The notes under the pieces: generated by a model
The model's database searches: none
What the model was told of the DNA's origin: nothing
The model's input: the letters and a program-made list of their open reading frames with translations, nothing else
Assembly: GCA_949317995.1 (NCBI GenBank)
Contig: OX439040.1
Coordinates: forward strand, 59,492,089-59,556,088
DNA from: Acholoe squamosa
Taxonomy: Eukaryota > Annelida > Polychaeta > Phyllodocida > Polynoidae
Direction of reading: 5' to 3'
DNA: 64,000 nt
Part shown: positions 1-64,000 of the stretch, piece after piece
How the letters are laid out: each line of letters opens with the position of its first letter
Position numbering within the stretch: the first letter of the stretch is position 1
Program-made: the position numbers and the translations under genes

Positions 1-73
1 GTGACCGATATATTTGCATACTTAGATACTATTTAAAAAGGACAGTTGACCCAATACCTACACATTTGCTAGC
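1..73 (+). promoter_or_regulatory. Promoter of the zinc-binding gene (cut by window edge)
   Basis: Contains GTGACC (1-6), an octamer ATTTGCAT (12-19) and a TATA-like TATTTAAAAAG (30-40), then the ATG at 74. The complete version is the mirror copy at 27,458 onward, where CCAAT and CATGTGAC-type boxes are also seen. Confidence 0.6.
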
Positions 74-472
74 ATGAACAAGTCCAATAAGGAGCTAACT
101 CAGTTGGTGCTCAGTGGAGCCAAACGCTGGATAGAGAACATGCAAAGTTCACTCTCCAAACATGGCCAGATATCACATGCCCTGCTACAGAGGAAAATGG
201 GACAACTGAACATTCTCAGCTCTGTCTTGGACATGCAAGAGCAGGCCCCCAGAGATGCCACAACACCACAGTCTTGGGAGGAGCAGCCAAAAGAGGTTGT
301 GAAATCAATGACAAAGTGTGCCATATGCAAAGGAAGACTGCATCTCAGCAAGCTGTCTACTAAGCATCAGCTGGTCAAGTGCCACCACTGCAACAATGAG
401 GTCCACAAGAAGTGCCTAGACCTGGGTGAGAGCTGCGCATGTTTGGGAGGTGCTGCAGCAATGAGTGAATAA
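74..472 (+). CDS. Small zinc-binding (RING/PHD-like) protein, left copy
   Basis: 132 residues, intronless. The N-terminal ~60 residues are predicted helical. The C-terminus has a Cys/His cluster: C82-x2-C85, C103-x2-C106, H111-x2-C114, C121-x-C123, the pattern of a treble-clef, RING- or PHD-type zinc site. A good TATA box lies 34 bp upstream and AATAAA overlaps the stop codon, which suits a compact viral gene. The right-arm copy (27059-27457) differs by one residue, Met80 here and Thr there. The function is unknown; a ubiquitin-ligase or protein-interaction role is only a guess. Confidence 0.8.
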   Translation: MNKSNKELTQLVLSGAKRWIENMQSSLSKHGQISHALLQRKMGQLNILSSVLDMQEQAPRDATTPQSWEEQPKEVVKSMTKCAICKGRLHLSKLSTKHQLVKCHHCNNEVHKKCLDLGESCACLGGAAAMSE

Positions 473-919
473 ATGAAAACAAACTGAATTTAGTTGTCTT
501 GTTTTGAAAAGATAACATAGAACAATATTTTTGATTCATAAACAGTTATACATGTTCATCTTTAATTATGAGAGAGGGTAAATTGATTAGCAGCTGGTTT
601 ATTAGAAATCATAGTGAACATGCCATAATGGTTTAATCAATGGGTGCCATGAAAATTTGAATAAATCAATATTTCATTTACATTATATGAAGAATATTTT
701 GTCTCCTCATGATAATATCTGCTATTCCTAGATGAATAACTAAATCACTGATTACTTAGATGTCAAAGGTAGAAGAATTCAAGATATCTTTTAATGGTTT
801 ATTTCAATAAAACATGAAGCAATCCCATTACACTAATCTGTCTTCAGTCATGATCATATCAATAACATAAAATGAGACTTTGATTATCTTGACATGGGTC
901 TTTATCATAGCATTACATA
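473..919. other. AT-rich intergenic space between convergent genes
   Basis: No open frame of note. It separates the 3' ends of the zinc-binding gene (+) and the Bcl-2-like gene (-). It contains AATAAA-type signals on both strands and is mirrored at 26,612-27,058. Confidence 0.6.
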
Positions 920-1399
920 TTAGAATATTGAAACAATGGCTATACAAGTCAATCCAACAGCAGCTATTGTCAAAAGTCCTCTGAAAATGGTGTCTTCAAT
1001 GGGTTCTGGAAAGTGTGATTCCATGCTTTTGAAAGAACCATTTTCCTCAATCCACTTGCCCCATTTTATCATGATGCAAAGATCCATTACCTCTGAAAGC
1101 CAAATAAGGTTGACTTGTACACCCTCTTTTCTGTATGTCTTAGTCAAACAGGCTCCAAATATGTAGACAGTGAGTATTCTACCCCAGCTACACATATTGT
1201 CCTTGAACATTTCTCTGGCAGAAGAAACAAAAGCAGCCTCCAGAGACTTTCCTGTGTTAAACAGTTTTCTTGTATTGTTATTGAATGTTATGGTATGCTT
1301 TTGCATTACATAGTCCACAGCTTTTCTCAAACCCTTCTTCAATTTGTGTTGTTCCTCCATGATGTATAGTAGTATATCTTTTGCTGGAGATGCTGTCAT
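920..1399 (-). CDS. Viral Bcl-2 homologue, left copy
   Basis: 159 residues with the hallmarks of the Bcl-2 family. The BH1 motif (residues ~63-82) contains the diagnostic SWGRI core. The BH2 motif (~112-124) contains KWIEENGSF. A hydrophobic tail anchor (~139-158) would place it on mitochondrial or ER membranes. The length matches compact viral Bcl-2 proteins. By family knowledge it would bind BH3 peptides and block apoptosis. There are no introns, unlike animal BCL2 genes. A TATATAA on the minus strand (1465-1471) lies 66 bp upstream of the ATG, in a promoter region shared divergently with the 887-residue gene. The two arm copies differ by two synonymous changes that I could see, which suggests coding constraint. 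Confidence 0.88.
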   Translation of the reverse strand: MTASPAKDILLYIMEEQHKLKKGLRKAVDYVMQKHTITFNNNTRKLFNTGKSLEAAFVSSAREMFKDNMCSWGRILTVYIFGACLTKTYRKEGVQVNLIWLSEVMDLCIMIKWGKWIEENGSFKSMESHFPEPIEDTIFRGLLTIAAVGLTCIAIVSIF

Positions 1400-1677
1400 G
1401 ATGAACCCTTGGCATTAGGGAAAAGCCCATTCCTTTGTTTTTAACCAGTTCAAACCTTCTGTGCTTATATAGTTTTATCTCAATATGCAAATTAGAGCTT
1501 TATCACATGACAACACTTTTGCATATTAGTCCTTGAATTTCAGTGATTGGACAATTTAAAGACACATGACACCTTGCTGAAAGTCAATATGCAAATCAGT
1601 CATGTGACCAAAATTTGCATTTAAGAACAGAGTATATATAAAGAGCTCTGCATCAGTTGAAGTTCCACATATGAATC
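1400..1677. promoter_or_regulatory. Divergent promoter with octamer, CATGTGAC and CCAAT boxes
   Basis: Serves the Bcl-2-like gene (-) and the 887-residue gene (+). On the plus strand there are octamers at 1485-1492, 1589-1596 and 1613-1620. CACATGAC/CATGTGAC E-boxes lie at ~1504, ~1563 and 1601-1608, with an ATTGG box near 1547. TATATATAAAG is at ~1633-1643, only ~35 bp before the ATG at 1678, so the leader must be very short. The minus-strand TATATAA is at 1465-1471. Confidence 0.75.
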
Positions 1678-4341
1678 ATGGAGGACATACCCAAGCCTAA
1701 GTTCAATGTTGTCAGTCAGAAAAGGAAGGTGAAAGAGCTCAAACGAACTACAAAATCAAAAAAGAGAAAATTAGCAGAAGATGAAGCTGCAAAGTACAGG
1801 CTTGAGAGAGTTCAAGAACTCACGGGTAAAGGAGAGTTGTTACCTGTGTTACAGACTACAGAGCCTATCATGGTAGAGCCTGTAGAGAACATCATCATGA
1901 GAAGGAAGTTAAACAAGAGAGCATCAATGGCTCTGAGAAAAAACAGGGTTTTAATCAATGTGGATAAAACAAATCCAAATTTTATTTCAAGGAATGACAT
2001 GGATGGGCACTTCCCTTTCCAGACAAGGTTTGTTAGATTCACCAACCTGACACATTTGATTTTCAACTACAATGTATGGGCTAGAATCTTAGGTCAGTGT
2101 GACCCCACCCAACTTATCATTGATATGAAGGCCTGCCCATCTGTTACACTGGCACAATTTCTCCTCCATCCAGCAAAGTGGGCAACAGACAAAAATGAAG
2201 TCATAGACCCAAAGGATGTGTTTGTTGTCGACAACACAATATGCAACACCAGCCAGGTAGAGCAGGACACTTCCTTCCCACAGCTGACCTCTGGAGTCCG
2301 TGCTGTTGTCTTGGGATTACCAGATGCCATTGCAAAGCATCTAAATGGTTCACTCTCATATGCTGAAGCATGCAATGATGTCATGATGAAAATATTCCAT
2401 GCAGACAGTGAAACATTGGAACAAAAGGCACTTGGTCGGAGATGCAATGACTTCCCTGTTCTTGCAGCCATAGACACACAGCGAGTGATATATTCGGAAG
2501 GCAGGACCCATGTCATAGACTTCTTTGAGGAGACAAAAGAAAGAGGTCAGCCTCTTGTTCCTTTGTTTCTCACCACCTGCACAGAAATCATGAGTAGGAT
2601 TCACCTTCAGTATTTGGAGCTCATGTATGGCTTTGGTTGCATTGAATTGGACCCGAAGCCTATGGACGAAAGCCAATCGCTATATCAGCTGAGTGACAAG
2701 GATATTGTCAGTGTACAGATGCACTTGACAAGGTCCAATGTCATGTTGTACTCTGTAGATGTGGCATGTTCCTCATGCTACTTGTCACACAATGATATGT
2801 GGGAGCCAGGAATAGAAGCAACTTATCCTATGTGGCTTGAAGGTGTGTCCTGCAAATCATGTGGCAAACAGGTCATCAACAAATCCTGTTTTCTCATGAG
2901 AGAAAGCCCAACAAGGACAATGCTGGATCCAGCTTGCACAAGGCAAATTCAATATAACACTTCCTGGAGTAAGAAAACTGGCAGCAGGCTACCAACTGGA
3001 GTGCCATCAAGGAGTCACCTAGCCAGATATGAACATGTCTGTGAGTTTACCAATGGAACCAACTTGAGACTTCACTTACGCCAGGACTCAAAGAGAAAAA
3101 ATCAGAAGTCCAAGGCAATCTGTACCACCATCTTTGTCCCTGTGGCATTTTCTTCCCACGTAACAGCAAAAGACATGAAAGCAGACCTGCAAGCTGCAGG
3201 AATAGAAGTGGATGAACTCCTGCCAGATGCTGAAAATGTGCTTGACATGCATGTGTTTTTTGGTAACAAGGAACATATCATTCCAATTGTATGCACAAGG
3301 CTGAAGCTTAGTTTCTCATGCAACAGGGTACTTGAGACCAAGGTCAAACAGGAACATGTTGAACAGGTGAAACTCGGGACAGCTCATCTGGGTGATAGTG
3401 TTCAAGTGCAAGAGAAGGAATCAGGTGATTTGACTCTAAAAGTGCACTTCCCGAACAACCAGTCATGTAAAAGAATTGGTGTACAAACAAGAAACACAGA
3501 TGGGCAGATAGAAAAGCAAAAGAGCAGCATCATCGTTCAGGAACCTGAACGACTCAATCACAAGAGACAACCTAATCGACATCTAAAGATTGAAACAAAC
3601 ATGTACTCTAGCATAAACTTCTGGGTGAAGCCTGAATGGGAGAACAGACAAAACAACTTCCTCAGATTTGGAGCGACCATGGTATCTGGTCTGGTATATA
3701 ATTTTGTCTCACAATCAGAGGCCACTGTACCTGACAGAGATGGTATACCTCATCTCTTGAAGCTTCTTCCCCTTGGAAAGTTTACTTGGTGTGACATAGA
3801 TGGTGTCTGCCCCGAGATGGGAATAGAAGTTGCTGGAGTTCTTTACAACAAAGTTTACATCAGGTCCAAGATGGTAAAACAGGAACTGGCACAAAAGGAC
3901 AAAGAAATTCAAGAGAAACAGGCACACATTGATAGGATGAAGAAGGAAATTGCAGACATTGAGTTACTTCAAGCTGAACTGGAGGCTATCACAAAAGAAC
4001 GTGATGAATTGCTACATGAGAAAGTCGAGATGGAGGAAAAGCTTAGAATGCTCAATTTGGACATAGACCATCTAAGGGGTCTCAACAAGGAGTTAACTGA
4101 CAAGTTTGATGACATGGAAGAAAAGATGGGACAGCGAATGTCCGAGATGGAAGAGAGACTGAACAAGGAGCACAGCATGGGTGAGAGGCTCAACCAGATA
4201 ATCAAAGAGTTGGATCAGGAATTTCCCATCGCTGACCTGAACATGTTAGACCTAGATGTCAGTGCCTTGCTGTATGACAATTTGTATCCACTTGGAAGTC
4301 TGTCAGATAATCACTTGTCACCAATTGTCTCTGCCTTTTAA
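1678..4341 (+). CDS. Large nuclear coiled-coil protein with activation-domain-like tail, left copy
   Basis: 887 residues, no recognised family. It has a Lys/Arg-rich N-terminus (residues ~14-31) resembling a bipartite nuclear localisation signal. The central region has two CxxC pairs (C364/C367 and C392/C395) that could bind zinc. A long coiled coil runs through ~732-848. The last ~35 residues alternate acidic and bulky hydrophobic residues (core NMLDLDVSALLYDNL), as in acidic transactivation domains. Its place in the diploid repeat, next to a strong TATA box, is where herpesviruses keep immediate-early regulators. I therefore infer a DNA-binding or transcription-regulatory role. The right-arm copy differs at a few residues, with a tight cluster of changes at residues 375-381. 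ATTAAA follows the stop at ~4365. Confidence 0.8.
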   Translation: MEDIPKPKFNVVSQKRKVKELKRTTKSKKRKLAEDEAAKYRLERVQELTGKGELLPVLQTTEPIMVEPVENIIMRRKLNKRASMALRKNRVLINVDKTNPNFISRNDMDGHFPFQTRFVRFTNLTHLIFNYNVWARILGQCDPTQLIIDMKACPSVTLAQFLLHPAKWATDKNEVIDPKDVFVVDNTICNTSQVEQDTSFPQLTSGVRAVVLGLPDAIAKHLNGSLSYAEACNDVMMKIFHADSETLEQKALGRRCNDFPVLAAIDTQRVIYSEGRTHVIDFFEETKERGQPLVPLFLTTCTEIMSRIHLQYLELMYGFGCIELDPKPMDESQSLYQLSDKDIVSVQMHLTRSNVMLYSVDVACSSCYLSHNDMWEPGIEATYPMWLEGVSCKSCGKQVINKSCFLMRESPTRTMLDPACTRQIQYNTSWSKKTGSRLPTGVPSRSHLARYEHVCEFTNGTNLRLHLRQDSKRKNQKSKAICTTIFVPVAFSSHVTAKDMKADLQAAGIEVDELLPDAENVLDMHVFFGNKEHIIPIVCTRLKLSFSCNRVLETKVKQEHVEQVKLGTAHLGDSVQVQEKESGDLTLKVHFPNNQSCKRIGVQTRNTDGQIEKQKSSIIVQEPERLNHKRQPNRHLKIETNMYSSINFWVKPEWENRQNNFLRFGATMVSGLVYNFVSQSEATVPDRDGIPHLLKLLPLGKFTWCDIDGVCPEMGIEVAGVLYNKVYIRSKMVKQELAQKDKEIQEKQAHIDRMKKEIADIELLQAELEAITKERDELLHEKVEMEEKLRMLNLDIDHLRGLNKELTDKFDDMEEKMGQRMSEMEERLNKEHSMGERLNQIIKELDQEFPIADLNMLDLDVSALLYDNLYPLGSLSDNHLSPIVSAF

Positions 4342-4396
4342 TCATTTTATGCCAATGTTGTATTATTAAAGTTGTGAAATCAAAAACAAAAGTATC

Positions 4397-5272
4397 ATGT
4401 TTGTAGTTCCTGATAGTTATTGCTTATATTCAAAGTGTCATGACAAATGGGTCAGTGCTAAGATTTTGGCAAACAGCACAAGAAGCTGCTTTGACTGTTG
4501 GGATGGCACAACCTTTGTTCCAATAGTCATTAGTCCTTGCAATGTCATTCCAACTAAAGTATACAAAGCTGATGCTGTCACCTTTGTAGGAAGTAATCTC
4601 AATATGTCCATTGATTTCCAATGGAATGCTATCAGTAACAAACCACTTGAACATACAGTGAGTACATGTGCTAGAGCCAAACATGTTTTGCTAGCACTGT
4701 ATGACTTTTGCATTTCCACCCATGTCAAGAATGATCACACCTATTGCAAAATTCCTAGCAGTAGACTGAAAGCTCTGGAACCCTGGCTGCCAATAGAAGT
4801 GTCCATTGTTCCATTAAAAAAGAGATACTGCATGATCAGGATTCCCACATGTGCCCTGGAAGGTTTCACTTGTGATACAACAAACAACAAAGATCATGCC
4901 AAAGCATACATTCAAACAGTTCTCAACATCAGTGGGGACATTGTTCCAAGATCTGCCCATGGGCCTCCACATATAAGAGTATCAGACTGCGGAATGAAAA
5001 GGAGACCTCAAGCATTTCAGAAATTAAGGAGAACACTCTTTATGTGTGGTATAATGAACCAATATGCATGCAGAGTGTTTGTTTCTAAGAATGGTAAGAA
5101 CAAACCCAAGAGACAAGCCAGGATATCATTGCATGATTCTCGCCCTTCTGCAAAAGTGAAGTATTTTCCACTGCAGAAAACCGAGGTAGTAGAACAGCTG
5201 AATTGGGTTAACATTGATGTCTTGGGCCAGAATAGAATTGTGGTTGAAGGCATCCGCTTCTCTGTTTCCTGA
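4397..5272 (+). CDS. Unknown 291-residue protein, left copy
   Basis: Starts 56 bp after the stop of the 887-residue gene on the same strand; no separate TATA box is obvious, so it may come from a shared or read-through transcript. It has no signal peptide or clear membrane segment and many cysteines spread over the first ~225 residues. A basic stretch lies near residues 210-245. I do not recognise the family. Conservation of the full frame in both arms supports it as a real protein gene. Confidence 0.7.
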   Translation: MFVVPDSYCLYSKCHDKWVSAKILANSTRSCFDCWDGTTFVPIVISPCNVIPTKVYKADAVTFVGSNLNMSIDFQWNAISNKPLEHTVSTCARAKHVLLALYDFCISTHVKNDHTYCKIPSSRLKALEPWLPIEVSIVPLKKRYCMIRIPTCALEGFTCDTTNNKDHAKAYIQTVLNISGDIVPRSAHGPPHIRVSDCGMKRRPQAFQKLRRTLFMCGIMNQYACRVFVSKNGKNKPKRQARISLHDSRPSAKVKYFPLQKTEVVEQLNWVNIDVLGQNRIVVEGIRFSVS

Positions 5273-5935
5273 TTCTGGATTTCAAGGGAAAATCAAATAT
5301 GTTCTTGGTAGATTCTGCAATTGCTGCAAAAGAACAATGATCTACATCTCTTTTTGAAGCCTATTTGACTTCATGTTCCTCCCTTGAAATAAGGCACCAT
5401 AAAAAGACCCTCAGAGATCCCATGTTTGAGGAGAAAAAAAAACAGAGCATTGGTTCTTACTGATCAAAGGAAGACCCAGTGACGAGGAAAGCAGTCAGAT
5501 GAATCATCAGAATTATCATGGAGAAAGCAGGAAGATTTGTCACACTAAAAGAGTTTTTCCTATAGTCTCAGAAGAATCATCAAAGCAACACTGAAATTGT
5601 TGTTAACAGTAAAGTAAACTGAGCTTTTCTTCTGTATTTGGGAAATAAAAAGGGCATTTAAAGATAATTGTCTCCTCACTGTTTCATTACATGAATTAGG
5701 CATGGCACCTTCAAGGATATAAGACAGGTATGGTACCTTCAGAAAAAAGAAGAAAGAATTGTAACATTCAATAATCTAAATGTGGAGCAATTATACAAGC
5801 CAACTCATAAAGTGCAGAACTTTCATTAATTGGGCAAGGAACTGTTAGAGTGAATTCTGTAATCTTCAATTAATTTCCATGTGGGGGTACTAATATGGAT
5901 GAATCTATTTATTCCAAAATATTTTTCATGTGGAG
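5273..5935 (+). other. Non-coding stretch downstream of the 291-residue gene
   Basis: AT-rich with no long frame. It leads into the satellite block and is mirrored at 21,611-22,258. The first GGTACCTTCA/GGCACCTTCA-like units near 5705-5740 look like degenerate forerunners of the adjacent satellite. Confidence 0.5.
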
Positions 5936-7260
5936 CAATTATGGGTGATGACTCTTAATGAAAAAGGGATTACCTTCAGAGAAAAAGGGATTACCTTCAA
6001 TGTAAAAGATGGATTACCTTCAAGGTAAAGGATGGATTACCTTCAGAGAAAAAGTGAGAGGCATGCACGGTCACTTTCAATAATTTCTGTCCGAAAAAAG
6101 AAAATCTATTTATTCCAAAATATTTTTCATGTGGAGCAATTATGGGTGATGACTCTTAATGAAAAAGGGATTACCTTCAGAGAAAAAGGGATTACCTTCA
6201 ATGTAAAAGATGGATTACCTTCAAGGTAAAGGATGGATTACCTTAAGAGAAAAAGTGAGAGGCATGCACGGTCACTTTCAATAATTTCTGTCCAAAAAAT
6301 AAAATCTATTTATTCCAAAATATTTTTCATGTGGAGCAATTATGGGTGATGACTCTTAATAAAAAAGGGATTACCTTCAGAGAAAAAGGGATTACCTTCA
6401 ATACAAAATATGGATTACCTTCAAGGTAAAGGAGGGATTACCTTCAGAGAAAAAGGGATTACCTTCAAGGTAAAAGATGGATTACCTTCAGAGAAAAAGT
6501 GAGAGGCATGCACGGTCACTTTCAATAATTTCTGTCGGAAAAAAAAAATCTATTTTTTCCAAAATATTTTGCAATTATAGGTGATGACTCTTAACCCATT
6601 GAGGGCTAGCATCGACTATAGTCGACACCATGATAGGCCTAGCGTCGACTATAGTCAACACCATGGCAGGCCTAGCGTCGACCATAGTCGATGCCCATTA
6701 TATAGGATTAGTATAGGAATTGAAAATAGGCTCGTCCTCTAGGAACTATACTTTTTTCAGAGGCTGTCCCCATGGCCGGGGCAACAATTTTTGTTCTGCC
6801 CTAAAAGGGTTAATAAAAAAGGGATTACCTTCAGAGAAAAAGGGATTACCTTCAATGCAAAATATGGATTACCTTCAAGGTAAAGGAGGGATTACCTTCT
6901 GAGAAAAAGGGATTACCTTCAAGGTAAAAGATGGATTACCTTCAAGGTAAAGGAGGGATTACCTTCAGAGAAAAAGTGAGAGGCATGCACGGTCACTTTC
7001 AATAATTTCTGTCGGAAAAAAAAAATCTATTTCTTCCAAAATATTTTGCAATTATAGGTGATGACTCTTAATAAAAAAGGGATTACCTTCAGAGAAAAAG
7101 GGATTACCTTCAATGCAAAATATGGATTACCTTCAAGGTAAAGGAGGGATTACCTTCAGAGAAAAAGGGATTACCTTCAAGGTAAAAGATGGATTACCTT
7201 CAAGGTAAAGGAGGGATTACCTTCAGAGAAAAAGTGAGAGGCATGCAAGGTCACTTTCTT
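5936..7260 (+). repeat. GGATTACCTTCA satellite, left arm
   Basis: Short units of ~20-24 bp around GGATTACCTTCA, alternating AGAGAAAAAG, ATGTAAAAGAT and AGGTAAAGGA spacers. They are grouped into higher-order repeats that end in a conserved tail (GTGAGAGGCATGCACGGTCA, then TTTCAATAATTTCTGTC and TCTTAATAAAAAAGGG). The block is interrupted by a transposon at 6595-6809. Open frames inside are by-products of the repeat. Confidence 0.9.
6595..6809. mobile_element. piggyBac-type MITE, left arm only
   Basis: 215 bp flanked by TTAA on both sides (6591-6594 and 6810-6813). The termini are CCCATTGAGGGC and GCCCTAAAAGGG, inverted repeats matching at 10 of 12 positions, with the CCC/GGG ends and TTAA target typical of piggyBac. 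Inside are three ~34-bp units each holding a CGACTATAGTCG-like palindrome. The uninterrupted site TCTTAATAAAAAAGGG exists at 7066-7081 and in the right arm, so this is a true insertion after the satellite formed. It has no coding capacity. Confidence 0.85.
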
Positions 7261-7364
7261 TTATTTCTTTGTAAAAAAAAAAGCTTTTATCTTTAAATAG
7301 TTTTCACTATTGTACCTTTTCATTATTCATATGTGATGACATAGTGTTTTAATATTGACAGCCC

Positions 7365-8215
7365 CATCCTCGCTGTCAACAGTGGTGACCATCCTTTTGT
7401 CTTGCCACCTCCTTTACCCCTGCCTACTCTAAGAAACTAAGTGTGTTATATGTCTGCCTACTCTAAGAAGCTAAGTGTTTTTGTATGCCTGCCTACTCTA
7501 AGAAGCTAAGTGTTTGAATGCCTGCCTACTCCAAGAAGCTAAGTGTTTGTATGTCTATACCTTTTGACCTCTTTTTGTGTGGACATTTTGTATGAGTTTA
7601 CCTTTTGACCTGTTTTTATGTGTGTACCTTTTTATAATGCCTTTCATATCTGTTTTTGTATTTTTTTATGGTGTCAACAGCCCCATCCTCGCTGTTAACA
7701 GTGGTGACCATCCTTTTGGTTTGCCACCTCCTTTACCCCTGCCTACTCTAAGAAGCTAAGTGTGTTTGTATGCCTGCCTACTCTAAGAAGCTAAGTGTGT
7801 TTGTATGCCTGCCTTCTCTAAGAAGCTAAGTGTTTGAATGCCTGCCTACTCCAAGAAGCTAAGTGTTTGTATGTCTATACCTTTTGACCTCTTTTTGTGT
7901 GGACATTTTGTATGAGTTTACCTTTTGACCTGTTTTTATGTGTGTACCTTTTTATGATGCCTTTCAAATCTGTTTTTGTATATTTTATGGTGTCAACAGC
8001 CCCATCCTCGCTGTTAACAGTGGTGACCATCCGTTTGGTTTGCCACCTCCTTTACCCCTGCCTACTCTAAGAAGCTAAGTGTGTTATATGCCTGCCTACT
8101 CTAAGAAGCTAAGTCTATCATATGCCTGCCTACTCTAAGAAGCTAAGTGTATCATATGCCTGCCTACTCTAAGAAGTTAAGTTGTATGTCTACCTATTCT
8201 AAGAAGCTAAGTATC
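7365..8215 (+). repeat. CCTGCCTACTCTAAGAAGCTAAG satellite, left arm
   Basis: Tandem ~30-34 bp units (core CTACTCTAAGAAGCTAAGTG). They lie inside a ~318-bp higher-order repeat that also contains a CCCATCCTC-loop hairpin at 7355, 7672 and 7991. Mirrored at 18,740-19,590. Confidence 0.85.
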
Positions 8216-10208
8216 CATGTAGTATGTGTGTAGTCCTTGCAATGATGATGAAGCTAGGTATCCATGTAGTGTGTGTGTGTAGTCCTTCCAGTGATGATGA
8301 CAATGATGATTCCTTTCAATATCCTTTTTTCTCTTTGCATGCGATTCTACACGAGCTAGCTATGGTACAACACAGGACATCACAACATTTAAACACATAA
8401 GAGTGGATAGAAATTTGTAGGAAACAGATTGCCAGTGGCCCCACCCTCGCCACTGGCTGTCGCAACCAACCAAGCGCATAGGCCTGTTATGTTGCGTCCT
8501 GCGTACATACCGGACAGCTGAAAAGGAAGGTTGTGCATTAGACATGTCATATCACAATGTGAATGCATCCTGTACTGGACACATGGTTAAGAAAATCCCC
8601 AATGCAATGATGATGTATGAAGTGATGAAGTGATGGTGATGAAAATGGTTACTTGCATCTGCCAGCAGGATGCCTTTGGATGTTTCACCGCTTTTGAGCT
8701 TTAGAAAAAAATGGCCGAAAGTGATCTTTATCTCAAAAAAAAAATTCCAGTGGCCCCACCCTCGCCACTGGCTGTCGCAACCAACCAAGCGCAGAAGCCT
8801 GCTATGTTGCGCCCACTGGACATACCGGACAGCTGAAAAGGAAGGTTGTGCATTAGACATGTCATATCACAATCAGAAGGCATCCTGTACTGGACACACT
8901 AAGTTATTATATGCTTTCTTACAAAGAAGCATCCTGTACTGGATGCACTATGTTATTATATTCTATCCTTTTTTCTACTGGCAATTTTGAGAGAAGAAAA
9001 TGGCCAAAAGTGATTTTATCTGAATTTAGAGAAAATGTCCGAAAGTGATCTTTGTCTCAAAAAAAAATTCCAGTGGCCCCACCCTCGCCACTGGCTGTCG
9101 CAACCAACCAAGCGCAGAGGCCTGCTATGTTGCGCCCACCGTACCGGGCCGACCAGTGCATTTCTACCCCTTGAGAAAGCTACAAGAGCCGCCAATGGAT
9201 CCATGCCTGGTATCTTGATAGCAACATCAGATACATCGAGGTACTGGGAGAGGGGATCAGCTTCGTGTCAAAGTCCCAGTCTTCGCCAACATGCTCGGCC
9301 ATGCATCACATCCTCGGCTCCACACCCCCCAAGTTTCAGTACACTGGCCAATGGAATTTGGATGAACATAAAGTAGCCAAAGCATATAAGAGTCGATCCT
9401 TCTACATATGAGCGACAGAGAGAGGGGATCAGCTTCGTGTCAAAGTCCCAGTCTTCCGCCTATCTCCATAGCGCATCGACTACCCTGGCTCTCCCGAGGC
9501 ACCAGATATACAAAAAAATAAAAAGAGCGCATAAGCACACACTGTTGTTGCTGAACAGTAAGAGTGTATATCCTTTATGGTGCTACATTGTGTACAGACA
9601 TGTACAAACATGCACATACACTGCAGGCCTGATCATTAAAGAGTGCTTGAATCACTCAAGACCCACGGGTGCTCAAGAAATAAAGAGAGACAAAAGGCAA
9701 ACCCTCCTCAAGAGGTGTTCAAACAAAGCGGTGAAAAGGCAAAATCATAAACGAGATGTCAGTGGCCCCACCCTCGCCACTGACTGTCGCAACCAACCAA
9801 GCGCAGAGGCCTGCTATGTTGCGCCCACCGTACCGGGCCGAGGTTACTTGCATCTGCCAGCAAAACGCCTTTGGATGTTTCACCCCACTAGAAATTTAGA
9901 CGAAAATGGCCGAAAGTGATTTCATCCAAAAAAAAAATTCCAGTGGCCCCACCCTCGCCACTGGCTGTCACAACCAACCAAGCGCAGAGGCCTGCTATGT
10001 TGTGTCCACCGTACATACCGGACAGCTGAAAAAGAAGGTTGTGGATTAGACATACATCAACAATCACAGTGTATACAGTAGCTGAAAGAGAAAGTAGTGA
10101 TTAGACATGCATCATCAATGGCAGTGGGACAATGGGTTAGGAGCACACACACATTCACAATGGACAATGGGTTAGTAGCACACACACATTCACACATACA
10201 TTCACACA

Positions 10209-10249
10209 ATGGTTCTGACATAAGAAGGCCAATCGAATGTCAGAACCAT
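10209..10249. other. 13-bp perfect hairpin, left arm
   Basis: ATGGTTCTGACAT at 10209-10221 pairs with its exact complement at 10237-10249 across a 15-nt loop. It sits just outside the multi-branched dyad and recurs at 16,016-16,056 in the right arm. Confidence 0.7.
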
Positions 10250-10256
10250 AATAAAT

Positions 10257-10429
10257 CTCGAATGTTCAACTTCGGTCAGTGTGACAAACCCAAAACACGA
10301 AGCTCTGGGCCCCGGGAAAACACAGAGCTACTTCGACTGTCAACCAAGTCCTGCCCCGGGAAAACAGGACCGAGTCTAAGTCGATTAAGTTTCAAGCTTG
10401 TCACAACTGTCCGAAGTCGAACATTCGAG
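10257..10429. other. Multi-branched (cloverleaf-like) dyad, left arm
   Basis: The outer arms 10257-10287 and 10398-10429 pair over 29 base pairs with two mismatches and one bulge. Inside are hairpin A (AGCTCTG at 10301 with CAGAGCT to 10329) and arm B (TCGACT at 10333 with AGTCGA at 10379). Arm B encloses GTCCTG...CAGGAC (10348-10370). Both inner hairpins have nearly the same loop, CCCCGGGAAAA. Such a structure could extrude as a cruciform. A replication origin or packaging role is inference only. Mirrored at 15,836-16,008. Confidence 0.7.
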
Positions 10430-10469
10430 TGTGAATGGCCCCTGCCTCGCCATTCACCGTGGTGACCTA

Positions 10470-10930
10470 CCAATGTATGCATGATACATTTCCCCTCTAG
10501 AAAGGGATGTCACCTCCGAAGGGATAAGTCCCTCTGCTCTCATGAGGTAAACTCAGGAGAGAGCTGCAAAATTCAAATCCATTCTGGATGTAATGACAAG
10601 ACGGAACACACAAGTTTGGTTTTTGTGTTTTTATGTGTTCCTTTGTCAGTGTAAGAAAAATTGTGGCTCACCTATCCGGCAGGATCGAAAGGATGTGTGA
10701 AACCCCAAAGCGGCTTGGATGTGATATAGTGCATCGGTCTCTGAAGTACCCTTGCATGCAAGGGGTAAAATTCAATTCTGATTTGAGGGTTTCTCCTGTA
10801 AAATTCAATTTCAGCTTGCATCTCTTCCACTTGAATTCTAATTTCTTTATTTGAGTGATTAGAAAACCAAATCCTACTGGCCTCAATTCAATTCTTCATT
10901 TACAGCCCATGTACTCCCAAATGTTAGGTG
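10470..10930. other. Unique non-coding segment, left arm
   Basis: No convincing gene. It contains TTGCATGCAA (10751-10760) and repeats of AAATTCAATT near 10770 and 10800. On the minus strand, mirrored at 15,585-15,596, GATAGGTGAGCC is a good 5' splice-site match. Confidence 0.4.
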
Positions 10931-12265
10931 TGTCATCCGAAATGGGGAACATCTCAACTTGCCATTTTGGGCTTTGGTGGATTTCAGCTCTCAGTGTTGA
11001 CTTGGTCAGTGGGGCTAGCAGTAGAGTTCAGCTGAAATCCACCAAAAGCCAAAATGGCAAGTTGATGAAGTCAGCCAAAACCCTGATTTGGAAAGTTGAT
11101 GGAAGAGGGCAGAACATAGCATTTCTACTGCTAGTACCATTGACCAAGTCGACAGTGAGATCTTAAATCCAGCAAAGCCCAGAATGGCAAGTTGATGAAG
11201 TCAGCCAAAACCCTGATTTGGGAAGTTGATGGAGATGGCAGAACAGAGGAACTATACTGCTAGTTCCACTGACCATGTCCACAGTGAGAGCTTAAATCCA
11301 CCAAAAGCCAAAATGGCAAGTTGATGAAGTCAGCCAAAACCCTGATTTGGGAAGTTGATGGAGATGGCAGAACAGATATCAACTTCCCAAATCGGGGTTT
11401 TGGCTCAGTTCATCAACTTGCCAGTTTGGCTTTCGGTGGATTTCAGCTGTTATTGTTGATTTGGTCAATGGTACTAGCAGTAGAAATGCTATGTTCTGCC
11501 CTCTTCCATCAACTTTCCAAATCAGGGTTTTGGCTGACTTCATCAACTTGCCATTTTGGCTTTTGGTGGATTTCAGCTCCTACTGGTGACTTGATCAGTG
11601 GGGCTAGCAGTAGAGATCCTCTGTTCTGCCATCTCCATCAACTTCCCAAATCAGGGTTTTGGCTGAGTTCACCAACTTGACATATTGGACTTTGGTGGAT
11701 TTCAGCTCTCACTGTGGACTTGGTCAGTGGAACTAGCAGTACAGATCCTCTGTTCTGCCATCTCCATCAACTTCCCAAATCAGGGTTTAGCATCTCTACT
11801 GCTACTTTGACTGACCAAGTTGAAAGTGAGAGCTGAAATCCACCAAAGTCCAATATGGCAAGTTGGTGAACTGAGCCAAAACCCTGATTTGGCAATTTGA
11901 TGGAAGAGGGCAGAACAGAGCATTTCTACTGCTAGTACCATTGACCAAATCAACAGTGAGAGCTGAAATCGACCAAAGTCCAATATGACAAGTTGATGAA
12001 CTCAGCCAAAACCCTGATTTGGGAAGTTGATATCTGTTCTGCCATCTCCACTTGGTCAGTGGAACTAGCAGTACAGACCAAGTCCACAGTGAGAGCTGTA
12101 ATCCACCAAAGGCCAAAATGGCAAGTTGATGAACGGAGCCAAATCCCTGATTTCGGAAGTTGATGGAGATGGCAGAACAGAGAATCTGTACTGCTAGTTT
12201 AACTGACCATGTCCACAGTGGGAGCTGAAATCCACCAAAGCCCAAAATGGCAAGTTGAGATGTCC
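10930..12265. repeat. ~128-bp CCCTGATTTGGGAAGTTGATGG satellite, left arm
   Basis: Many diverged units built from AACCCTGATTTGGGAAGTTG, GATGGCAGAACAGAGG, CTACTGCTAGT, GACCAAGTCCACAGTGAGAG and CTGAAATCCACCAAAGCC. They occur in both orientations, so the block itself is full of inverted repeats. Open frames of 60-160 residues in it are artefacts of the unit length. Confidence 0.85.
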
Positions 12266-12269
12266 CCCA

Positions 12270-12438
12270 TGGAATTTGCATATTATTCCTTTAAGCTCAG
12301 TCATTGGACAACTCCAAGTCACATGGCTGCTTTAGATGTTTCTGTTAGTCAATATGCAAAATCAGTCATGTGACCCAAATTTGCACTTAATACATGAGTA
12401 TATAAGATGAGAGTTAGTCAAAGTTGCACATATGAACC
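12270..12438 (+). promoter_or_regulatory. Promoter of the spacer gene
   Basis: Same order of elements as the 887-residue gene promoter: ATTTGCATATTATTCCTTTA, an ATTGGAC box, TCACATGGC, ATATGCAAAATCAGTCATGT (then GAC), ATTTGCA and TATATAA at ~12,401. The leader ends CACATATGAACCATGG, nearly the leader of the 887-residue gene (CACATATGAATCATGG). The two promoters are therefore paralogous. Confidence 0.7.
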
Positions 12439-12966
12439 ATGGAGTATATACCAAACAGTTCTGTTCTAACAAAGCACCAACAAAGGAAGCTCAGAGATCC
12501 AAACTTCCAGGATAAAGATAACATAAGGAGAAGGAAAAAATACAGAAGGCTGATAGCAGACCCAGTGACAAGAGAAAGATTGAGAGCCCAGCACAACCAT
12601 TATCAAAGGGAATATAGGGCTAGGAAGTTGAAGGAAAAAAACGATATGAAAGATATGGCAAACCATGTATCTGAAGGGACGGGTCAGGACACCAAAGACA
12701 TATTGGAATGTCCGTCTAGGTCAACAATGAATGGCAAACAGTCAGAAATATCTATTGATAATTCTGCTGCAGAAGAAAAAGCAATTGCTTCAACAGATCT
12801 GATAAAGCAATCATTTTCCCATTGTTCTTATGCTCATGATGATGCAAGCTCTGCAGTTGATCTTCTTATGGCAACACATATGTTGCTTTCTGCAGTTGTT
12901 ACAGCAATGACAAACCGAATTGAGAAATGTGTGGCACATCAGAAGGAAAGTCAACTGAATCCATAG
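12439..12966 (+). CDS. Basic protein of the unique spacer (US-like)
   Basis: 175 residues, the only gene in the single-copy spacer between the arms. Residues ~28-68 are very rich in Arg/Lys in a helical pattern, resembling the basic part of bZIP or other DNA-binding proteins. The remainder is Ser/Asp rich with a hydrophobic helix near 138-158. I see no leucine zipper with regular heptads, so bZIP is not claimed. A strong promoter with a TATA box 38 bp upstream supports expression. The function is unknown; nuclear DNA or RNA binding is inferred from composition only. Confidence 0.65.
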   Translation: MEYIPNSSVLTKHQQRKLRDPNFQDKDNIRRRKKYRRLIADPVTRERLRAQHNHYQREYRARKLKEKNDMKDMANHVSEGTGQDTKDILECPSRSTMNGKQSEISIDNSAAEEKAIASTDLIKQSFSHCSYAHDDASSAVDLLMATHMLLSAVVTAMTNRIEKCVAHQKESQLNP

Positions 12967-13505
12967 GATGAGTTTTTTTTTTAATTTTTATTTTTTATTC
13001 ATGAAATTCATCCTGATAAAGATTCATCAAATGTATTGAAATGCTGATTAAATAATAAGCGCATTTATAAATCTATAATAATCAACTTATACATTGTATT
13101 GAATGTAACTTTGTTATTTGTTGAAACAAAAGTTTGAATTGTATTTGAAATTGTGACCATTCAACTCTAAGTATTTATGAAATAACGAGAACTTCAAAAG
13201 AATATTGTTTTTCTCACTTATTCCTAAATGGAAGGAGGAGACTCAGGCATTACACTAAAAAAAAGCAGTATACTCATGAAGGACACTCAAGGAGAAATGA
13301 ATGATTGATGAAGAGTTGACCCATGATGAGAATTTAAGACTAGTTGAAAAAAAATATTGAATTGTTCAGAAATCTAAACAGATTCTTGCCCAGGACATTA
13401 AAGGAAAAAATCCTGAATGGAAGGAGGACACTCAGGCAGTACACTCAAGAGAAATGAATGATTGATGAAGAGTTGACCCCTGATGAGAATTTTAATCTAG
13501 TTGAC
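12967..13505. other. AT-rich non-coding rest of the spacer with a direct duplication
   Basis: Holds two diverged direct copies, about 13,225-13,345 and 13,411-13,503. Both contain AATGGAAGGAGGA, CACTCAGGCA, GAAATGAATGATTGATGAAG and AGTTGACCC. No gene seen. Confidence 0.6.
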
Positions 13506-15320
13506 TGTTGAATTGGTCAGTTAAACTAGCAGTACAGATTCTCTGTTCTGCCATCTCCATCAACTTCCCAAATCAAGGTTTTGGCTCCGTTCATCGACTT
13601 GCCATTTTGGCCTTTGGTGGATTACAGCTCTCACTGTGGACTTGGTCAGTTAAACTAGCAGTACAGATTCTCTGTTCTGCCATCTCCATCAAGTTCCGAA
13701 ATCAGGGATTTGGCTCCGTTCATCAACTTGCCATTTTGGCCTTTGGTGGATTACAGCTCTCACTGTGGACTTTGTCAGTCAAAGCAGCAGTAGAGATGCT
13801 AAACCCTGATTTGGGAAGTTGATGGGAGAGGTCAGAACAGATGATCTGTACTGCTAGTTCCACTGACCAAGTCTACAGTGAGAGCTGAAATCCAGCAAAG
13901 TCCAATATGACAAGTTGGTGAACTGAGCCAAAACCCTGATTTGGCAAGTTGATATGGAGATGGCAGAACAGAGGATCTCTACTGCTAGCCCAACTGACCA
14001 AGTCAACAGTGGGAGCTGAAATCAACCAAAGGCCAAAATGGCAAGGTGATGAAAGGAGCCAAAACCCTGATTTGGGAAGTTAATGTGAGAGGGCAGAACA
14101 GAGGATCTCTACTGCTAGCCCAACTGACCAAGTCCACAGTGAGAGCTGAAATCCACCAAAGCCCAGAATGGCAAGTTGATGAAGTCGGCCAAAACCCTGA
14201 TTTGGGAAGTTGATGGGAGAAGGCAGAACAGAGCATTTCTACTGCTAGTGCCATTAACCAAATCAACAGTGAGAGCTGAAATCCACCAAAAGCCAAAATG
14301 GCAAGTTTGTGAACTGAGCCAAAACCCTGATTTGGTAAGTTGATGGAGATGGCAGAACAGATATCAACTTCCCAAATCAGGGTTTTGGCTCAGTTCATCA
14401 ACTTGTCATATTGGACTTTGGTCGATTTCAGCTCTCACTGTTGATTTGGTCAATGGTACTAGCAGTAGAAATGCTCTGTTCTGCCCTCTTCCATCAAATT
14501 GCCAAATCAGGGTTTTGGCTCAGTTCACCAACTTGCCATATTGGACTTTGGTGGATTTCAGCTCTCACTTTCAACTTGGTCAGTCAAAGTAGCAGTAGAG
14601 ATGCTAAACCCTGATTTGGCAAGTTGATGGAGATGGCAGAACAGAGGATCTGTACTGCTAGTTCCACTGACTAAGTCCACAGTGAGAGCTGAAATCCACC
14701 AAAAGCCAAAATGGCAAATTGATGAAGTCAGCCAAAACCCTGATTTGGAAAGTTGATGGAAGAGGGCAGAACAGAGCATTTCTACTGCTAGTACCATTGA
14801 CCAAATCAACAATAGCAGCTGAAATCCACCGAAAGCCAAACTGGCAAGTTGATGAACTGAGCCAAAACCCCGATTTGGGAAGTTGATATCTGTTCTGCCA
14901 TCTCCATCAACTTCCCAAATCAGGGTTTTGGCTGACTTCATCAACTTGCCATTTTGGCTTTTGGTGGATTTAAGCTCTCACTGTGGACATGGTCAGTGGA
15001 ACTAGCAGTATAGTTCCTCTGTTCTGCCATCTCCATCAACTTCCCAAATCAGGGTTTTGGCTGACTTCATCAACTTGCCATTCTGGGCTTTGCTGGATTT
15101 CAGCTGTTATTGTCGACTTGGTCAATGGTACTAGCAGTAGAAATGCTATGTTCTGCCCTCTTCCATCAACTTTCCAAATCAGGGTTTTGGCTGACTTCAT
15201 CAACTTGCCATTTTGGCTTTTGGTGGATTTCAGCTGAACTCTACTGCTAGCCCCACTGACCAAGTCAACACTGAGAGCTGAAATCCACCAAAGCCCAAAA
15301 TGGCAAGTTGAGATGTTCCC
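13505..15320. repeat. ~128-bp satellite, right arm
   Basis: Same family as 10,930-12,265, with at least one extra or missing unit: the mirror offset changes by 129 bp inside the block. Confidence 0.85.
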
Positions 15321-15783
15321 CATTTCGCATGACACACCTAACATTTGGAAGTACATGGGCTGTAAATGAAGAATTGAATTGAGGCCAGTAGGATTTGGTT
15401 TTCTAATCACTCAAATAAAGAAATTAGAATTCAAGTGGAAGAGATGCAAGCTGAAATTGAATTTTACAGGAGAAACCCTCAAATCAGAATTGAATTTTAC
15501 CCCTTGCATGCAAGGGTACTTCAGAGACCGATGCACTATATCACATCCAAGCCGCTTTGGGGTTTCACACATCCTTTCGATCCTGCCGGATAGGTGAGCC
15601 ACAATTTTTCTTACACTGACAAAGGAACACATAAAAACACAAAAACCAAACTTGTGTGTTCCGTCTTGTCATTACATCCAGAATGGATTTGAATTTTGCA
15701 GCTCTCTCCTGAGTTTACCTCATGAGAGCAGAGGGACTTATCCCTTCGGAGGTGACATCCCTTTCTAGAGGGGAAATGTATCA
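15321..15783. other. Unique non-coding segment, right arm
   Basis: Mirror of 10,470-10,930. It carries GATAGGTGAGCC (15,585-15,596), a splice-donor match on the plus strand. No coding frame supported. Confidence 0.4.
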
Positions 15784-15835
15784 TGCATACATTGGTAGGT
15801 CACCACGGTGAATGGCGAGGCAGGGGCCATTCACA

Positions 15836-16008
15836 CTCGAATGTTCGACTTCGGACAGTTGTGACAAGCTTGAAACTTAATCGACTTAGACTCGGTCCTG
15901 TTTTCCCGGGGCAGGACTTGGTTGACAGTCGAAGTAGCTCTGTGTTTTCCCGGGGCCCAGAGCTTCGTGTTTTGGGTTTGTCACACTGACCGAAGTTGAA
16001 CATTCGAG
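15836..16008. other. Multi-branched dyad, right arm
   Basis: Mirror copy of 10,257-10,429; the same outer helix and two CCCCGGGAAAA-loop hairpins are present on the opposite strand. Confidence 0.7.
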
Positions 16009-16015
16009 ATTTATT

Positions 16016-16056
16016 ATGGTTCTGACATTCGATTGGCCTTCTTATGTCAGAACCAT
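16016..16056. other. 13-bp perfect hairpin, right arm
   Basis: Mirror of the hairpin at 10,209-10,249, with stem ATGGTTCTGACAT. Confidence 0.65.
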
Positions 16057-16426
16057 TGTGTGAATGTGTGTGTGAATGTGTGTGTGCTACTAACCCATTG
16101 TCCATTGTGAATGTGTGTGTGCTCCTAACCCATTGTCCCACTGCCATTGATGATGCATGTCTAATCACTACTTTCTCTTTCAGCTACTGTATACACTGTG
16201 ATTGTTGATGTATGTCTAATCCACAACCTTCTTTTTCAGCTGTCCGGTATGTACGGTGGACACAACATAGCAGGCCTCTGCGCTTGGTTGGTTGTGACAG
16301 CCAGTGGCGAGGGTGGGGCCACTGGAATTTTTTTTTTGGATGAAATCACTTTCGGCCATTTTCGTCTAAATTTCTAGTGGGGTGAAACATCCAAAGGCGT
16401 TTTGCTGGCAGATGCAAGTAACCTCG

Positions 16427-17804
16427 GCCCGGTACGGTGGGTGCAACATAGCAGGCCTCTGCGCTTGGTTGGTTGCGACAGTCAGTGGCGAGGGTGGGGC
16501 CACTGACATCTCGTTTATGATTTTGCCTTTTCACCGCTTTGTTTGAACACCTCTTGAGGAGGGGTTGCCTTATGTCTCTCTTTATTTCTTGAGCACCCGT
16601 GGGTCTTGAGTGATTCAAGCACTCTTTAATGATCAGGCCTGCAGTGTATGTGCATGTTTGTACATGTCTGTACACAATGTAGCACCATAAAGGATATACA
16701 CTCTTACTGTTCAGCAACAACAGTGTGTGCTTATGCGCTCTTTTTATTTTTTTGTATATCTGGTGCCTCGGGAGAGCCAGGGTAGTCGATGCGCTATGGA
16801 GATAGGCGGAAGACTGGGACTTTGACACGAAGCTGATCCCCTCTCTCTGTCGCTCATATGTAGAAGGATCGACTCTTATATGCTTTGGCTACTTTATGTT
16901 CATCCAAATTCCATTGGCCAGTGTACGGAAACTTGGGGGGTGTGGAGCCGAGGATGTGATGCATGGCCGAGCATGTTGGCGAAGACTGGGACTTTGACAC
17001 GAAGCTGATCCCCTCTCCCAGTACCTCGATGTATCTGATGTTGCTATCAAGATACCAGGCATGGATCCATTGGCGGCTCTTGTAGCTTTCTCAAGGGGTA
17101 GAAATGCACTGGTCGGCCCGGTACGGTGGGCGCAACATAGCAGGCCTCTGAGCTTGGTTGGTTGCGACAGTCAGTGGCGAGGGTGGGGCCACTGACATCT
17201 CGTTTATGATTTTGCCTTTTCACCGCTTTGTTTGAACACCTCTTGAGGAGGGGTTGCCTTTTGTCTCTCTTTATTTCTTGAGCACCCGTGGGTCTTGAGT
17301 GATTCAAGCACTCTTTAATGATCAGGCCTGCAGTGTATGTGCATGTTTGTACATGTCTGTACACAATGTAGCACCATAAAGGATATACACTCTTACTGTT
17401 CAGCAACAACAGTGTGTGCTTATGCGCTCTTTTTATTTTTTTGTATATCTGGTGCCTCGGGAGAGCCAGGGTAGTCGATGCGCTATGGAGATAGGCGGAA
17501 GACTGGGACTTTGACACGAAGCTGATCCCCTCTCTCTGTCGCTCATATGTAGAAGGATCGACTCTTATATGCTTTGGCTACTTTATGTTCATCCAAATTC
17601 CATTGGCCAGTGTATGGAAACTTGGGGGGTGTGGAGCCGAGGATGTGATGCATGGCCGAGCATGTTGGCGAAGACTGGGACTTTGACACGAAGCTGATCC
17701 CCTCTCCCAGTACCTCGATGTATCTGATGTTGCTATCAAGATACCAGGCATGGATCCATTGGCGGCTCTTGTAGCTTTCTCAAGGGGTAGAAATGCACTG
17801 GTCG
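16427..17804. repeat. 689-bp tandem duplication, right arm only
   Basis: Two copies, 16,427-17,115 and 17,116-17,804, each beginning GGCCCGGTACGGTGGG and containing the 160-codon repeat frame and a hairpin. They differ by few bases (for example TTATGTCTC versus TTTTGTCTC). The left arm has one copy (~9,145-9,835), so the arms are not fully homogenised. Confidence 0.9.
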
Positions 17805-18739
17805 GCCCGGTACGGTGGGCGCAACATAGCAGGCCTCTGAGCTTGGTTGGTTGCGACAGCCAGTGGCGAGGGTGGGGCCACTGGAATTTTTTTTTGAGAC
17901 AAAGATCACTTTCGGACATTTTCTCTAAATTCAGATAAAATCACTTTTGGCCATTTTCTTCTCTCAAAATTGCCAGTAGAAAAAAGGATAGAATATAATA
18001 ACATAGTGCATCCAGTACAGGATGCTTCTTTGTAAGAAAGCATATAATAACTTAGTGTGTCCAGTACAGGATGCCTTCTGATTGTGATATGACATGTCTA
18101 ATGCACAACCTTCCTTTTCAGCTGTCCGGTATGTCCAGTGGGCGCAACATAGCAGGCTTCTGCGCTTGGTTGGTTGCGACAGCCAGTGGCGAGGGTGGGG
18201 CCACTGGAATTTTTTTTTTGAGATAAAGATCACTTTCGGCCATTTTTTTCTAAAGCTCAAAAGCGGTGAAACATCCAAAGGCATCCTGCTGGCAGATGCA
18301 AGTAACCATTTTCATCACCATCACTTCATCACTTCATACATCATCATTGCATTGGGGATTTTCTTAACCATGTGTCCAGTACAGGATGCATTCACATTGT
18401 GATATGACATGTCTAATGCACAACCTTCCTTTTCAGCTGTCCGGTATGTACGCAGGACGCAACATAACAGGCCTATGCGCTTGGTTGGTTGCGACAGCCA
18501 GTGGCGAGGGTGGGGCCACTGGCAATCTGTTTCCTACAAATTTCTATCCACTCTTATGTGTTTAAATGTTGTGATGTCCTGTGTTGTACCATAGCTATCT
18601 CGTGTAGAATCGCATGCAAAGAGAAAAAAAGGATATTGAAAGGAATCATCACTGGAAGGACTACACACACACACTACATGGATACCTAGCTTCATCATCA
18701 TTGCAAGGACTACACACATACTACATGGATACTTAGCTT

Positions 18740-19590
18740 CTTAGAATAGGTAGACATACAACTTAACTTCTTAGAGTAGGCAGGCATATGATACACTTAG
18801 CTTCTTAGAGTAGGCAGGCATATGATACACTTAGCTTCTCAGAGTAGGCAGGCATATAACACACTTAGCTTCTTAGAGTAGGCAGGGGTAAAGGAGGTGG
18901 CAAACCAAAAGGATGGTCACCACTGTTAACAGCGAGGATGGGGCTGTTGACACCATAAAAAATAGAAAAACAGATATGAAAGACATTATAAAAAGGTACA
19001 CACATAAAAACAGGTCAAAAGGTAAACTCATACAAAAATGTCCACACAAAAAGAGGTCAAAAGGTATAGACATACAAACACTTAGCTTCTTGGAGTAGGC
19101 AGGCATATGATACACTTAGCTTCTTAGAGAAGGCAGGCATATGATACACTTAGCTTCTTAGAGTAGGCAGGCATATAACACACTTAGCTTCTTAGAGTAG
19201 GCAGGGGTAAAGGAGGTGGCAAACCAAAAGGATGGTCACCACTGTTAACAGCGAGGATGGGGCTGTTGACACCATAAAAAATACAAAAACAGATATGAAA
19301 GGCATTATAAAAAGGTACACACATAAAAACAGGTCAAAAGGTAAACTCATACAAAATGTCCACACAAAAAGAGGTCAAAAGGTATAGACATACAAACACT
19401 TAGCTTCTTGGAGTAGGCAGGCATTCAAACACTTAGCTTCTCAGAGTAGGCAGGCATACAAACACACTTAGCTTCTTAGAGTAGGCAGACATATAACACA
19501 CTTAGTTTCTTAGAGTAGGCAGGGGTAAAGGAGGTGGCAAGACAAAAGGATGGTCACCACTGTTGACAGCGAGGATGGGGCTGTCAATAT
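18740..19590 (-). repeat. CTTAGCTTCTTAGAGTAGGCAGG satellite, right arm
   Basis: Mirror of 7,365-8,215, with the ~318-bp higher-order period and hairpins at 18,924, 19,243 and 19,563. Confidence 0.85.
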
Positions 19591-19689
19591 TAAAACACTA
19601 TGTCATCACATATGAATAATGAAAAGGTACAATAGTGAAAAGTATTTAAAGATAAAAGCTTTTTTTTTACAAAGAAATAAAAGAAAGTG

Positions 19690-21610
19690 ACCTTGCATGC
19701 CTCTCACTTTTTCTCTGAAGGTAATCCCTCCTTTACCTTGAAGGTAATCCATATTTTGCATTGAAGGTAATCCCTTTTTCTCTGAAGGTAATCCCTTTTT
19801 TATTAAGAGTCATCACCTATAATTGCAAAATATTTTGGAAAAAATAGATTTTTTTTTCCGACAGAAATTATTGAAAGTGACCGTGCATGCCTCTCACTTT
19901 TTCTCTGAAGGTAATCCATCTTTTACCTTGAAGGTAATCCCTTTTTCTCTGAAGGTAATCCCTCCTTTACCTTGAAGGTAATCCATCCTTTACCTTGAAG
20001 GTAATCCATCTTTTACATTGAAGGTAATCCCTTTTTCTCTGAAGGTAATCCCTCCTTTACCTTGAAGGTAATCCATCTTTTACCTTGAAGGTAATCCCTT
20101 TTTCTCTGAAGGTAATCCATCCTTTACCTTGAAGGTAATCCATCTTTTACATTGAAGGTAATCCCTTTTTCTCTGAAGGTAATCCCTTTTTCATTAAGAG
20201 TCATCACCCATAATTGCTCCACATGAAAAATATTTTGGAATAAATAGATTTTATTTTTTTGGACAGAAATTATTGAAAGTGACCGTGCATGCCTCTCACT
20301 TTTTCTCTGAAGGTAATCCATCCTTTACCTTGAAGGTAATCCATCTTTTACATTGAAGGTAATCCCTTTTTCTCTGAAGGTAATCCCTTTTTCATTAAGA
20401 GTCATCACCCATAATTGCTCCACATGAAAAATATTTTGGAATAAATAGATTTTATTTTTTGGACAGAAATTATTGAAAGTGACCGTGCATGCCTCTCACT
20501 TTTTCTCTGAAGGTAATCCATCCTTTACCTTGAAGGTAATCCATCTTTTACATTGAAGGTAATCCCTTTTTCTCTGAAGGTAATCCCTTTTTTATTAAGA
20601 GTCATCACCCATAATTGCTCCACATGAAAAATATTTTGGAATAAATAGATTTTATTTTTTGGACAGAAATTATTGAAAGTGACCGTGCATGCCTCTCACT
20701 TTTTCTCTGAAGGTAATCCATCCTTTACCTTGAAGGTAATCCATCTTTTACATTAAAGGTAATCCCTTTTTCTCTGAGGGTAATCCCTTTTTCTCTGAAG
20801 TTAATCCCTCCTTTACCTTGAAGGTAATCCATATTTTGCATTGAAGGTAATCCCTTTTTCTCTGAAGGTAATCCCTTTTTTATTAAGAGTCATCACCTAT
20901 AATTGCAAAATATTTTGGAAGAAATAGATTTTTTTTTTCCGACAGAAATTATTGAAAGTGACCGTGCATGCCTCTCACTTTTTCTCTGAAGGTAATCCCT
21001 CCTTTACCTTGAAGGTAATCCATCTTTTACCTTGAAGGTAATCCCTTTTTCTCTGAAGGTAATCCCTCCTTTACCTTGAAGGTAATCCATATTTTGCATT
21101 GAAGGTAATCCCTTTTTCTCTGAAGGTAATCCCTTTTTTATTAAGAGTCATCACCTATAATTGCAAAATATTTTGGAAAAAAATAGATTTTTTTTTCAGA
21201 CAGAAATTATTGAAAGTGACCGTGCATGCCTCTCACTTTTTCTCTGAAGGTAATCCATCTTTTACCTTGAAGGTAATCCCTTTTTCTCTGAAGGTAATCC
21301 CTCCTTTACCTTGAAGGTAATCCATATTTTGTATTGAAGGTAATCCCTTTTTCTCTGAAGGTAATCCCTTTTTTATTAAGAGTCATCACCCATAATTGCT
21401 CCACATGAAAAATATTTTGGAATAAATAGATTTTATTTTTTGGACAGAAATTATTGAAAGTGACCGTGCATGCCTCTCACTTTTTCTCTTAAGGTAATCC
21501 ATCCTTTACCTTGAAGGTAATCCATCTTTTACATTGAAGGTAATCCCTTTTTCTCTGAAGGTAATCCCTTTTTCATTCTCTGAAGGTAATCCCTTTTTCA
21601 CATGAAAAAT
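19690..21610 (-). repeat. TGAAGGTAATCC satellite, right arm
   Basis: Mirror of 5,936-7,260 but roughly 0.8 kb longer when the left-arm MITE is excluded, with more higher-order units. It lacks the piggyBac-type insertion. Confidence 0.9.
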
Positions 21611-22258
21611 ATTTTGGAATAAATAGATTCATCCATATTAGTACCCCCACATGGAAATTAATTGAAGATTACAGAATTCACTCTAACAGTTCCTTGCCCA
21701 ATTAATGAAAGTTCTGCACTTTATGAGTTGGCTTGTATAATTGCTCCACATTTAGATTATTGAATGTTACAATTCTTTCTTCTTTTTTCTGAAGGTACCA
21801 TACCTGTCTTATATCCTTGAAGGTGCCATGCCTAATTCATGTAATGAAACAGTGAGGAGACAATTATCTTTAAATGCCCTTTTTATTTCCCAAATACAGA
21901 AGAAAAGCTCAGTTTACTTTACTGTTAACAACAATTTCAGTGTTGCTTTGATGATTCTTCTGAGACTATAGGAAAAACTCTTTTAGTGTGACAAATCTTC
22001 CTGCTTTCTCCATGATAATTCTGATGATTCATCTGACTGCTTTCCTCGTCACTGGGTCTTCCTTTGATCAGTAAGAACCAATGCTCTGTTTTTTTTTCTC
22101 CTCAAACATGGGATCTCTGAGGGTCTTTTTATGGTGCCTTATTTCAAGGGAGGAACATGAAGTCAAATAGGCTTCAAAAAGAGATGTAGATCATTGTTCT
22201 TTTGCAGCAATTGCAGAATCTACCAAGAACATATTTGATTTTCCCTTGAAATCCAGAA
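21611..22258. other. Non-coding stretch, right arm
   Basis: Mirror of 5,273-5,935. No gene seen. Confidence 0.5.
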
Positions 22259-23134
22259 TCAGGAAACAGAGAAGCGGATGCCTTCAACCACAATTCTATT
22301 CTGGCCCAAGACATCAATGTTAACCCAATTCAGCTGTTCCACTACCTCGGTTTTCTGCAGTGGAAAATACTTCACTTTTGCAGAAGGGCGAGAATCATGC
22401 AATGATATCCTGGCTTGTCTCTTGGGTTTGTTCTTACCATTCTTAGAAACAAACACTCTGCATGCATATTGGTTCATTATACCACACATAAAGAGTGTTC
22501 TCCTTAATTTCTGAAATGCTTGAGGTCTCCTTTTCATTCCGCAGTCTGATACTCTTATATGTGGAGGCCCATGGGCAGATCTTGGAACAATGTCCCCACT
22601 GATGTTGAGAACTGTTTGAATGTATGCTTTGGCATGATCTTTGTTGTTTGTTGTATCACAAGTGAAACCTTCCAGGGCACATGTGGGAATCCTGATCATG
22701 CAGTATCTCTTTTTTAATGGAACAATGGACACTTCTATTGGCAGCCAGGGTTCCAGAGCTTTCAGTCTACTGCTAGGAATTTTGCAATAGGTGTGATCAT
22801 TCTTGACATGGGTGGAAATGCAAAAGTCATACAGTGCTAGCAAAACATGTTTGGCTCTAGCACATGTACTCACTGTATGTTCAAGTGGTTTGTTACTGAT
22901 AGCATTCCATTGGAAATCAATGGACATATTGAGATTACTTCCTACAAAGGTGACAGCATCAGCTTTGTATACTTTAGTTGGAATGACATTGCAAGGACTA
23001 ATGACTATTGGAACAAAGGTTGTGCCATCCCAACAGTCAAAGCAGCTTCTTGTGCTGTTTGCCAAAATCTTAGCACTGACCCATTTGTCATGACACTTTG
23101 AATATAAGCAATAACTATCAGGAACTACAAACAT
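22259..23134 (-). CDS. Unknown 291-residue protein, right copy
   Basis: The predicted protein is identical to the left copy at 4397-5272. It lies 55 bp downstream of the stop of the 887-residue gene on the same strand. No recognised domain. Exact protein conservation between arms reflects recent common origin or ongoing gene conversion. Confidence 0.7.
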   Translation of the reverse strand: MFVVPDSYCLYSKCHDKWVSAKILANSTRSCFDCWDGTTFVPIVISPCNVIPTKVYKADAVTFVGSNLNMSIDFQWNAISNKPLEHTVSTCARAKHVLLALYDFCISTHVKNDHTYCKIPSSRLKALEPWLPIEVSIVPLKKRYCMIRIPTCALEGFTCDTTNNKDHAKAYIQTVLNISGDIVPRSAHGPPHIRVSDCGMKRRPQAFQKLRRTLFMCGIMNQYACRVFVSKNGKNKPKRQARISLHDSRPSAKVKYFPLQKTEVVEQLNWVNIDVLGQNRIVVEGIRFSVS

Positions 23135-23189
23135 GATACTTTTGTTTTTGATTTCACAACTTTAATAATACAACATTGGCATAAAATGA

Positions 23190-25853
23190 TTAAAAGGCAG
23201 AGACAATTGGTGACAAGTGATTATCTGACAGACTTCCAAGTGGATACAAATTGTCATACAGCAAGGCACTGACATCTAGGTCTAACATGTTCAGGTCAGC
23301 GATGGGAAATTCCTGATCCAACTCTTTGATTATCTGGTTGAGCCTCTCACCCATGCTGTGCTCCTTGTTCAGTCTCTCTTCCATCTCGGACATTCGCTGT
23401 CCCATCTTTTCTTCCATGTCATCAAACTTGTCAGTTAACTCCTTGTTGAGACCCCTTAGATGGTCTATGTCCAAATTGAGCATTCTAAGCTTTTCCTCCA
23501 TCTCGACTTTCTCATGTAGCAATTCATCACGTTCTTTTGTGATAGCCTCCAGTTCAGCTTGAAGTAACTCAATGTCTGCAATTTCCTTCTTCATCCTATC
23601 AATGTGTGCCTGTTTCTCTTGAATTTCTTTGTCCTTTTGTGCCAGTTCCTGTTTTACCATCTTGGACCTGATGTAAACTTTGTTGTAAAGAACTCCAGCA
23701 ACTTCTATTCCCATCTCGGGGCAGACACCATCTATGTCACACCAAGTAAACTTTCCAAGGGGAAGAAGCTTCAAGAGATGAGGTATACCATCTCTGTCAG
23801 GTACAGTGGCCTCTGATTGTGAGACAAAATTATATACCAGACCAGATACCATGGTCGCTCCAAATCTGAGGAAGTTGTTTTGTCTGTTCTCCCATTCAGG
23901 CTTCACCCAGAAGTTTATGCTAGAGTACATGTTTGTTTCAATCTTTAGATGTCGATTAGGTTGTCTCTTGTGATTGAGTCGTTCAGGTTCCTGAACGATG
24001 ATGCTGCTCTTTTGCTTTTCTATCTGCCCATCTGTGTTTCTTGTTTGTACACCAATTCTTTTACATGACTGGTTGTTCGGGAAGTGCACTTTTAGAGTCA
24101 AATCACCTGATTCCTTCTCTTGCACTTGAACACTATCACCCAGATGAGCTGTCCCGAGTTTCACCTGTTCAACATGTTCCTGTTTGACCTTGGTCTCAAG
24201 TACCCTGTTGCATGAGAAACTAAGCTTCAGCCTTGTGCATACAATTGGAATGATATGTTCCTTGTTACCAAAAAACACATGCATGTCAAGCACATTTTCA
24301 GCATCTGGCAGGAGTTCATCCACTTCTATTCCTGCAGCTTGCAGGTCTGCTTTCATGTCTTTTGCTGTTACGCGGGAAGAAAATGCCACAGGGACAAAGA
24401 TGGTGGTACAGATTGCCTTGGACTTCTGATTTTTTCTCTTTGAGTCCTGGCGTAAGTGAAGTCTCAAGTTGGTTCCATTGGTAAACTCACAGACATGTTC
24501 ATATCTGGCTAGGTGACTCCTTGATGGCACTCCAGTTGGTAGCCTGCTGCCAGTTTTCTTACTCCAGGAAGTGTTATATTGAATTTGCCTTGTGCAAGCT
24601 GGATCCAGCATTGTCCTTGTTGGGCTTTCTCTCATGAGAAAACAGGATTTGTTGATGACCTGTTTGCCACATGATTTGCAGGACACACCTTCAAGCCACA
24701 TAGGATAGGTTGTTTTTATTCCTGGCTTCCCCATATCATTGTGTGACAAGTAGCATGAGGAACATGCCACATCTACAGAGTACAACATGACATTGGACCT
24801 TGTCAAGTGCATCTGTACACTGACAATATCCTTGTCACTCAGCTGATATAGCGATTGGCTTTCGTCCATAGGCTTCGGGTCCAATTCAATGCAACCAAAG
24901 CCATACATGAGCTCCAAATACTGAAGGTGAATCCTACTCATGATTTCTGTGCAGGTGGTGAGAAACAAAGGAACAAGAGGCTGACCTCTTTCTTTTGTCT
25001 CCTCAAAGAAGTCTATGACATGGGTCCTGCCTTCCGAATATATCACTCGCTGTGTGTCTATGGCTGCAAGAACAGGGAAGTCATTGCATCTCCGACCAAG
25101 TGCCTTTTGTTCCAATGTTTCACTGTCTGCATGGAATATTTTCATCATGACATCATTGCATGCTTCAGCATATGAGAGTGAACCATTTAGATGCTTTGCA
25201 ATGGCATCTGGTAATCCCAAGACAACAGCACGGACTCCAGAGGTCAGCTGTGGGAAGGAAGTGTCCTGCTCTACCTGGCTGGTGTTGCATATTGTGTTGT
25301 CGACAACAAACACATCCTTTGGGTCTATGACTTCATTTTTGTCTGTTGCCCACTTTGCTGGATGGAGGAGAAATTGTGCCAGTGTAACAGATGGGCAGGC
25401 CTTCATATCAATGATAAGTTGGGTGGGGTCACACTGACCTAAGATTCTAGCCCATACATTGTAGTTGAAAATCAAATGTGTCAGGTTGGTGAATCTAACA
25501 AACCTTGTCTGGAAAGGGAAGTGCCCATCCATGTCATTCCTTGAAATAAAATTTGGATTTGTTTTATCCACATTGATTAAAACCCTGTTTTTTCTCAGAG
25601 CCATTGATGCTCTCTTGTTTAACTTCCTTCTCATGATGATGTTCTCTACAGGCTCTACCATGACAGGCTCTGTAGTCTGTAACACAGGTAACAACTCTCC
25701 TTTACCCGTGAGTTCTTGAACTGTCTCAAGCCTGTACTTTGCAGCTTCATCTTCTGCTAATTTTCTCTTTTTTGATTTTGTAGTTCGTTTGAGCTCTTTC
25801 ACCTTCCTTTTCTGACTGACAACATTGAACTTAGGCTTGGGTATGTCCTCCAT
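23190..25853 (-). CDS. Large nuclear coiled-coil protein with activation-domain-like tail, right copy
   Basis: 887 residues, same layout as the left copy (1678-4341): basic N-terminus, two CxxC pairs, C-terminal coiled coil, acidic-hydrophobic tail. I saw these residue differences relative to the left copy: Arg44 to Thr, Ile64 to Val, a cluster at 375-381 (Trp to Gly, Glu to Lys, Glu to Lys, Ala to Thr), and His494 to Arg. The frame is intact, so both copies could be expressed. The regulatory role is inferred from composition and position only. Confidence 0.8.
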   Translation of the reverse strand: MEDIPKPKFNVVSQKRKVKELKRTTKSKKRKLAEDEAAKYRLETVQELTGKGELLPVLQTTEPVMVEPVENIIMRRKLNKRASMALRKNRVLINVDKTNPNFISRNDMDGHFPFQTRFVRFTNLTHLIFNYNVWARILGQCDPTQLIIDMKACPSVTLAQFLLHPAKWATDKNEVIDPKDVFVVDNTICNTSQVEQDTSFPQLTSGVRAVVLGLPDAIAKHLNGSLSYAEACNDVMMKIFHADSETLEQKALGRRCNDFPVLAAIDTQRVIYSEGRTHVIDFFEETKERGQPLVPLFLTTCTEIMSRIHLQYLELMYGFGCIELDPKPMDESQSLYQLSDKDIVSVQMHLTRSNVMLYSVDVACSSCYLSHNDMGKPGIKTTYPMWLEGVSCKSCGKQVINKSCFLMRESPTRTMLDPACTRQIQYNTSWSKKTGSRLPTGVPSRSHLARYEHVCEFTNGTNLRLHLRQDSKRKNQKSKAICTTIFVPVAFSSRVTAKDMKADLQAAGIEVDELLPDAENVLDMHVFFGNKEHIIPIVCTRLKLSFSCNRVLETKVKQEHVEQVKLGTAHLGDSVQVQEKESGDLTLKVHFPNNQSCKRIGVQTRNTDGQIEKQKSSIIVQEPERLNHKRQPNRHLKIETNMYSSINFWVKPEWENRQNNFLRFGATMVSGLVYNFVSQSEATVPDRDGIPHLLKLLPLGKFTWCDIDGVCPEMGIEVAGVLYNKVYIRSKMVKQELAQKDKEIQEKQAHIDRMKKEIADIELLQAELEAITKERDELLHEKVEMEEKLRMLNLDIDHLRGLNKELTDKFDDMEEKMGQRMSEMEERLNKEHSMGERLNQIIKELDQEFPIADLNMLDLDVSALLYDNLYPLGSLSDNHLSPIVSAF

Positions 25854-26131
25854 GATTCATATGTGGAACTTCAACTGATGCAGAGCTCTTTATATATACT
25901 CTGTTCTTAAATGCAAATTTTGGTCACATGACTGATTTGCATATTGACTTTCAGCAAGGTGTCATGTGTCTTTAAATGGTCCAATCACTGAAATTCAAGG
26001 ACTAATATGCAAAAGTGTTGTCATGTGATAAAGCTCTAATTTGCATATTGAGATAAAACTATATAAGCACAGAAGGTTTGAACTGGTTAAAAACAAAGGA
26101 ATGGGCTTTTCCCTAATGCCAAGGGTTCATC
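25854..26131. promoter_or_regulatory. Divergent promoter, right copy
   Basis: Mirror of 1,400-1,677, with TATATAA boxes facing both ways (~25,890-25,900 on minus, ~26,062 on plus), three octamers and CATGTGAC boxes. Confidence 0.7.
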
Positions 26132-26611
26132 ATGACAGCGTCTCCAGCAAAAGATATACTACTATACATCATGGAGGAACAACACAAATTGAAGAAGGGT
26201 TTAAGAAAAGCTGTGGACTATGTAATGCAAAAGCATACCATAACATTCAATAACAATACAAGAAAACTGTTTAACACAGGAAAGTCTCTGGAGGCTGCTT
26301 TTGTTTCTTCTGCCAGAGAAATGTTCAAGGACAATATGTGTAGCTGGGGTAGAATACTCACTGTCTACATATTTGGAGCCTGTTTGACTAAGACATACAG
26401 AAAAGAGGGTGTACAAGTCAACCTTATTTGGCTTTCAGAGGTAATGGATCTTTGCATCATGATAAAATGGGGCAAGTGGATTGAGGAAAATGGTTCTTTC
26501 AAAAGCATGGAATCACACTTTCCAGAACCCATTGAAGACACCATTTTCAGAGGACTTTTGACAATAGCTGCTGTTGGATTGACTTGTATAGCCATTGTTT
26601 CAATATTCTAA
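26132..26611 (+). CDS. Viral Bcl-2 homologue, right copy
   Basis: 159 residues, protein identical to the left copy. BH1 core SWGRI near residues 71-75, BH2 near 112-124, C-terminal tail anchor near 139-158. The start is the ATG after a TATATAA box ~65 bp upstream. The two nucleotide differences from the left copy that I found (GCA/GCG near the start, TTG/TTA in codon 24) are silent. As a Bcl-2 protein it would act at mitochondrial membranes against Bak/Bax-type killers. Confidence 0.88.
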   Translation: MTASPAKDILLYIMEEQHKLKKGLRKAVDYVMQKHTITFNNNTRKLFNTGKSLEAAFVSSAREMFKDNMCSWGRILTVYIFGACLTKTYRKEGVQVNLIWLSEVMDLCIMIKWGKWIEENGSFKSMESHFPEPIEDTIFRGLLTIAAVGLTCIAIVSIF

Positions 26612-27058
26612 TATGTAATGCTATGATAAAGACCCATGTCAAGATAATCAAAGTCTCATTTTATGTTATTGATATTATCATGACTGAAGACAGATTAGTG
26701 TAATGGGATTGCTTCATGTTTTATTGAAATAAACCATTAAAAGATATCTTGAATTCTTCTACCTTTGACATCTAAGTAATCAGTGATTTAGTTATTCATC
26801 TAGGAATAGCAGATATTATCATGAGGAGACAAAATATTCTTCATATAATGTAAATGAAATATTGATTTATTCAAATTTTCATGGCACCCATTGATTAAAC
26901 CATTATGGCATGTTCACTATGATTTCTAATAAACCAGCTGCTAATCAATTTACCCTCTCTCATAATTAAAGATGAACATGTATAACTGTTTATGAATCAA
27001 AAATATTGTTCTATGTTATCTTTTCAAAACAAGACAACTAAATTCAGTTTGTTTTCAT
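26612..27058. other. AT-rich intergenic space, right copy
   Basis: Mirror of 473-919. It separates convergent 3' ends and holds AATAAA-type signals. Confidence 0.55.
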
Positions 27059-27457
27059 TTATTCACTCATTGCTGCAGCACCTCCCAAACATGCGCAGCT
27101 CTCACCAAGGTCTAGGCACTTCTTGTGGACCTCATTGTTGCAGTGGTGGCACTTGACCAGCTGATGCTTAGTAGACAGCTTGCTGAGATGCAGTCTTCCT
27201 TTGCATATGGCACACTTTGTCGTTGATTTCACAACCTCTTTTGGCTGCTCCTCCCAAGACTGTGGTGTTGTGGCATCTCTGGGGGCCTGCTCTTGCATGT
27301 CCAAGACAGAGCTGAGAATGTTCAGTTGTCCCATTTTCCTCTGTAGCAGGGCATGTGATATCTGGCCATGTTTGGAGAGTGAACTTTGCATGTTCTCTAT
27401 CCAGCGTTTGGCTCCACTGAGCACCAACTGAGTTAGCTCCTTATTGGACTTGTTCAT
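27059..27457 (-). CDS. Small zinc-binding protein, right copy
   Basis: 132 residues with the C82/C85, C103/C106, H111/C114, C121/C123 cluster. Thr80 replaces Met80 of the left copy. It is the outermost gene seen in this arm, head-to-head with the RING gene at 27,825 across a 367-bp regulatory region. The function is unknown. Confidence 0.8.
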   Translation of the reverse strand: MNKSNKELTQLVLSGAKRWIENMQSSLSKHGQISHALLQRKMGQLNILSSVLDMQEQAPRDATTPQSWEEQPKEVVKSTTKCAICKGRLHLSKLSTKHQLVKCHHCNNEVHKKCLDLGESCACLGGAAAMSE

Positions 27458-27824
27458 GCTAGCAAATGTGTAGGTATTGGGTCAACTGTCCTTTTTAAAT
27501 AGTATCTAAGTATGCAAATATATCGGTCACATGACTGAGTTGTCCAATGAGTGAGCAGATTAGCCAGTCACATGTTAAGAAATACTGTTTACTTTTCTTA
27601 CCAGCTTTCAAGTCATGTGACAGGACGATGTGCTCATTCAATGGAAGGCTCTGTCATGTGACTGGAACACAAATTTGCATATCCACATTTCCTTGAGTGC
27701 AAGAACTATGATGTGTTCATTCATTGGATAGCTCTGTCATGTGACTGCATCACTAATTTGCATATTGATATTTCCATAAATACAAGACCCTGCCTGCACT
27801 AGACATCATTATGACATCAGGACC
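27458..27824. promoter_or_regulatory. Bidirectional promoter with duplicated enhancer module
   Basis: Drives the zinc-binding gene (-) and the RING gene (+). Near the minus gene are ATGCAAAT, TCACATGACTGAG and CCAATGAG. Toward the RING gene, two modules run in tandem, ~27,627-27,697 and ~27,709-27,772. Each reads TTCATT/TTCAATGG-type CCAAT box, GCTCTGTCATGTGACTG and AATTTGCATAT in that order. A TATA-like CATAAATAC lies near 27,775. Confidence 0.75.
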
Positions 27825-28652
27825 ATGGATTGCAGTAGACAAACAGCTGCAGCCAGGGCATTCAATGCTCTGACTGGACTAGAGTCTTGGGCAGTATATA
27901 TGAAGAGACAGCTGTCTCTGGGTCAACTGGACCGTGACTCCCAGCAAGTTGGCATAGGATTTATGCTTGAGACAACAGAAGCTATTGCTCCTATATTGAA
28001 CACAGCTGATCAGTTAGCGTTAGACTGGTTAGCAACCAAACTGCAAGAACCAACTCTTGTGCAGCCACCAACAGATTCACCAGCAAGTCCAGATCCTGTC
28101 AATGATGATGTGGGATATGACACGGATGGTAGTGAAGATGACCTTCCACCATTTGTCCTACCATTTAGAGGAACTAGGACATCTACGGAGGAAGCCATTG
28201 TGATATCAGATGATGAGGGTGATGAGCTACCAAACTTAAATGACAAACCATCTACTGTTGAGAAGAATGTCCCCCGAGACAATGATGACTTTGACGATGA
28301 GTTACCAGACATTCCACCTCTAGTGGAAGTAAACAGAGGAACAGAACAATCTGCGAGCAATGAGGGTGACAGGAGAGGGCAGAAAAGGCAGCTTGAAGGA
28401 GATGATCCAGAATCTGATACCTGTGCCATTTGCTTTGAGCCATTGACAGAGTCTTCAGGATCAGCAGGAAGATTGATGACTGTTGGCAAATATCGTCTAT
28501 CAACATCAAACCTAACAGCAATGACACCATGCAACCACACGTTTCATGGAAGCTGCTTGAAGAAGTGGAAAAGTAAGCATAGCAGCTGCCAAGTTTGCAG
28601 AAGTAACCTTTGTGGCATTCTCTTTGGTCCATTAAAAGAAAAGAAAAACTAA
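27825..28652 (+). CDS. RING-H2 protein with SUMO-interacting-like motif
   Basis: 275 residues. The C-terminal RING-H2 is complete: C200-x2-C203, C236-x-H238, H241-x2-C244, C255-x2-C258. Residues 125-134 read IVISDDEGDE, a hydrophobic core followed by acidic residues as in SUMO-interacting motifs. The middle is acidic and Pro rich; a basic patch GDRRGQKRQ lies at 181-189. This layout (SIM plus RING) is that of SUMO-targeted ubiquitin ligases, a class that includes the herpesvirus ICP0-type proteins. By inference it would ubiquitylate sumoylated host nuclear factors. It sits at the edge of the inverted repeat and ends 34 bp from a convergent gene. E2 and target specificity cannot be read from sequence. 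Confidence 0.8.
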   Translation: MDCSRQTAAARAFNALTGLESWAVYMKRQLSLGQLDRDSQQVGIGFMLETTEAIAPILNTADQLALDWLATKLQEPTLVQPPTDSPASPDPVNDDVGYDTDGSEDDLPPFVLPFRGTRTSTEEAIVISDDEGDELPNLNDKPSTVEKNVPRDNDDFDDELPDIPPLVEVNRGTEQSASNEGDRRGQKRQLEGDDPESDTCAICFEPLTESSGSAGRLMTVGKYRLSTSNLTAMTPCNHTFHGSCLKKWKSKHSSCQVCRSNLCGILFGPLKEKKN

Positions 28653-28686
28653 AAACTTGTTCAGTCTTATTATTTCATTCCTGTGA

Positions 28687-29109
28687 TCACCTGTCATTGT
28701 AGTTCATAATCTGTTCCCATTCAGAAGCACACATCTGAGAGCAAAATATATCACCTTTTCCACATGCTAAACAGCACTCATGACAGGTGTTCCTTTCACA
28801 GTTCGCACAACAAAACATTTGGTCCCCTGATAACTGTTTCTTGGGACATATGTCACAGTCGTAGAATATGTCTTCTGCTAAATCAGTGACAGTCGTACTA
28901 TATCTGTCATGCCAGTCTAGTTGTTTTGTTATAGTCTCAGTTTCTATTCCTGATATATAGTCTAACAGTCCCTGAAAAGATAAAGTGTCATCTTCCTCTG
29001 GTAGTGTCACTGGTGTTGGATTGTATGTTGTCAATGTCTTTGATTCTGATGTGCGGAGAAATTCTATTATCTCCTGTAATTGTTCATCATCATTCTTGGA
29101 AGAAGCCAT
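28687..29109 (-). CDS. Cys-rich zinc-binding protein
   Basis: 140 residues: an acidic N-terminal half without motifs, then a dense Cys/His module. C-x2-C, CC-x2-C, C-x2-CC, C-x2-C and FC-x3-C motifs span the last ~55 residues, with an ending (FCSQMCASEWEQ) like that of FCS/MYND-type fingers. It is convergent with the RING gene and divergent from the gene at 29,223, with a 113-bp shared upstream region. No family assigned. Confidence 0.65.
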   Translation of the reverse strand: MASSKNDDEQLQEIIEFLRTSESKTLTTYNPTPVTLPEEDDTLSFQGLLDYISGIETETITKQLDWHDRYSTTVTDLAEDIFYDCDICPKKQLSGDQMFCCANCERNTCHECCLACGKGDIFCSQMCASEWEQIMNYNDR

Positions 29110-29222
29110 TCTTTAACTGTTTACCCACCATGCATTAATAGTCAATCATAACAATGTGGACTTAGATTTTAGTTGTGTGGATATGTTAATGATGTTGCTG
29201 TTTTAGAGACATCAACTTGAAT

Positions 29223-29675
29223 ATGATGGATGACACAGGGAAGACAGCTCTACCTCCTGAAAACGTTATCTCTGACCTCCGTGTAGAGAACTCTCTTTTG
29301 AAGAAACAGCTATCAGATTTCCAAATCTCACACATGAACTTTCTGGCATATCAAAGACACAGAGCTTTAGAGAATTACAGTCAAGTATATCAAGCATCTC
29401 AAATGAATGGGAAAGTCAAGTGTGATATCACCAGCAAAGATGACCATAAGTTGGATGATGAAAATGAGGATATCATTGATGTACCCATGGCCAAAACCCT
29501 GCAAACATCTGGTTATCCAGCCTCACCACCACCACAAGCTCTACCCGAAAAACATAATATGCTTGAGTGCCCTAAGTGCCACCAGCGGTTTTCCGAAGAT
29601 CAATCAGTGCTGTTTATTGAACATCATAATAAGGTCATCTCATCAGGGGTAACTGATCTTGTTCGAGGGAAGTGA
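29223..29675 (+). CDS. Coiled-coil protein with UBZ-like zinc finger
   Basis: About 150 residues starting at the paired ATG codons 29,223/29,226; a TTG at 29,217 is in frame but unlikely to be used. The N-terminus has a short coiled coil (ENSLLKKQLSDF). The middle is acidic and then Pro rich. The C-terminus has ECPKCHQRF...FIEHH, resembling the ubiquitin-binding fingers at the C-termini of TAX1BP1/CALCOCO and TANK, although the last ligand is not at the standard spacing. If real, it may act on ubiquitin-dependent innate signalling or autophagy; this is inference. AATAAA is at ~29,695. A decayed paralogue follows at ~29,876. Confidence 0.6.
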   Translation: MMDDTGKTALPPENVISDLRVENSLLKKQLSDFQISHMNFLAYQRHRALENYSQVYQASQMNGKVKCDITSKDDHKLDDENEDIIDVPMAKTLQTSGYPASPPPQALPEKHNMLECPKCHQRFSEDQSVLFIEHHNKVISSGVTDLVRGK

Positions 29676-29875
29676 TACATTAGGATGACAACTAAATAAA
29701 AGAAATCAAAATATTGTACCATTTCCCATTGTATTACTTAAAATTCTGCGGATGTAACCTCAAATTTAACGTCAAGAGTAAAATAATAGCCAATTATGAC
29801 CATAAGAGAATATTTGATGAGCTGCTCACAGAACTCTATGGACATAGAGAATCATTTTCCTCTCAGATAGATATG

Positions 29876-29996
29876 ATGACGGATTCTTCGGAAAAAGTAA
29901 AATGGCTATGACAGCAACATTGACTATACATGAGATAACATCTGTGATCTTAGAAGGGAAAATGTTCTTTTAAAGAAACTGAAGAAATGATTTTCT
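29876..29996 (+). pseudogene. Decayed paralogue of the coiled-coil/UBZ gene
   Basis: ATGATGACGGATTC begins like the intact gene (Met-Met-x-Asp). After a shift of frame the sequence encodes DNICDLRRENVLLKKLKK then a stop, clearly the counterpart of NVISDLRVENSLLKKQL upstream. Stops and shifts show it is dead. It implies a past tandem duplication. Confidence 0.65.
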
Positions 29997-30181
29997 TTCA
30001 AAAATGATGTAATCCATAAGCATGATGATAATGTTGCATGAACTTTTAATGACACATTGAACATCTCAGATTATTGGTGTTATAGAATAAATAAGAATAT
30101 GATAATTCTTTTCAGATTTTCAGTTTTATTGCTTTTCAGGATACATTCAACATTTTTTTTCATATAGGTACTTGTTATATT
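29997..30181. other. AT-rich intergenic
   Basis: No gene. It contains AATAAA (~30,087) and leads to the 3' end of the 475-residue gene on the minus strand. Confidence 0.5.
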
Positions 30182-31609
30182 TCACCGGATCAGTTTTCTG
30201 AACAGCATTTTGTCTTCTTCCCTTCTAAGAGACTTCATAAAAAACAAACGTCTACGACTTTCTCTCAATTGGCTTGCATCAGCCTGCTCAGGTGGATGTA
30301 CTTCTTGTAGCTGCAGCTGTAGTTTTATAGACGGGTCAAATTCCAGAAATGCCATACAGGTTGGACATAATTTGCTCCTGGTAGAGGCCAAACAAGTATC
30401 CAAATGCCTTTCTTTCAATGTCATGTTTTGTCCCAAGAGAGAGCACTTGGAGCACATCAAGCTTTTACTGTCCGCCATTTCAAAACAAGACCTCCTGCCT
30501 TGACAAATTGTAGTTTGCATGCAATCTGAATGACCAACACTCAATACAGTATGGTTCTTTGGGTTAAACAGAGATAACATGACACACATGTTTGAGTCAT
30601 CCCTGTAGCACCTGTGCTCTAATCTCTCTGAATCCAAGAAATATCCAAAAGAGGAAGGTCTCTTGGTCAAACCCCAGTGGGTCAAGAGTTCCATGCAGTA
30701 TGAACACATGACCATGTTGCATTTCTTAGAAAACGTTCCCCCTGCTGTGGCTTGGTGGATACACTTCATTGATCTCACTGGAAATATCTGATATTGGACA
30801 TAGAGAGAACACATCCTCATATACATCAGAAGTACAAATTTAACATATTTCTTCATTTGGGGATTCAAACTTCTAACAAAAGCTCTGAGTATCCTAGGCT
30901 GATGACACTGTATCAGTCCTTCCAGAACACCAGCAGTTTGGTCTGCCCTCACATAATGCAAAGCTACCAAAGGGAAAGTGTGTGAGACTTTTCGAGACAG
31001 TATTAAATGCAGTCTGTTCATGTCTTGGTGTTCTTCAAATGATGTGGGATCAATATTTATACTGTGCAAACACCTAAGAATGATTGAGTTCTGACGATGA
31101 ACAGGCAACATTTTTGGTTTGGGTAGCAGGTATGTAATATTAACATTTCCATCCTTGGCATACATTTCCTCCATCTTGGATAAACGATACTTTACATCCA
31201 CCAACATCTGGACAAGAAACTCATTACCAGGCAAAGATAGTGTTCCATATACCAAGTGGAGAAGTGCAAATCTCTTGTCTCCTTTCTTTCCTCTCATATG
31301 AGAGAAAATGAGCTGATCGTAAGCCTCTGAGAAGCTAGCATGGACATCGATAGAGGGATCTATGGTCCTTTTGTTTCCTAGAAAGTCTCTCAGCCACCTA
31401 GCAAACTTGGTTGCACAGTCTCCCTCATCAACTAAAGGTGAAAGCAGTGGATTCAGAATGCTCACAACAACCAGAACGATAATTTTCTGTATAATCCTTT
31501 CAAATGAACAAGCATCGAAAGAAGACAGCACACAGCAGTCCCATGAGCAGTCCATATATCCACAAGAGATTTCCTTCTGTATCTTTTTGAGTATTTCTCC
31601 CATGACCAT
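30182..31609 (-). CDS. Cys-rich 475-residue protein, possibly UL32-like packaging factor
   Basis: 475 residues. The N-terminal 280 residues are helical with a hydrophobic stretch near 41-58. The C-terminal ~180 residues hold many Cys/His including CxxC pairs at 302-305, 386-389 and 415-418, plus H402 and C406. The very C-terminus is strongly basic. A long helical protein with several CxxC/His sites in its C-terminal half is reminiscent of the conserved herpesvirus capsid-packaging accessory protein (UL32/ORF68 family). I can point only to composition and motif order, so this is a weak hypothesis. Its start overlaps the end of the next gene by 110 bp in another frame, a compact viral arrangement. 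ATGs at codons 1 and 3 are alternative starts. Confidence 0.6.
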   Translation of the reverse strand: MVMGEILKKIQKEISCGYMDCSWDCCVLSSFDACSFERIIQKIIVLVVVSILNPLLSPLVDEGDCATKFARWLRDFLGNKRTIDPSIDVHASFSEAYDQLIFSHMRGKKGDKRFALLHLVYGTLSLPGNEFLVQMLVDVKYRLSKMEEMYAKDGNVNITYLLPKPKMLPVHRQNSIILRCLHSINIDPTSFEEHQDMNRLHLILSRKVSHTFPLVALHYVRADQTAGVLEGLIQCHQPRILRAFVRSLNPQMKKYVKFVLLMYMRMCSLYVQYQIFPVRSMKCIHQATAGGTFSKKCNMVMCSYCMELLTHWGLTKRPSSFGYFLDSERLEHRCYRDDSNMCVMLSLFNPKNHTVLSVGHSDCMQTTICQGRRSCFEMADSKSLMCSKCSLLGQNMTLKERHLDTCLASTRSKLCPTCMAFLEFDPSIKLQLQLQEVHPPEQADASQLRESRRRLFFMKSLRREEDKMLFRKLIR

Positions 31610-32126
31610 CTGTAAAATCCAATTCCTTTTTTCCAGTTAGCAACAGGGTGGCATCTTGCCAAGCAGCTCTAGGTTCTGAGAGAAGTGTCAACTCTGTAAT
31701 ATTCAATTTCATTTCTTGTGATGCTTTTTCAACAATGTCTTTAACAAATACATTTCCCGGGATGCAAATGCTGTCTTTGTTCCCACTGTAAATCAATCTC
31801 AGTGTAATGGAGATAAAGTTATCATGAGTGTCACATACTATATATTTATCTGTCTTTATGGACACATCTCCATCATACTTGCATAGTGACCTAAGGACAA
31901 TTTTCTCTATTTGATTTGTTCCTACACTCGATTTAACCCCATCCGTTTCTTTTGAGAGAGACATTATGTTGTATATTTCATCTTTCTCCAATTTCATTGT
32001 GCCAAATAAAACAACAACAATGTCCTCACAACATTGCCTCATCCTTGTTATTCCCCACCACATGACCAGTTCATGCCCAACTGTTTCTATGAACTGACTA
32101 AACTTCAGTAAATTCAAGAGGCTCAA
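31500..32126 (-). CDS. Tail-anchored protein, 5' end cut by retroelement junction; possibly UL34-like
   Basis: 208 codons remain. A single hydrophobic segment at the extreme C-terminus (~187-207) predicts a tail-anchored membrane protein with the bulk in cytoplasm or nucleoplasm. Residues ~75-150 alternate beta-like segments. In herpesviruses the nuclear-egress membrane subunit (UL34 family) has this topology and lies in the same cluster as UL32, which makes the pairing suggestive, but I cannot show homology. The apparent Met at 32,126 lies at the junction with DIRS-type sequence, so the true N-terminus is probably missing. Confidence 0.5.
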   Translation of the reverse strand: MSLLNLLKFSQFIETVGHELVMWWGITRMRQCCEDIVVVLFGTMKLEKDEIYNIMSLSKETDGVKSSVGTNQIEKIVLRSLCKYDGDVSIKTDKYIVCDTHDNFISITLRLIYSGNKDSICIPGNVFVKDIVEKASQEMKLNITELTLLSEPRAAWQDATLLLTGKKELDFTDGHGRNTQKDTEGNLLWIYGLLMGLLCAVFFRCLFI

Positions 32127-33571
32127 ACGCCAACGACGAGATCTGGGTCGACGCCTCCCTTACGGGCATCGGCGCGGCAAACCGACAATATGCATATCGC
32201 CAAGAAATCCGCCCCCCAACAGGCTCTCTATTCATCATAACTGAACTCGAGTCGGCAAACGTGGTAGTCGCACTGCATTCCCTTCTGCAGTCGGCCTCCC
32301 GAGGCTCACATGTCAGAGTCCACTGCGATAACAGGGGCGCGGTCGCAGCACTCACCATGGGCCGGGCTCGTAATGAGGTTCTGAATCAGTCATCCAGGGC
32401 CATCTGGGCAATACAGGCGAAACTACAAGTTCATCTCTCGTTCGAATACATTAACACCAAAGACAATAACATCGCCGACGCGCTCAGCAGATCGCACATG
32501 TCACGTTGTAACCGCTGCATGACCGACGACCTCATTATAAAACATAATCTCACTGAAATCACCCCTTGCCTGTACTTCCTGTCTGAAATCCAACCATCAT
32601 TTACTTACAGACGGCAGATGGAATGCCCTTGCGGCACTGGCCGAGAAACGGCAGGAGGGTGCCAGAGCAAAAGCCACCATCAAGAAATACAACAGTACTA
32701 TCTGAGCATACATGGAATTCTGCCTAGACATGGGGATCTGCATCCTCTCTCCCACCGTGGTGGACGTCTGCATGTACATCGAAAACGAAATGCTCAACAA
32801 CCTGGCTCCGGGCACCATGGCCAACAAATTGTCACATGTGCGCCAGTTCCTGAAACTGGCAGAGGGCCAGTCTACAGGAATCAACCACCCCCGAGTACGT
32901 CGGGCACTAGACTCGATCGACAGAGACAAAACATACATCCCGAGAGCAAAACCGGAGATACCTCTACCGATTCTGAAGCGAGTGCTCTCAAACCTGCCCC
33001 GAGACCCCACGGGAGTGACGATGAGAGCGATATTACTCTCTTCTTCGCTGGCCTTCGACAGTCGGAGGTCGCCCCGCACTCCATCAGACAGTTTACTCCG
33101 GCTCATCATCTCACCAGGGCCGATGTGAGTGTATCGGACACGGTCCAGGTGTATATCAAGCATGCCAAGAATATGCAGAAGGTGGGGCAGTACAAACACA
33201 TTACACTCCACCCGGCCTTGAACCCCATCTTCTGTCCAGTGGCCACTCTCAAGAAAGTACTGACGTTGTCACCCACTATTCACCCACAGCAGGCAATGTT
33301 TACACACCCAGGCACCTCAGTGCCTATCCCGCTGTCCGAGGTGACTACACTATGGGACAATACTCTTCGGAAGCTTGGTATCCCGGTCAAGACATATTCC
33401 CTTCATTCTATCCGTAAGACCACATCCACCACAGCTTACAACAATGGGTGTACCGAACTCGAAGTCCAGCACTTTGGAGGCTGGTCCTCTGGGTCGTACA
33501 AGACCTATATCACCCGGGCCGACAGGCGCAAGGTGAACTTGGCGCTGGTTCGGGCTCTTCAGCAGTCATAA
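32105..33571 (+). pseudogene. DIRS-type retroelement fragment: RNase H and tyrosine recombinase
   Basis: An open frame from ~32,105 encodes an RNase H domain (WVDASLTGIGA near 32,144, HCDNRGAV, then NIADALSRS near 32,470). There is no reverse transcriptase before it, so the element is 5'-truncated at the viral junction. The tyrosine recombinase N-terminal part is in another frame (32,712-~33,030). The catalytic C-terminal part returns to the first frame, with HSIRK, the HFGGW box and a final Tyr (YKTYI) before the stop at 33,571. The double frame change means the recombinase is broken or was never one ORF here. RNase H plus tyrosine recombinase identifies the DIRS/Ngaro group. Its CpG-rich codons differ sharply from the viral side. 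Confidence 0.8.
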
Positions 33572-33664
33572 CAACACCTCTCATGCACTTTTGGGTTTGG
33601 CCTGTATTTTAGTGTTCATACCGTATTTACATTATGTCAAAATCCTGTGATACAACATCTCTGG

Positions 33665-33772
33665 TTAATACATTATATTGTTCTTACATTTATTAAGTAC
33701 ATACCCTCTTACTTAATCATAAGTCATATCAATTTTATTCATCATCAATTGTTCTTATCCACATGTATGTAC
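33665..33772 (+). repeat. Repeat A1 downstream of the recombinase
   Basis: 108 bp starting TTAATACATTATATTG and ending ACATGTATGTAC. A near-identical direct copy is at 34,468-34,581 (with a 6-bp CCGGTA-type insertion) and an inverted partial copy at 34,181-34,252. These may be terminal repeats of the retroelement. Confidence 0.75.
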
Positions 33773-33791
33773 AATGGTAAAGGTGAAATAT

Positions 33792-33911
33792 GAGCAGTTT
33801 GAGCTGACCGTTTCTTCACGAGGGTGACCTGCCCGTTCCGCACGAGGCCGTTAGGCCGAGTGCGGAGCGGGCAGGTCACCCGAGTGAAGAAACAGGAAGC
33901 TCAAACTGTTC
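33792..33911. other. 120-nt fold-back hairpin
   Basis: GAGCAGTTTGAGCT pairs with AGCTCAAACTGTTC. Further in, TTTCTTCAC...GGGTGACCTGCCCG pairs with CGGGCAGGTCACCC...GTGAAGAAA, then TCCGCAC with GTGCGGA around a GAGGCCGTTAGGCC loop. It looks like a small fold-back element or the ends of a DNA transposon. Confidence 0.65.
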
Positions 33912-34180
33912 AGAGTTCATCTTTACATTTATGTCAAGGTGTTTGGGTTGATAATTAATCAATACTTCATCAATAAGATTGAAATTAAACCCTTATTTAC
34001 CTGTCGTCTACCCGAAAATGCCGTGTGCCGCCATCTTGAATGTTTACGTTTCAAAAGTGCTGCGCATGCGCAATAGACCTATGACGTCATCGTGCGGATT
34101 TGGCCCTGGTTATTTAACGCAGGGGTGCAATACGGGGGTTTAGTGCATTGTCAATGGAGCATCGATATTCACCTAAAACT
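33912..34180 (+). other. Non-coding, promoter-like segment
   Basis: Contains GCGCATGCGC (NRF-1-type site), TGACGTCA (CRE) at ~34,082 and TATTTAACGC. No gene follows directly; it could be the promoter of a lost element. Confidence 0.35.
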
Positions 34181-34252
34181 GATATGACTTATGATTAAGT
34201 AAGAGGGTATGTACCGGTACTTAATAAATGTAAGAACAATATAATGTATTAA
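34181..34252 (-). repeat. Repeat A' (inverted), left arm of a 72-bp palindrome
   Basis: Exact reverse complement of 34,468-34,539. With the MITE between them removed, the two arms would form a continuous ~140-bp palindrome centred on TTAA. Confidence 0.8.
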
Positions 34253-34467
34253 GGGAGTGATCATTTTTTAACAACAGGGGGGGGCCGGTGGGTTTGAGGG
34301 GGGGGTCAGAATTTTTTCAACCTCTTGACCGGGGGGGGGGGGGTCAGAATTTTTTCAATACCTCTGATGGGGGGGGTCAAAATAATTTCACCTGTTTTCA
34401 GTGGAAAACCCCGCGCGTTACTATAGGCTAAAAGGGGACGTTCTGTTGTTAAAAAATGATCACTCCC
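34253..34467. mobile_element. MITE of the GGGAGTGATCA family, copy 1
   Basis: 215 bp with inverted ends GGGAGTGATCATTTTTTAAC(AACAG) and their complement, flanked by TTAA on both sides. The interior is G-rich with CCGGTGGGTTTGAGG and GTCAGAATTTTTTCAACC. No coding capacity. Confidence 0.8.
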
Positions 34468-34581
34468 TTAATACATTATATTGTTCTTACATTTATTAAG
34501 TACCGGTACATACCCTCTTACTTAATCATAAGTCATATCAGTTTTATTCATCATCAATTGTTCTTATCCACATGTATGTAC
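34468..34581 (+). repeat. Repeat A2
   Basis: Direct copy of A1 (33,665-33,772), differing mainly by an extra CCGGTA-type hexamer and few substitutions. Confidence 0.75.
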
Positions 34582-35820
34582 TTAATATTATTTAACTCCA
34601 AATATAATAAATATTATCACAATTCAATCCTTCCTTGTTACTGGTCACGTGTAAAGCAGGGGACATGGGTCGCATAAAGTAATGACAGAATAGATGTGAT
34701 GCGACTTATGGTTGACCAGTAGAATGTAGAGATCCCAGGGTATTGAACTGGTAACAATAGACGCTGGCCAAGCCTGCACGCCAATGCCCTCGCCAAGAAA
34801 TAGTGCTCTGAGCCCTGAATATGGCTAACCGGATCTGGACGCGGAAGTGGCTGGCGCAGTGCATTGTGGTCTCTACGTATTCGACTGTGACGCCCATCTT
34901 CTCGTCGCTTCGCCGGTATTTCCTTGAAAAGGTAAGCTGGAAATTCAGACGATACACGTTCTTTGGCTCAAGTATTCTCTCACTGTAAATGACATATTTG
35001 CTATATGAGCTATGGCTAATAAGAGGGGAGCCAAGGAAGCCACCATGTGCTTTTACAGCCAATTTCTGCCTGTCAAATTTCGCCCGGTCGCCATGGGCGC
35101 ACGTCGGGCACCCTTCTCATCCTGTCCGGCTTTATGATTTCATTAAATACCCTGACTCATTTAATGGACACTGCGTTTAACAGTTTTGGTCTTTCTAGAA
35201 TGGTAGTGGTATTAACAAGAGGAATACAGCGGGTTCTTAAATTGCACGGGTGAGTGGCTTTGTGACGTGAACAAATAGGATAACTTCATGGTTTATTTCC
35301 GGAAACAGGTACCGGTCGAGTGGGTTCGGGCTCGTCCGGCTTGAGCTGTCACGCGCTGTCAAAACTTTCATTGTGCTTACGACGTTGTTTCTTCTATTTC
35401 ACCGAGAGCAGAACTTGAGCGAACAGGCTCAATTCTCTTTCGTTTGGTAGTGAGATAGAGCCATAAGCCTATGCATCTCTTGTTTTCACTGCGGATATTC
35501 TTGTAACTGGGGTCTTAATATCTGTGACCAGTCTGTGTGACAGTGCCACTGTACTAGTCTATAGTCTGTTTCTGTATCCCAGTGACAGTGCGCTTTAAAT
35601 TACCAGACATTCAGTCCAGACATTACATCTTACATTGTCACTTATGTTAACTCATAATAGAAGTATCATGAATAGAAGAAGTCACTCGTGGCTTAATCAA
35701 GTTAATATCAATGAAAATGTGCCTCAATTGATTCAGACTTAACCTAAGTTTTTCAACCCTTGTCCTTGACCGTAGCCCATGGCGTGGGGGTTGGGGGGGT
35801 GGGGTAAATGATCACTCCCT
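34582..35820. other. Host DNA with CpG-rich segment and a possible first exon
   Basis: From 34,834 an ATG opens a 37-codon frame ending TTGAAAAG then GTAAGC, a good splice-donor match, in a CpG-rich setting (GCGGAAGTGGCTGGCGC). A second CpG-rich patch lies at 35,300-35,450. Either could be a 5' exon or promoter for profilin or another host gene. Not enough for a gene call. Confidence 0.3.
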
Positions 35821-35828
35821 TATCCTTA

Positions 35829-37549
35829 GGGAGTGATCATTTTCTAACAACAGGGGAGGGGGCTGGTAAGTTTGTACGCGGACGCGCAAACCCCCCCCCC
35901 CCCCCTTGATGGGGTAAAAAAAAATTTACCCCACCAGGTAGGCACTTACCTAGTTTTCAAGACTTTGTCCCATGCATTTTATCTTTTAAGCAATGGATAG
36001 ATCTCATAAAAAAAATGGATTTGCTCTTTAAATGAAGTCTTTATGCCAAGTATAAGGGAAGTTATGAATGATCAAAGACCCCAAATCAAACCCTAAATTC
36101 TGCCACTATTAGGAGTTTAAATAGGGCCCAAATTTGTGATCAAGCATATCTGATACAGGAGTGGCTACATGTCTTAAATCATTATTTTGGACTATTTTCT
36201 TTTCATGTATGGAAGAGTTCCCCATGAAAGGTTGAAAATCAATGTATCATATCAAAATTTAACAATTTAAAGGGATTTTATCTTGACCTAATATCATCTC
36301 AGGGATGAAAGAGTTCAAGGTTTTCCTTGATTTCAAGTGTTTTTTTTTTTCACTCACTTAAGAAAAATAAGTTTTCTTGAAAATCCTTGAAAACAGGATA
36401 AAGGAGTCACAAATTACCCCCCATACATTTAACATCGTACTTGGACCATAGGTCATGTTGTGCAAAAGCACCACTAGCAGGTGGTGCATATTTTGGGTAT
36501 GCTATCCGAACAAGACCTTAGAAAACAGCTATACAGTAGTATTCTAAAGGGATCCTAGGTCATACTCTGCAAAAGGGCCATAATGTGCACATTTTGGGTA
36601 TAGTATCCGAACAACATCTTGGGACTGGAGGGCATATACAGTGTATTTAAAGTTGTTTCCTTTTTCAAGGTTTTTTGTCACTGTTGACTTTCATCCCTGT
36701 CATCTGCAATTTAACGTTCTCACAGAATTGGCGCAAAATTATGGAGTTGATATAAGATCTTTAATCGGTCATAATTTCCCTTTAAATTGATGTAAAGACT
36801 TCATTTAAAAAGGAAATCCACTTATTTTTATCAGCTCTATCCATTGCTATATAAATGATATACATAGGATTGGATTCTAGCAAACAGAAAAGAACGTAAC
36901 ATGGAGAAGCTGGTGGAAGGGTGATAGCTAATGGCACGCTAAAATTTTTGTGGGGTCTGGCAAACATCCTGTTTCCCTATGAAATGAAAAACCCTAGACA
37001 GTTTCTAAACCATTTTTTTCTGTAGAAAGTGTGAGAACTATTCTCTTTTATGTGAGATTTAGCCTTTATACCAAAAATTGATTTCAAAGTTATGGGGTAA
37101 CTTCACTTGGGGAGAATGGGATGTTTATCTGAATCAATTATTTCTCAAAAAGATTCTTATTAAAACACTAATCAATCCCTTTAAGATGAGCCCATGTTTG
37201 TTAAGATCCTCCAATAAATAGCTACACAATGAGCTTGCAAAGAAAGGAGAGTTTAGCACTCCCCAGTTTCAGCTTTATCAGTTTCACACCTCGACTGCAA
37301 CAGAAGCATACACTGGGGGTAGGTAAGTGCCTACCCCAGGGCACATGAATGTGCCCTTTTACCCTATAGACTATAGTAACGCACAGGGTTTTTCCCCTGA
37401 AAACAGGTGAAATTATATTGACCTCCCTCATCAGAGGGGTTGAAATAATTCTGACCCCCCCCCCCCCCCGGTCAAGGGGTTGAAAAAATTCTGACCCCCC
37501 TCAAACCCACCAGCCCCCCCCCCCCCGTTGTTAAAAAATGATCACTCCC
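35829..37549. mobile_element. Long (1.7 kb) member of the GGGAGTGATCA family, copy 2
   Basis: Ends GGGAGTGATCATTTTCTAAC and GTTAAAAAATGATCACTCCC, flanked by TTA on both sides. The inner ends share the G-rich/GTCAGAAT motifs of the short copies. No ORF longer than ~70 codons, so it is non-autonomous or decayed. A partial third end (ATGATCACTCCCTTA) lies just upstream at ~35,807. Confidence 0.75.
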
Positions 37550-39395
37550 TTAAGTTAACTGTGCTTAAGTGAAAGAGTGGGGGGGGGGGGGTAGAGGAAT
37601 GCTCGGGAGCTGGCAAAGGTAGAATTATATAGGTAGTGTCAGTGATAGTGTACTGGAAAATGTAGCCTTTTTGCTGTTTTCTTTTCAAATATAGGGATTA
37701 GAAATTAATGCATCAAGTATGTGATGTAAATTTTGAATACCTTTATGATTTTGGAATGTAATTTGCTGTACGATGTCTGGATCTTTTCTGATATTAAAGG
37801 ATTTTAACACCCTTTTTTTTTACATTTCCTATTTAATTTAACCCTTCATGAGGATCCTTATCAGTAGCCTGAGTAGGGAAATAAGTCTGATAAGGGCTGC
37901 GCTTCCTGACGTCACTGCTGATCCCTAGAATGGGAGGGGAGATTCATTTTTTTTTTCATACAAAAAACATACGTGAAGACATAGACTCGTATGAATGCAT
38001 TCTCGTGTTGGTATGCTAAGAAAGGGGACCCTTTTATTTGGGGGGGGGGGGGGGCATTTTCAGCAGATGCAAAATCCCCCACCCCTCTCGTGCCAAAAAA
38101 GTAATCACTTCCTAAGCTGTAAGTCTAGGGCCTGTATTCCATCTATGGTTGTAGCTGATGTCTCAAGTTGACATCATATCCTGGAATACACATCCTGATC
38201 CTATTGTAGTATGTCCCACTTTGGTATGGTCCTATATCGACTGCCATAATCCCCCGCATTAGGCGCATATCCTGCATATAAGGTGCATCCTGAGTTAAAA
38301 TAAAAGCTATAAAATGCATCTAGGGCCTGAATTTTGAAGGTTAAGTATCAGGTTCCGAAGTAAAAGTGTCCTACCTTGAAGACACACCCAGAGTTTGGGG
38401 GTATTCTATAAGGCGCGGTAGGCCTCAGATTCGGGTATAAGGTGTGCCTTATACCTGGGAAATTATGCCATTTATGGTACGTAACATATGCTCACGTAGG
38501 TAGGTATCTGTATTTAATACTAACTCTAAAAGAGGTAGTGGTGTCAGGTGTGTCTTAGGCCTCAAATACCTGAAAGTCTTCATTCAAATACTTCTTTCTA
38601 CCTTATTCTGTGTTCTGACACAGCCACATGGACTTGATGTCTATTAAACCACACAATCAGACCGGTTCAGGGGCGCCCATTATATAAGACTTGCATGAAG
38701 ATATACACCCCTAGCACCGCTGCACGCTCCTCATGCTTCACTGAACGTGGTAGACAGCAGTTCACAAGAGCTATGCTCTCTGACTATCTTTCATACCCGC
38801 AAAGTCCTTAGTTTTCTGGGATTTTTTTTTTTTTTTTTTTTTTCACCCCAAGATCATCTGGGTCAATATTGTGATTCATCCAGATCCAATGATAGGCGTT
38901 CTTATCATATATGAGGGGGGGGGGTGAACTTTCAAGGAACTTAGTTTTTTTTCTTGTCCGAAGTTTGCAGGCGTTATTGTGCCAAAAAGGGAGGGACTCC
39001 AGTAAAGCTGTATCAGTACACCCTGTCCCATATGACGTGGGGAAGACCGGGATAGGGTATCTTTGTCTATGTACGTTGTAGGGGAATGCCACAAATGGGG
39101 TACCATAAATTGCAGCGTATAGGCTGCACCTCATACATAAACCAAAGCCGGTTGTGGATTATAGATTAAGCTCAAAGAAGAGAGCGGCTTATGAGGGCGT
39201 TTGATACTATAGAGCAGTACTAAAGTACTGATTTTCAAGCCCATATGCGGCTTATAGCTTTCTCCCCATAATTATCAGGGTGCCGCTTGTGCGAAGGTAC
39301 GGCTTATACAAGGGGATTTAAGGTAGTGTGGGGAGACTTTCCCATTAATCCTTGGTTTACAAATGCTGCAGCCCATGATGTGTTCCTTGTTCCAG
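37550..39395. other. Host non-coding DNA upstream of profilin
   Basis: Contains homopolymer G and T runs and several AAGGCGC/CTTATA-rich patches (38,250-38,470 and 39,110-39,310) that look like diverged copies of one dispersed repeat. No coding exon supported. Confidence 0.45.
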
Positions 39396-39406
39396 ACACA
39401 GTCACC

Positions 39407-40717
39407 ATGTCTTGGGACAGCTACATTGATAACCTAGTTGCAAATAGCAAGGATTCAGTCGACAGAGTCTGCATCATTGGCTTAGATGGTGGAGCACCAT
39501 GGACAACAGCCGCCCACCCAAAGGTATGTTGATATTGGAGATTGGTTATTTAGGGAGTACTGCATGTCTAAGCCAGCACTAGTGTGGTTTATCTGCGATT
39601 AACACACAGGGCGAATCCAACCACATACATGTAGTATTCTATTCCTCTATTTTTGTAAATATTTCTATTAGGCCACACCAAATTAAAAAAATTGTTCTAT
39701 GGATTTTCTGTTTTGAAAATTTATTTGTTTATGGATTTTGCATAGCCAAAATGTGGAGAGGACGATTTTTTTTTTGGCCGGGGGTCCCTTGTTGAAAATG
39801 TTCTCTTTTTTTTCCTAAGTGCAGAATAGGCCTATAATGAAACCGATAACATCCTTACCTATCCAATAAGTGGTCTGCCATTTCTGCACTTTTATTGAGC
39901 GATCCTGTAAGCTACTTGAAAAAAAAAGTAGTTTTCCGCCATTTTGAATTTCGCTGGTTTAGGTAAAACCCACTGATAGTACATACCATGATGGGTACCT
40001 TGTCCCTGGTTAACACACACTTCCAGGGACATGCTGGTCCCATCTTATCAGTTCTTATCAGTGTGTGTCGCCAGAACCAGCTCCACACCAGCTAGTGGCC
40101 AATAGAGCAATATACATGTATTTTCAAATATTCTACTGGCCAAATGGCCAATTTCAAAGAAAATCTAGACAAAATCACTGGTCCGCAGCCATTGGCCACC
40201 AGGCTAGAATTAATGCCTATCCTTGCCTAATTTATCAATCAACAAATGATCTCTATCGCTCTTTCTTTTTTTTTTCTTTTTTTTTTACCTTTCACAATTG
40301 CCCATCTATGTGTCTTTTTCACTTTTGATAAATGTCGGTTAACACGTCACTGAGGTTGCCGGTAGCTGTAGCATTGGCTTAGCAGCTTTTGCCTTGAGAG
40401 TGCAGATGTCAAACTTGTATTTGAAAGGTAAAAAAAAAATATATATAACTTCTCTCTTTTTCATCATCAGTCCCTTAAACTAGATCAAACCGAGGGAGCC
40501 AATGTTGCGAAAACGTTTAAAATGAAGGACTTCAGCGGGTTCCAGGCAGGTGGGATCCATATGGAGGGAGTTAAATACCAGTTTCTCAGGGACGAAGATG
40601 GCAAAGTAGTAGTCGGCAAAAAGAAAGACCACGGGTCTGTAGTCATCCAATGCACAAAAACAGGTGGGTACGACTTCAGTTCAAAGTTAAAGAGCACATT
40701 TCTAGAAATTTTGCAGT

Positions 40718-40748
<31 letters not shown>

Positions 40749-41000
40749 GCTCAGAATAGAAAAAAAAATAGTTAGCACATTACATCACTTTCTCAGAAGC
40801 TGTGCCCTGCGATATTTCAGACATTTTTCGGGGTTTTGACCCCTGCAGCATTTTTGTATCTTTGTTTTTCTAAAGAGAATATTACACTTTCCTGCGTTGT
40901 AGCTGTCATCTGTGCACATTGCTCTGAGGGTGGTCAAGCGGGAGACGCCAGGAATGCAGTAGCCACAATAGGTGACTATCTTGAAGGTATGGGTATGTAA
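39407..41000 (+). CDS. pfn: Profilin, three coding exons
   Basis: Exon 1 is 39,407-39,523 (39 codons, start MSWDSYIDNLV, donor AAG/GTATGT). Exon 2 is 40,471-40,663 (acceptor TCATCATCAG, donor ACAG/GTGGGT). Exon 3 is 40,903-41,000 (acceptor GTTGTAG). Joined, they give 135 residues and a stop, the normal profilin length. The N-terminal MSWDSY and C-terminal helix are the poly-proline-binding face; the GLDGGAPW segment is typical of the family. Profilin binds actin monomers and proline-rich ligands in the cytoplasm. An acceptor-like TTCCTTGTTCCAG lies just before the ATG, so a 5' UTR exon is expected upstream. This is the clearest host gene in the window and is intact. Confidence 0.93.
39961..40101 (+). 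repeat. Dispersed repeat in profilin intron 1
   Basis: Reads AGGTAAAACCCACTGATAGT through CCAGCTAGTGGCC. Its reverse complement recurs at 51,427-51,568. Probably a SINE/MITE-class family. Confidence 0.7.
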
Positions 41001-44000
41001 GGTGAGTTATCTTTTCATATTATTCCCGGTAATATCATTCTGTGTCAATAGTATTGATTCTTGATTTCGTTACAGATTCTGCTCTGTAATAGTCACAAAT
41101 TTATCATAGAGCCCCCTCCCAAAAAACAACAACAACAACAAAATGATTAAAGGTATGATTAACAAATTTACCCAGGATCTACGGATTTTAATGTAGTGAG
41201 ACTGAGCCTCCATATACATAATAAGAGCTTCAGCAGTTAACGAACATACATTCTAAGCTTGTGTTGGTCGACTTTATTATGACGGATATGCTTTTAGTGC
41301 TGTGCAAGTACATTGTATCGCCACATTGTATCAACAGATTGTTTTGTTTTGTTACTAGGTGGCAGCACCCCTTGATTATGCCTGAGGTGCGCTGCGTGGG
41401 ATAGTCCCCACAATGTTACAACGCAGGCCATGTCACTCACTGATACACTGCAGATAATGCCTTGCCATGGCCCACACTCCTCGCAAGCTGAACCTTTCTT
41501 CACGCAGACCAAGTTACATCCCGTCACCCCCATTAGCAGACCACACAACGGACCAGCCGTAAACCAGCCTGAACACCACTCCACCCTACAGCCAACCCAG
41601 CAGGCGGGCCCACCTGCAACTTACAACTCCCAAAGAACTTCCAACTCAGTACCAGTCAACAAGGGTAGACAGTGGTGCCAGTTGAAGGAAATGTTAAATC
41701 CCCTTCATCTCATGATTGTATTAATACCCTGCCTACCTCTTTTTAATCTTTGTTTTTCTTTCTATTTTTTTGTGTGTTTTCTTCTCTTCTTTTTTTTCTT
41801 TTTTTTTTTTAAATAAGTAAGCCATTAAAGCCGTTTTTGTACAGGACGTGAGATAGAGGCATCTTGTGATAAACTTTTCTTATGCACGTGTACAAATAGG
41901 CGGTGCATACAATTCTAGACTGACAATACCAGATCTTAGGGGACTACTACTTTGTGAGTGGGACTGTTAAAAAGTCCTCCATCCAGCGGTTTCAGTGAGT
42001 GATAGAGAATTGTGGAACTATTCGCTGCAAACTCTTTTCCCCATAATAACAAACAATGGGTGATGGTTGCACAGTGTGAATATTAATATTAGGAAGAACA
42101 TTTATGTAGGAGTAACCATATTTAGAATGTCTGGCATTAAATGAAAATGTACATTTTGCGCTCATATATATATATTGGAAGGTTATAAGAATTGAAAATT
42201 TGAGTGCGTCTGCATCAGCCAAATATACAGCGCAATGTGAATCCCATCCCTGAATCCATGATCTCCTCCGGCTTCACTATTTTTAGATCTGATGCCAAAG
42301 AAGTGAGGGTTTTTGATTATTACTTTTTTTTTTATGTTGCATGTCTGATTTATTGGAGTAAAGTCAGTCACACGCTTTACCCTTAATTTCAGCAGAGTGC
42401 CTTGATGCACCAAATGCTGTCATTAAAGGTTGAACATCCAGATTGTGCCATCTGGATGTATAGGTTCACGGAAGGATGACGGCAGAAATACCCACCGTCT
42501 TCTCGAAGACAAAATGATAACATCTGTGGTTTGCTCAGTTCATAGTGGAACACCAATATTAATTTGAGTACATATGTATATCAACTTATAAGGAACATAA
42601 TACAGTTTCTTCGGGTGCCTATTCCCATCGAAACAGGTGAAGGCAGGGTCTTAAAATGGTGGCCCTTTCAAGTCAGGCCCTTTGGCCAACATGGTTATTT
42701 GTTTACAAGTGTTCGGTAATAAGAGTTTCTCTTGTTATCCTTAAGAGCTCGAAGCGAGTTACTATGTGCACATTATCAGTATTGACTATATATATGATAA
42801 GTCTAATGAGAATTTGGTTTTTATAAAGCGTCTGCACTCTTGTATACACTTACCATTATAGTTTAATTTTCTGTACTTTGATGTGAAAGGGCTTCTCCGG
42901 GTCTACTTGGTAAAGGTGAGGTTATCCAGGACAGAAGGTTGCTGAGATAATGGCCATTTATATGCTTAACATTTGATTGTATGGACCATGAGGCGCTTAA
43001 CATTTTTGTACACATTCTTTGTAATAAGATTTCATTTTCTTCTAACTGCCGTGGGGTTCCTGACATCTCTTCAACTAGAGAGTGACTAGGTCATCAGACT
43101 TGCAAATTTAGGATGTTTTCACTAGAGTGTGTCTACTAGATGACTATATATCGTAGATCTAAACTAATTAAGAAGCCAACTATCTGAATTGGTATAGGAA
43201 TTCTGTCATGCTGTTTTAGGTCTTGCCGTACTAGCTTCATGTTGACCGAATACTGTCCCCCCACTTCGTCTGTAATTTGGATGATGGGCCGAGTGAGTGA
43301 GCGGCATGGAAGATTAAGGGACCATTTCTTTCTGTGGTAAACAAAAAGTCTGAGAAAATCTGTCCATTTCATCGGCAATACCAGCAAAATCATATTTATT
43401 TACAAAGTGAGTGTGGCTGTAGTATTGGATCATGTTCTCTGGACATGTGGGCAATTCTGATGACTGTTCTCCCCTCACCTCCAAACTGAACAAAAGAAAA
43501 GCTTCTGAAGTCTGCCTGTCATCCAAGTTATCGACCTGAAGACCTGGGAGTCTGTGTATACTGCTGTCGCCAAGTTGGTGTTTAAGTTGTAAAAGTATAA
43601 AAGAATGTATCGTTTCTTGATCATGTGTAAGGTTGTTCTAAGTTTCTACATTTTAGGCTAAGCGCGCTTGTTTTGTCAGATGTTGGATAAGTTACCATCT
43701 AAAGCCAGCCAAATATGTAACGCTTTTTGTCTTGTCTGTCTCCCAAGACCGATCAGTGGATTTCTTCAAAACCAAAGTGATCATTTGCCAGATTCATTGT
43801 ATAGGACATTTTCTGGTCAAAATAAACATTGAAGCATACTGAAATATGAGGAGTAACTATATCTATATATTTGTTGTTGTTTCTACATACCTGATACAGA
43901 AATAAGTTAGACTGTTCTGATTTATGTTTTGGCCTCTTTATTATTAGCAAATATATCCAATGTATTGGTAAATTTACCTGACACATTGTATACAGTATTA

Positions 44001-46210
44001 GGCAAATTGAAAGGTGGGGGGGGGGGGTTAGATAAAGATCCCTTGACCCCGCCCCTCCCCTTTAAGGTTAATAAGAATTGACCAAGAAAGCTAGAACATG
44101 CCTCATGGTGGCATTGAATGCTGGATAGCATACCTGTTAAGGAAATTTGATATACCCATTTTCTATGTGAATATTAAGGTGGCTGGCAGGGGATAGACTA
44201 ACAGTGATTAGATTTTCGTCGTATTCTCACCAGTGATACAGAACCTTCAGCCTTATATTATACTTGAGAACATAGCAATTTTTTACATATAGCATTTCCT
44301 TGATTATAAGCGGGCCCGAACATAAGTCTGCCCCATTCACAAGTCTTGATAAAAAGGCTGACTAGGTGTAATAAAAGCAGGGCCCCAAATATAATCCTGG
44401 TCAGTGCAAGCAGTGTGTGACGGGGTGTGAAATTTCCGCGGAAATCCGCGTTTTTGATGCTCAGAAAGACCATTCTTGAGATCTATGCAAATCCACTGAG
44501 AAAAGAATTTACCATTTGTAGGGAGGGGGGGGGGGTCTGACTTAGAATTTCTGCCAATACCATTCTAGATTGAAAATGTGGGCATCCCAATGGTAGTTCC
44601 AAACATACTTGTACAACAGAGTGCGTTATATTCTGCCCAAAGAACATTTAGATCACTTTTATCCAACATTGAAACATAAGCTAGCAAGCCGTATATTACA
44701 CTTCAGAGGAAATAGGTTTTGGGATTTCACACCCCTGTGTGAAGAGTATTTTCATAATTCTCTTCAGTACTCTAGCTAACGTCCTTTTCTTGAAATAACC
44801 TACACAACCAAGAGTTGACATTTACCACCATTATTCGAAAGTGTGTGTAGAAATAGTGGATACATTTCGGTGGAAATCCCACCTACGTACCTTGCATTTT
44901 ACAACTTTGAAAAAGAATTTTATAGTGATTATTCAATTGAATTATAATCGTGCCTCAAATATAAGCCTACCCCGTTTATAAGCCAATTTGAAATTGGAAT
45001 ATAACCCCGGGTTTTTAATCAGGGAAATAGAGTAAATACCCAGAGTCATTTCCAAAAGTAATTAACTCGGAAAGCCGAGTTTTAAGAGACGGGCACTTAA
45101 AATTTTTAAGATCGCAAAATCAGCATTTTTGACCTGGTAGTGTTCAGTTCAACCTCAAATAACATGAAACTGGAGAAATATGACAGAAAATAAAAAATAG
45201 TACACATGTTCAAGAATTTGGAGGTGTAATTGTTACCTGTTATATCTGTCTTATTGGCTCAGGGCCCTCCCTGAGTCTATACCGCCAGGTACGCGGTGGC
45301 ATTTTTTCTCTGATTTTGAGGTTAAAAATAAGTAGGTCACCTGAAGTCCAACTTAGATGCTTGGTGCACTCAATGCTTTTCTATGGAGGTGTCAGGTCCG
45401 GTCGGGTTGGGTGTCACATACGTGACAAGAATTTAATGGAAAATGATATAGTGCATGTTAATCTTGTTTCTATGGTTATGGACATTTCTCTCTGTATACG
45501 CATTAAAAATATAATGATTAATTTAATCTGGTGCTATAATCCTCGGTTATACGATTCATGTTGGTCTCGGCAAGTTTTTGCCAAAAATCGTCCGAGCGCC
45601 TCAACTTTTACGACATTCTGATTGCGTCTCACTTCGATACAAACATGGCGGTTGTTGAACTAAATTTGATAATATATTAAGTGTGTAGGGAGAAGAAGAT
45701 GAATCTATGCAAAAACAGGCATAACAAATATGATTTGAAATTATTTGAGAACATTTGCCACGGTAGGACGACATAGCCTGCCGATTGACGGCACAATCCA
45801 AAATGGCGGACGTGCAATACGTATGGAGTATGTTTCTTCTTTGCTGTCACTATAGTGTCAAAAAGGTTAGACATTTCTCTCTGTATACACAGTAAAAATA
45901 TAACAATTAATTCGACATAGCCGGTTGACGGCAAAATCCAACATGGCGGGCGCGCAATAGACCTGTTAGTCTTTCGCACTGCTGTCAATATAGTGTCAAA
46001 ATGGCCAGACCAAAGCTTTCTGAGTTACCTGCAATATCAATCGCTTAAACACTGGTTCGATTTTGTTTACAACTTCCTCAGCATCCAGATTATGAGCATA
46101 TCTTTGCAGTAATTGCAATACTGATATAATGGTCCCATTTGTATTTGATGTGTTTCGGATAATTGAAATAAAAAGGGAAATGTGTAGAACAGTGACATGC
46201 ATAGTACAAA
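41001..46210. other. Host non-coding DNA downstream of profilin
   Basis: AT-rich with simple repeats, short poly-T and poly-G runs and scattered ATTATAAGC-type dispersed repeats (44,290-44,340 and 44,940-45,030). The frame 41,430-41,816 lies in or after the profilin 3' end and shows no domain. Two similar ~60-bp patches (45,770-45,830 and 45,910-45,970, both with GCAAAATCCAACATGG-like text) are diverged copies of one repeat. No gene supported. Confidence 0.45.
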
Positions 46211-46218
46211 CGTATATA

Positions 46219-46391
46219 CAGGGATGTAAGTCTTCAGGTTTTATCAGGATTTCCTGATTTCTGAAATTTTTGACTGATGTTTATTTTCCTTATACAAGTG
46301 GTAAAGAGGGTTGTTTGGAAGAATAGAAAGCTTTTATATCAAGTAAATGTATGGCTTCCTGATATTTGCCCATTCCTGACTTACATCCCTG
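46219..46391. mobile_element. hAT-like MITE with 7-bp target duplication
   Basis: 173 bp with perfect 14-bp inverted ends CAGGGATGTAAGTC and GACTTACATCCCTG, flanked by GTATATA on both sides (46,212-46,218 and 46,392-46,398). CAGGG termini are typical of hAT elements, whose duplication is usually 8 bp. Confidence 0.8.
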
Positions 46392-46404
46392 GTATATAGT
46401 AAGT

Positions 46405-46520
46405 GGTCACCTCCAACCGCCTCTGTGGTGCATGTGTTGGGTGTCTGCCTTGCTACCAGAGGACCAAAGTTCAAATCCTACCAAACCCTCATGTCTAGTA
46501 TTTTTTTTTTTTTTTTTTGC
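46405..46520 (+). repeat. tRNA-like SINE piece
   Basis: GGTGCATGTGTTGGGTGTCT followed by AGTTCAAATCC (B-box-like) and a poly-T run at 46,500. The spacing fits a tRNA-derived pol III head. No intact tRNA cloverleaf, so not called as a tRNA. Confidence 0.45.
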
Positions 46521-48040
46521 TTATTTTTTTTTCCATTATGTTTGATATAACACAAGAGAACCCTGGTGTCCTAATGTTGAACCAACAATCCCCGCCAGCC
46601 ACCTTAAGCAGTGTAAATAAGTCTTGATATGTCAAATACCATATGAAATATCTTTCATGAAACCTGTAACGACTTTGGGCATCTCCTTGGGTAGTGAGGG
46701 GCCAATACACTACATAGCAGCACCGAGCTGTGGCAGCCACATTTTCATGTGAAGATGAAGTCAAATAAAGTCATCTTTGTATTTTAGTGTGGGAAACCAT
46801 GATTGTTAAAGGAATCTCATGTCTTGAGGGGGGTTGGACTTAATAACAATTGTGCTAGGAATACTAAAATAGACCAACTATAGAGTCATTGAAAACATCT
46901 TTTCTACTGTATACAATCCTTTTATCAGTTTGATACACTAAATGGCGTCCTAGTGGACCCCTAGGCTACAGGGGCTACTCACCCACCCAGCATCTGCGGC
47001 CCCATAGGCCTATTGAGGGGGGGAAACACCTCTCACAATTATGCTGTTTTGAAAAGGAAAAACGGTTCCAAAGGTTAGAAATCAGAGATATCCAGAGAGA
47101 AAGAGTGTATCTAGGTACCCCATCGATATTGGATTGAAAAATCGAACCAAACACCTTCTGTAGCTTTTCAAATCTTGAGGTACACTCTGCAGTGAGTAAG
47201 AGAACTCAAAATGCCCCTGTAGTAGGAGCAGTTTGGCCTGGTCTACGCCATCTGCTGTATATCCTTGATAAAACTTTCGTATAGGGAGGATTGCCATTGT
47301 TAACTTTATCACTAGATGGCTTTGCGTTCGGGGGTTTGGCCTCATTTTGGCTGGATGATATCACAGGGCAGTAGACAATTGGCACACCCCATGAACTAAA
47401 TGTTCAGTGGTGCTGGTTCTATATGTAGAATACTATTGAAAAGTACCAAGGACAGCCTTGACGGGTACATTCTCACTGCTCATACCTCTACCCACTAGAT
47501 GCCCTACTAATCAGGGGTTAAGGAACATGTCTGCGCCCCTGAGCTAACCTCAAGGGCCACTTAACTTATATATATTATCCTGGGAAAATATGTGAGCCAA
47601 AGTATATCATGCCCAAATTTGAGTGTTCCAGCTCAATCTTAAGTGAGTAGCCTTTGATACCCTAATAAAGGTACGCCCTCGTGTAATTATCCTTTGCTAA
47701 CACACACAAGTCATGAATTATCCATTGACTACTTATTTTATTCCACGATATCAAAAGAATATCAATAAATTCAAGTTGAAAACAAAAATTGTTCCCCCTC
47801 CCCAGGACTCGAAGCCAGCCATAGTGTGTACATGATCGGTACATACGCCTCGGCGTCCGGCAGCGGACAGCTACAGCCCCCGTCTCGGCTTGGCTTGCTT
47901 TGAATGCGTCTCGCAGTTATGGCAGCGGCACACGGCGAAAAATAGTGTTTGTACACGAACGGTACACACACCTCATTGCCCGGCAGTGGACAGCTACAGC
48001 GCACACAGCGAAAAAGATGCGCCCGGACCGGGACGCGTCC
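46521..48040. other. Host non-coding DNA
   Basis: No gene. At 47,790-47,830 GGACTCGAAGCCAGCC is a B-box-like sequence on the minus strand, possibly a second SINE piece. Confidence 0.4.
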
Positions 48041-48044
48041 CGCC

Positions 48045-48096
48045 TACCTCCAACGACTGAGCGCAATGCGCTAACCACTAGACCACCGCGTCTCCC
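48045..48096 (-). repeat. tRNA-derived SINE head (minus strand)
   Basis: On the minus strand it reads GCGGTGGTCTAGTGGTTAGC then GCATTGCGCTCAGTCG, the acceptor, D-arm and A-box sequence of a tRNA. No matching 3' half folds, so it is a SINE or pseudo-tRNA. Confidence 0.55.
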
Positions 48097-48299
48097 TCTA
48101 CTGCGCCCAGCCTGGCTTGCTTTGGTTTGAATGCTTCTGCATCTCGTGGTTATGGCAGTGGATAGCCTGCTGTTATGCGAGCAGTAGCGACAAAGCTGGG
48201 GGGGTCACAACCCAGACTGCCGGGAATTTTCACACTTTGAATGTAGAGAAGTTATATGTGAGTACCCTCCCCGGGCTTTGTATCATATCAAGACCTGGT

Positions 48300-51200
48300 G
48301 CTTTGTAAACTGCAACAGGGAACAATCTTCATTCTCGACTTCAGCATGCCCACGGGTTGCTGAGGAAAAGGAGGTCCTATCAATCCTAGCTTCTACAGAG
48401 GCTCCAGTGCAGGAGACAGTTGAGGATGCTTACCCTCCTCTAAAACCAGCAGAGGTGGATGCTCAGCTAGGGGGGATGCAACTCCAGCCTTAAAAGAGCC
48501 TTCATCTGGAGACCTGTCCTTCACTGAGGTGGAACCTGCACTATCTAGCTCTAAGGGGGAGGAAGAGACTCCTTCTCCTAAAAAGGAGGCCAACCCTTAA
48601 TGTTTCACCCCAGGGGTGGTGGCTACTATGGCCTCTCAGAGGGGTCCACTAGAGGATGGGTTGGGGAACAACACCCAGCCCTCCTCTCCAAAGACAGACT
48701 CTGGGGAGGCTGGAGGGAAGGGTCCTCACTTCAAGCTAAACCAGCACTGGGACTATGACAGTCCTGTAGCCACCAGGTCAAAAAGCAAAAGCAGCAGATC
48801 AAGGTCCAAAACTGTACCAGGGCCTCTGAAAGACACACCTAAATCCAAAAATATTGAATGTTAAGTGTTATATCATGGGGCCATCCACAAATTACGTCAT
48901 GCAGAAAGGGGGAGGGGGGGGGTTAGGCTCGGCATGACAGATTTAATTTTCCATATACCTTCAGCATTGGAAATTTGGCAACAAAAAAAAACATGACAAG
49001 GGGGGGAGGGGGGGTTAAAAAAATGGGCAAATTTTGTGTGACGTCATTTATGGATGGCCCCCATCCAATGGGTCTGTCGAGGTATCAGAGCAAACAGAGC
49101 AGAACTGCACATATAGTGACAGAGGTCAGATACCTAGACTTGCAAAGTATAAGAGCTACAACAAAATCCCAGATCCCAATCAGGTATCTGGAGGAGTAGC
49201 TCATATAATAAACAAGTCATACCCCCCAAAAAGGAGGCAATACAGATCTACAGGCAGTTGCAGCCCAAGTGACAAGTCAACACTGCAGTCACACTGTGCT
49301 CTCTCTATCTACCACCTAATGAGAGAGTCACATACCAGCAGCTAACATTGCCAGTGGAACAACTGCCACACCCATGCATTCTGCTTGGTGGTTTCAATGC
49401 TCACAGCACTATTTTGGAATCACATCACACAAAGTGAAGATGTTGGTTAGTTCTCAACGCAAAAATCACTATGCTTATCTAAAGCAGGGACTCTCATCTT
49501 TCTCTGTAGATCAGGAAGAAAATCAGCCCTTGACCTCTGTCATCCAGGTATCATTGATGACTATAACTGGAGAGTGCACAGAGACTCCCTGGGAAGCAAC
49601 CACTTTCTGTTGATGCTCCCCACTCAACAAAAAAAAGTTATTTAACGTAAAAAAAAGTTTTTAACATTTTAAAACGTTTTGCCATGATAAGGAGCCATAG
49701 GGAAACATTCTAAATGTTTTGCAACGTTTTTGGTTGACTGGGTCAGTACCTTCAAGGCAAACTCTCATGAAGACTAACCAGAACGTTGCAAGACTTACAA
49801 GGTGGACTGGGAGCAATTCCAGAACACCTGTAGTAAGTCCTTCTTACCCTGGGAACTGGTCAAAGAGAAAAACAACCTGACACAGTACTTCACAGAAGCC
49901 CTTAGGGAGGTGAGCACCATGTCCATCCCGAAAACCTCCAAACACCCTCTTGCCAAACCCACCTACTGGTATAATGACGATTGTTGCGTGTCATGAAAAA
50001 TCAGAAGGAAGGCCCTGTACTGAGAAGGTTTGAGAGTAACATGAACTTGGTAAATATGCTGGCATATATTACCAAGAACAAGCCGGGACAAAACTGGTGT
50101 ATGACAATGTGAAGTGTGAGTCATTCCGTGAGTATGTCAATACCATCTAGGCCTCCACCCCCTGCAATGGGTATATTAATAGGTGAAGAAGCTCAATGGA
50201 AAACCAACACCCTCACCGACCCACATCAAGGTTGGTCATGAGACTTTGGAGACAAGACAAGAGATTGCAGACTCTCTTGTTGATCACTTCAACAAAGACT
50301 CCTCCAGTGTCAACTACCAAGATGGATTCCGCCAACACAAAGAAAGGGAGATTATGAACCCACTAAAGCTGCATTCTGACAACACGAAAGCATGCAACAA
50401 GCTATTCACAATGGCTGAGTTATACCTTGATCTGCATCAGGCTAAAGACTCATCTCCAGGCCCTGATGACTTTCACTAGCAGATGTTGAAGCATCTCCCA
50501 GAGCACCAACTGAGTTTGCTCTTGGACATCTTTAACAAAACCTGGACCATCGGTCAATACCCATCATTCTGGTTAAAGGCAACAACAGACTGGTATGGTA
50601 TCTAGAGTTGAATAATCTCCTGACCTGATACCAGTCTGGATTCAGATAAGTTTGCAGTACAACTGACCACCTAGTCCGTGAGGCAGACTGCCACAATTTG
50701 TGGAGGACTTCCTCACAAATAGAAGGTTTAATGTCCGACTTGTTGCCACCCACTCCAAGAGAGTTGACCAAGAAACTGGAGTCCCCCAGAGCTGCATCCT
50801 CCCTGTGACCCTTTTCAGCATTAAAATCAACAAAATAGTGAAAATCTTTGGCCACAATGTTGAGTGCTGCCTGTACCTTGATGACTTTGCCATATGCTGC
50901 AGTTGTACCTCCATGGCAATGGTAGAAAGGCCTTTCCCACCTAGAGGCTTGGAGCCTGGAAAATGGCTTTGAATTCTGCCCTCACATTACACAGGAAAGC
51001 ACTGAATGTAAAAAGGTAGGTCTCGTGTTTGATAGCCTTCTCTCTGTCAAACCCCATATTGATTACCTCCTTAAAAAGTGCCAGAAGGCCATGAACCTCC
51101 TGAAGATGCTCTCCCATGGACTGGGAAGTGGACTGGGAGATTCTGTTGATGATGTATATAGGAGGTATATCCAGTCCCGCCTAGACTATGGATCTGTGGT

Positions 51201-51300
51201 GTATGTATCTGCTGCAAGGTCCTACATGGATTGGCTGAAACCTATCAAAAACCAGGGCATACAGCTCTGCATGGGAGTTTTCTGATAATCACAGGCAAGA
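48300..51300 (+). mobile_element. Decayed non-LTR retrotransposon (Jockey/I-like)
   Basis: Pieces in different frames recover the order ORF1-like Ser/Lys-rich protein (48,616-48,864), endonuclease (IYLPPNERVTY and ILLGGFNAHS-like text around 49,300-49,420), and reverse transcriptase (50,183-51,285). The RT part includes a GVPQSCILPVTLFSI box and YLDDF active-site motif. Many stops and shifts make it non-functional. A MITE interrupts it at 48,877-49,061. Confidence 0.7.
48877..49061. mobile_element. GGGGCCATCCA MITE inside the LINE
   Basis: 185 bp, ends GGGGCCATCCACAAATTACG and the near-complement ending ATGGATGGCCCC. TGACGTCA is at the inner edge of the 3' end, and CAT flanks both sides. The interior is a G-rich, A-rich low-complexity run. 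No coding capacity. Confidence 0.7.
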
Positions 51301-51426
51301 AGTCTATGCGTCGTGTCTGGGGTTCCCCCACTGGATTTGCGAGGACCAAGTTGTGGGTTGTGATAAGGATAACTCACTTAGCGATCATGAAGAATTAACT
51401 CCTGTAACCCCAATACACCCCTTGAA

Positions 51427-51568
51427 TTGGCCACTAGCTGGTCTGGAGCTGGTTCCAGCGACACTCACTGATAAGAACTGATAAGATGGGACCAGCATGT
51501 CCCTGGAAGTGGTTGTTGACCAGGGACAAGGTACCCATTACGGTATGTGTTATCAGTGGGTTTTACCT
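51427..51568 (-). repeat. Inverted copy of the profilin-intron repeat
   Basis: Reverse complement of 39,961-40,101 with a few changes and a short extension. It lies just 3' of the LINE. Confidence 0.7.
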
Positions 51569-51999
51569 CAACCAGCGAATACTGATTTGCTGTGTATTTC
51601 CAGCTAATCTTTCCTGCTGTTTGATTGGCTAAATCAGTCAGGGCAGGCCTTGACCTCTTAGAGAGCCCTCCATTAATTGGTTGCGGGGGGTTCTCTGATG
51701 GAGCATCCTGTCAATACTACATACCCCATTGGGTAAATAGCCACAGGTGTGCTGTTAGGTGGACCATTACTGGAGCATTCCATTTAGCAATAGTCCTCCC
51801 TCCAGCTGTTCCACCTCCCCATGTACACCCCACTTTAGAAGGCACTTTAGGTGCATCCCTCTTAGTATAGCCTGCTTATTTCCCACAGACACTAACGTTG
51901 TAGGTATAGACTATATGTGTCAGAAAAGCTCTGGAAAGTAGAAGACATTTTTCATTGATATGAGCTTTCCTGACCTGAAATTTCACAGGTAGCAACTTC

Positions 52000-52720
52000 G
52001 GAAAACCCTTGTATGTTTCCACATTTTGTAACTTCTGTCCTATTTCTGCACATTTGGTAACTTTTTTGATACTGTCTCACACTCTAAATTACTGGAAAAA
52101 ATGTCAACTTTAGGTCTAGACCTTCCAACTTGTAATTTTTTTGAAAATTATCTTAATAACAGGTCACAAAACACCATAGCTAATGATGTACTGTCCACCT
52201 CTAGGCATTTGAAGTATGGAGTCCCCCAGGGATCAGTTCTAGGTCCTGTGCTTTTTTCTGTCTATATTAACTCCCTCCCCACTGTTGGACTATTTGAAAC
52301 CACTTTATACGCCGATGACGCAGTTATAACTGTAAATACCCCACAAGACATGGAAAATGCTATAAAGGCTGTGCATAATTGGTGCCTACATAATTCACTT
52401 ACTGTTAATGAGAAGAAAACTAAATGGATGTTATATAATGGTACTCAAAATGATAATAGTGTATTTATGTTAAACAACTCTGTATTGGAGAGAGTATATA
52501 ATTTCACATAATTGGGTATAGATCTCGACCCTGAACTTAAATTCATAAATCATCAAGCTAAATGCACACAGAATATAAGGCATAAAATTTTTCAACTTGC
52601 AAGAATTAGAAAATATGTTGATAACTCTACTGCTCTGGATATATTCAAGTCTATGGTGTAACCAGCCTTTGATTATTGTAATATCCCACATGGAGAATAT
52701 GCCAGCTTTTGTACTATATT
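52000..52720 (+). mobile_element. Fragment of a second non-LTR reverse transcriptase
   Basis: Frame 52,101-52,511 encodes GVPQGSVLGPVLFSVYINSL and LYADDAVI, the RT fingers and catalytic motif of CR1/L2/Jockey-type LINEs. A stop at 52,511 and later shifts mark it as dead. It differs from the LINE at 48.3-51.3 kb. Confidence 0.75.
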
Positions 52721-54862
52721 AAGACATTCATAAATCCCTTGATTTACGCGTGGAAAGATGAAGATTATGAAACGGCTTTCAGGAAAATTCTTTGTCGAAA
52801 CAATCAAATCCAGCCTTGAAGGGAAGAGAGCTAATTGGAGATTGCTCAAAAATGGGGTTTTATGGGGCATAATCAAACCATGGAGACTCCCAAATGTGAA
52901 AGGTTGCAATATCTACATAACATCAGCTTGATTTAGTAAACAAAAACATCTTTTTAACAACACAAGCATGCCTGAGATCACACACATTCACATCCCCAGA
53001 TAAACAAATAGCTCCCACAACATACAATGTCTACCTTGCAATGTTAATAAACACTACTTTATAGTCTGTCTTTGTGTCCCATTATGTGAGAATAGCTGTG
53101 ATTCTCTGCAAAAATCGCGTAGCGGAGCCTCACCTTTTGACATATTATTTGTTTATCAGGATTATTTCCATGAAACAGGGAACGAGCTTTTCATTTCCCA
53201 ACCTCAACCCCAATTTACCCTCTTTCAGATGATGACTCATTCAGACAAGTATGTGGGGCAGCCCTATAGAACAAATGCCCACTATTTAAAGAGTGATATT
53301 TAATTTCAACAGATTATTACATTGTTTGTGCAACGCAATGCTGTATACTCTATTGCATACTTGATATCAATTAGCAATTTAGCATTGGAATGGATAAACA
53401 AAATGGATGGGGAGCAGCCAAAAATGAGAAGGGGTTCACCCCCCCCCCTAACAAGTATACAAAGTACACAGCGACTTCTATACTTTTAATTTACGTTAAG
53501 TACGTAAATACACAAATTAAGCAAATTCTAATATAAATGTGCAGTACACTTTTTACAGTGTAGAGAAGAGGTTTTGCATCCCGAGAGAGTCGCGCTGTCC
53601 CCCAACTACTTTTTACCCACTACTCCTCAGTGCCGCCCATGCCACGTCCTTATTTGTACCGCGGTTGTGTTATCCAGAGTGTCAAAAGCCAAGAAATCTC
53701 TCCTATGTGTAATCATTAGTGAAGTACTTGGCCCTTTTAGAGGGTGAACATTCTACAGTATTACGACGATGTACTATTATAATATTATTATACAGGATGA
53801 CTTACAAACTATAATGACAGGGTAACCACTTTAGTCGTATATGTGATTATATTCAATCCAGGCGTTTGAAGAAGCACCTCAACTTGAGAGAGCTTTGGTT
53901 TGGGATTTAAGCTTTTAGATAAGGCGTGTTGCCTAAAGCATGAGCTCTCGGTGAATAGATCAAAAGAGGTGCATATCAGGAAGAACGTGGAGTAAAAATA
54001 AAGAGTGTGGGTGCCATTGCTTTGTGGTCACGGAGGCACCTTGCTGTATGGGTCATTGTGATGGTGATACTGGCACAATGGGTACACAGAAAAAAAAACA
54101 AGTTAGTCAGTCTAACTTAACTTAGTCAAAACAGCTAAATTATATTAGTTAGTGCATCTGACTAACAGGTGACTAACAATGACTAACTTATGTTAGACTC
54201 ATTGACCAACCCAACGTTAGCCACTTTGAATAAGGGGTGATGCCAGCTTTTCACACCAGGTGGCAGGCTTGTTTGCAACAGGACTTTTGTGGTGGGTGTG
54301 TATCAGAAAAAGTTCTATGAATGTCGAAATTATGGAGATTTTTGATTGTCCAATATGCTCAGGGCTTTCACAATTCAACTTAACATCATGCTTGACAAAA
54401 ATACCAAATGTACTGATGAGTTATAAAAGGAACCAGGTACTGAGATAGATAACACCTCTTCTGTGGTAATTTAGATATATACATGTATGCATACTATAGG
54501 CCCTCAATTTGTGTGGCGAACCCAGGGCTCTGGCTGAGGGTTTGCAAAAGGATGAAATTGGAAGCATTTATCATGATTCCTAAATGATGATACTCTGTTT
54601 TACAGGTGTTTAAATCCTATATAGTCTTTAGACTTTCCTATTACATAGAAATGTGTGTGTCAAAATATTAGCGTACATGGTCAAAACCAAATCCTACTGT
54701 TAAACCTAGCATATGAGATATGCCTGTGGATATGCCCTGCCTGTAAGCCCCGTCCTATGTTAGGACAATGATATAAGCTAAAGTAGGCCACTTAGATGGT
54801 CTATAAGCCGGCAGTCAAAATAATGCAAACCAAGAGAAGTTGGTCACTTTGACTAACAGTTA
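52721..54862. other. Host non-coding DNA
   Basis: No gene. From ~54,100 the sequence is rich in GACTAAC/GTTAGTC words, a degenerate simple repeat that resumes after the MITE at 55,184-55,290. Confidence 0.45.
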
Positions 54863-55180
54863 GGGAGTGATCATTTTTTAACAACAGGGGGGGCCGGTGG
54901 GTTTGAGGGGGGGTCAGAATTTTTTCAACCCCTTGACCGGGGGGGGTCAGAATTTTTTTTAATACCTCTGATGGGGGGGGGGTCAAAATAATTTCACCTG
55001 TTTTCAGTGGAAATCCCCGCGTGTTACTATAGGCTAGAAGGGGACGTTCGCACGCGATTTTTGTCCCTTATGGGGGGGTTGAACAAATTTTACCCCCTCG
55101 AGAGGGGGGGTCGAAATTTTTTTCGCACGTCCACGCGCAAACCCACCAGCCCCCCTGTTGTTAAAAAAATGATCACTCCC
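54863..55180. mobile_element. MITE of the GGGAGTGATCA family, copy 3
   Basis: 318 bp with the same inverted ends as copies 1 and 2, flanked by TTA. It carries two GGTCAGAATTTTT/GGGGTCAAAATAATTTCACC segments. It lies inside the GACTAAC-rich stretch. Confidence 0.8.
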
Positions 55181-55290
55181 TTAGTCATATTCGACTAAGA
55201 AAAACTTGGACACTTAGGCACATGCTTTTGACTAACTATTGTTAGAAAGTTATCCTTTTTGACTAACATCTGACTAAGATTTTGAAGATT

Positions 55291-56365
55291 ATTTTTTTCA
55301 GTATACTCGGTAGTACGGAGTGTGGTAGGCGGACATCCATTAGCTTTCACACACAATGCCATGACATCCCACCTTAAGAGAGTGTGTCAAATTTCGGCCC
55401 AACTTTATAATGGATGTTAGCATCTTTTCTTAGAGAGTGACTGATAACTCCTGCAAAAAAAGATATACAGGCAAATGATCCTACCCAGCTTGGAATACTG
55501 TCCATGTATATGGCCTTAGCGTGTTCCTTTGTGGGCAGACCCCTGCTGAAGCTGATACCTTGTGAGATAAGGACTGATAACTGCGAGCTGATGGGTACTA
55601 GGTATTATATCATATACCATTTTATTATTCCATAAATTGTAACATATTTTGTATTAATCAAAGGATATCTATGAAATTAATACATAGGTTGGTTCTAAGA
55701 GCTATAAGAGCGCTCAAACTTTGTATAAGAGCGTTCATGCCCCACTGCACACCAGCCAGGTCAGCTACAAACACTCTCTCTGACATCAAAGGCTCCGACC
55801 TAATGGTTCACTGCACAATATAATAAGAATAAGGGTCTCAGTGTGCGACCTCATGGTCCAATGCACAAATCAATAACTTGTAAGTGAATGCAACCGGCCG
55901 TCACGGGTGCCTGAGCACCGCTGACGCCGTCATGAGTGTCTGAGCACTCTAATAACTGAACAATGGGTTACATAAGCACGACGCCATAACCGTTCGGTCG
56001 CTCTAGCGTCGCTCCTGAGCAAGCTAGGTCAAATATCAAAGCATTTATGGAAAGCCCATAATTAGACGGTCAAAATGAGCCCAAGATCAAGGCGGAACTC
56101 TCATTATTAAGGAAGTTATGCCATGGAGACTGAAAGGAGCTCTGAGTTCCCTACAGACAAACCGGCGGGAGTTACGCGCCTATCCAGCGGGCATTATAAA
56201 CTTGGCATATTCAACTCCGCGCATGCGCAAAATGGCGGTTATAAACGCATAAACGACCGAGTTATGAGGGTTTGAAGATGCAGAACCGACCAAGACAAAG
56301 GGGGGCACAGCGGCGTCCATGGGGGTCCTTTGTCCCCCTGGGACACATGAAAGACTCCCCTCAAA
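55291..56365. other. Host non-coding DNA
   Basis: No gene seen. GCGCATGCGC (NRF-1-type) lies near 56,218. Confidence 0.4.
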
Positions 56366-56369
56366 CAAT

Positions 56370-56955
56370 TGTAGAGTTAGGCAGATGCTACTGGCTCCAG
56401 TCAGTCTGGAGGTGCTTTTCCAAGATTTGCTACAAATAGCCTGTCTGCACCTCCAGGAAGTCAGATCACCAAGAACCGCTCTAGAGGTAACATCTCCAGT
56501 CATCTCCTGCTACCTGCTATACCACTGCACTATGGTGAAACTATGCTAGAGAGGCATTGGTTTCTATCATTAGTGGCCAGGGGCTATCTCCTTCAAGACT
56601 TCCACCAGAGGGTAAAGTTATTCATTATTACATTATTCCTCTAAGCAGCAGGTCAGGAGCTAGGTGTGGGAACCCACCTAGAACTATGCTGGACATTGTA
56701 TTATTAATACCTCACAGGTGGAGTGGAACAGAACATTATACTTTATAAATTACTGTATATTTACTGTATGTACAATTTACCTACATACTTACTACTGTAG
56801 GATTGATATTTCTTACATGTTGCCTAAAGCTGAATAAACCAGTGACAACTGGAAATAACACTATTTATAAGAGCCTTGAGATAATTACACTATATACCAC
56901 TAGTCTTATGATATTTCTCATATGACAACTTGATCATGCCAATCACTAGTATGAC
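56370..56955 (+). repeat. Putative 5' LTR of the Ty3/gypsy element
   Basis: Contains TATA-like ACTTTATAAATTAC (~56,740) and AATAAA (~56,832) in the order expected for an LTR, and ends just before a TGG-starting primer-binding site at 56,960. Boundaries are guesses because the 3' LTR is outside the window. Confidence 0.45.
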
Positions 56956-56959
56956 AAAG

Positions 56960-56977
56960 TGGTGGAGAACATCCTAC
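56960..56977 (+). promoter_or_regulatory. Putative primer-binding site
   Basis: TGGTGGAGAACATCC: TGG is complementary to the universal tRNA CCA end. I cannot assign the tRNA. Confidence 0.4.
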
Positions 56978-57099
56978 TAAGATCCCATCTCTCACAGGCT
57001 CATAAAAATTAAAGCTGGTAACACAACTAAGAACAATCATACACACAGTAAAACCCACTCCACCCACCCAGTGACCTTGACCTTGACACCATGCCCACC

Positions 57100-57500
57100 A
57101 AGGTCACCAGTGAGATCTCCCACATACCAGTGAGATCTCCCACATACCAGTGAGAGCTCCCACATACCAGTGAGATCTCCCACACATCAGTGAGATCCCA
57201 CACACATCAATGAGATCTCCCACACATCAATGAGATCTCTCACACAGCAGTAAGATCTCCCACATATCAGTGAGGTCTCCCACACGTCAGTGAGGTCTCC
57301 CACACGTCAGTGAGGTCTCCCACACGTCAGTGAGGTCTCCCACACATCAGTGAGGTCTCCCACACGTCAGTGAAGTCTCCCACATGTCAGTGAGGTCTCC
57401 CACACGTCAGTGAGGTCTCCCACACGTCAGTGAGGTCTCCCACATGTCAGTGAGGTCTCCCACACATCAGTGAGGTCTCCCACACGTCAGTGAGGTCCAC
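57100..57500 (+). repeat. 20-bp minisatellite in the retrotransposon leader
   Basis: About 19 tandem units of CACACGTCAGTGAGGTCTCC and variants (CACATACCAGTGAGATCTCC at the 5' end). Each unit contains a stop or open frame depending on phase. It lies between the primer-binding site and gag and runs into the gag frame. Confidence 0.9.
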
Positions 57501-59511
57501 CCCACACATCAAGGTCTTATCAGTCAAGCTGGCAGAACAACACACAAAGACCTTACGTAGTCAGGGGCCTGTTGAAGAGGTCTCCCTCCCACCTAGATCT
57601 AGGAGGCCCACAAGAGGCAAACCAGCCTCCAATACAACAGACCCACACCCAGTAGACCCCGCACCTCCCACCCTGTCTACTCAGGGAACAACCAGTTCTC
57701 AGGGATCCAACATTTCCCAGGGATCTCTACAGGACGCACAACTCACGCTATCTACCTCAGGGGAAGAAGGATCTGCCTCAGGGGGTGGATCCACACCCTC
57801 ATCTAGATCCTCCACCCCAGCTCCAGCCTTTGACAGCCACTCCTCCAGAGACACCTCCCCCACACCCTCCATCATGGACACCGATGAAGGCCCCCAACCT
57901 AATCAGACAGCTGAGAAGATAAGGGCCTATGAGAAGGCCATCCAAGATGCAGTTACTGCCCTAGAGACCAACAAGTCCCAGCAGGAGGAAAGGGAGAGGA
58001 TCCTCAACCAACAACTGGCAGAGAGGAATGCAGCTATGGATGCCCAACAGAAGGCCATGGAAGATCAGCGGAAGTCCCTAGAGAGACAACAACAACAGAT
58101 AGCAGACCTCATGAAAATGGTATCATCCCAGACCCCACAGCCTCCCACACCTGCCATCACACCTGTTGTCCCACCATCTGCCTCTGGATCCAAAGAGGAC
58201 ATCATAATCTCCATGGTGTCCAACATGACCAAGCTCATAGACAATAAACAGCAGGACGATAGAAAGATCAGGATACATGAGGTAACAAAACCCAAAACCT
58301 TTTCACACCCATCACCACTCATGTCAACAGCATTATTTATTGATCACAAATTCCCAGAATATCTGAAGGATAAGTACAAAGTAACAGACAGTGACACCAT
58401 GGTAACATATTTACCCAAGTACCTCGAAGGACAAGCACTAGCTTGGTTTGAATCCTTCAGGGAGAGTGCCACACCTGATATGTTGACATGGACCAATGTA
58501 GTAAATAAATTAAAAGAGTATTTTGCTACTCGAGACAATATAATCTCAAGGACTGCACTCCGTGCACAAAAGGTAGATGAACCTGTCCTAGACTATGCAT
58601 GCCATCTCAGGAAAGTGTGTAATGCCCAACGCCAAAGCGATGAAATCCTAAGCAAGGCATTTACCCAAGGCATGAGGCCCTGGATCTCTGTGGCTCTTGA
58701 GAACAAGAAAATAGACTCCTTTGACCAAGCCATAGACCTAGCCTTGGAGGTTGAGACCCAAGAAAGATCTAGGAAGGTAAGGGATGCAGAGTCAAACCCA
58801 CAGCCTACAAACAAAAAGGTCCAGGAAATCAGCACTAGTGCAGATGAAGATGTTAACCTAATGTCTAGTGCCCATGTAAGGCAACAGGAGGCTAAGGTTG
58901 CATCAAGAGACCCTACCGGTAGATATAGAGGAAATAACTATGACCCCAACTACCAATCCAATAGAGGTAGAGGTAGAGGGGGCAACAACAACAACCGGGG
59001 GGGTCACAACAGTAGGAAAGACAACAGCTCTTCCAACTCCAACAATGGTGACTCTTCATACAGTGATAGGAGAGACAGAACCCCAAGTAATGGCAGATCC
59101 TATAATAATCAGGGATCCAACAGTAGGAGCCATAGTCCACATAGGAACTATAACTCTGGATCCTACAACAACAATGGTTCCTACAACAACAGCCAGGGTT
59201 CAAACAACTCTGGATCCTATAATCAAGGATCCAACAGTAGAAGCCATAGCCCACATAGGAACTACAACAGTGGATCCTACAACAACAATGGTGCCTACAA
59301 CAACCAGAGATCCAATAACTCCGGTCAATACAGCAACTCTGGTCAATATAACCAGGGTTCCAACTCACGCCAGGAGGATTACAAACCTGACACAAGAGGT
59401 TACCAGGGGAACCAACAAAGTAACCCCCAAATACCACCTCATGTGATGGATCAAATCTCCAAGCTCCTGGTGGCAGCCATCTCAACCACCCCACAGAACC
59501 AGGAAAACTAG
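57490..59511 (+). CDS. gag: Gag of a Ty3/gypsy retrotransposon
   Basis: The frame is open from 57,454; codon 57,490 is GTG, and the first in-frame ATG is 57,874, which would give 545 residues. The order is a Ser/Thr/Pro-rich N-terminus, a coiled coil (~140-210 of the long frame), a Retrotrans_gag capsid domain (~280-420, with GQALAWFESF), and a long low-complexity tail of RGRGG and SYNNQGSNSRSHSPH repeats in place of an obvious CCHC knuckle. The RGG/Asn-rich tail probably binds RNA. The stop TAG (59,509-59,511) is followed at once by a hairpin, and pol continues in the -1 frame. Overlapping frames such as 58,898-59,446 are shadows of the repeats. Confidence 0.85.
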   Translation: MRSTPHIKVLSVKLAEQHTKTLRSQGPVEEVSLPPRSRRPTRGKPASNTTDPHPVDPAPPTLSTQGTTSSQGSNISQGSLQDAQLTLSTSGEEGSASGGGSTPSSRSSTPAPAFDSHSSRDTSPTPSIMDTDEGPQPNQTAEKIRAYEKAIQDAVTALETNKSQQEERERILNQQLAERNAAMDAQQKAMEDQRKSLERQQQQIADLMKMVSSQTPQPPTPAITPVVPPSASGSKEDIIISMVSNMTKLIDNKQQDDRKIRIHEVTKPKTFSHPSPLMSTALFIDHKFPEYLKDKYKVTDSDTMVTYLPKYLEGQALAWFESFRESATPDMLTWTNVVNKLKEYFATRDNIISRTALRAQKVDEPVLDYACHLRKVCNAQRQSDEILSKAFTQGMRPWISVALENKKIDSFDQAIDLALEVETQERSRKVRDAESNPQPTNKKVQEISTSADEDVNLMSSAHVRQQEAKVASRDPTGRYRGNNYDPNYQSNRGRGRGGNNNNRGGHNSRKDNSSSNSNNGDSSYSDRRDRTPSNGRSYNNQGSNSRSHSPHRNYNSGSYNNNGSYNNSQGSNNSGSYNQGSNSRSHSPHRNYNSGSYNNNGAYNNQRSNNSGQYSNSGQYNQGSNSRQEDYKPDTRGYQGNQQSNPQIPPHVMDQISKLLVAAISTTPQNQEN

Positions 59512-62500
59512 GATGTCACAGTGCCGATGGGCCAGTGCACTGTGACGCCCCAAAAACAAACAATCAATCAGGATTAACAAGGATCCAACCAGAGACAATT
59601 GCTAGTGCCAATCTACCATCTAACAGACAGAGACGTCCATCAGTGATACACATCACCCCGCCAGATTCATCATCAAAGGATACAGGTGAGAGTACCAAGC
59701 TTTCTATTGTACTTCTTCAAAATGGCTGTATCAATGCAAATCTATATGATGTTTCAGATGTACAATGTTTGGTTGATACAGGTGCTACCATCACCTGTGT
59801 CAGACAATCATTCCTCATGGACCTCCAAAAGAGATTCCATATCCAACTGAGGAAATCTAAAATCAACATCCATTTGGCAGATGGATCGGTGTGTCATGTT
59901 AGACATTCAGCTATGCTGAACTTTAGAATCCAAGGTGTCAGATTCCAATACCAATTTGCTGTAATTCCCAACCTCACACAACCCGTTGTTCTCGGCACAG
60001 ATTTCTTAAGCACTACAAAATCTCAAATTGAATTTAATGTTGATCCTGAACAAATTCTCAAACCCATTAGGGCAGTGAGGGATTTTACCATCCCTCCATT
60101 CTCTGAACTTGCAGTATTGGGTAAGGTCACATCTACTCAATCACTGCAAGGGAAAACTGGAGTAGTAGATAACCTCCAAAGAAATAACAATGCCCCATAT
60201 CTAGTTCAAAGGGCAGCAGTAACCCCCAGGGAAAATAACAAACATCCCCTAGTGTTACTCAACACCAGCAGGTGCCCACATAAAATCAAAAAGGGTGCCA
60301 TCATAGCTCTATTTCAGGAAGTCAAGGAATCTGATTTAGAAAAACCTCAACAAGTGTCAGACACAACCCCACACACTGATCAATCCATCTCAGCCATACG
60401 GCCTGAGGATGTAACTCAATTCAGTGACACAGACTCAGACTGTGAGTCCACATATGCTGACCCTGAACCCAACTCAATCAGACTCTCTGAAATAGCTGCT
60501 ATACATAGTGAGGCACATGACCTCGAGCCAGAATTGGAAGAGAATGTTCCACCAAAATCTGTGCTCACATCCAAAGATCATCATGATAGATTAGGATCAC
60601 TGCTGACCAAGTATGATGATATATTTGTAGGAAAAGATGGAGACATTGGTGCTACACACCTGTATACCCACTCAATACATGTAAAACCTGAAGCAGTACC
60701 ATGTCACTTCCTACCATATAGACAAACACCAGAAAAACAGGCCGCAATAGGGGAAGAGTGTGAAAGGCTAGTACAACAGGGCATTCTGAGAGAATGTGCT
60801 GAGGGCCCCTGGGCCTCCAGATCCTTTTTAGTACAAAAATCATCGGGAGGCCATAGGCTCGTCACAGATTTTCGTTATTTGAACCAGAACACGATAAATC
60901 AAGCCTTATCTACACCCCGAGCCGATGACACTCTAGACATGATAGGGTCACTCAGACCAAGAGTATTCAGTAAGCTAGATGCCCAACAGGGATTTTTTCA
61001 AATTCCTATAAGACAGGAGGACCAGCATAAAACCGCATTCATAGCAAATGACAAAAAATATGTCTATGAAAGGATGCCGATGGGTTTAGCAACGGCACCG
61101 GCGGGATTCTGCCATCTAGTCACATTAATTCTGAACAAACTCAAGTACAAATGTGCCCTACCATACCTAGATGACATATTGGTATTATCACCATCAATCG
61201 AACAACACTTCCATGACCTGGAAGATGTGTTCAACAGCCTAAGAGTTGGTAAACTCAAACTGAAGAAATCAAAATGTGAATACTTCATAGACAGAATAGA
61301 CTTCTTGGGAATGAGAGTCACACCCATGGGACTGCAACCATCTCCCACAAAGGTGGAATCAATCAAAACCTTCCCAACACCAAAATCAGTCAAAAATGTC
61401 AGATCCTTCACAGGCCTATGCCAATACTTCAAAAGGTTTATCAAAGGTTATGCCCAAATTGCTAGACCATTGTATGATCTACAGACACATCTCAAAGCAT
61501 TTGTCTGGACAGAGGATGCAGATAATGCTTTCAAAACATTAAAGCATGCCCTCTGTACCAATGCTCTTCTCAGATATCCAAACTATGAGAAAGAGTTCAG
61601 TTTGGCAACTGATGCTTCCAATGTGAGTTTAGGAGCTGTACTCTCACAGAGAGATAATGAAGGAGTGCTAAGACCAGTAGCCTTTGCAGGTAGAACCCTC
61701 TCCAAACATGAGAGAAACTACAATACCACAGAGAGAGAACTACTGGGAGTAGTGTATGGAGTATTACATTTCAGACACTATCTAGAGACTAGACACTTCC
61801 AATTATACACAGACCATGCAGCCCTGATCCCACTACTAACCAATACAGGACTCACACATAGATGGGCCAGATGGGCTCTAGACATACAACAATTTTCATT
61901 CACCATCCAACATGTGAAAGGTGATGATAACACACCACCAGATGCTATGTCTAGAAGAGAGTACCCAGATTCCGGACCCATGACTAACCCTCCACCCCCA
62001 CCAAGGAGAGTTAGAGCAGCCAGTAGAACCAAGTTTGCAAAAGTAGCTAAGAAAGTACCATTCAAAAGGGATGATCCACCCAACACCATTGAAAGGCCAG
62101 AGACACCCATTAGGGGTATCTTGAAGCAATCTACACACTATGTGTTTTGCCACTGTGAGAGAGAATACTCACAACTCTTTCCAGATAATGACTTCGAGCC
62201 TATCGAATTCTCATCACTCAATCAGATGCTGAAGGCAACTCCTAAGGAGCCACCCTTCACCCCACCTGACTCAGATGATGAAGATTCAGAAGACACAATA
62301 TATGCTATCACTCAAGCAACTTCCAAATCAGTCAGATTCTTTGAATCAATGCAGGGAGAGGAAACATCAAACCAGTTGTGTCCTATGACCACACGCTCAA
62401 AGACTAGAGAAATGATTCAGGAGGGCATACCAAAACCCCCCACACAATCACAAACTATTCTAAATGAGAAAAAGGTCACAGGAAACAAACCTACCAAAAC

Positions 62501-64000
62501 CCCACCTGCCAGGAAAAATGTCACAAAAGACACTGCATCTACTAAATCAAAGAACTCTGAGACAAAGAAGAATGACAAAAAGCAAATTGTGCCTTTAAAG
62601 AAAAAGGTTGCCACTCCCATCAAGGCGAGAATAGGCCCTCTAAAGGAGCCTACACACCAAAACAAGAGTGACACACCCCAACAAAAGGCACAAGATAGGC
62701 CAATAGTCGATGAAAAAGAAAAAGAAAGAGACAGAATAAAACAACATGTGCTAGATATAAATCAACTACTGGATCAGATTCCCGACACATCCATCTCAGG
62801 TACAAACCTTGGCTTGGAACAAAGGAAGGACAAGGACCTATTGCCCCTCATACAATATCTTGAGGATGGGACCTTGCCTGCACCAAAAGCACAAGGAAAT
62901 AGAATCATCAACCAAGGCCAGACATACACCTTGGTAAATGGTACATTAGTCCATATATGCCCCATAAATTGGAGAAAAACCAATACTGTACCACTTCAAA
63001 TTGTTATACCACAGCAATGGGTAACAAGTACACTACAGTATTTCCATGACTCACCTACGGGCGGCCATCTTGGTTCCAGTAGGATGCTGTCAGCACTCCG
63101 ACCTAGGGTATATTGGAAGTCTATGCTAGCAGACACAACAAAATATGTTTCCACCTGCCACACATGCCTCACAGCAAAAAGGCAAGTACACTCACACAAA
63201 ACACCAATGACAGTGAGAGAGTACATGACTTCACCAATGAAGTTCCTAAACCTAGACGCGGTGGGACCACTTCCCACAACTGCCAGGGGAAACAAACATA
63301 TACAAGTCTGCATAGATTATGCTACCAGATATGCAACAGCTTGGGCTACTACTGACTTAAAAGCTGAAACAACAGCAGCAGAGTTCTACAAGAATATAAT
63401 TTGTCATCATGGAACACCAGCCACTCTTCAAACAGACAATGGAACATGTTATACAGGTGCAAAGTTCACAAAGTTAACTAAACACCTCAAGATCAAACAT
63501 AAATTCTCCTCACCATACAGGCCACAATCAAATGGGCTTGTAGAGAGATTCAATGCTAGCATCGGCACAGCACTCAGAGCATTCTGCTCAAAGCACCAAA
63601 ACAATTGGGATTCATTTATTGAACCCATAACCTTTGCATTAAACAACACTGAATCCCAAACCACAGGATTCACCCCTTTCTTCCTACTCCATGGAAGGAA
63701 CCCAGCCACCCCAATGGACTTAGGGCTGGGAATACAGGAAGACATATCCACCGTAGCAGACCATGTAGCTAACATGATAACAAATCAGGATACCTCTAGG
63801 AGGAAAGCTATAGAAAGGGTCGCCAAGCTACAAAAGGAAAGGAAAGATAGATATGATAAGAAACTTACACCACAGGAAATCAAGGTCACCGACATGGTGT
63901 ACCTAAACATACCAAGAATCCTGACCAACACAGAGTGTAAGAAACTTCAACCCCTTTTTATGGGACCATATGTTGTAGTAGATAGACCTAGTTTGACAAG
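59424..64000 (+). CDS. pol: Pol of the Ty3/gypsy retrotransposon (runs off window)
   Basis: The -1 frame is open from 59,424 to the window end; I found no stop in the parts I translated. Domains in order: aspartic protease (LVDTGAT, ~59,769), reverse transcriptase (LVTDFRYLN ~60,850; YLDD 61,164-61,175), RNase H (TDAS ~61,610; YTDHAAL ~61,800; DAMSR), a charged linker, and integrase. Integrase has the zinc module H...H...CHTC with CxxC (~63,040-63,180), then the catalytic core with LDAVGP (~63,255), QTDNG (~63,430) and VERF (~63,540). PR-RT-RH-IN order defines Ty3/gypsy. The intact frame suggests a young element. No chromodomain is visible before the edge. Confidence 0.92.
59502..59546 (+). 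promoter_or_regulatory. Putative -1 ribosomal frameshift signal, gag to pol
   Basis: GGAAAAC (59,502-59,508) sits directly before the gag stop. After a 6-nt spacer, GTCACAGTGC (59,515-59,524) pairs perfectly with GCACTGTGAC (59,537-59,546) around a 12-nt loop. The shift must occur between 59,424 (last stop in the pol frame is at 59,421) and 59,511. The heptamer is not a canonical X XXY YYZ site, so the exact slip codon is uncertain. Confidence 0.6.

Follow-up and report, generated by a model that had tools for sequence, protein, structure and literature searches.

A two-hairpin module recurs in 19 copies in the window (the whole 64,000-nucleotide stretch of DNA analysed), with fixed spacing, two-sided changes in its stems, a strand-biased wobble, many copies in the genome and a place in the inverted repeats of a larger element. 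We see about an even chance that these hairpins are modules of a structured noncoding RNA carried in the element's inverted repeats and used for multivalent docking; transcription, function as RNA and docking are what we infer from the features described below (Table 1).

Architecture of the module

A pattern search of the whole 64-kb window with CCCWNCCTC-N17-CCWWCC gave 19 exact matches, compared with a mean of 0.13 in shuffled sequences, and a chance origin of the hairpins was rejected on these counts. Allowing one mismatch added no further match in the window. The matches are the nine left-arm and ten right-arm hairpins that a sequence-only reading had located, and the stems and second helices were also as it described them. 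The unit is larger than in that reading, which was of the C-rich strand. The downstream CCWWCC at a constant 17 nt and a linker ending in GT were absent from that account, and they show that the unit is H1 together with H2. The module thus consists of H1 (9 bp with a 9-nt loop) and H2 (6 bp) in a fixed register, spanning 59–87 nt.

Table 1. Features of the window; for modules, the strand is the inferred RNA strand, taken from the wobble bias
Feature	Position	Strand	Method
Left arm, giant inverted repeat	1..11659	+	self-comparison
Module class A copy 1 (H1+H2)	7354..7412	-	pattern search
Module class A copy 2	7673..7731	-	pattern search
Module class A copy 3	7992..8050	-	pattern search
Module class B copy 1	8431..8499	-	pattern search
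Module class B copy 2, T-run 3′ on inferred RNA strand	8746..8814	-	pattern search
Module class B copy 3, then T-run	9069..9137	-	pattern search
Module class B copy 4, stem pair C-G to T-A	9758..9826	-	pattern search
Module class B copy 5, H2 CACAAC/GTTGTG, then T-run	9939..10007	-	pattern search
Strongly folded 376-nt domain, includes class C module	10200..10575	-	folding z
Module class C, H2 around two small hairpins	10431..10517	-	pattern search
Centre between arms, many shorter inverted repeats, 175-aa ORF 12439-12966	11660..14605	.	
Putative promoter of central 175-aa ORF (octamer, E-box-like, TATA)	12260..12410	+	
Right arm of inverted repeat, mirrored modules	14606..27530	-	self-comparison
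Module class C, right arm	15748..15834	+	pattern search
Module class B, right arm	16258..16326	+	pattern search
Module class B, right arm	16439..16507	+	pattern search
Module class B, right arm, within tandem duplication (689-bp offset)	17128..17196	+	
Module class B, right arm	17817..17885	+	pattern search
Module class B, right arm	18140..18208	+	pattern search
Module class B, right arm	18455..18523	+	pattern search
Module class A, right arm	18893..18951	+	pattern search
Module class A, right arm	19212..19270	+	pattern search
Module class A, right arm	19530..19588	+	pattern search

Three module classes (A, B and C) occupy about 10 positions, doubled by a 27.5-kb inverted repeat. The main blocks within positions 1–27530 make up this one giant repeat, a single inverted duplication at 98–99% identity, so the 19 copies are not independent. 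The tandem duplication accounts for the one extra copy in the right arm. H2′ is missing from two module copies. A second delimitation gave three class B modules shorter limits, 9939–9992 in the left arm and 16273–16326 and 16454–16507 in the right. The H2 of class C surrounds a pair of small hairpins. The GTGG/CCAC pairing proposed earlier for class A can form, but the H2 of this class may alternatively be read as GGTGAC/GCCACC, homologous to GGTGAC/GTCACC of class C.

Two other kinds of element were considered and rejected. A Pol III gene was rejected because a strict A-box pattern was unmatched in 5–13.2 kb and the T-run 3′ of H1 is not general, being found in only three of five left-arm class B copies; B-box-like matches with at most two mismatches numbered six in the same interval. 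A tyrosine-recombinase or dimer DNA site was rejected by reasoning, because the arms vary with compensation and the 'spacer' is constant.

Genome copies and covariation of the stems

In the 1.48-Gb genome, probably that of an animal, the module gave at least 722 matches with at most one mismatch, against 12 for a reversed-pattern control, and it recurs there in a second lineage of the element. With upwards of 700 natural copies, this single genome provides a rich covariation record for a structure outside Rfam. Patterns with other loop-closing pairs gave 7 exact matches in the genome against 3 in the control, with stems of 0–4 bp, and a second form gave none against 1. In IMG/VR the class B core had no match, nine contigs found with a wider pattern were judged to be chance since every stem was 2–4 bp, and three protein queries had no relatives. 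The refuting condition set by the sequence-only reading, lack of a transcript or of a homologue elsewhere, is answered in part, by the second lineage; the IMG/VR matches resemble chance. As the sequence-only reading had supposed, no named RNA family was recovered: Rfam 15 gave no match at the gathering cut-off over the whole window, and the five weak matches at E ≤10 over 7300–10650 did not overlap any module. Known self-cleaving ribozymes were rejected, as no Rfam ribozyme model was matched.

Covariation was scored over 37 distinct module rows and 15 pairs, giving 555 cells. Two-sided changes were found in 11 of the 15 pairs, compared with a mean of 8.1 after shuffling (11 of 500 shuffles were as high). 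Paired cells made up 87.7% of the total, against 74.3% in shuffles, none of which in 500 was as high, and 26–49% when the register was slid; the covariation score was 0.478 against 0.230. When class representatives were compared, class A being represented by the best-paired of its three forms, there were 6, 4 and 3 two-sided changes and no one-sided change. Selection on the structure of the module is supported by the two-sided pairs and the class comparison, in line with what had been proposed. Two controls did not show an excess. Further pair types numbered 16, fewer than the 20.8 of the shuffles and contrary to covariation, and H1 alone had 6 pairs with two-sided changes compared with 5.4 after shuffling (248 of 500 as high). 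All copies come from a single genome and from two lineages of the element, and the differences between classes represent few independent events.

It is improbable, in our estimate, that the hairpins have no function and are satellite palindromes that unequal exchange has spread and template switching keeps symmetric, whole modules being copied from repeat to repeat. Such an origin would suit the abundance of inverted repeats throughout and the homogenisation of arms and copies (98–99% in the main blocks), and the helix-2 changes lie at CpG sites. The change from CGCAAC/GTTGCG to CACAAC/GTTGTG in the copy at 9,940, offered earlier as key evidence, is present, but we have downgraded it because it amounts to two CpG transitions and is weak alone; in lineage 2, CACAAC goes with GTTGCG in seven copies and with GTTGCA in one. 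Against a lack of function, the loops, the linker GT and the 17-nt spacing are constant while both stems vary, the strand-biased wobble described below is left unexplained, and the class B module is conserved amid unrelated flanks, with identities between lineages of 0.74–0.98 in bins −10 to +69 and 0.27–0.65 in the flanks. For class A, bins −10 to +49 had identities of 0.87–0.99, and 16 of the 21 remaining bins (+50 excepted) fell at 0.59–0.85; the class C module was not above its flanks in conservation. The description of the surroundings as unrelated satellites therefore holds for the class B flanks but not for the class A repeats.

Strand of the putative RNA

On the strand first reported, the non-Watson-Crick cells comprised 45 A.C and 4 G.U of 555. 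An A.C cell corresponds to G.U on the complementary strand, so the most likely RNA is the complement of the C-rich reading and has loops rich in G. Counted as separate states, recurrent A.C outnumbered recurrent G.U by 6 to 0, and single-row states were 2 and 4, respectively. Modules were fully paired in 17 of 37 rows on the minus strand and 5 of 37 on the plus strand, or 25 and 13 of 37 when the outermost H1 pair was ignored, and outside the class C module the wobble bias was in the same direction (19 against 7 pair states). Folding z of single modules did not separate the strands; for class B it was weak, with z −2.07 in two of three plus-strand copies. The wobble pattern yields a sharp prediction as to which strand is transcribed.

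The same data bear on whether the module acts at the DNA level, as hairpins that extrude when the repeats are single-stranded or supercoiled and that serve to initiate replication, package the DNA or invert the short segment; we think this unlikely. Paired stem changes would be equally required by DNA hairpins, and the modules lie in repeats adjoining a short centre, resembling the S segment of OsHV-1, whose suspected origin is a stem-loop (PMC9836095). G.U wobble retained on one strand, the feature that distinguishes an RNA from a DNA hairpin, was however found; keeping A.C on one strand (45 cells against 4) would be pointless for a DNA hairpin, and 19 copies in a single inverted repeat would be many for an origin.

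Poly(C)-binding KH proteins are known to recognise loops rich in C, and an RNA of the C-rich strand could offer them CCCWNCCTC and CWWCC as docking sites. The 887-aa and 291-aa ORFs of the left arm lie on the plus strand, and read-through could yield such an RNA. The 376-nt domain, in which there is little covariation, has two-sided changes in 4 of 118 pairs on the plus strand and 1 of 137 on the minus strand. This domain nevertheless folds worse on the plus strand (−141.8 kcal/mol, z −8.5) than on the minus strand (−174.4 kcal/mol, z −10.8), as does its four-sequence consensus (−108.8 against −154.5). Together with the 45 A.C mismatch cells and full pairing in only 5 of 37 modules (13 without the outermost pair), this makes a C-rich RNA very unlikely. 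The putative promoter of the central ORF faces the right arm, in the direction of the inferred RNA strand, and may be tied to the module RNA.

The carrier element and comparison with known systems

The carrier is probably a multi-copy endogenous herpesvirus-like element. Two L032 ORFs on the same strand, 566 bp apart, match consecutive parts of the herpesvirus terminase (PF02499), positions 9–168 with E 2.5e-4 (20.6 bits, under the 22.8-bit cut-off) and 191–337 with E 3.2e-5 (23.5 bits, over it). Terminase, our marker for membership of the Herpesvirales, was thus detected with modest scores. A Pfam search of 17 ORFs, covering part of one copy, gave no major capsid protein, capsid protease or family B DNA polymerase. 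For both the 887-aa and the 291-aa protein, homologues were found, without names, and the AlphaFold model of the former (mean pLDDT 37) was unusable. The inverted-repeat blocks pair 1–6258 with 27530–21277 (99.4%), 7139–9841 with 19802–17113 (98.3%) and 9071–11659 with 17194–14606 (99.0%); the satellite stretch at 6.26–7.14 kb of the left arm has a less simple match to the other arm. In the window the repeats flank a short central part, a layout we compared with TRL-UL-IRL-(X)-IRS-US-TRS of the Malacoherpesviridae. In C4, two palindrome pairs lie about 123 and 125 kb apart and a third about 37 kb. The region is also rich in imperfect inverted repeats, possibly foldback debris.

The structured RNA that we favour would be read from the minus strand of the left arm and the plus strand of the right arm. 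Each module would run 5′-GGR, H2 (6 bp) around N9, N19 or N37 and GGWWG, then ACN and H1 (9 bp) capped by GAGGNWGGG. With 9 or 10 modules per arm, one transcript would present the same pair of G-rich loops many times in a fixed register, and most likely it would serve as a multivalent docking platform for a protein of the virus or the host. The loops might further join the hairpins through a candidate two-layer quadruplex of four GG tracts. Two of these would come from GGWWG(G) next to H2 and two from the H1 loop GAGGNWGGG, each pair being separated by two variable bases. That the modules constitute a new RNA family, a long noncoding RNA of about 10 modules with the putative G-quadruplex as a multivalent viral scaffold, is a tentative proposal to which we give a low probability. 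If the RNA reading in general is right, the modules would define a new RNA family of an endogenous lineage resembling herpesviruses, and a docking unit, for a protein or through a G-quadruplex, that could be sought in OsHV-1, HaHV-1 and other herpesviruses of invertebrates. A limited term search of the literature found no herpesvirus repeats with covarying hairpins, and we claim no wider absence.

The Xist A-repeat and the Drosophila roX boxes are repeated hairpin units in long noncoding RNAs that provide many protein docking sites. The module would share with them repeated structured hairpins and multivalent docking, but their sequences and hosts are different, and here the units lie in the inverted repeats of a viral-type element. 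The hr repeats of baculoviruses, which are large DNA viruses, are imperfect palindromes present in many copies, as the modules may be; the hr arms are conserved DNA sequence, whereas in the modules the loops stay constant and the arms change in a compensated way. Endogenous herpesviruses such as Teratorn are likewise herpesvirus-like elements in a host genome, Teratorn as a transposon, and the available accounts of them mention no modules of this kind. Six non-coding RNAs have been reported for the invertebrate herpesvirus HaHV-1, described in the available part of that source without repeat modules or structures (PMC8537636). In OsHV-1 (Malacoherpesviridae), too, inverted repeats enclose a very short unique part, the repeats of its S segment measuring 9.7 kb and the unique part 3.5 kb; its suspected origin is one stem-loop (PMC9836095), whereas each arm here carries 9 or 10 two-hairpin modules.

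Hairpin copies and their carrier element

All the hairpins described in the sequence-only reading, nine in the left arm and ten in the right, were found at the places reported. The pattern CCCWNCCTC-N17-CCWWCC matched exactly these 19 hairpins in the window, with no extra match at one mismatch, and gave a mean of 0.13 matches in 100 dinucleotide-preserving shuffles. The nineteen copies are present, but they are not 19 independent observations, because window 1-27530 is, in its main blocks, a single giant inverted repeat of 98-99% identity. In this copy of the 27.5-kb repeat each arm carries a full-length 887-aa ORF; among the matches listed, the other 11 full-length matches at 99-100% each stand alone. 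Around the centre a CTGATTTGGGAAGTTGATGG-type unit recurs in dense nests of direct and inverted repeats.

Coordinates of features in the window
Feature	Position	Remarks
Hairpin class A	7363, 7682, 8001	left arm
Hairpin class B	8440, 8755, 9078, 9767, 9948	left arm
Hairpin class C	10440	left arm
Two further hairpins	10301-10329, 10348-10371	common loop region, unlike stems
887-aa ORF	1678-4341; mirrored 23190-25853	intronless
291-aa ORF	4397-5272; mirrored 22259-23134	intronless, adjoins 887-aa ORF
Promoter-like blocks	1485-1640 (887-aa ORF), 12260-12410 (175-aa ORF)	octamers, CACATGAC-type box, TATA
Nested repeats	10940-12260, 13500-15310	around centre
RING-finger ORF	27825-28652	just beyond inverted repeat
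ORF with PF00589 tyrosine-recombinase match	32261-33571	right of palindrome; slightly below Pfam cut-off; DIRS-like look
Ty3-type gag ORF	57490-59511	right of palindrome

The genome (1.48 Gb, 63 contigs) is in its size and content that of a eukaryote, probably an animal. It was searched with a wider pattern that, allowing up to one mismatch, matched at least 722 places, as against 12 for the reversed control. Among the places listed, modules cluster on contigs C1-C4. On C4, the palindromes of two pairs are separated by about 123 and about 125 kb, those of a third pair by about 37 kb. The fetched stretches fall into two lineages, about 88% identical across the class C region; beside L010, a lineage-2 stretch, the 887-aa gene is fragmented, with its pieces at 72-78%.

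The 46 matches listed for the 887-aa ORF neighbouring the modules include 13 full-length ones at 99-100%, others at 66-79%, and a paralogue at 36-37%. This paralogue has an open frame of about 900 aa and occurs at several sites, including C4:16528709, C6:59365812 and C4:52290056 of the genome (G000). An ENA contig 91,410 bases long carries a relative of the 887-aa protein and a relative of the 291-aa protein; neither ORF matched Pfam, and the 887-aa protein had no match in PDB. Between two palindromes on C4, two adjacent ORFs match successive segments of PF02499, the herpesvirus terminase domain, and a protein-kinase ORF is present in another fetched piece. In its layout, with a repeat flanking a short centre, the element resembles the S segment of OsHV-1 as described in PMC9836095. 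These features make an endogenous herpesvirus the most likely carrier. The RING-finger ORF also occurs in the fetched stretch L020, near the contig 4 repeat.

Module architecture and covariation

Classes A, B and C align without gaps over 42 nt. Each module consists of H1 (8-9 bp) capped by a 9-nt loop that stays fixed, then a linker with GT as its last bases, the 5′ strand of the 6-bp helix H2, and CWWCC; H2 closes 9 (A), 19 (B) or 37 nt (C) further on. One possible reading makes the H2 of class A a homologue of that of class C (GGTGAC with GCCACC or GTCACC). Between lineages, class B identity is 0.74-0.98 in bins -10 to +69 versus 0.27-0.65 in the flanks, and class A identity is 0.87-0.99 in bins -10 to +49, with 17 of the remaining 22 bins at 0.59-0.85. 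Class C showed no contrast between module and flank, parts of the 5′ flank being conserved equally; identity drops to 0.62-0.75 in the inner part of H2, and one lineage-2 copy lacks H2′.

Covariation was assessed in the window and 11 fetched stretches, from which 129 of 194 raw matches were kept, yielding, after removal of 2, 37 distinct 50-nt cores (15 pairs, 555 cells). Paired cells made up 87.7%, a figure favoured by the H1 filter on matches, compared with 74.3% when 3′ letters were shuffled (0/500 equal or above) and 26-49% when slid. Two-sided changes occurred in 11 of 15 pairs (shuffles 8.1; 11/500 as high), and the covariation score was 0.478 versus 0.230 (0/500), counts that kinship among copies inflates. 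Comparison of class representatives, with class A represented by the best-paired of its three forms, gave 6, 4 and 3 two-sided changes and no one-sided change. Further pair types numbered 16 in the 37 cores, below the 20.8 of the shuffles, and for H1 alone pairs with two-sided changes were at chance level (6 versus 5.4). The helix-2 change from CGCAAC/GTTGCG to CACAAC/GTTGTG, offered earlier as compensation, is present but sits on CpG sites and is weak evidence when taken alone. In lineage 2, the partner of CACAAC is GTTGCG in 7 copies and GTTGCA in 1.

Strand of the putative RNA

Where a transition has changed only one side of a pair, what reads as A.C on one strand reads as G.U on the opposite one. 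The first-read strand has 45 A.C, 4 G.U and 23 other non-Watson-Crick cells among the 555. Modules are fully paired in 17/37 cases on the opposite strand versus 5/37 on the first-read strand, or 25/37 versus 13/37 without the outermost H1 pair. Counted by states, the wobble bias is 6 to 0 for those in at least two distinct rows and 2 to 4 for single-row states. The consensus of a 376-nt domain around class C folds at -154.5 with 137 pairs on the - strand and at -108.8 with 118 pairs on the + strand, and the domain has z -10.8 versus -8.5, energies that agree with assignment to the - strand. Pair states outside the module were 19 versus 7, and 4 versus 1 for pairs common to both folds, in a count that dropped pairs with no Watson-Crick row (14 outside the module, 2 inside) and took pair sets from each strand's own fold, the - fold being richer in pairs. 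Two-sided changes in the domain were few and did not favour the - strand (1/137 versus 4/118 on +), and single-module folding of 10 stretches (z -2.1 to -4.4) did not separate the strands. On balance we place the RNA on the left arm's - strand, which has GAGGNWGGG and GGWWG as its loops. On that strand each of the two further hairpins terminates in a stretch of UUUU/GGGG wobble pairs around CCC.

Putative transcription, mode of action and known RNAs

A cluster of octamer, E-box-like and TATA motifs lies upstream of the 887-aa ORF, and a similar cluster upstream of the central 175-aa ORF faces the right arm and runs the same way as the inferred RNA. The two promoter-like blocks are alike, and both proteins start ME-IP. 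Read-through from the central putative promoter would give an RNA ordered class C, then B, then A. The module could act as a docking unit, repeated for avidity, which would fit the fixed spacing and the two G-rich loops per module. In the boldest form of this idea the four GG tracts may form a G-quadruplex; the H2 tract's final G is, however, also part of an H2 base pair, which speaks somewhat against it.

The sequence-only reading knew of no named RNA family of this form, and the module matched no Rfam family. We regard it as a candidate for a new module of structured RNA, putatively transcribed, that an endogenous herpesvirus-like element carries. Its nearest functional parallels would be the Xist A-repeat, the roX boxes and the baculovirus hr.
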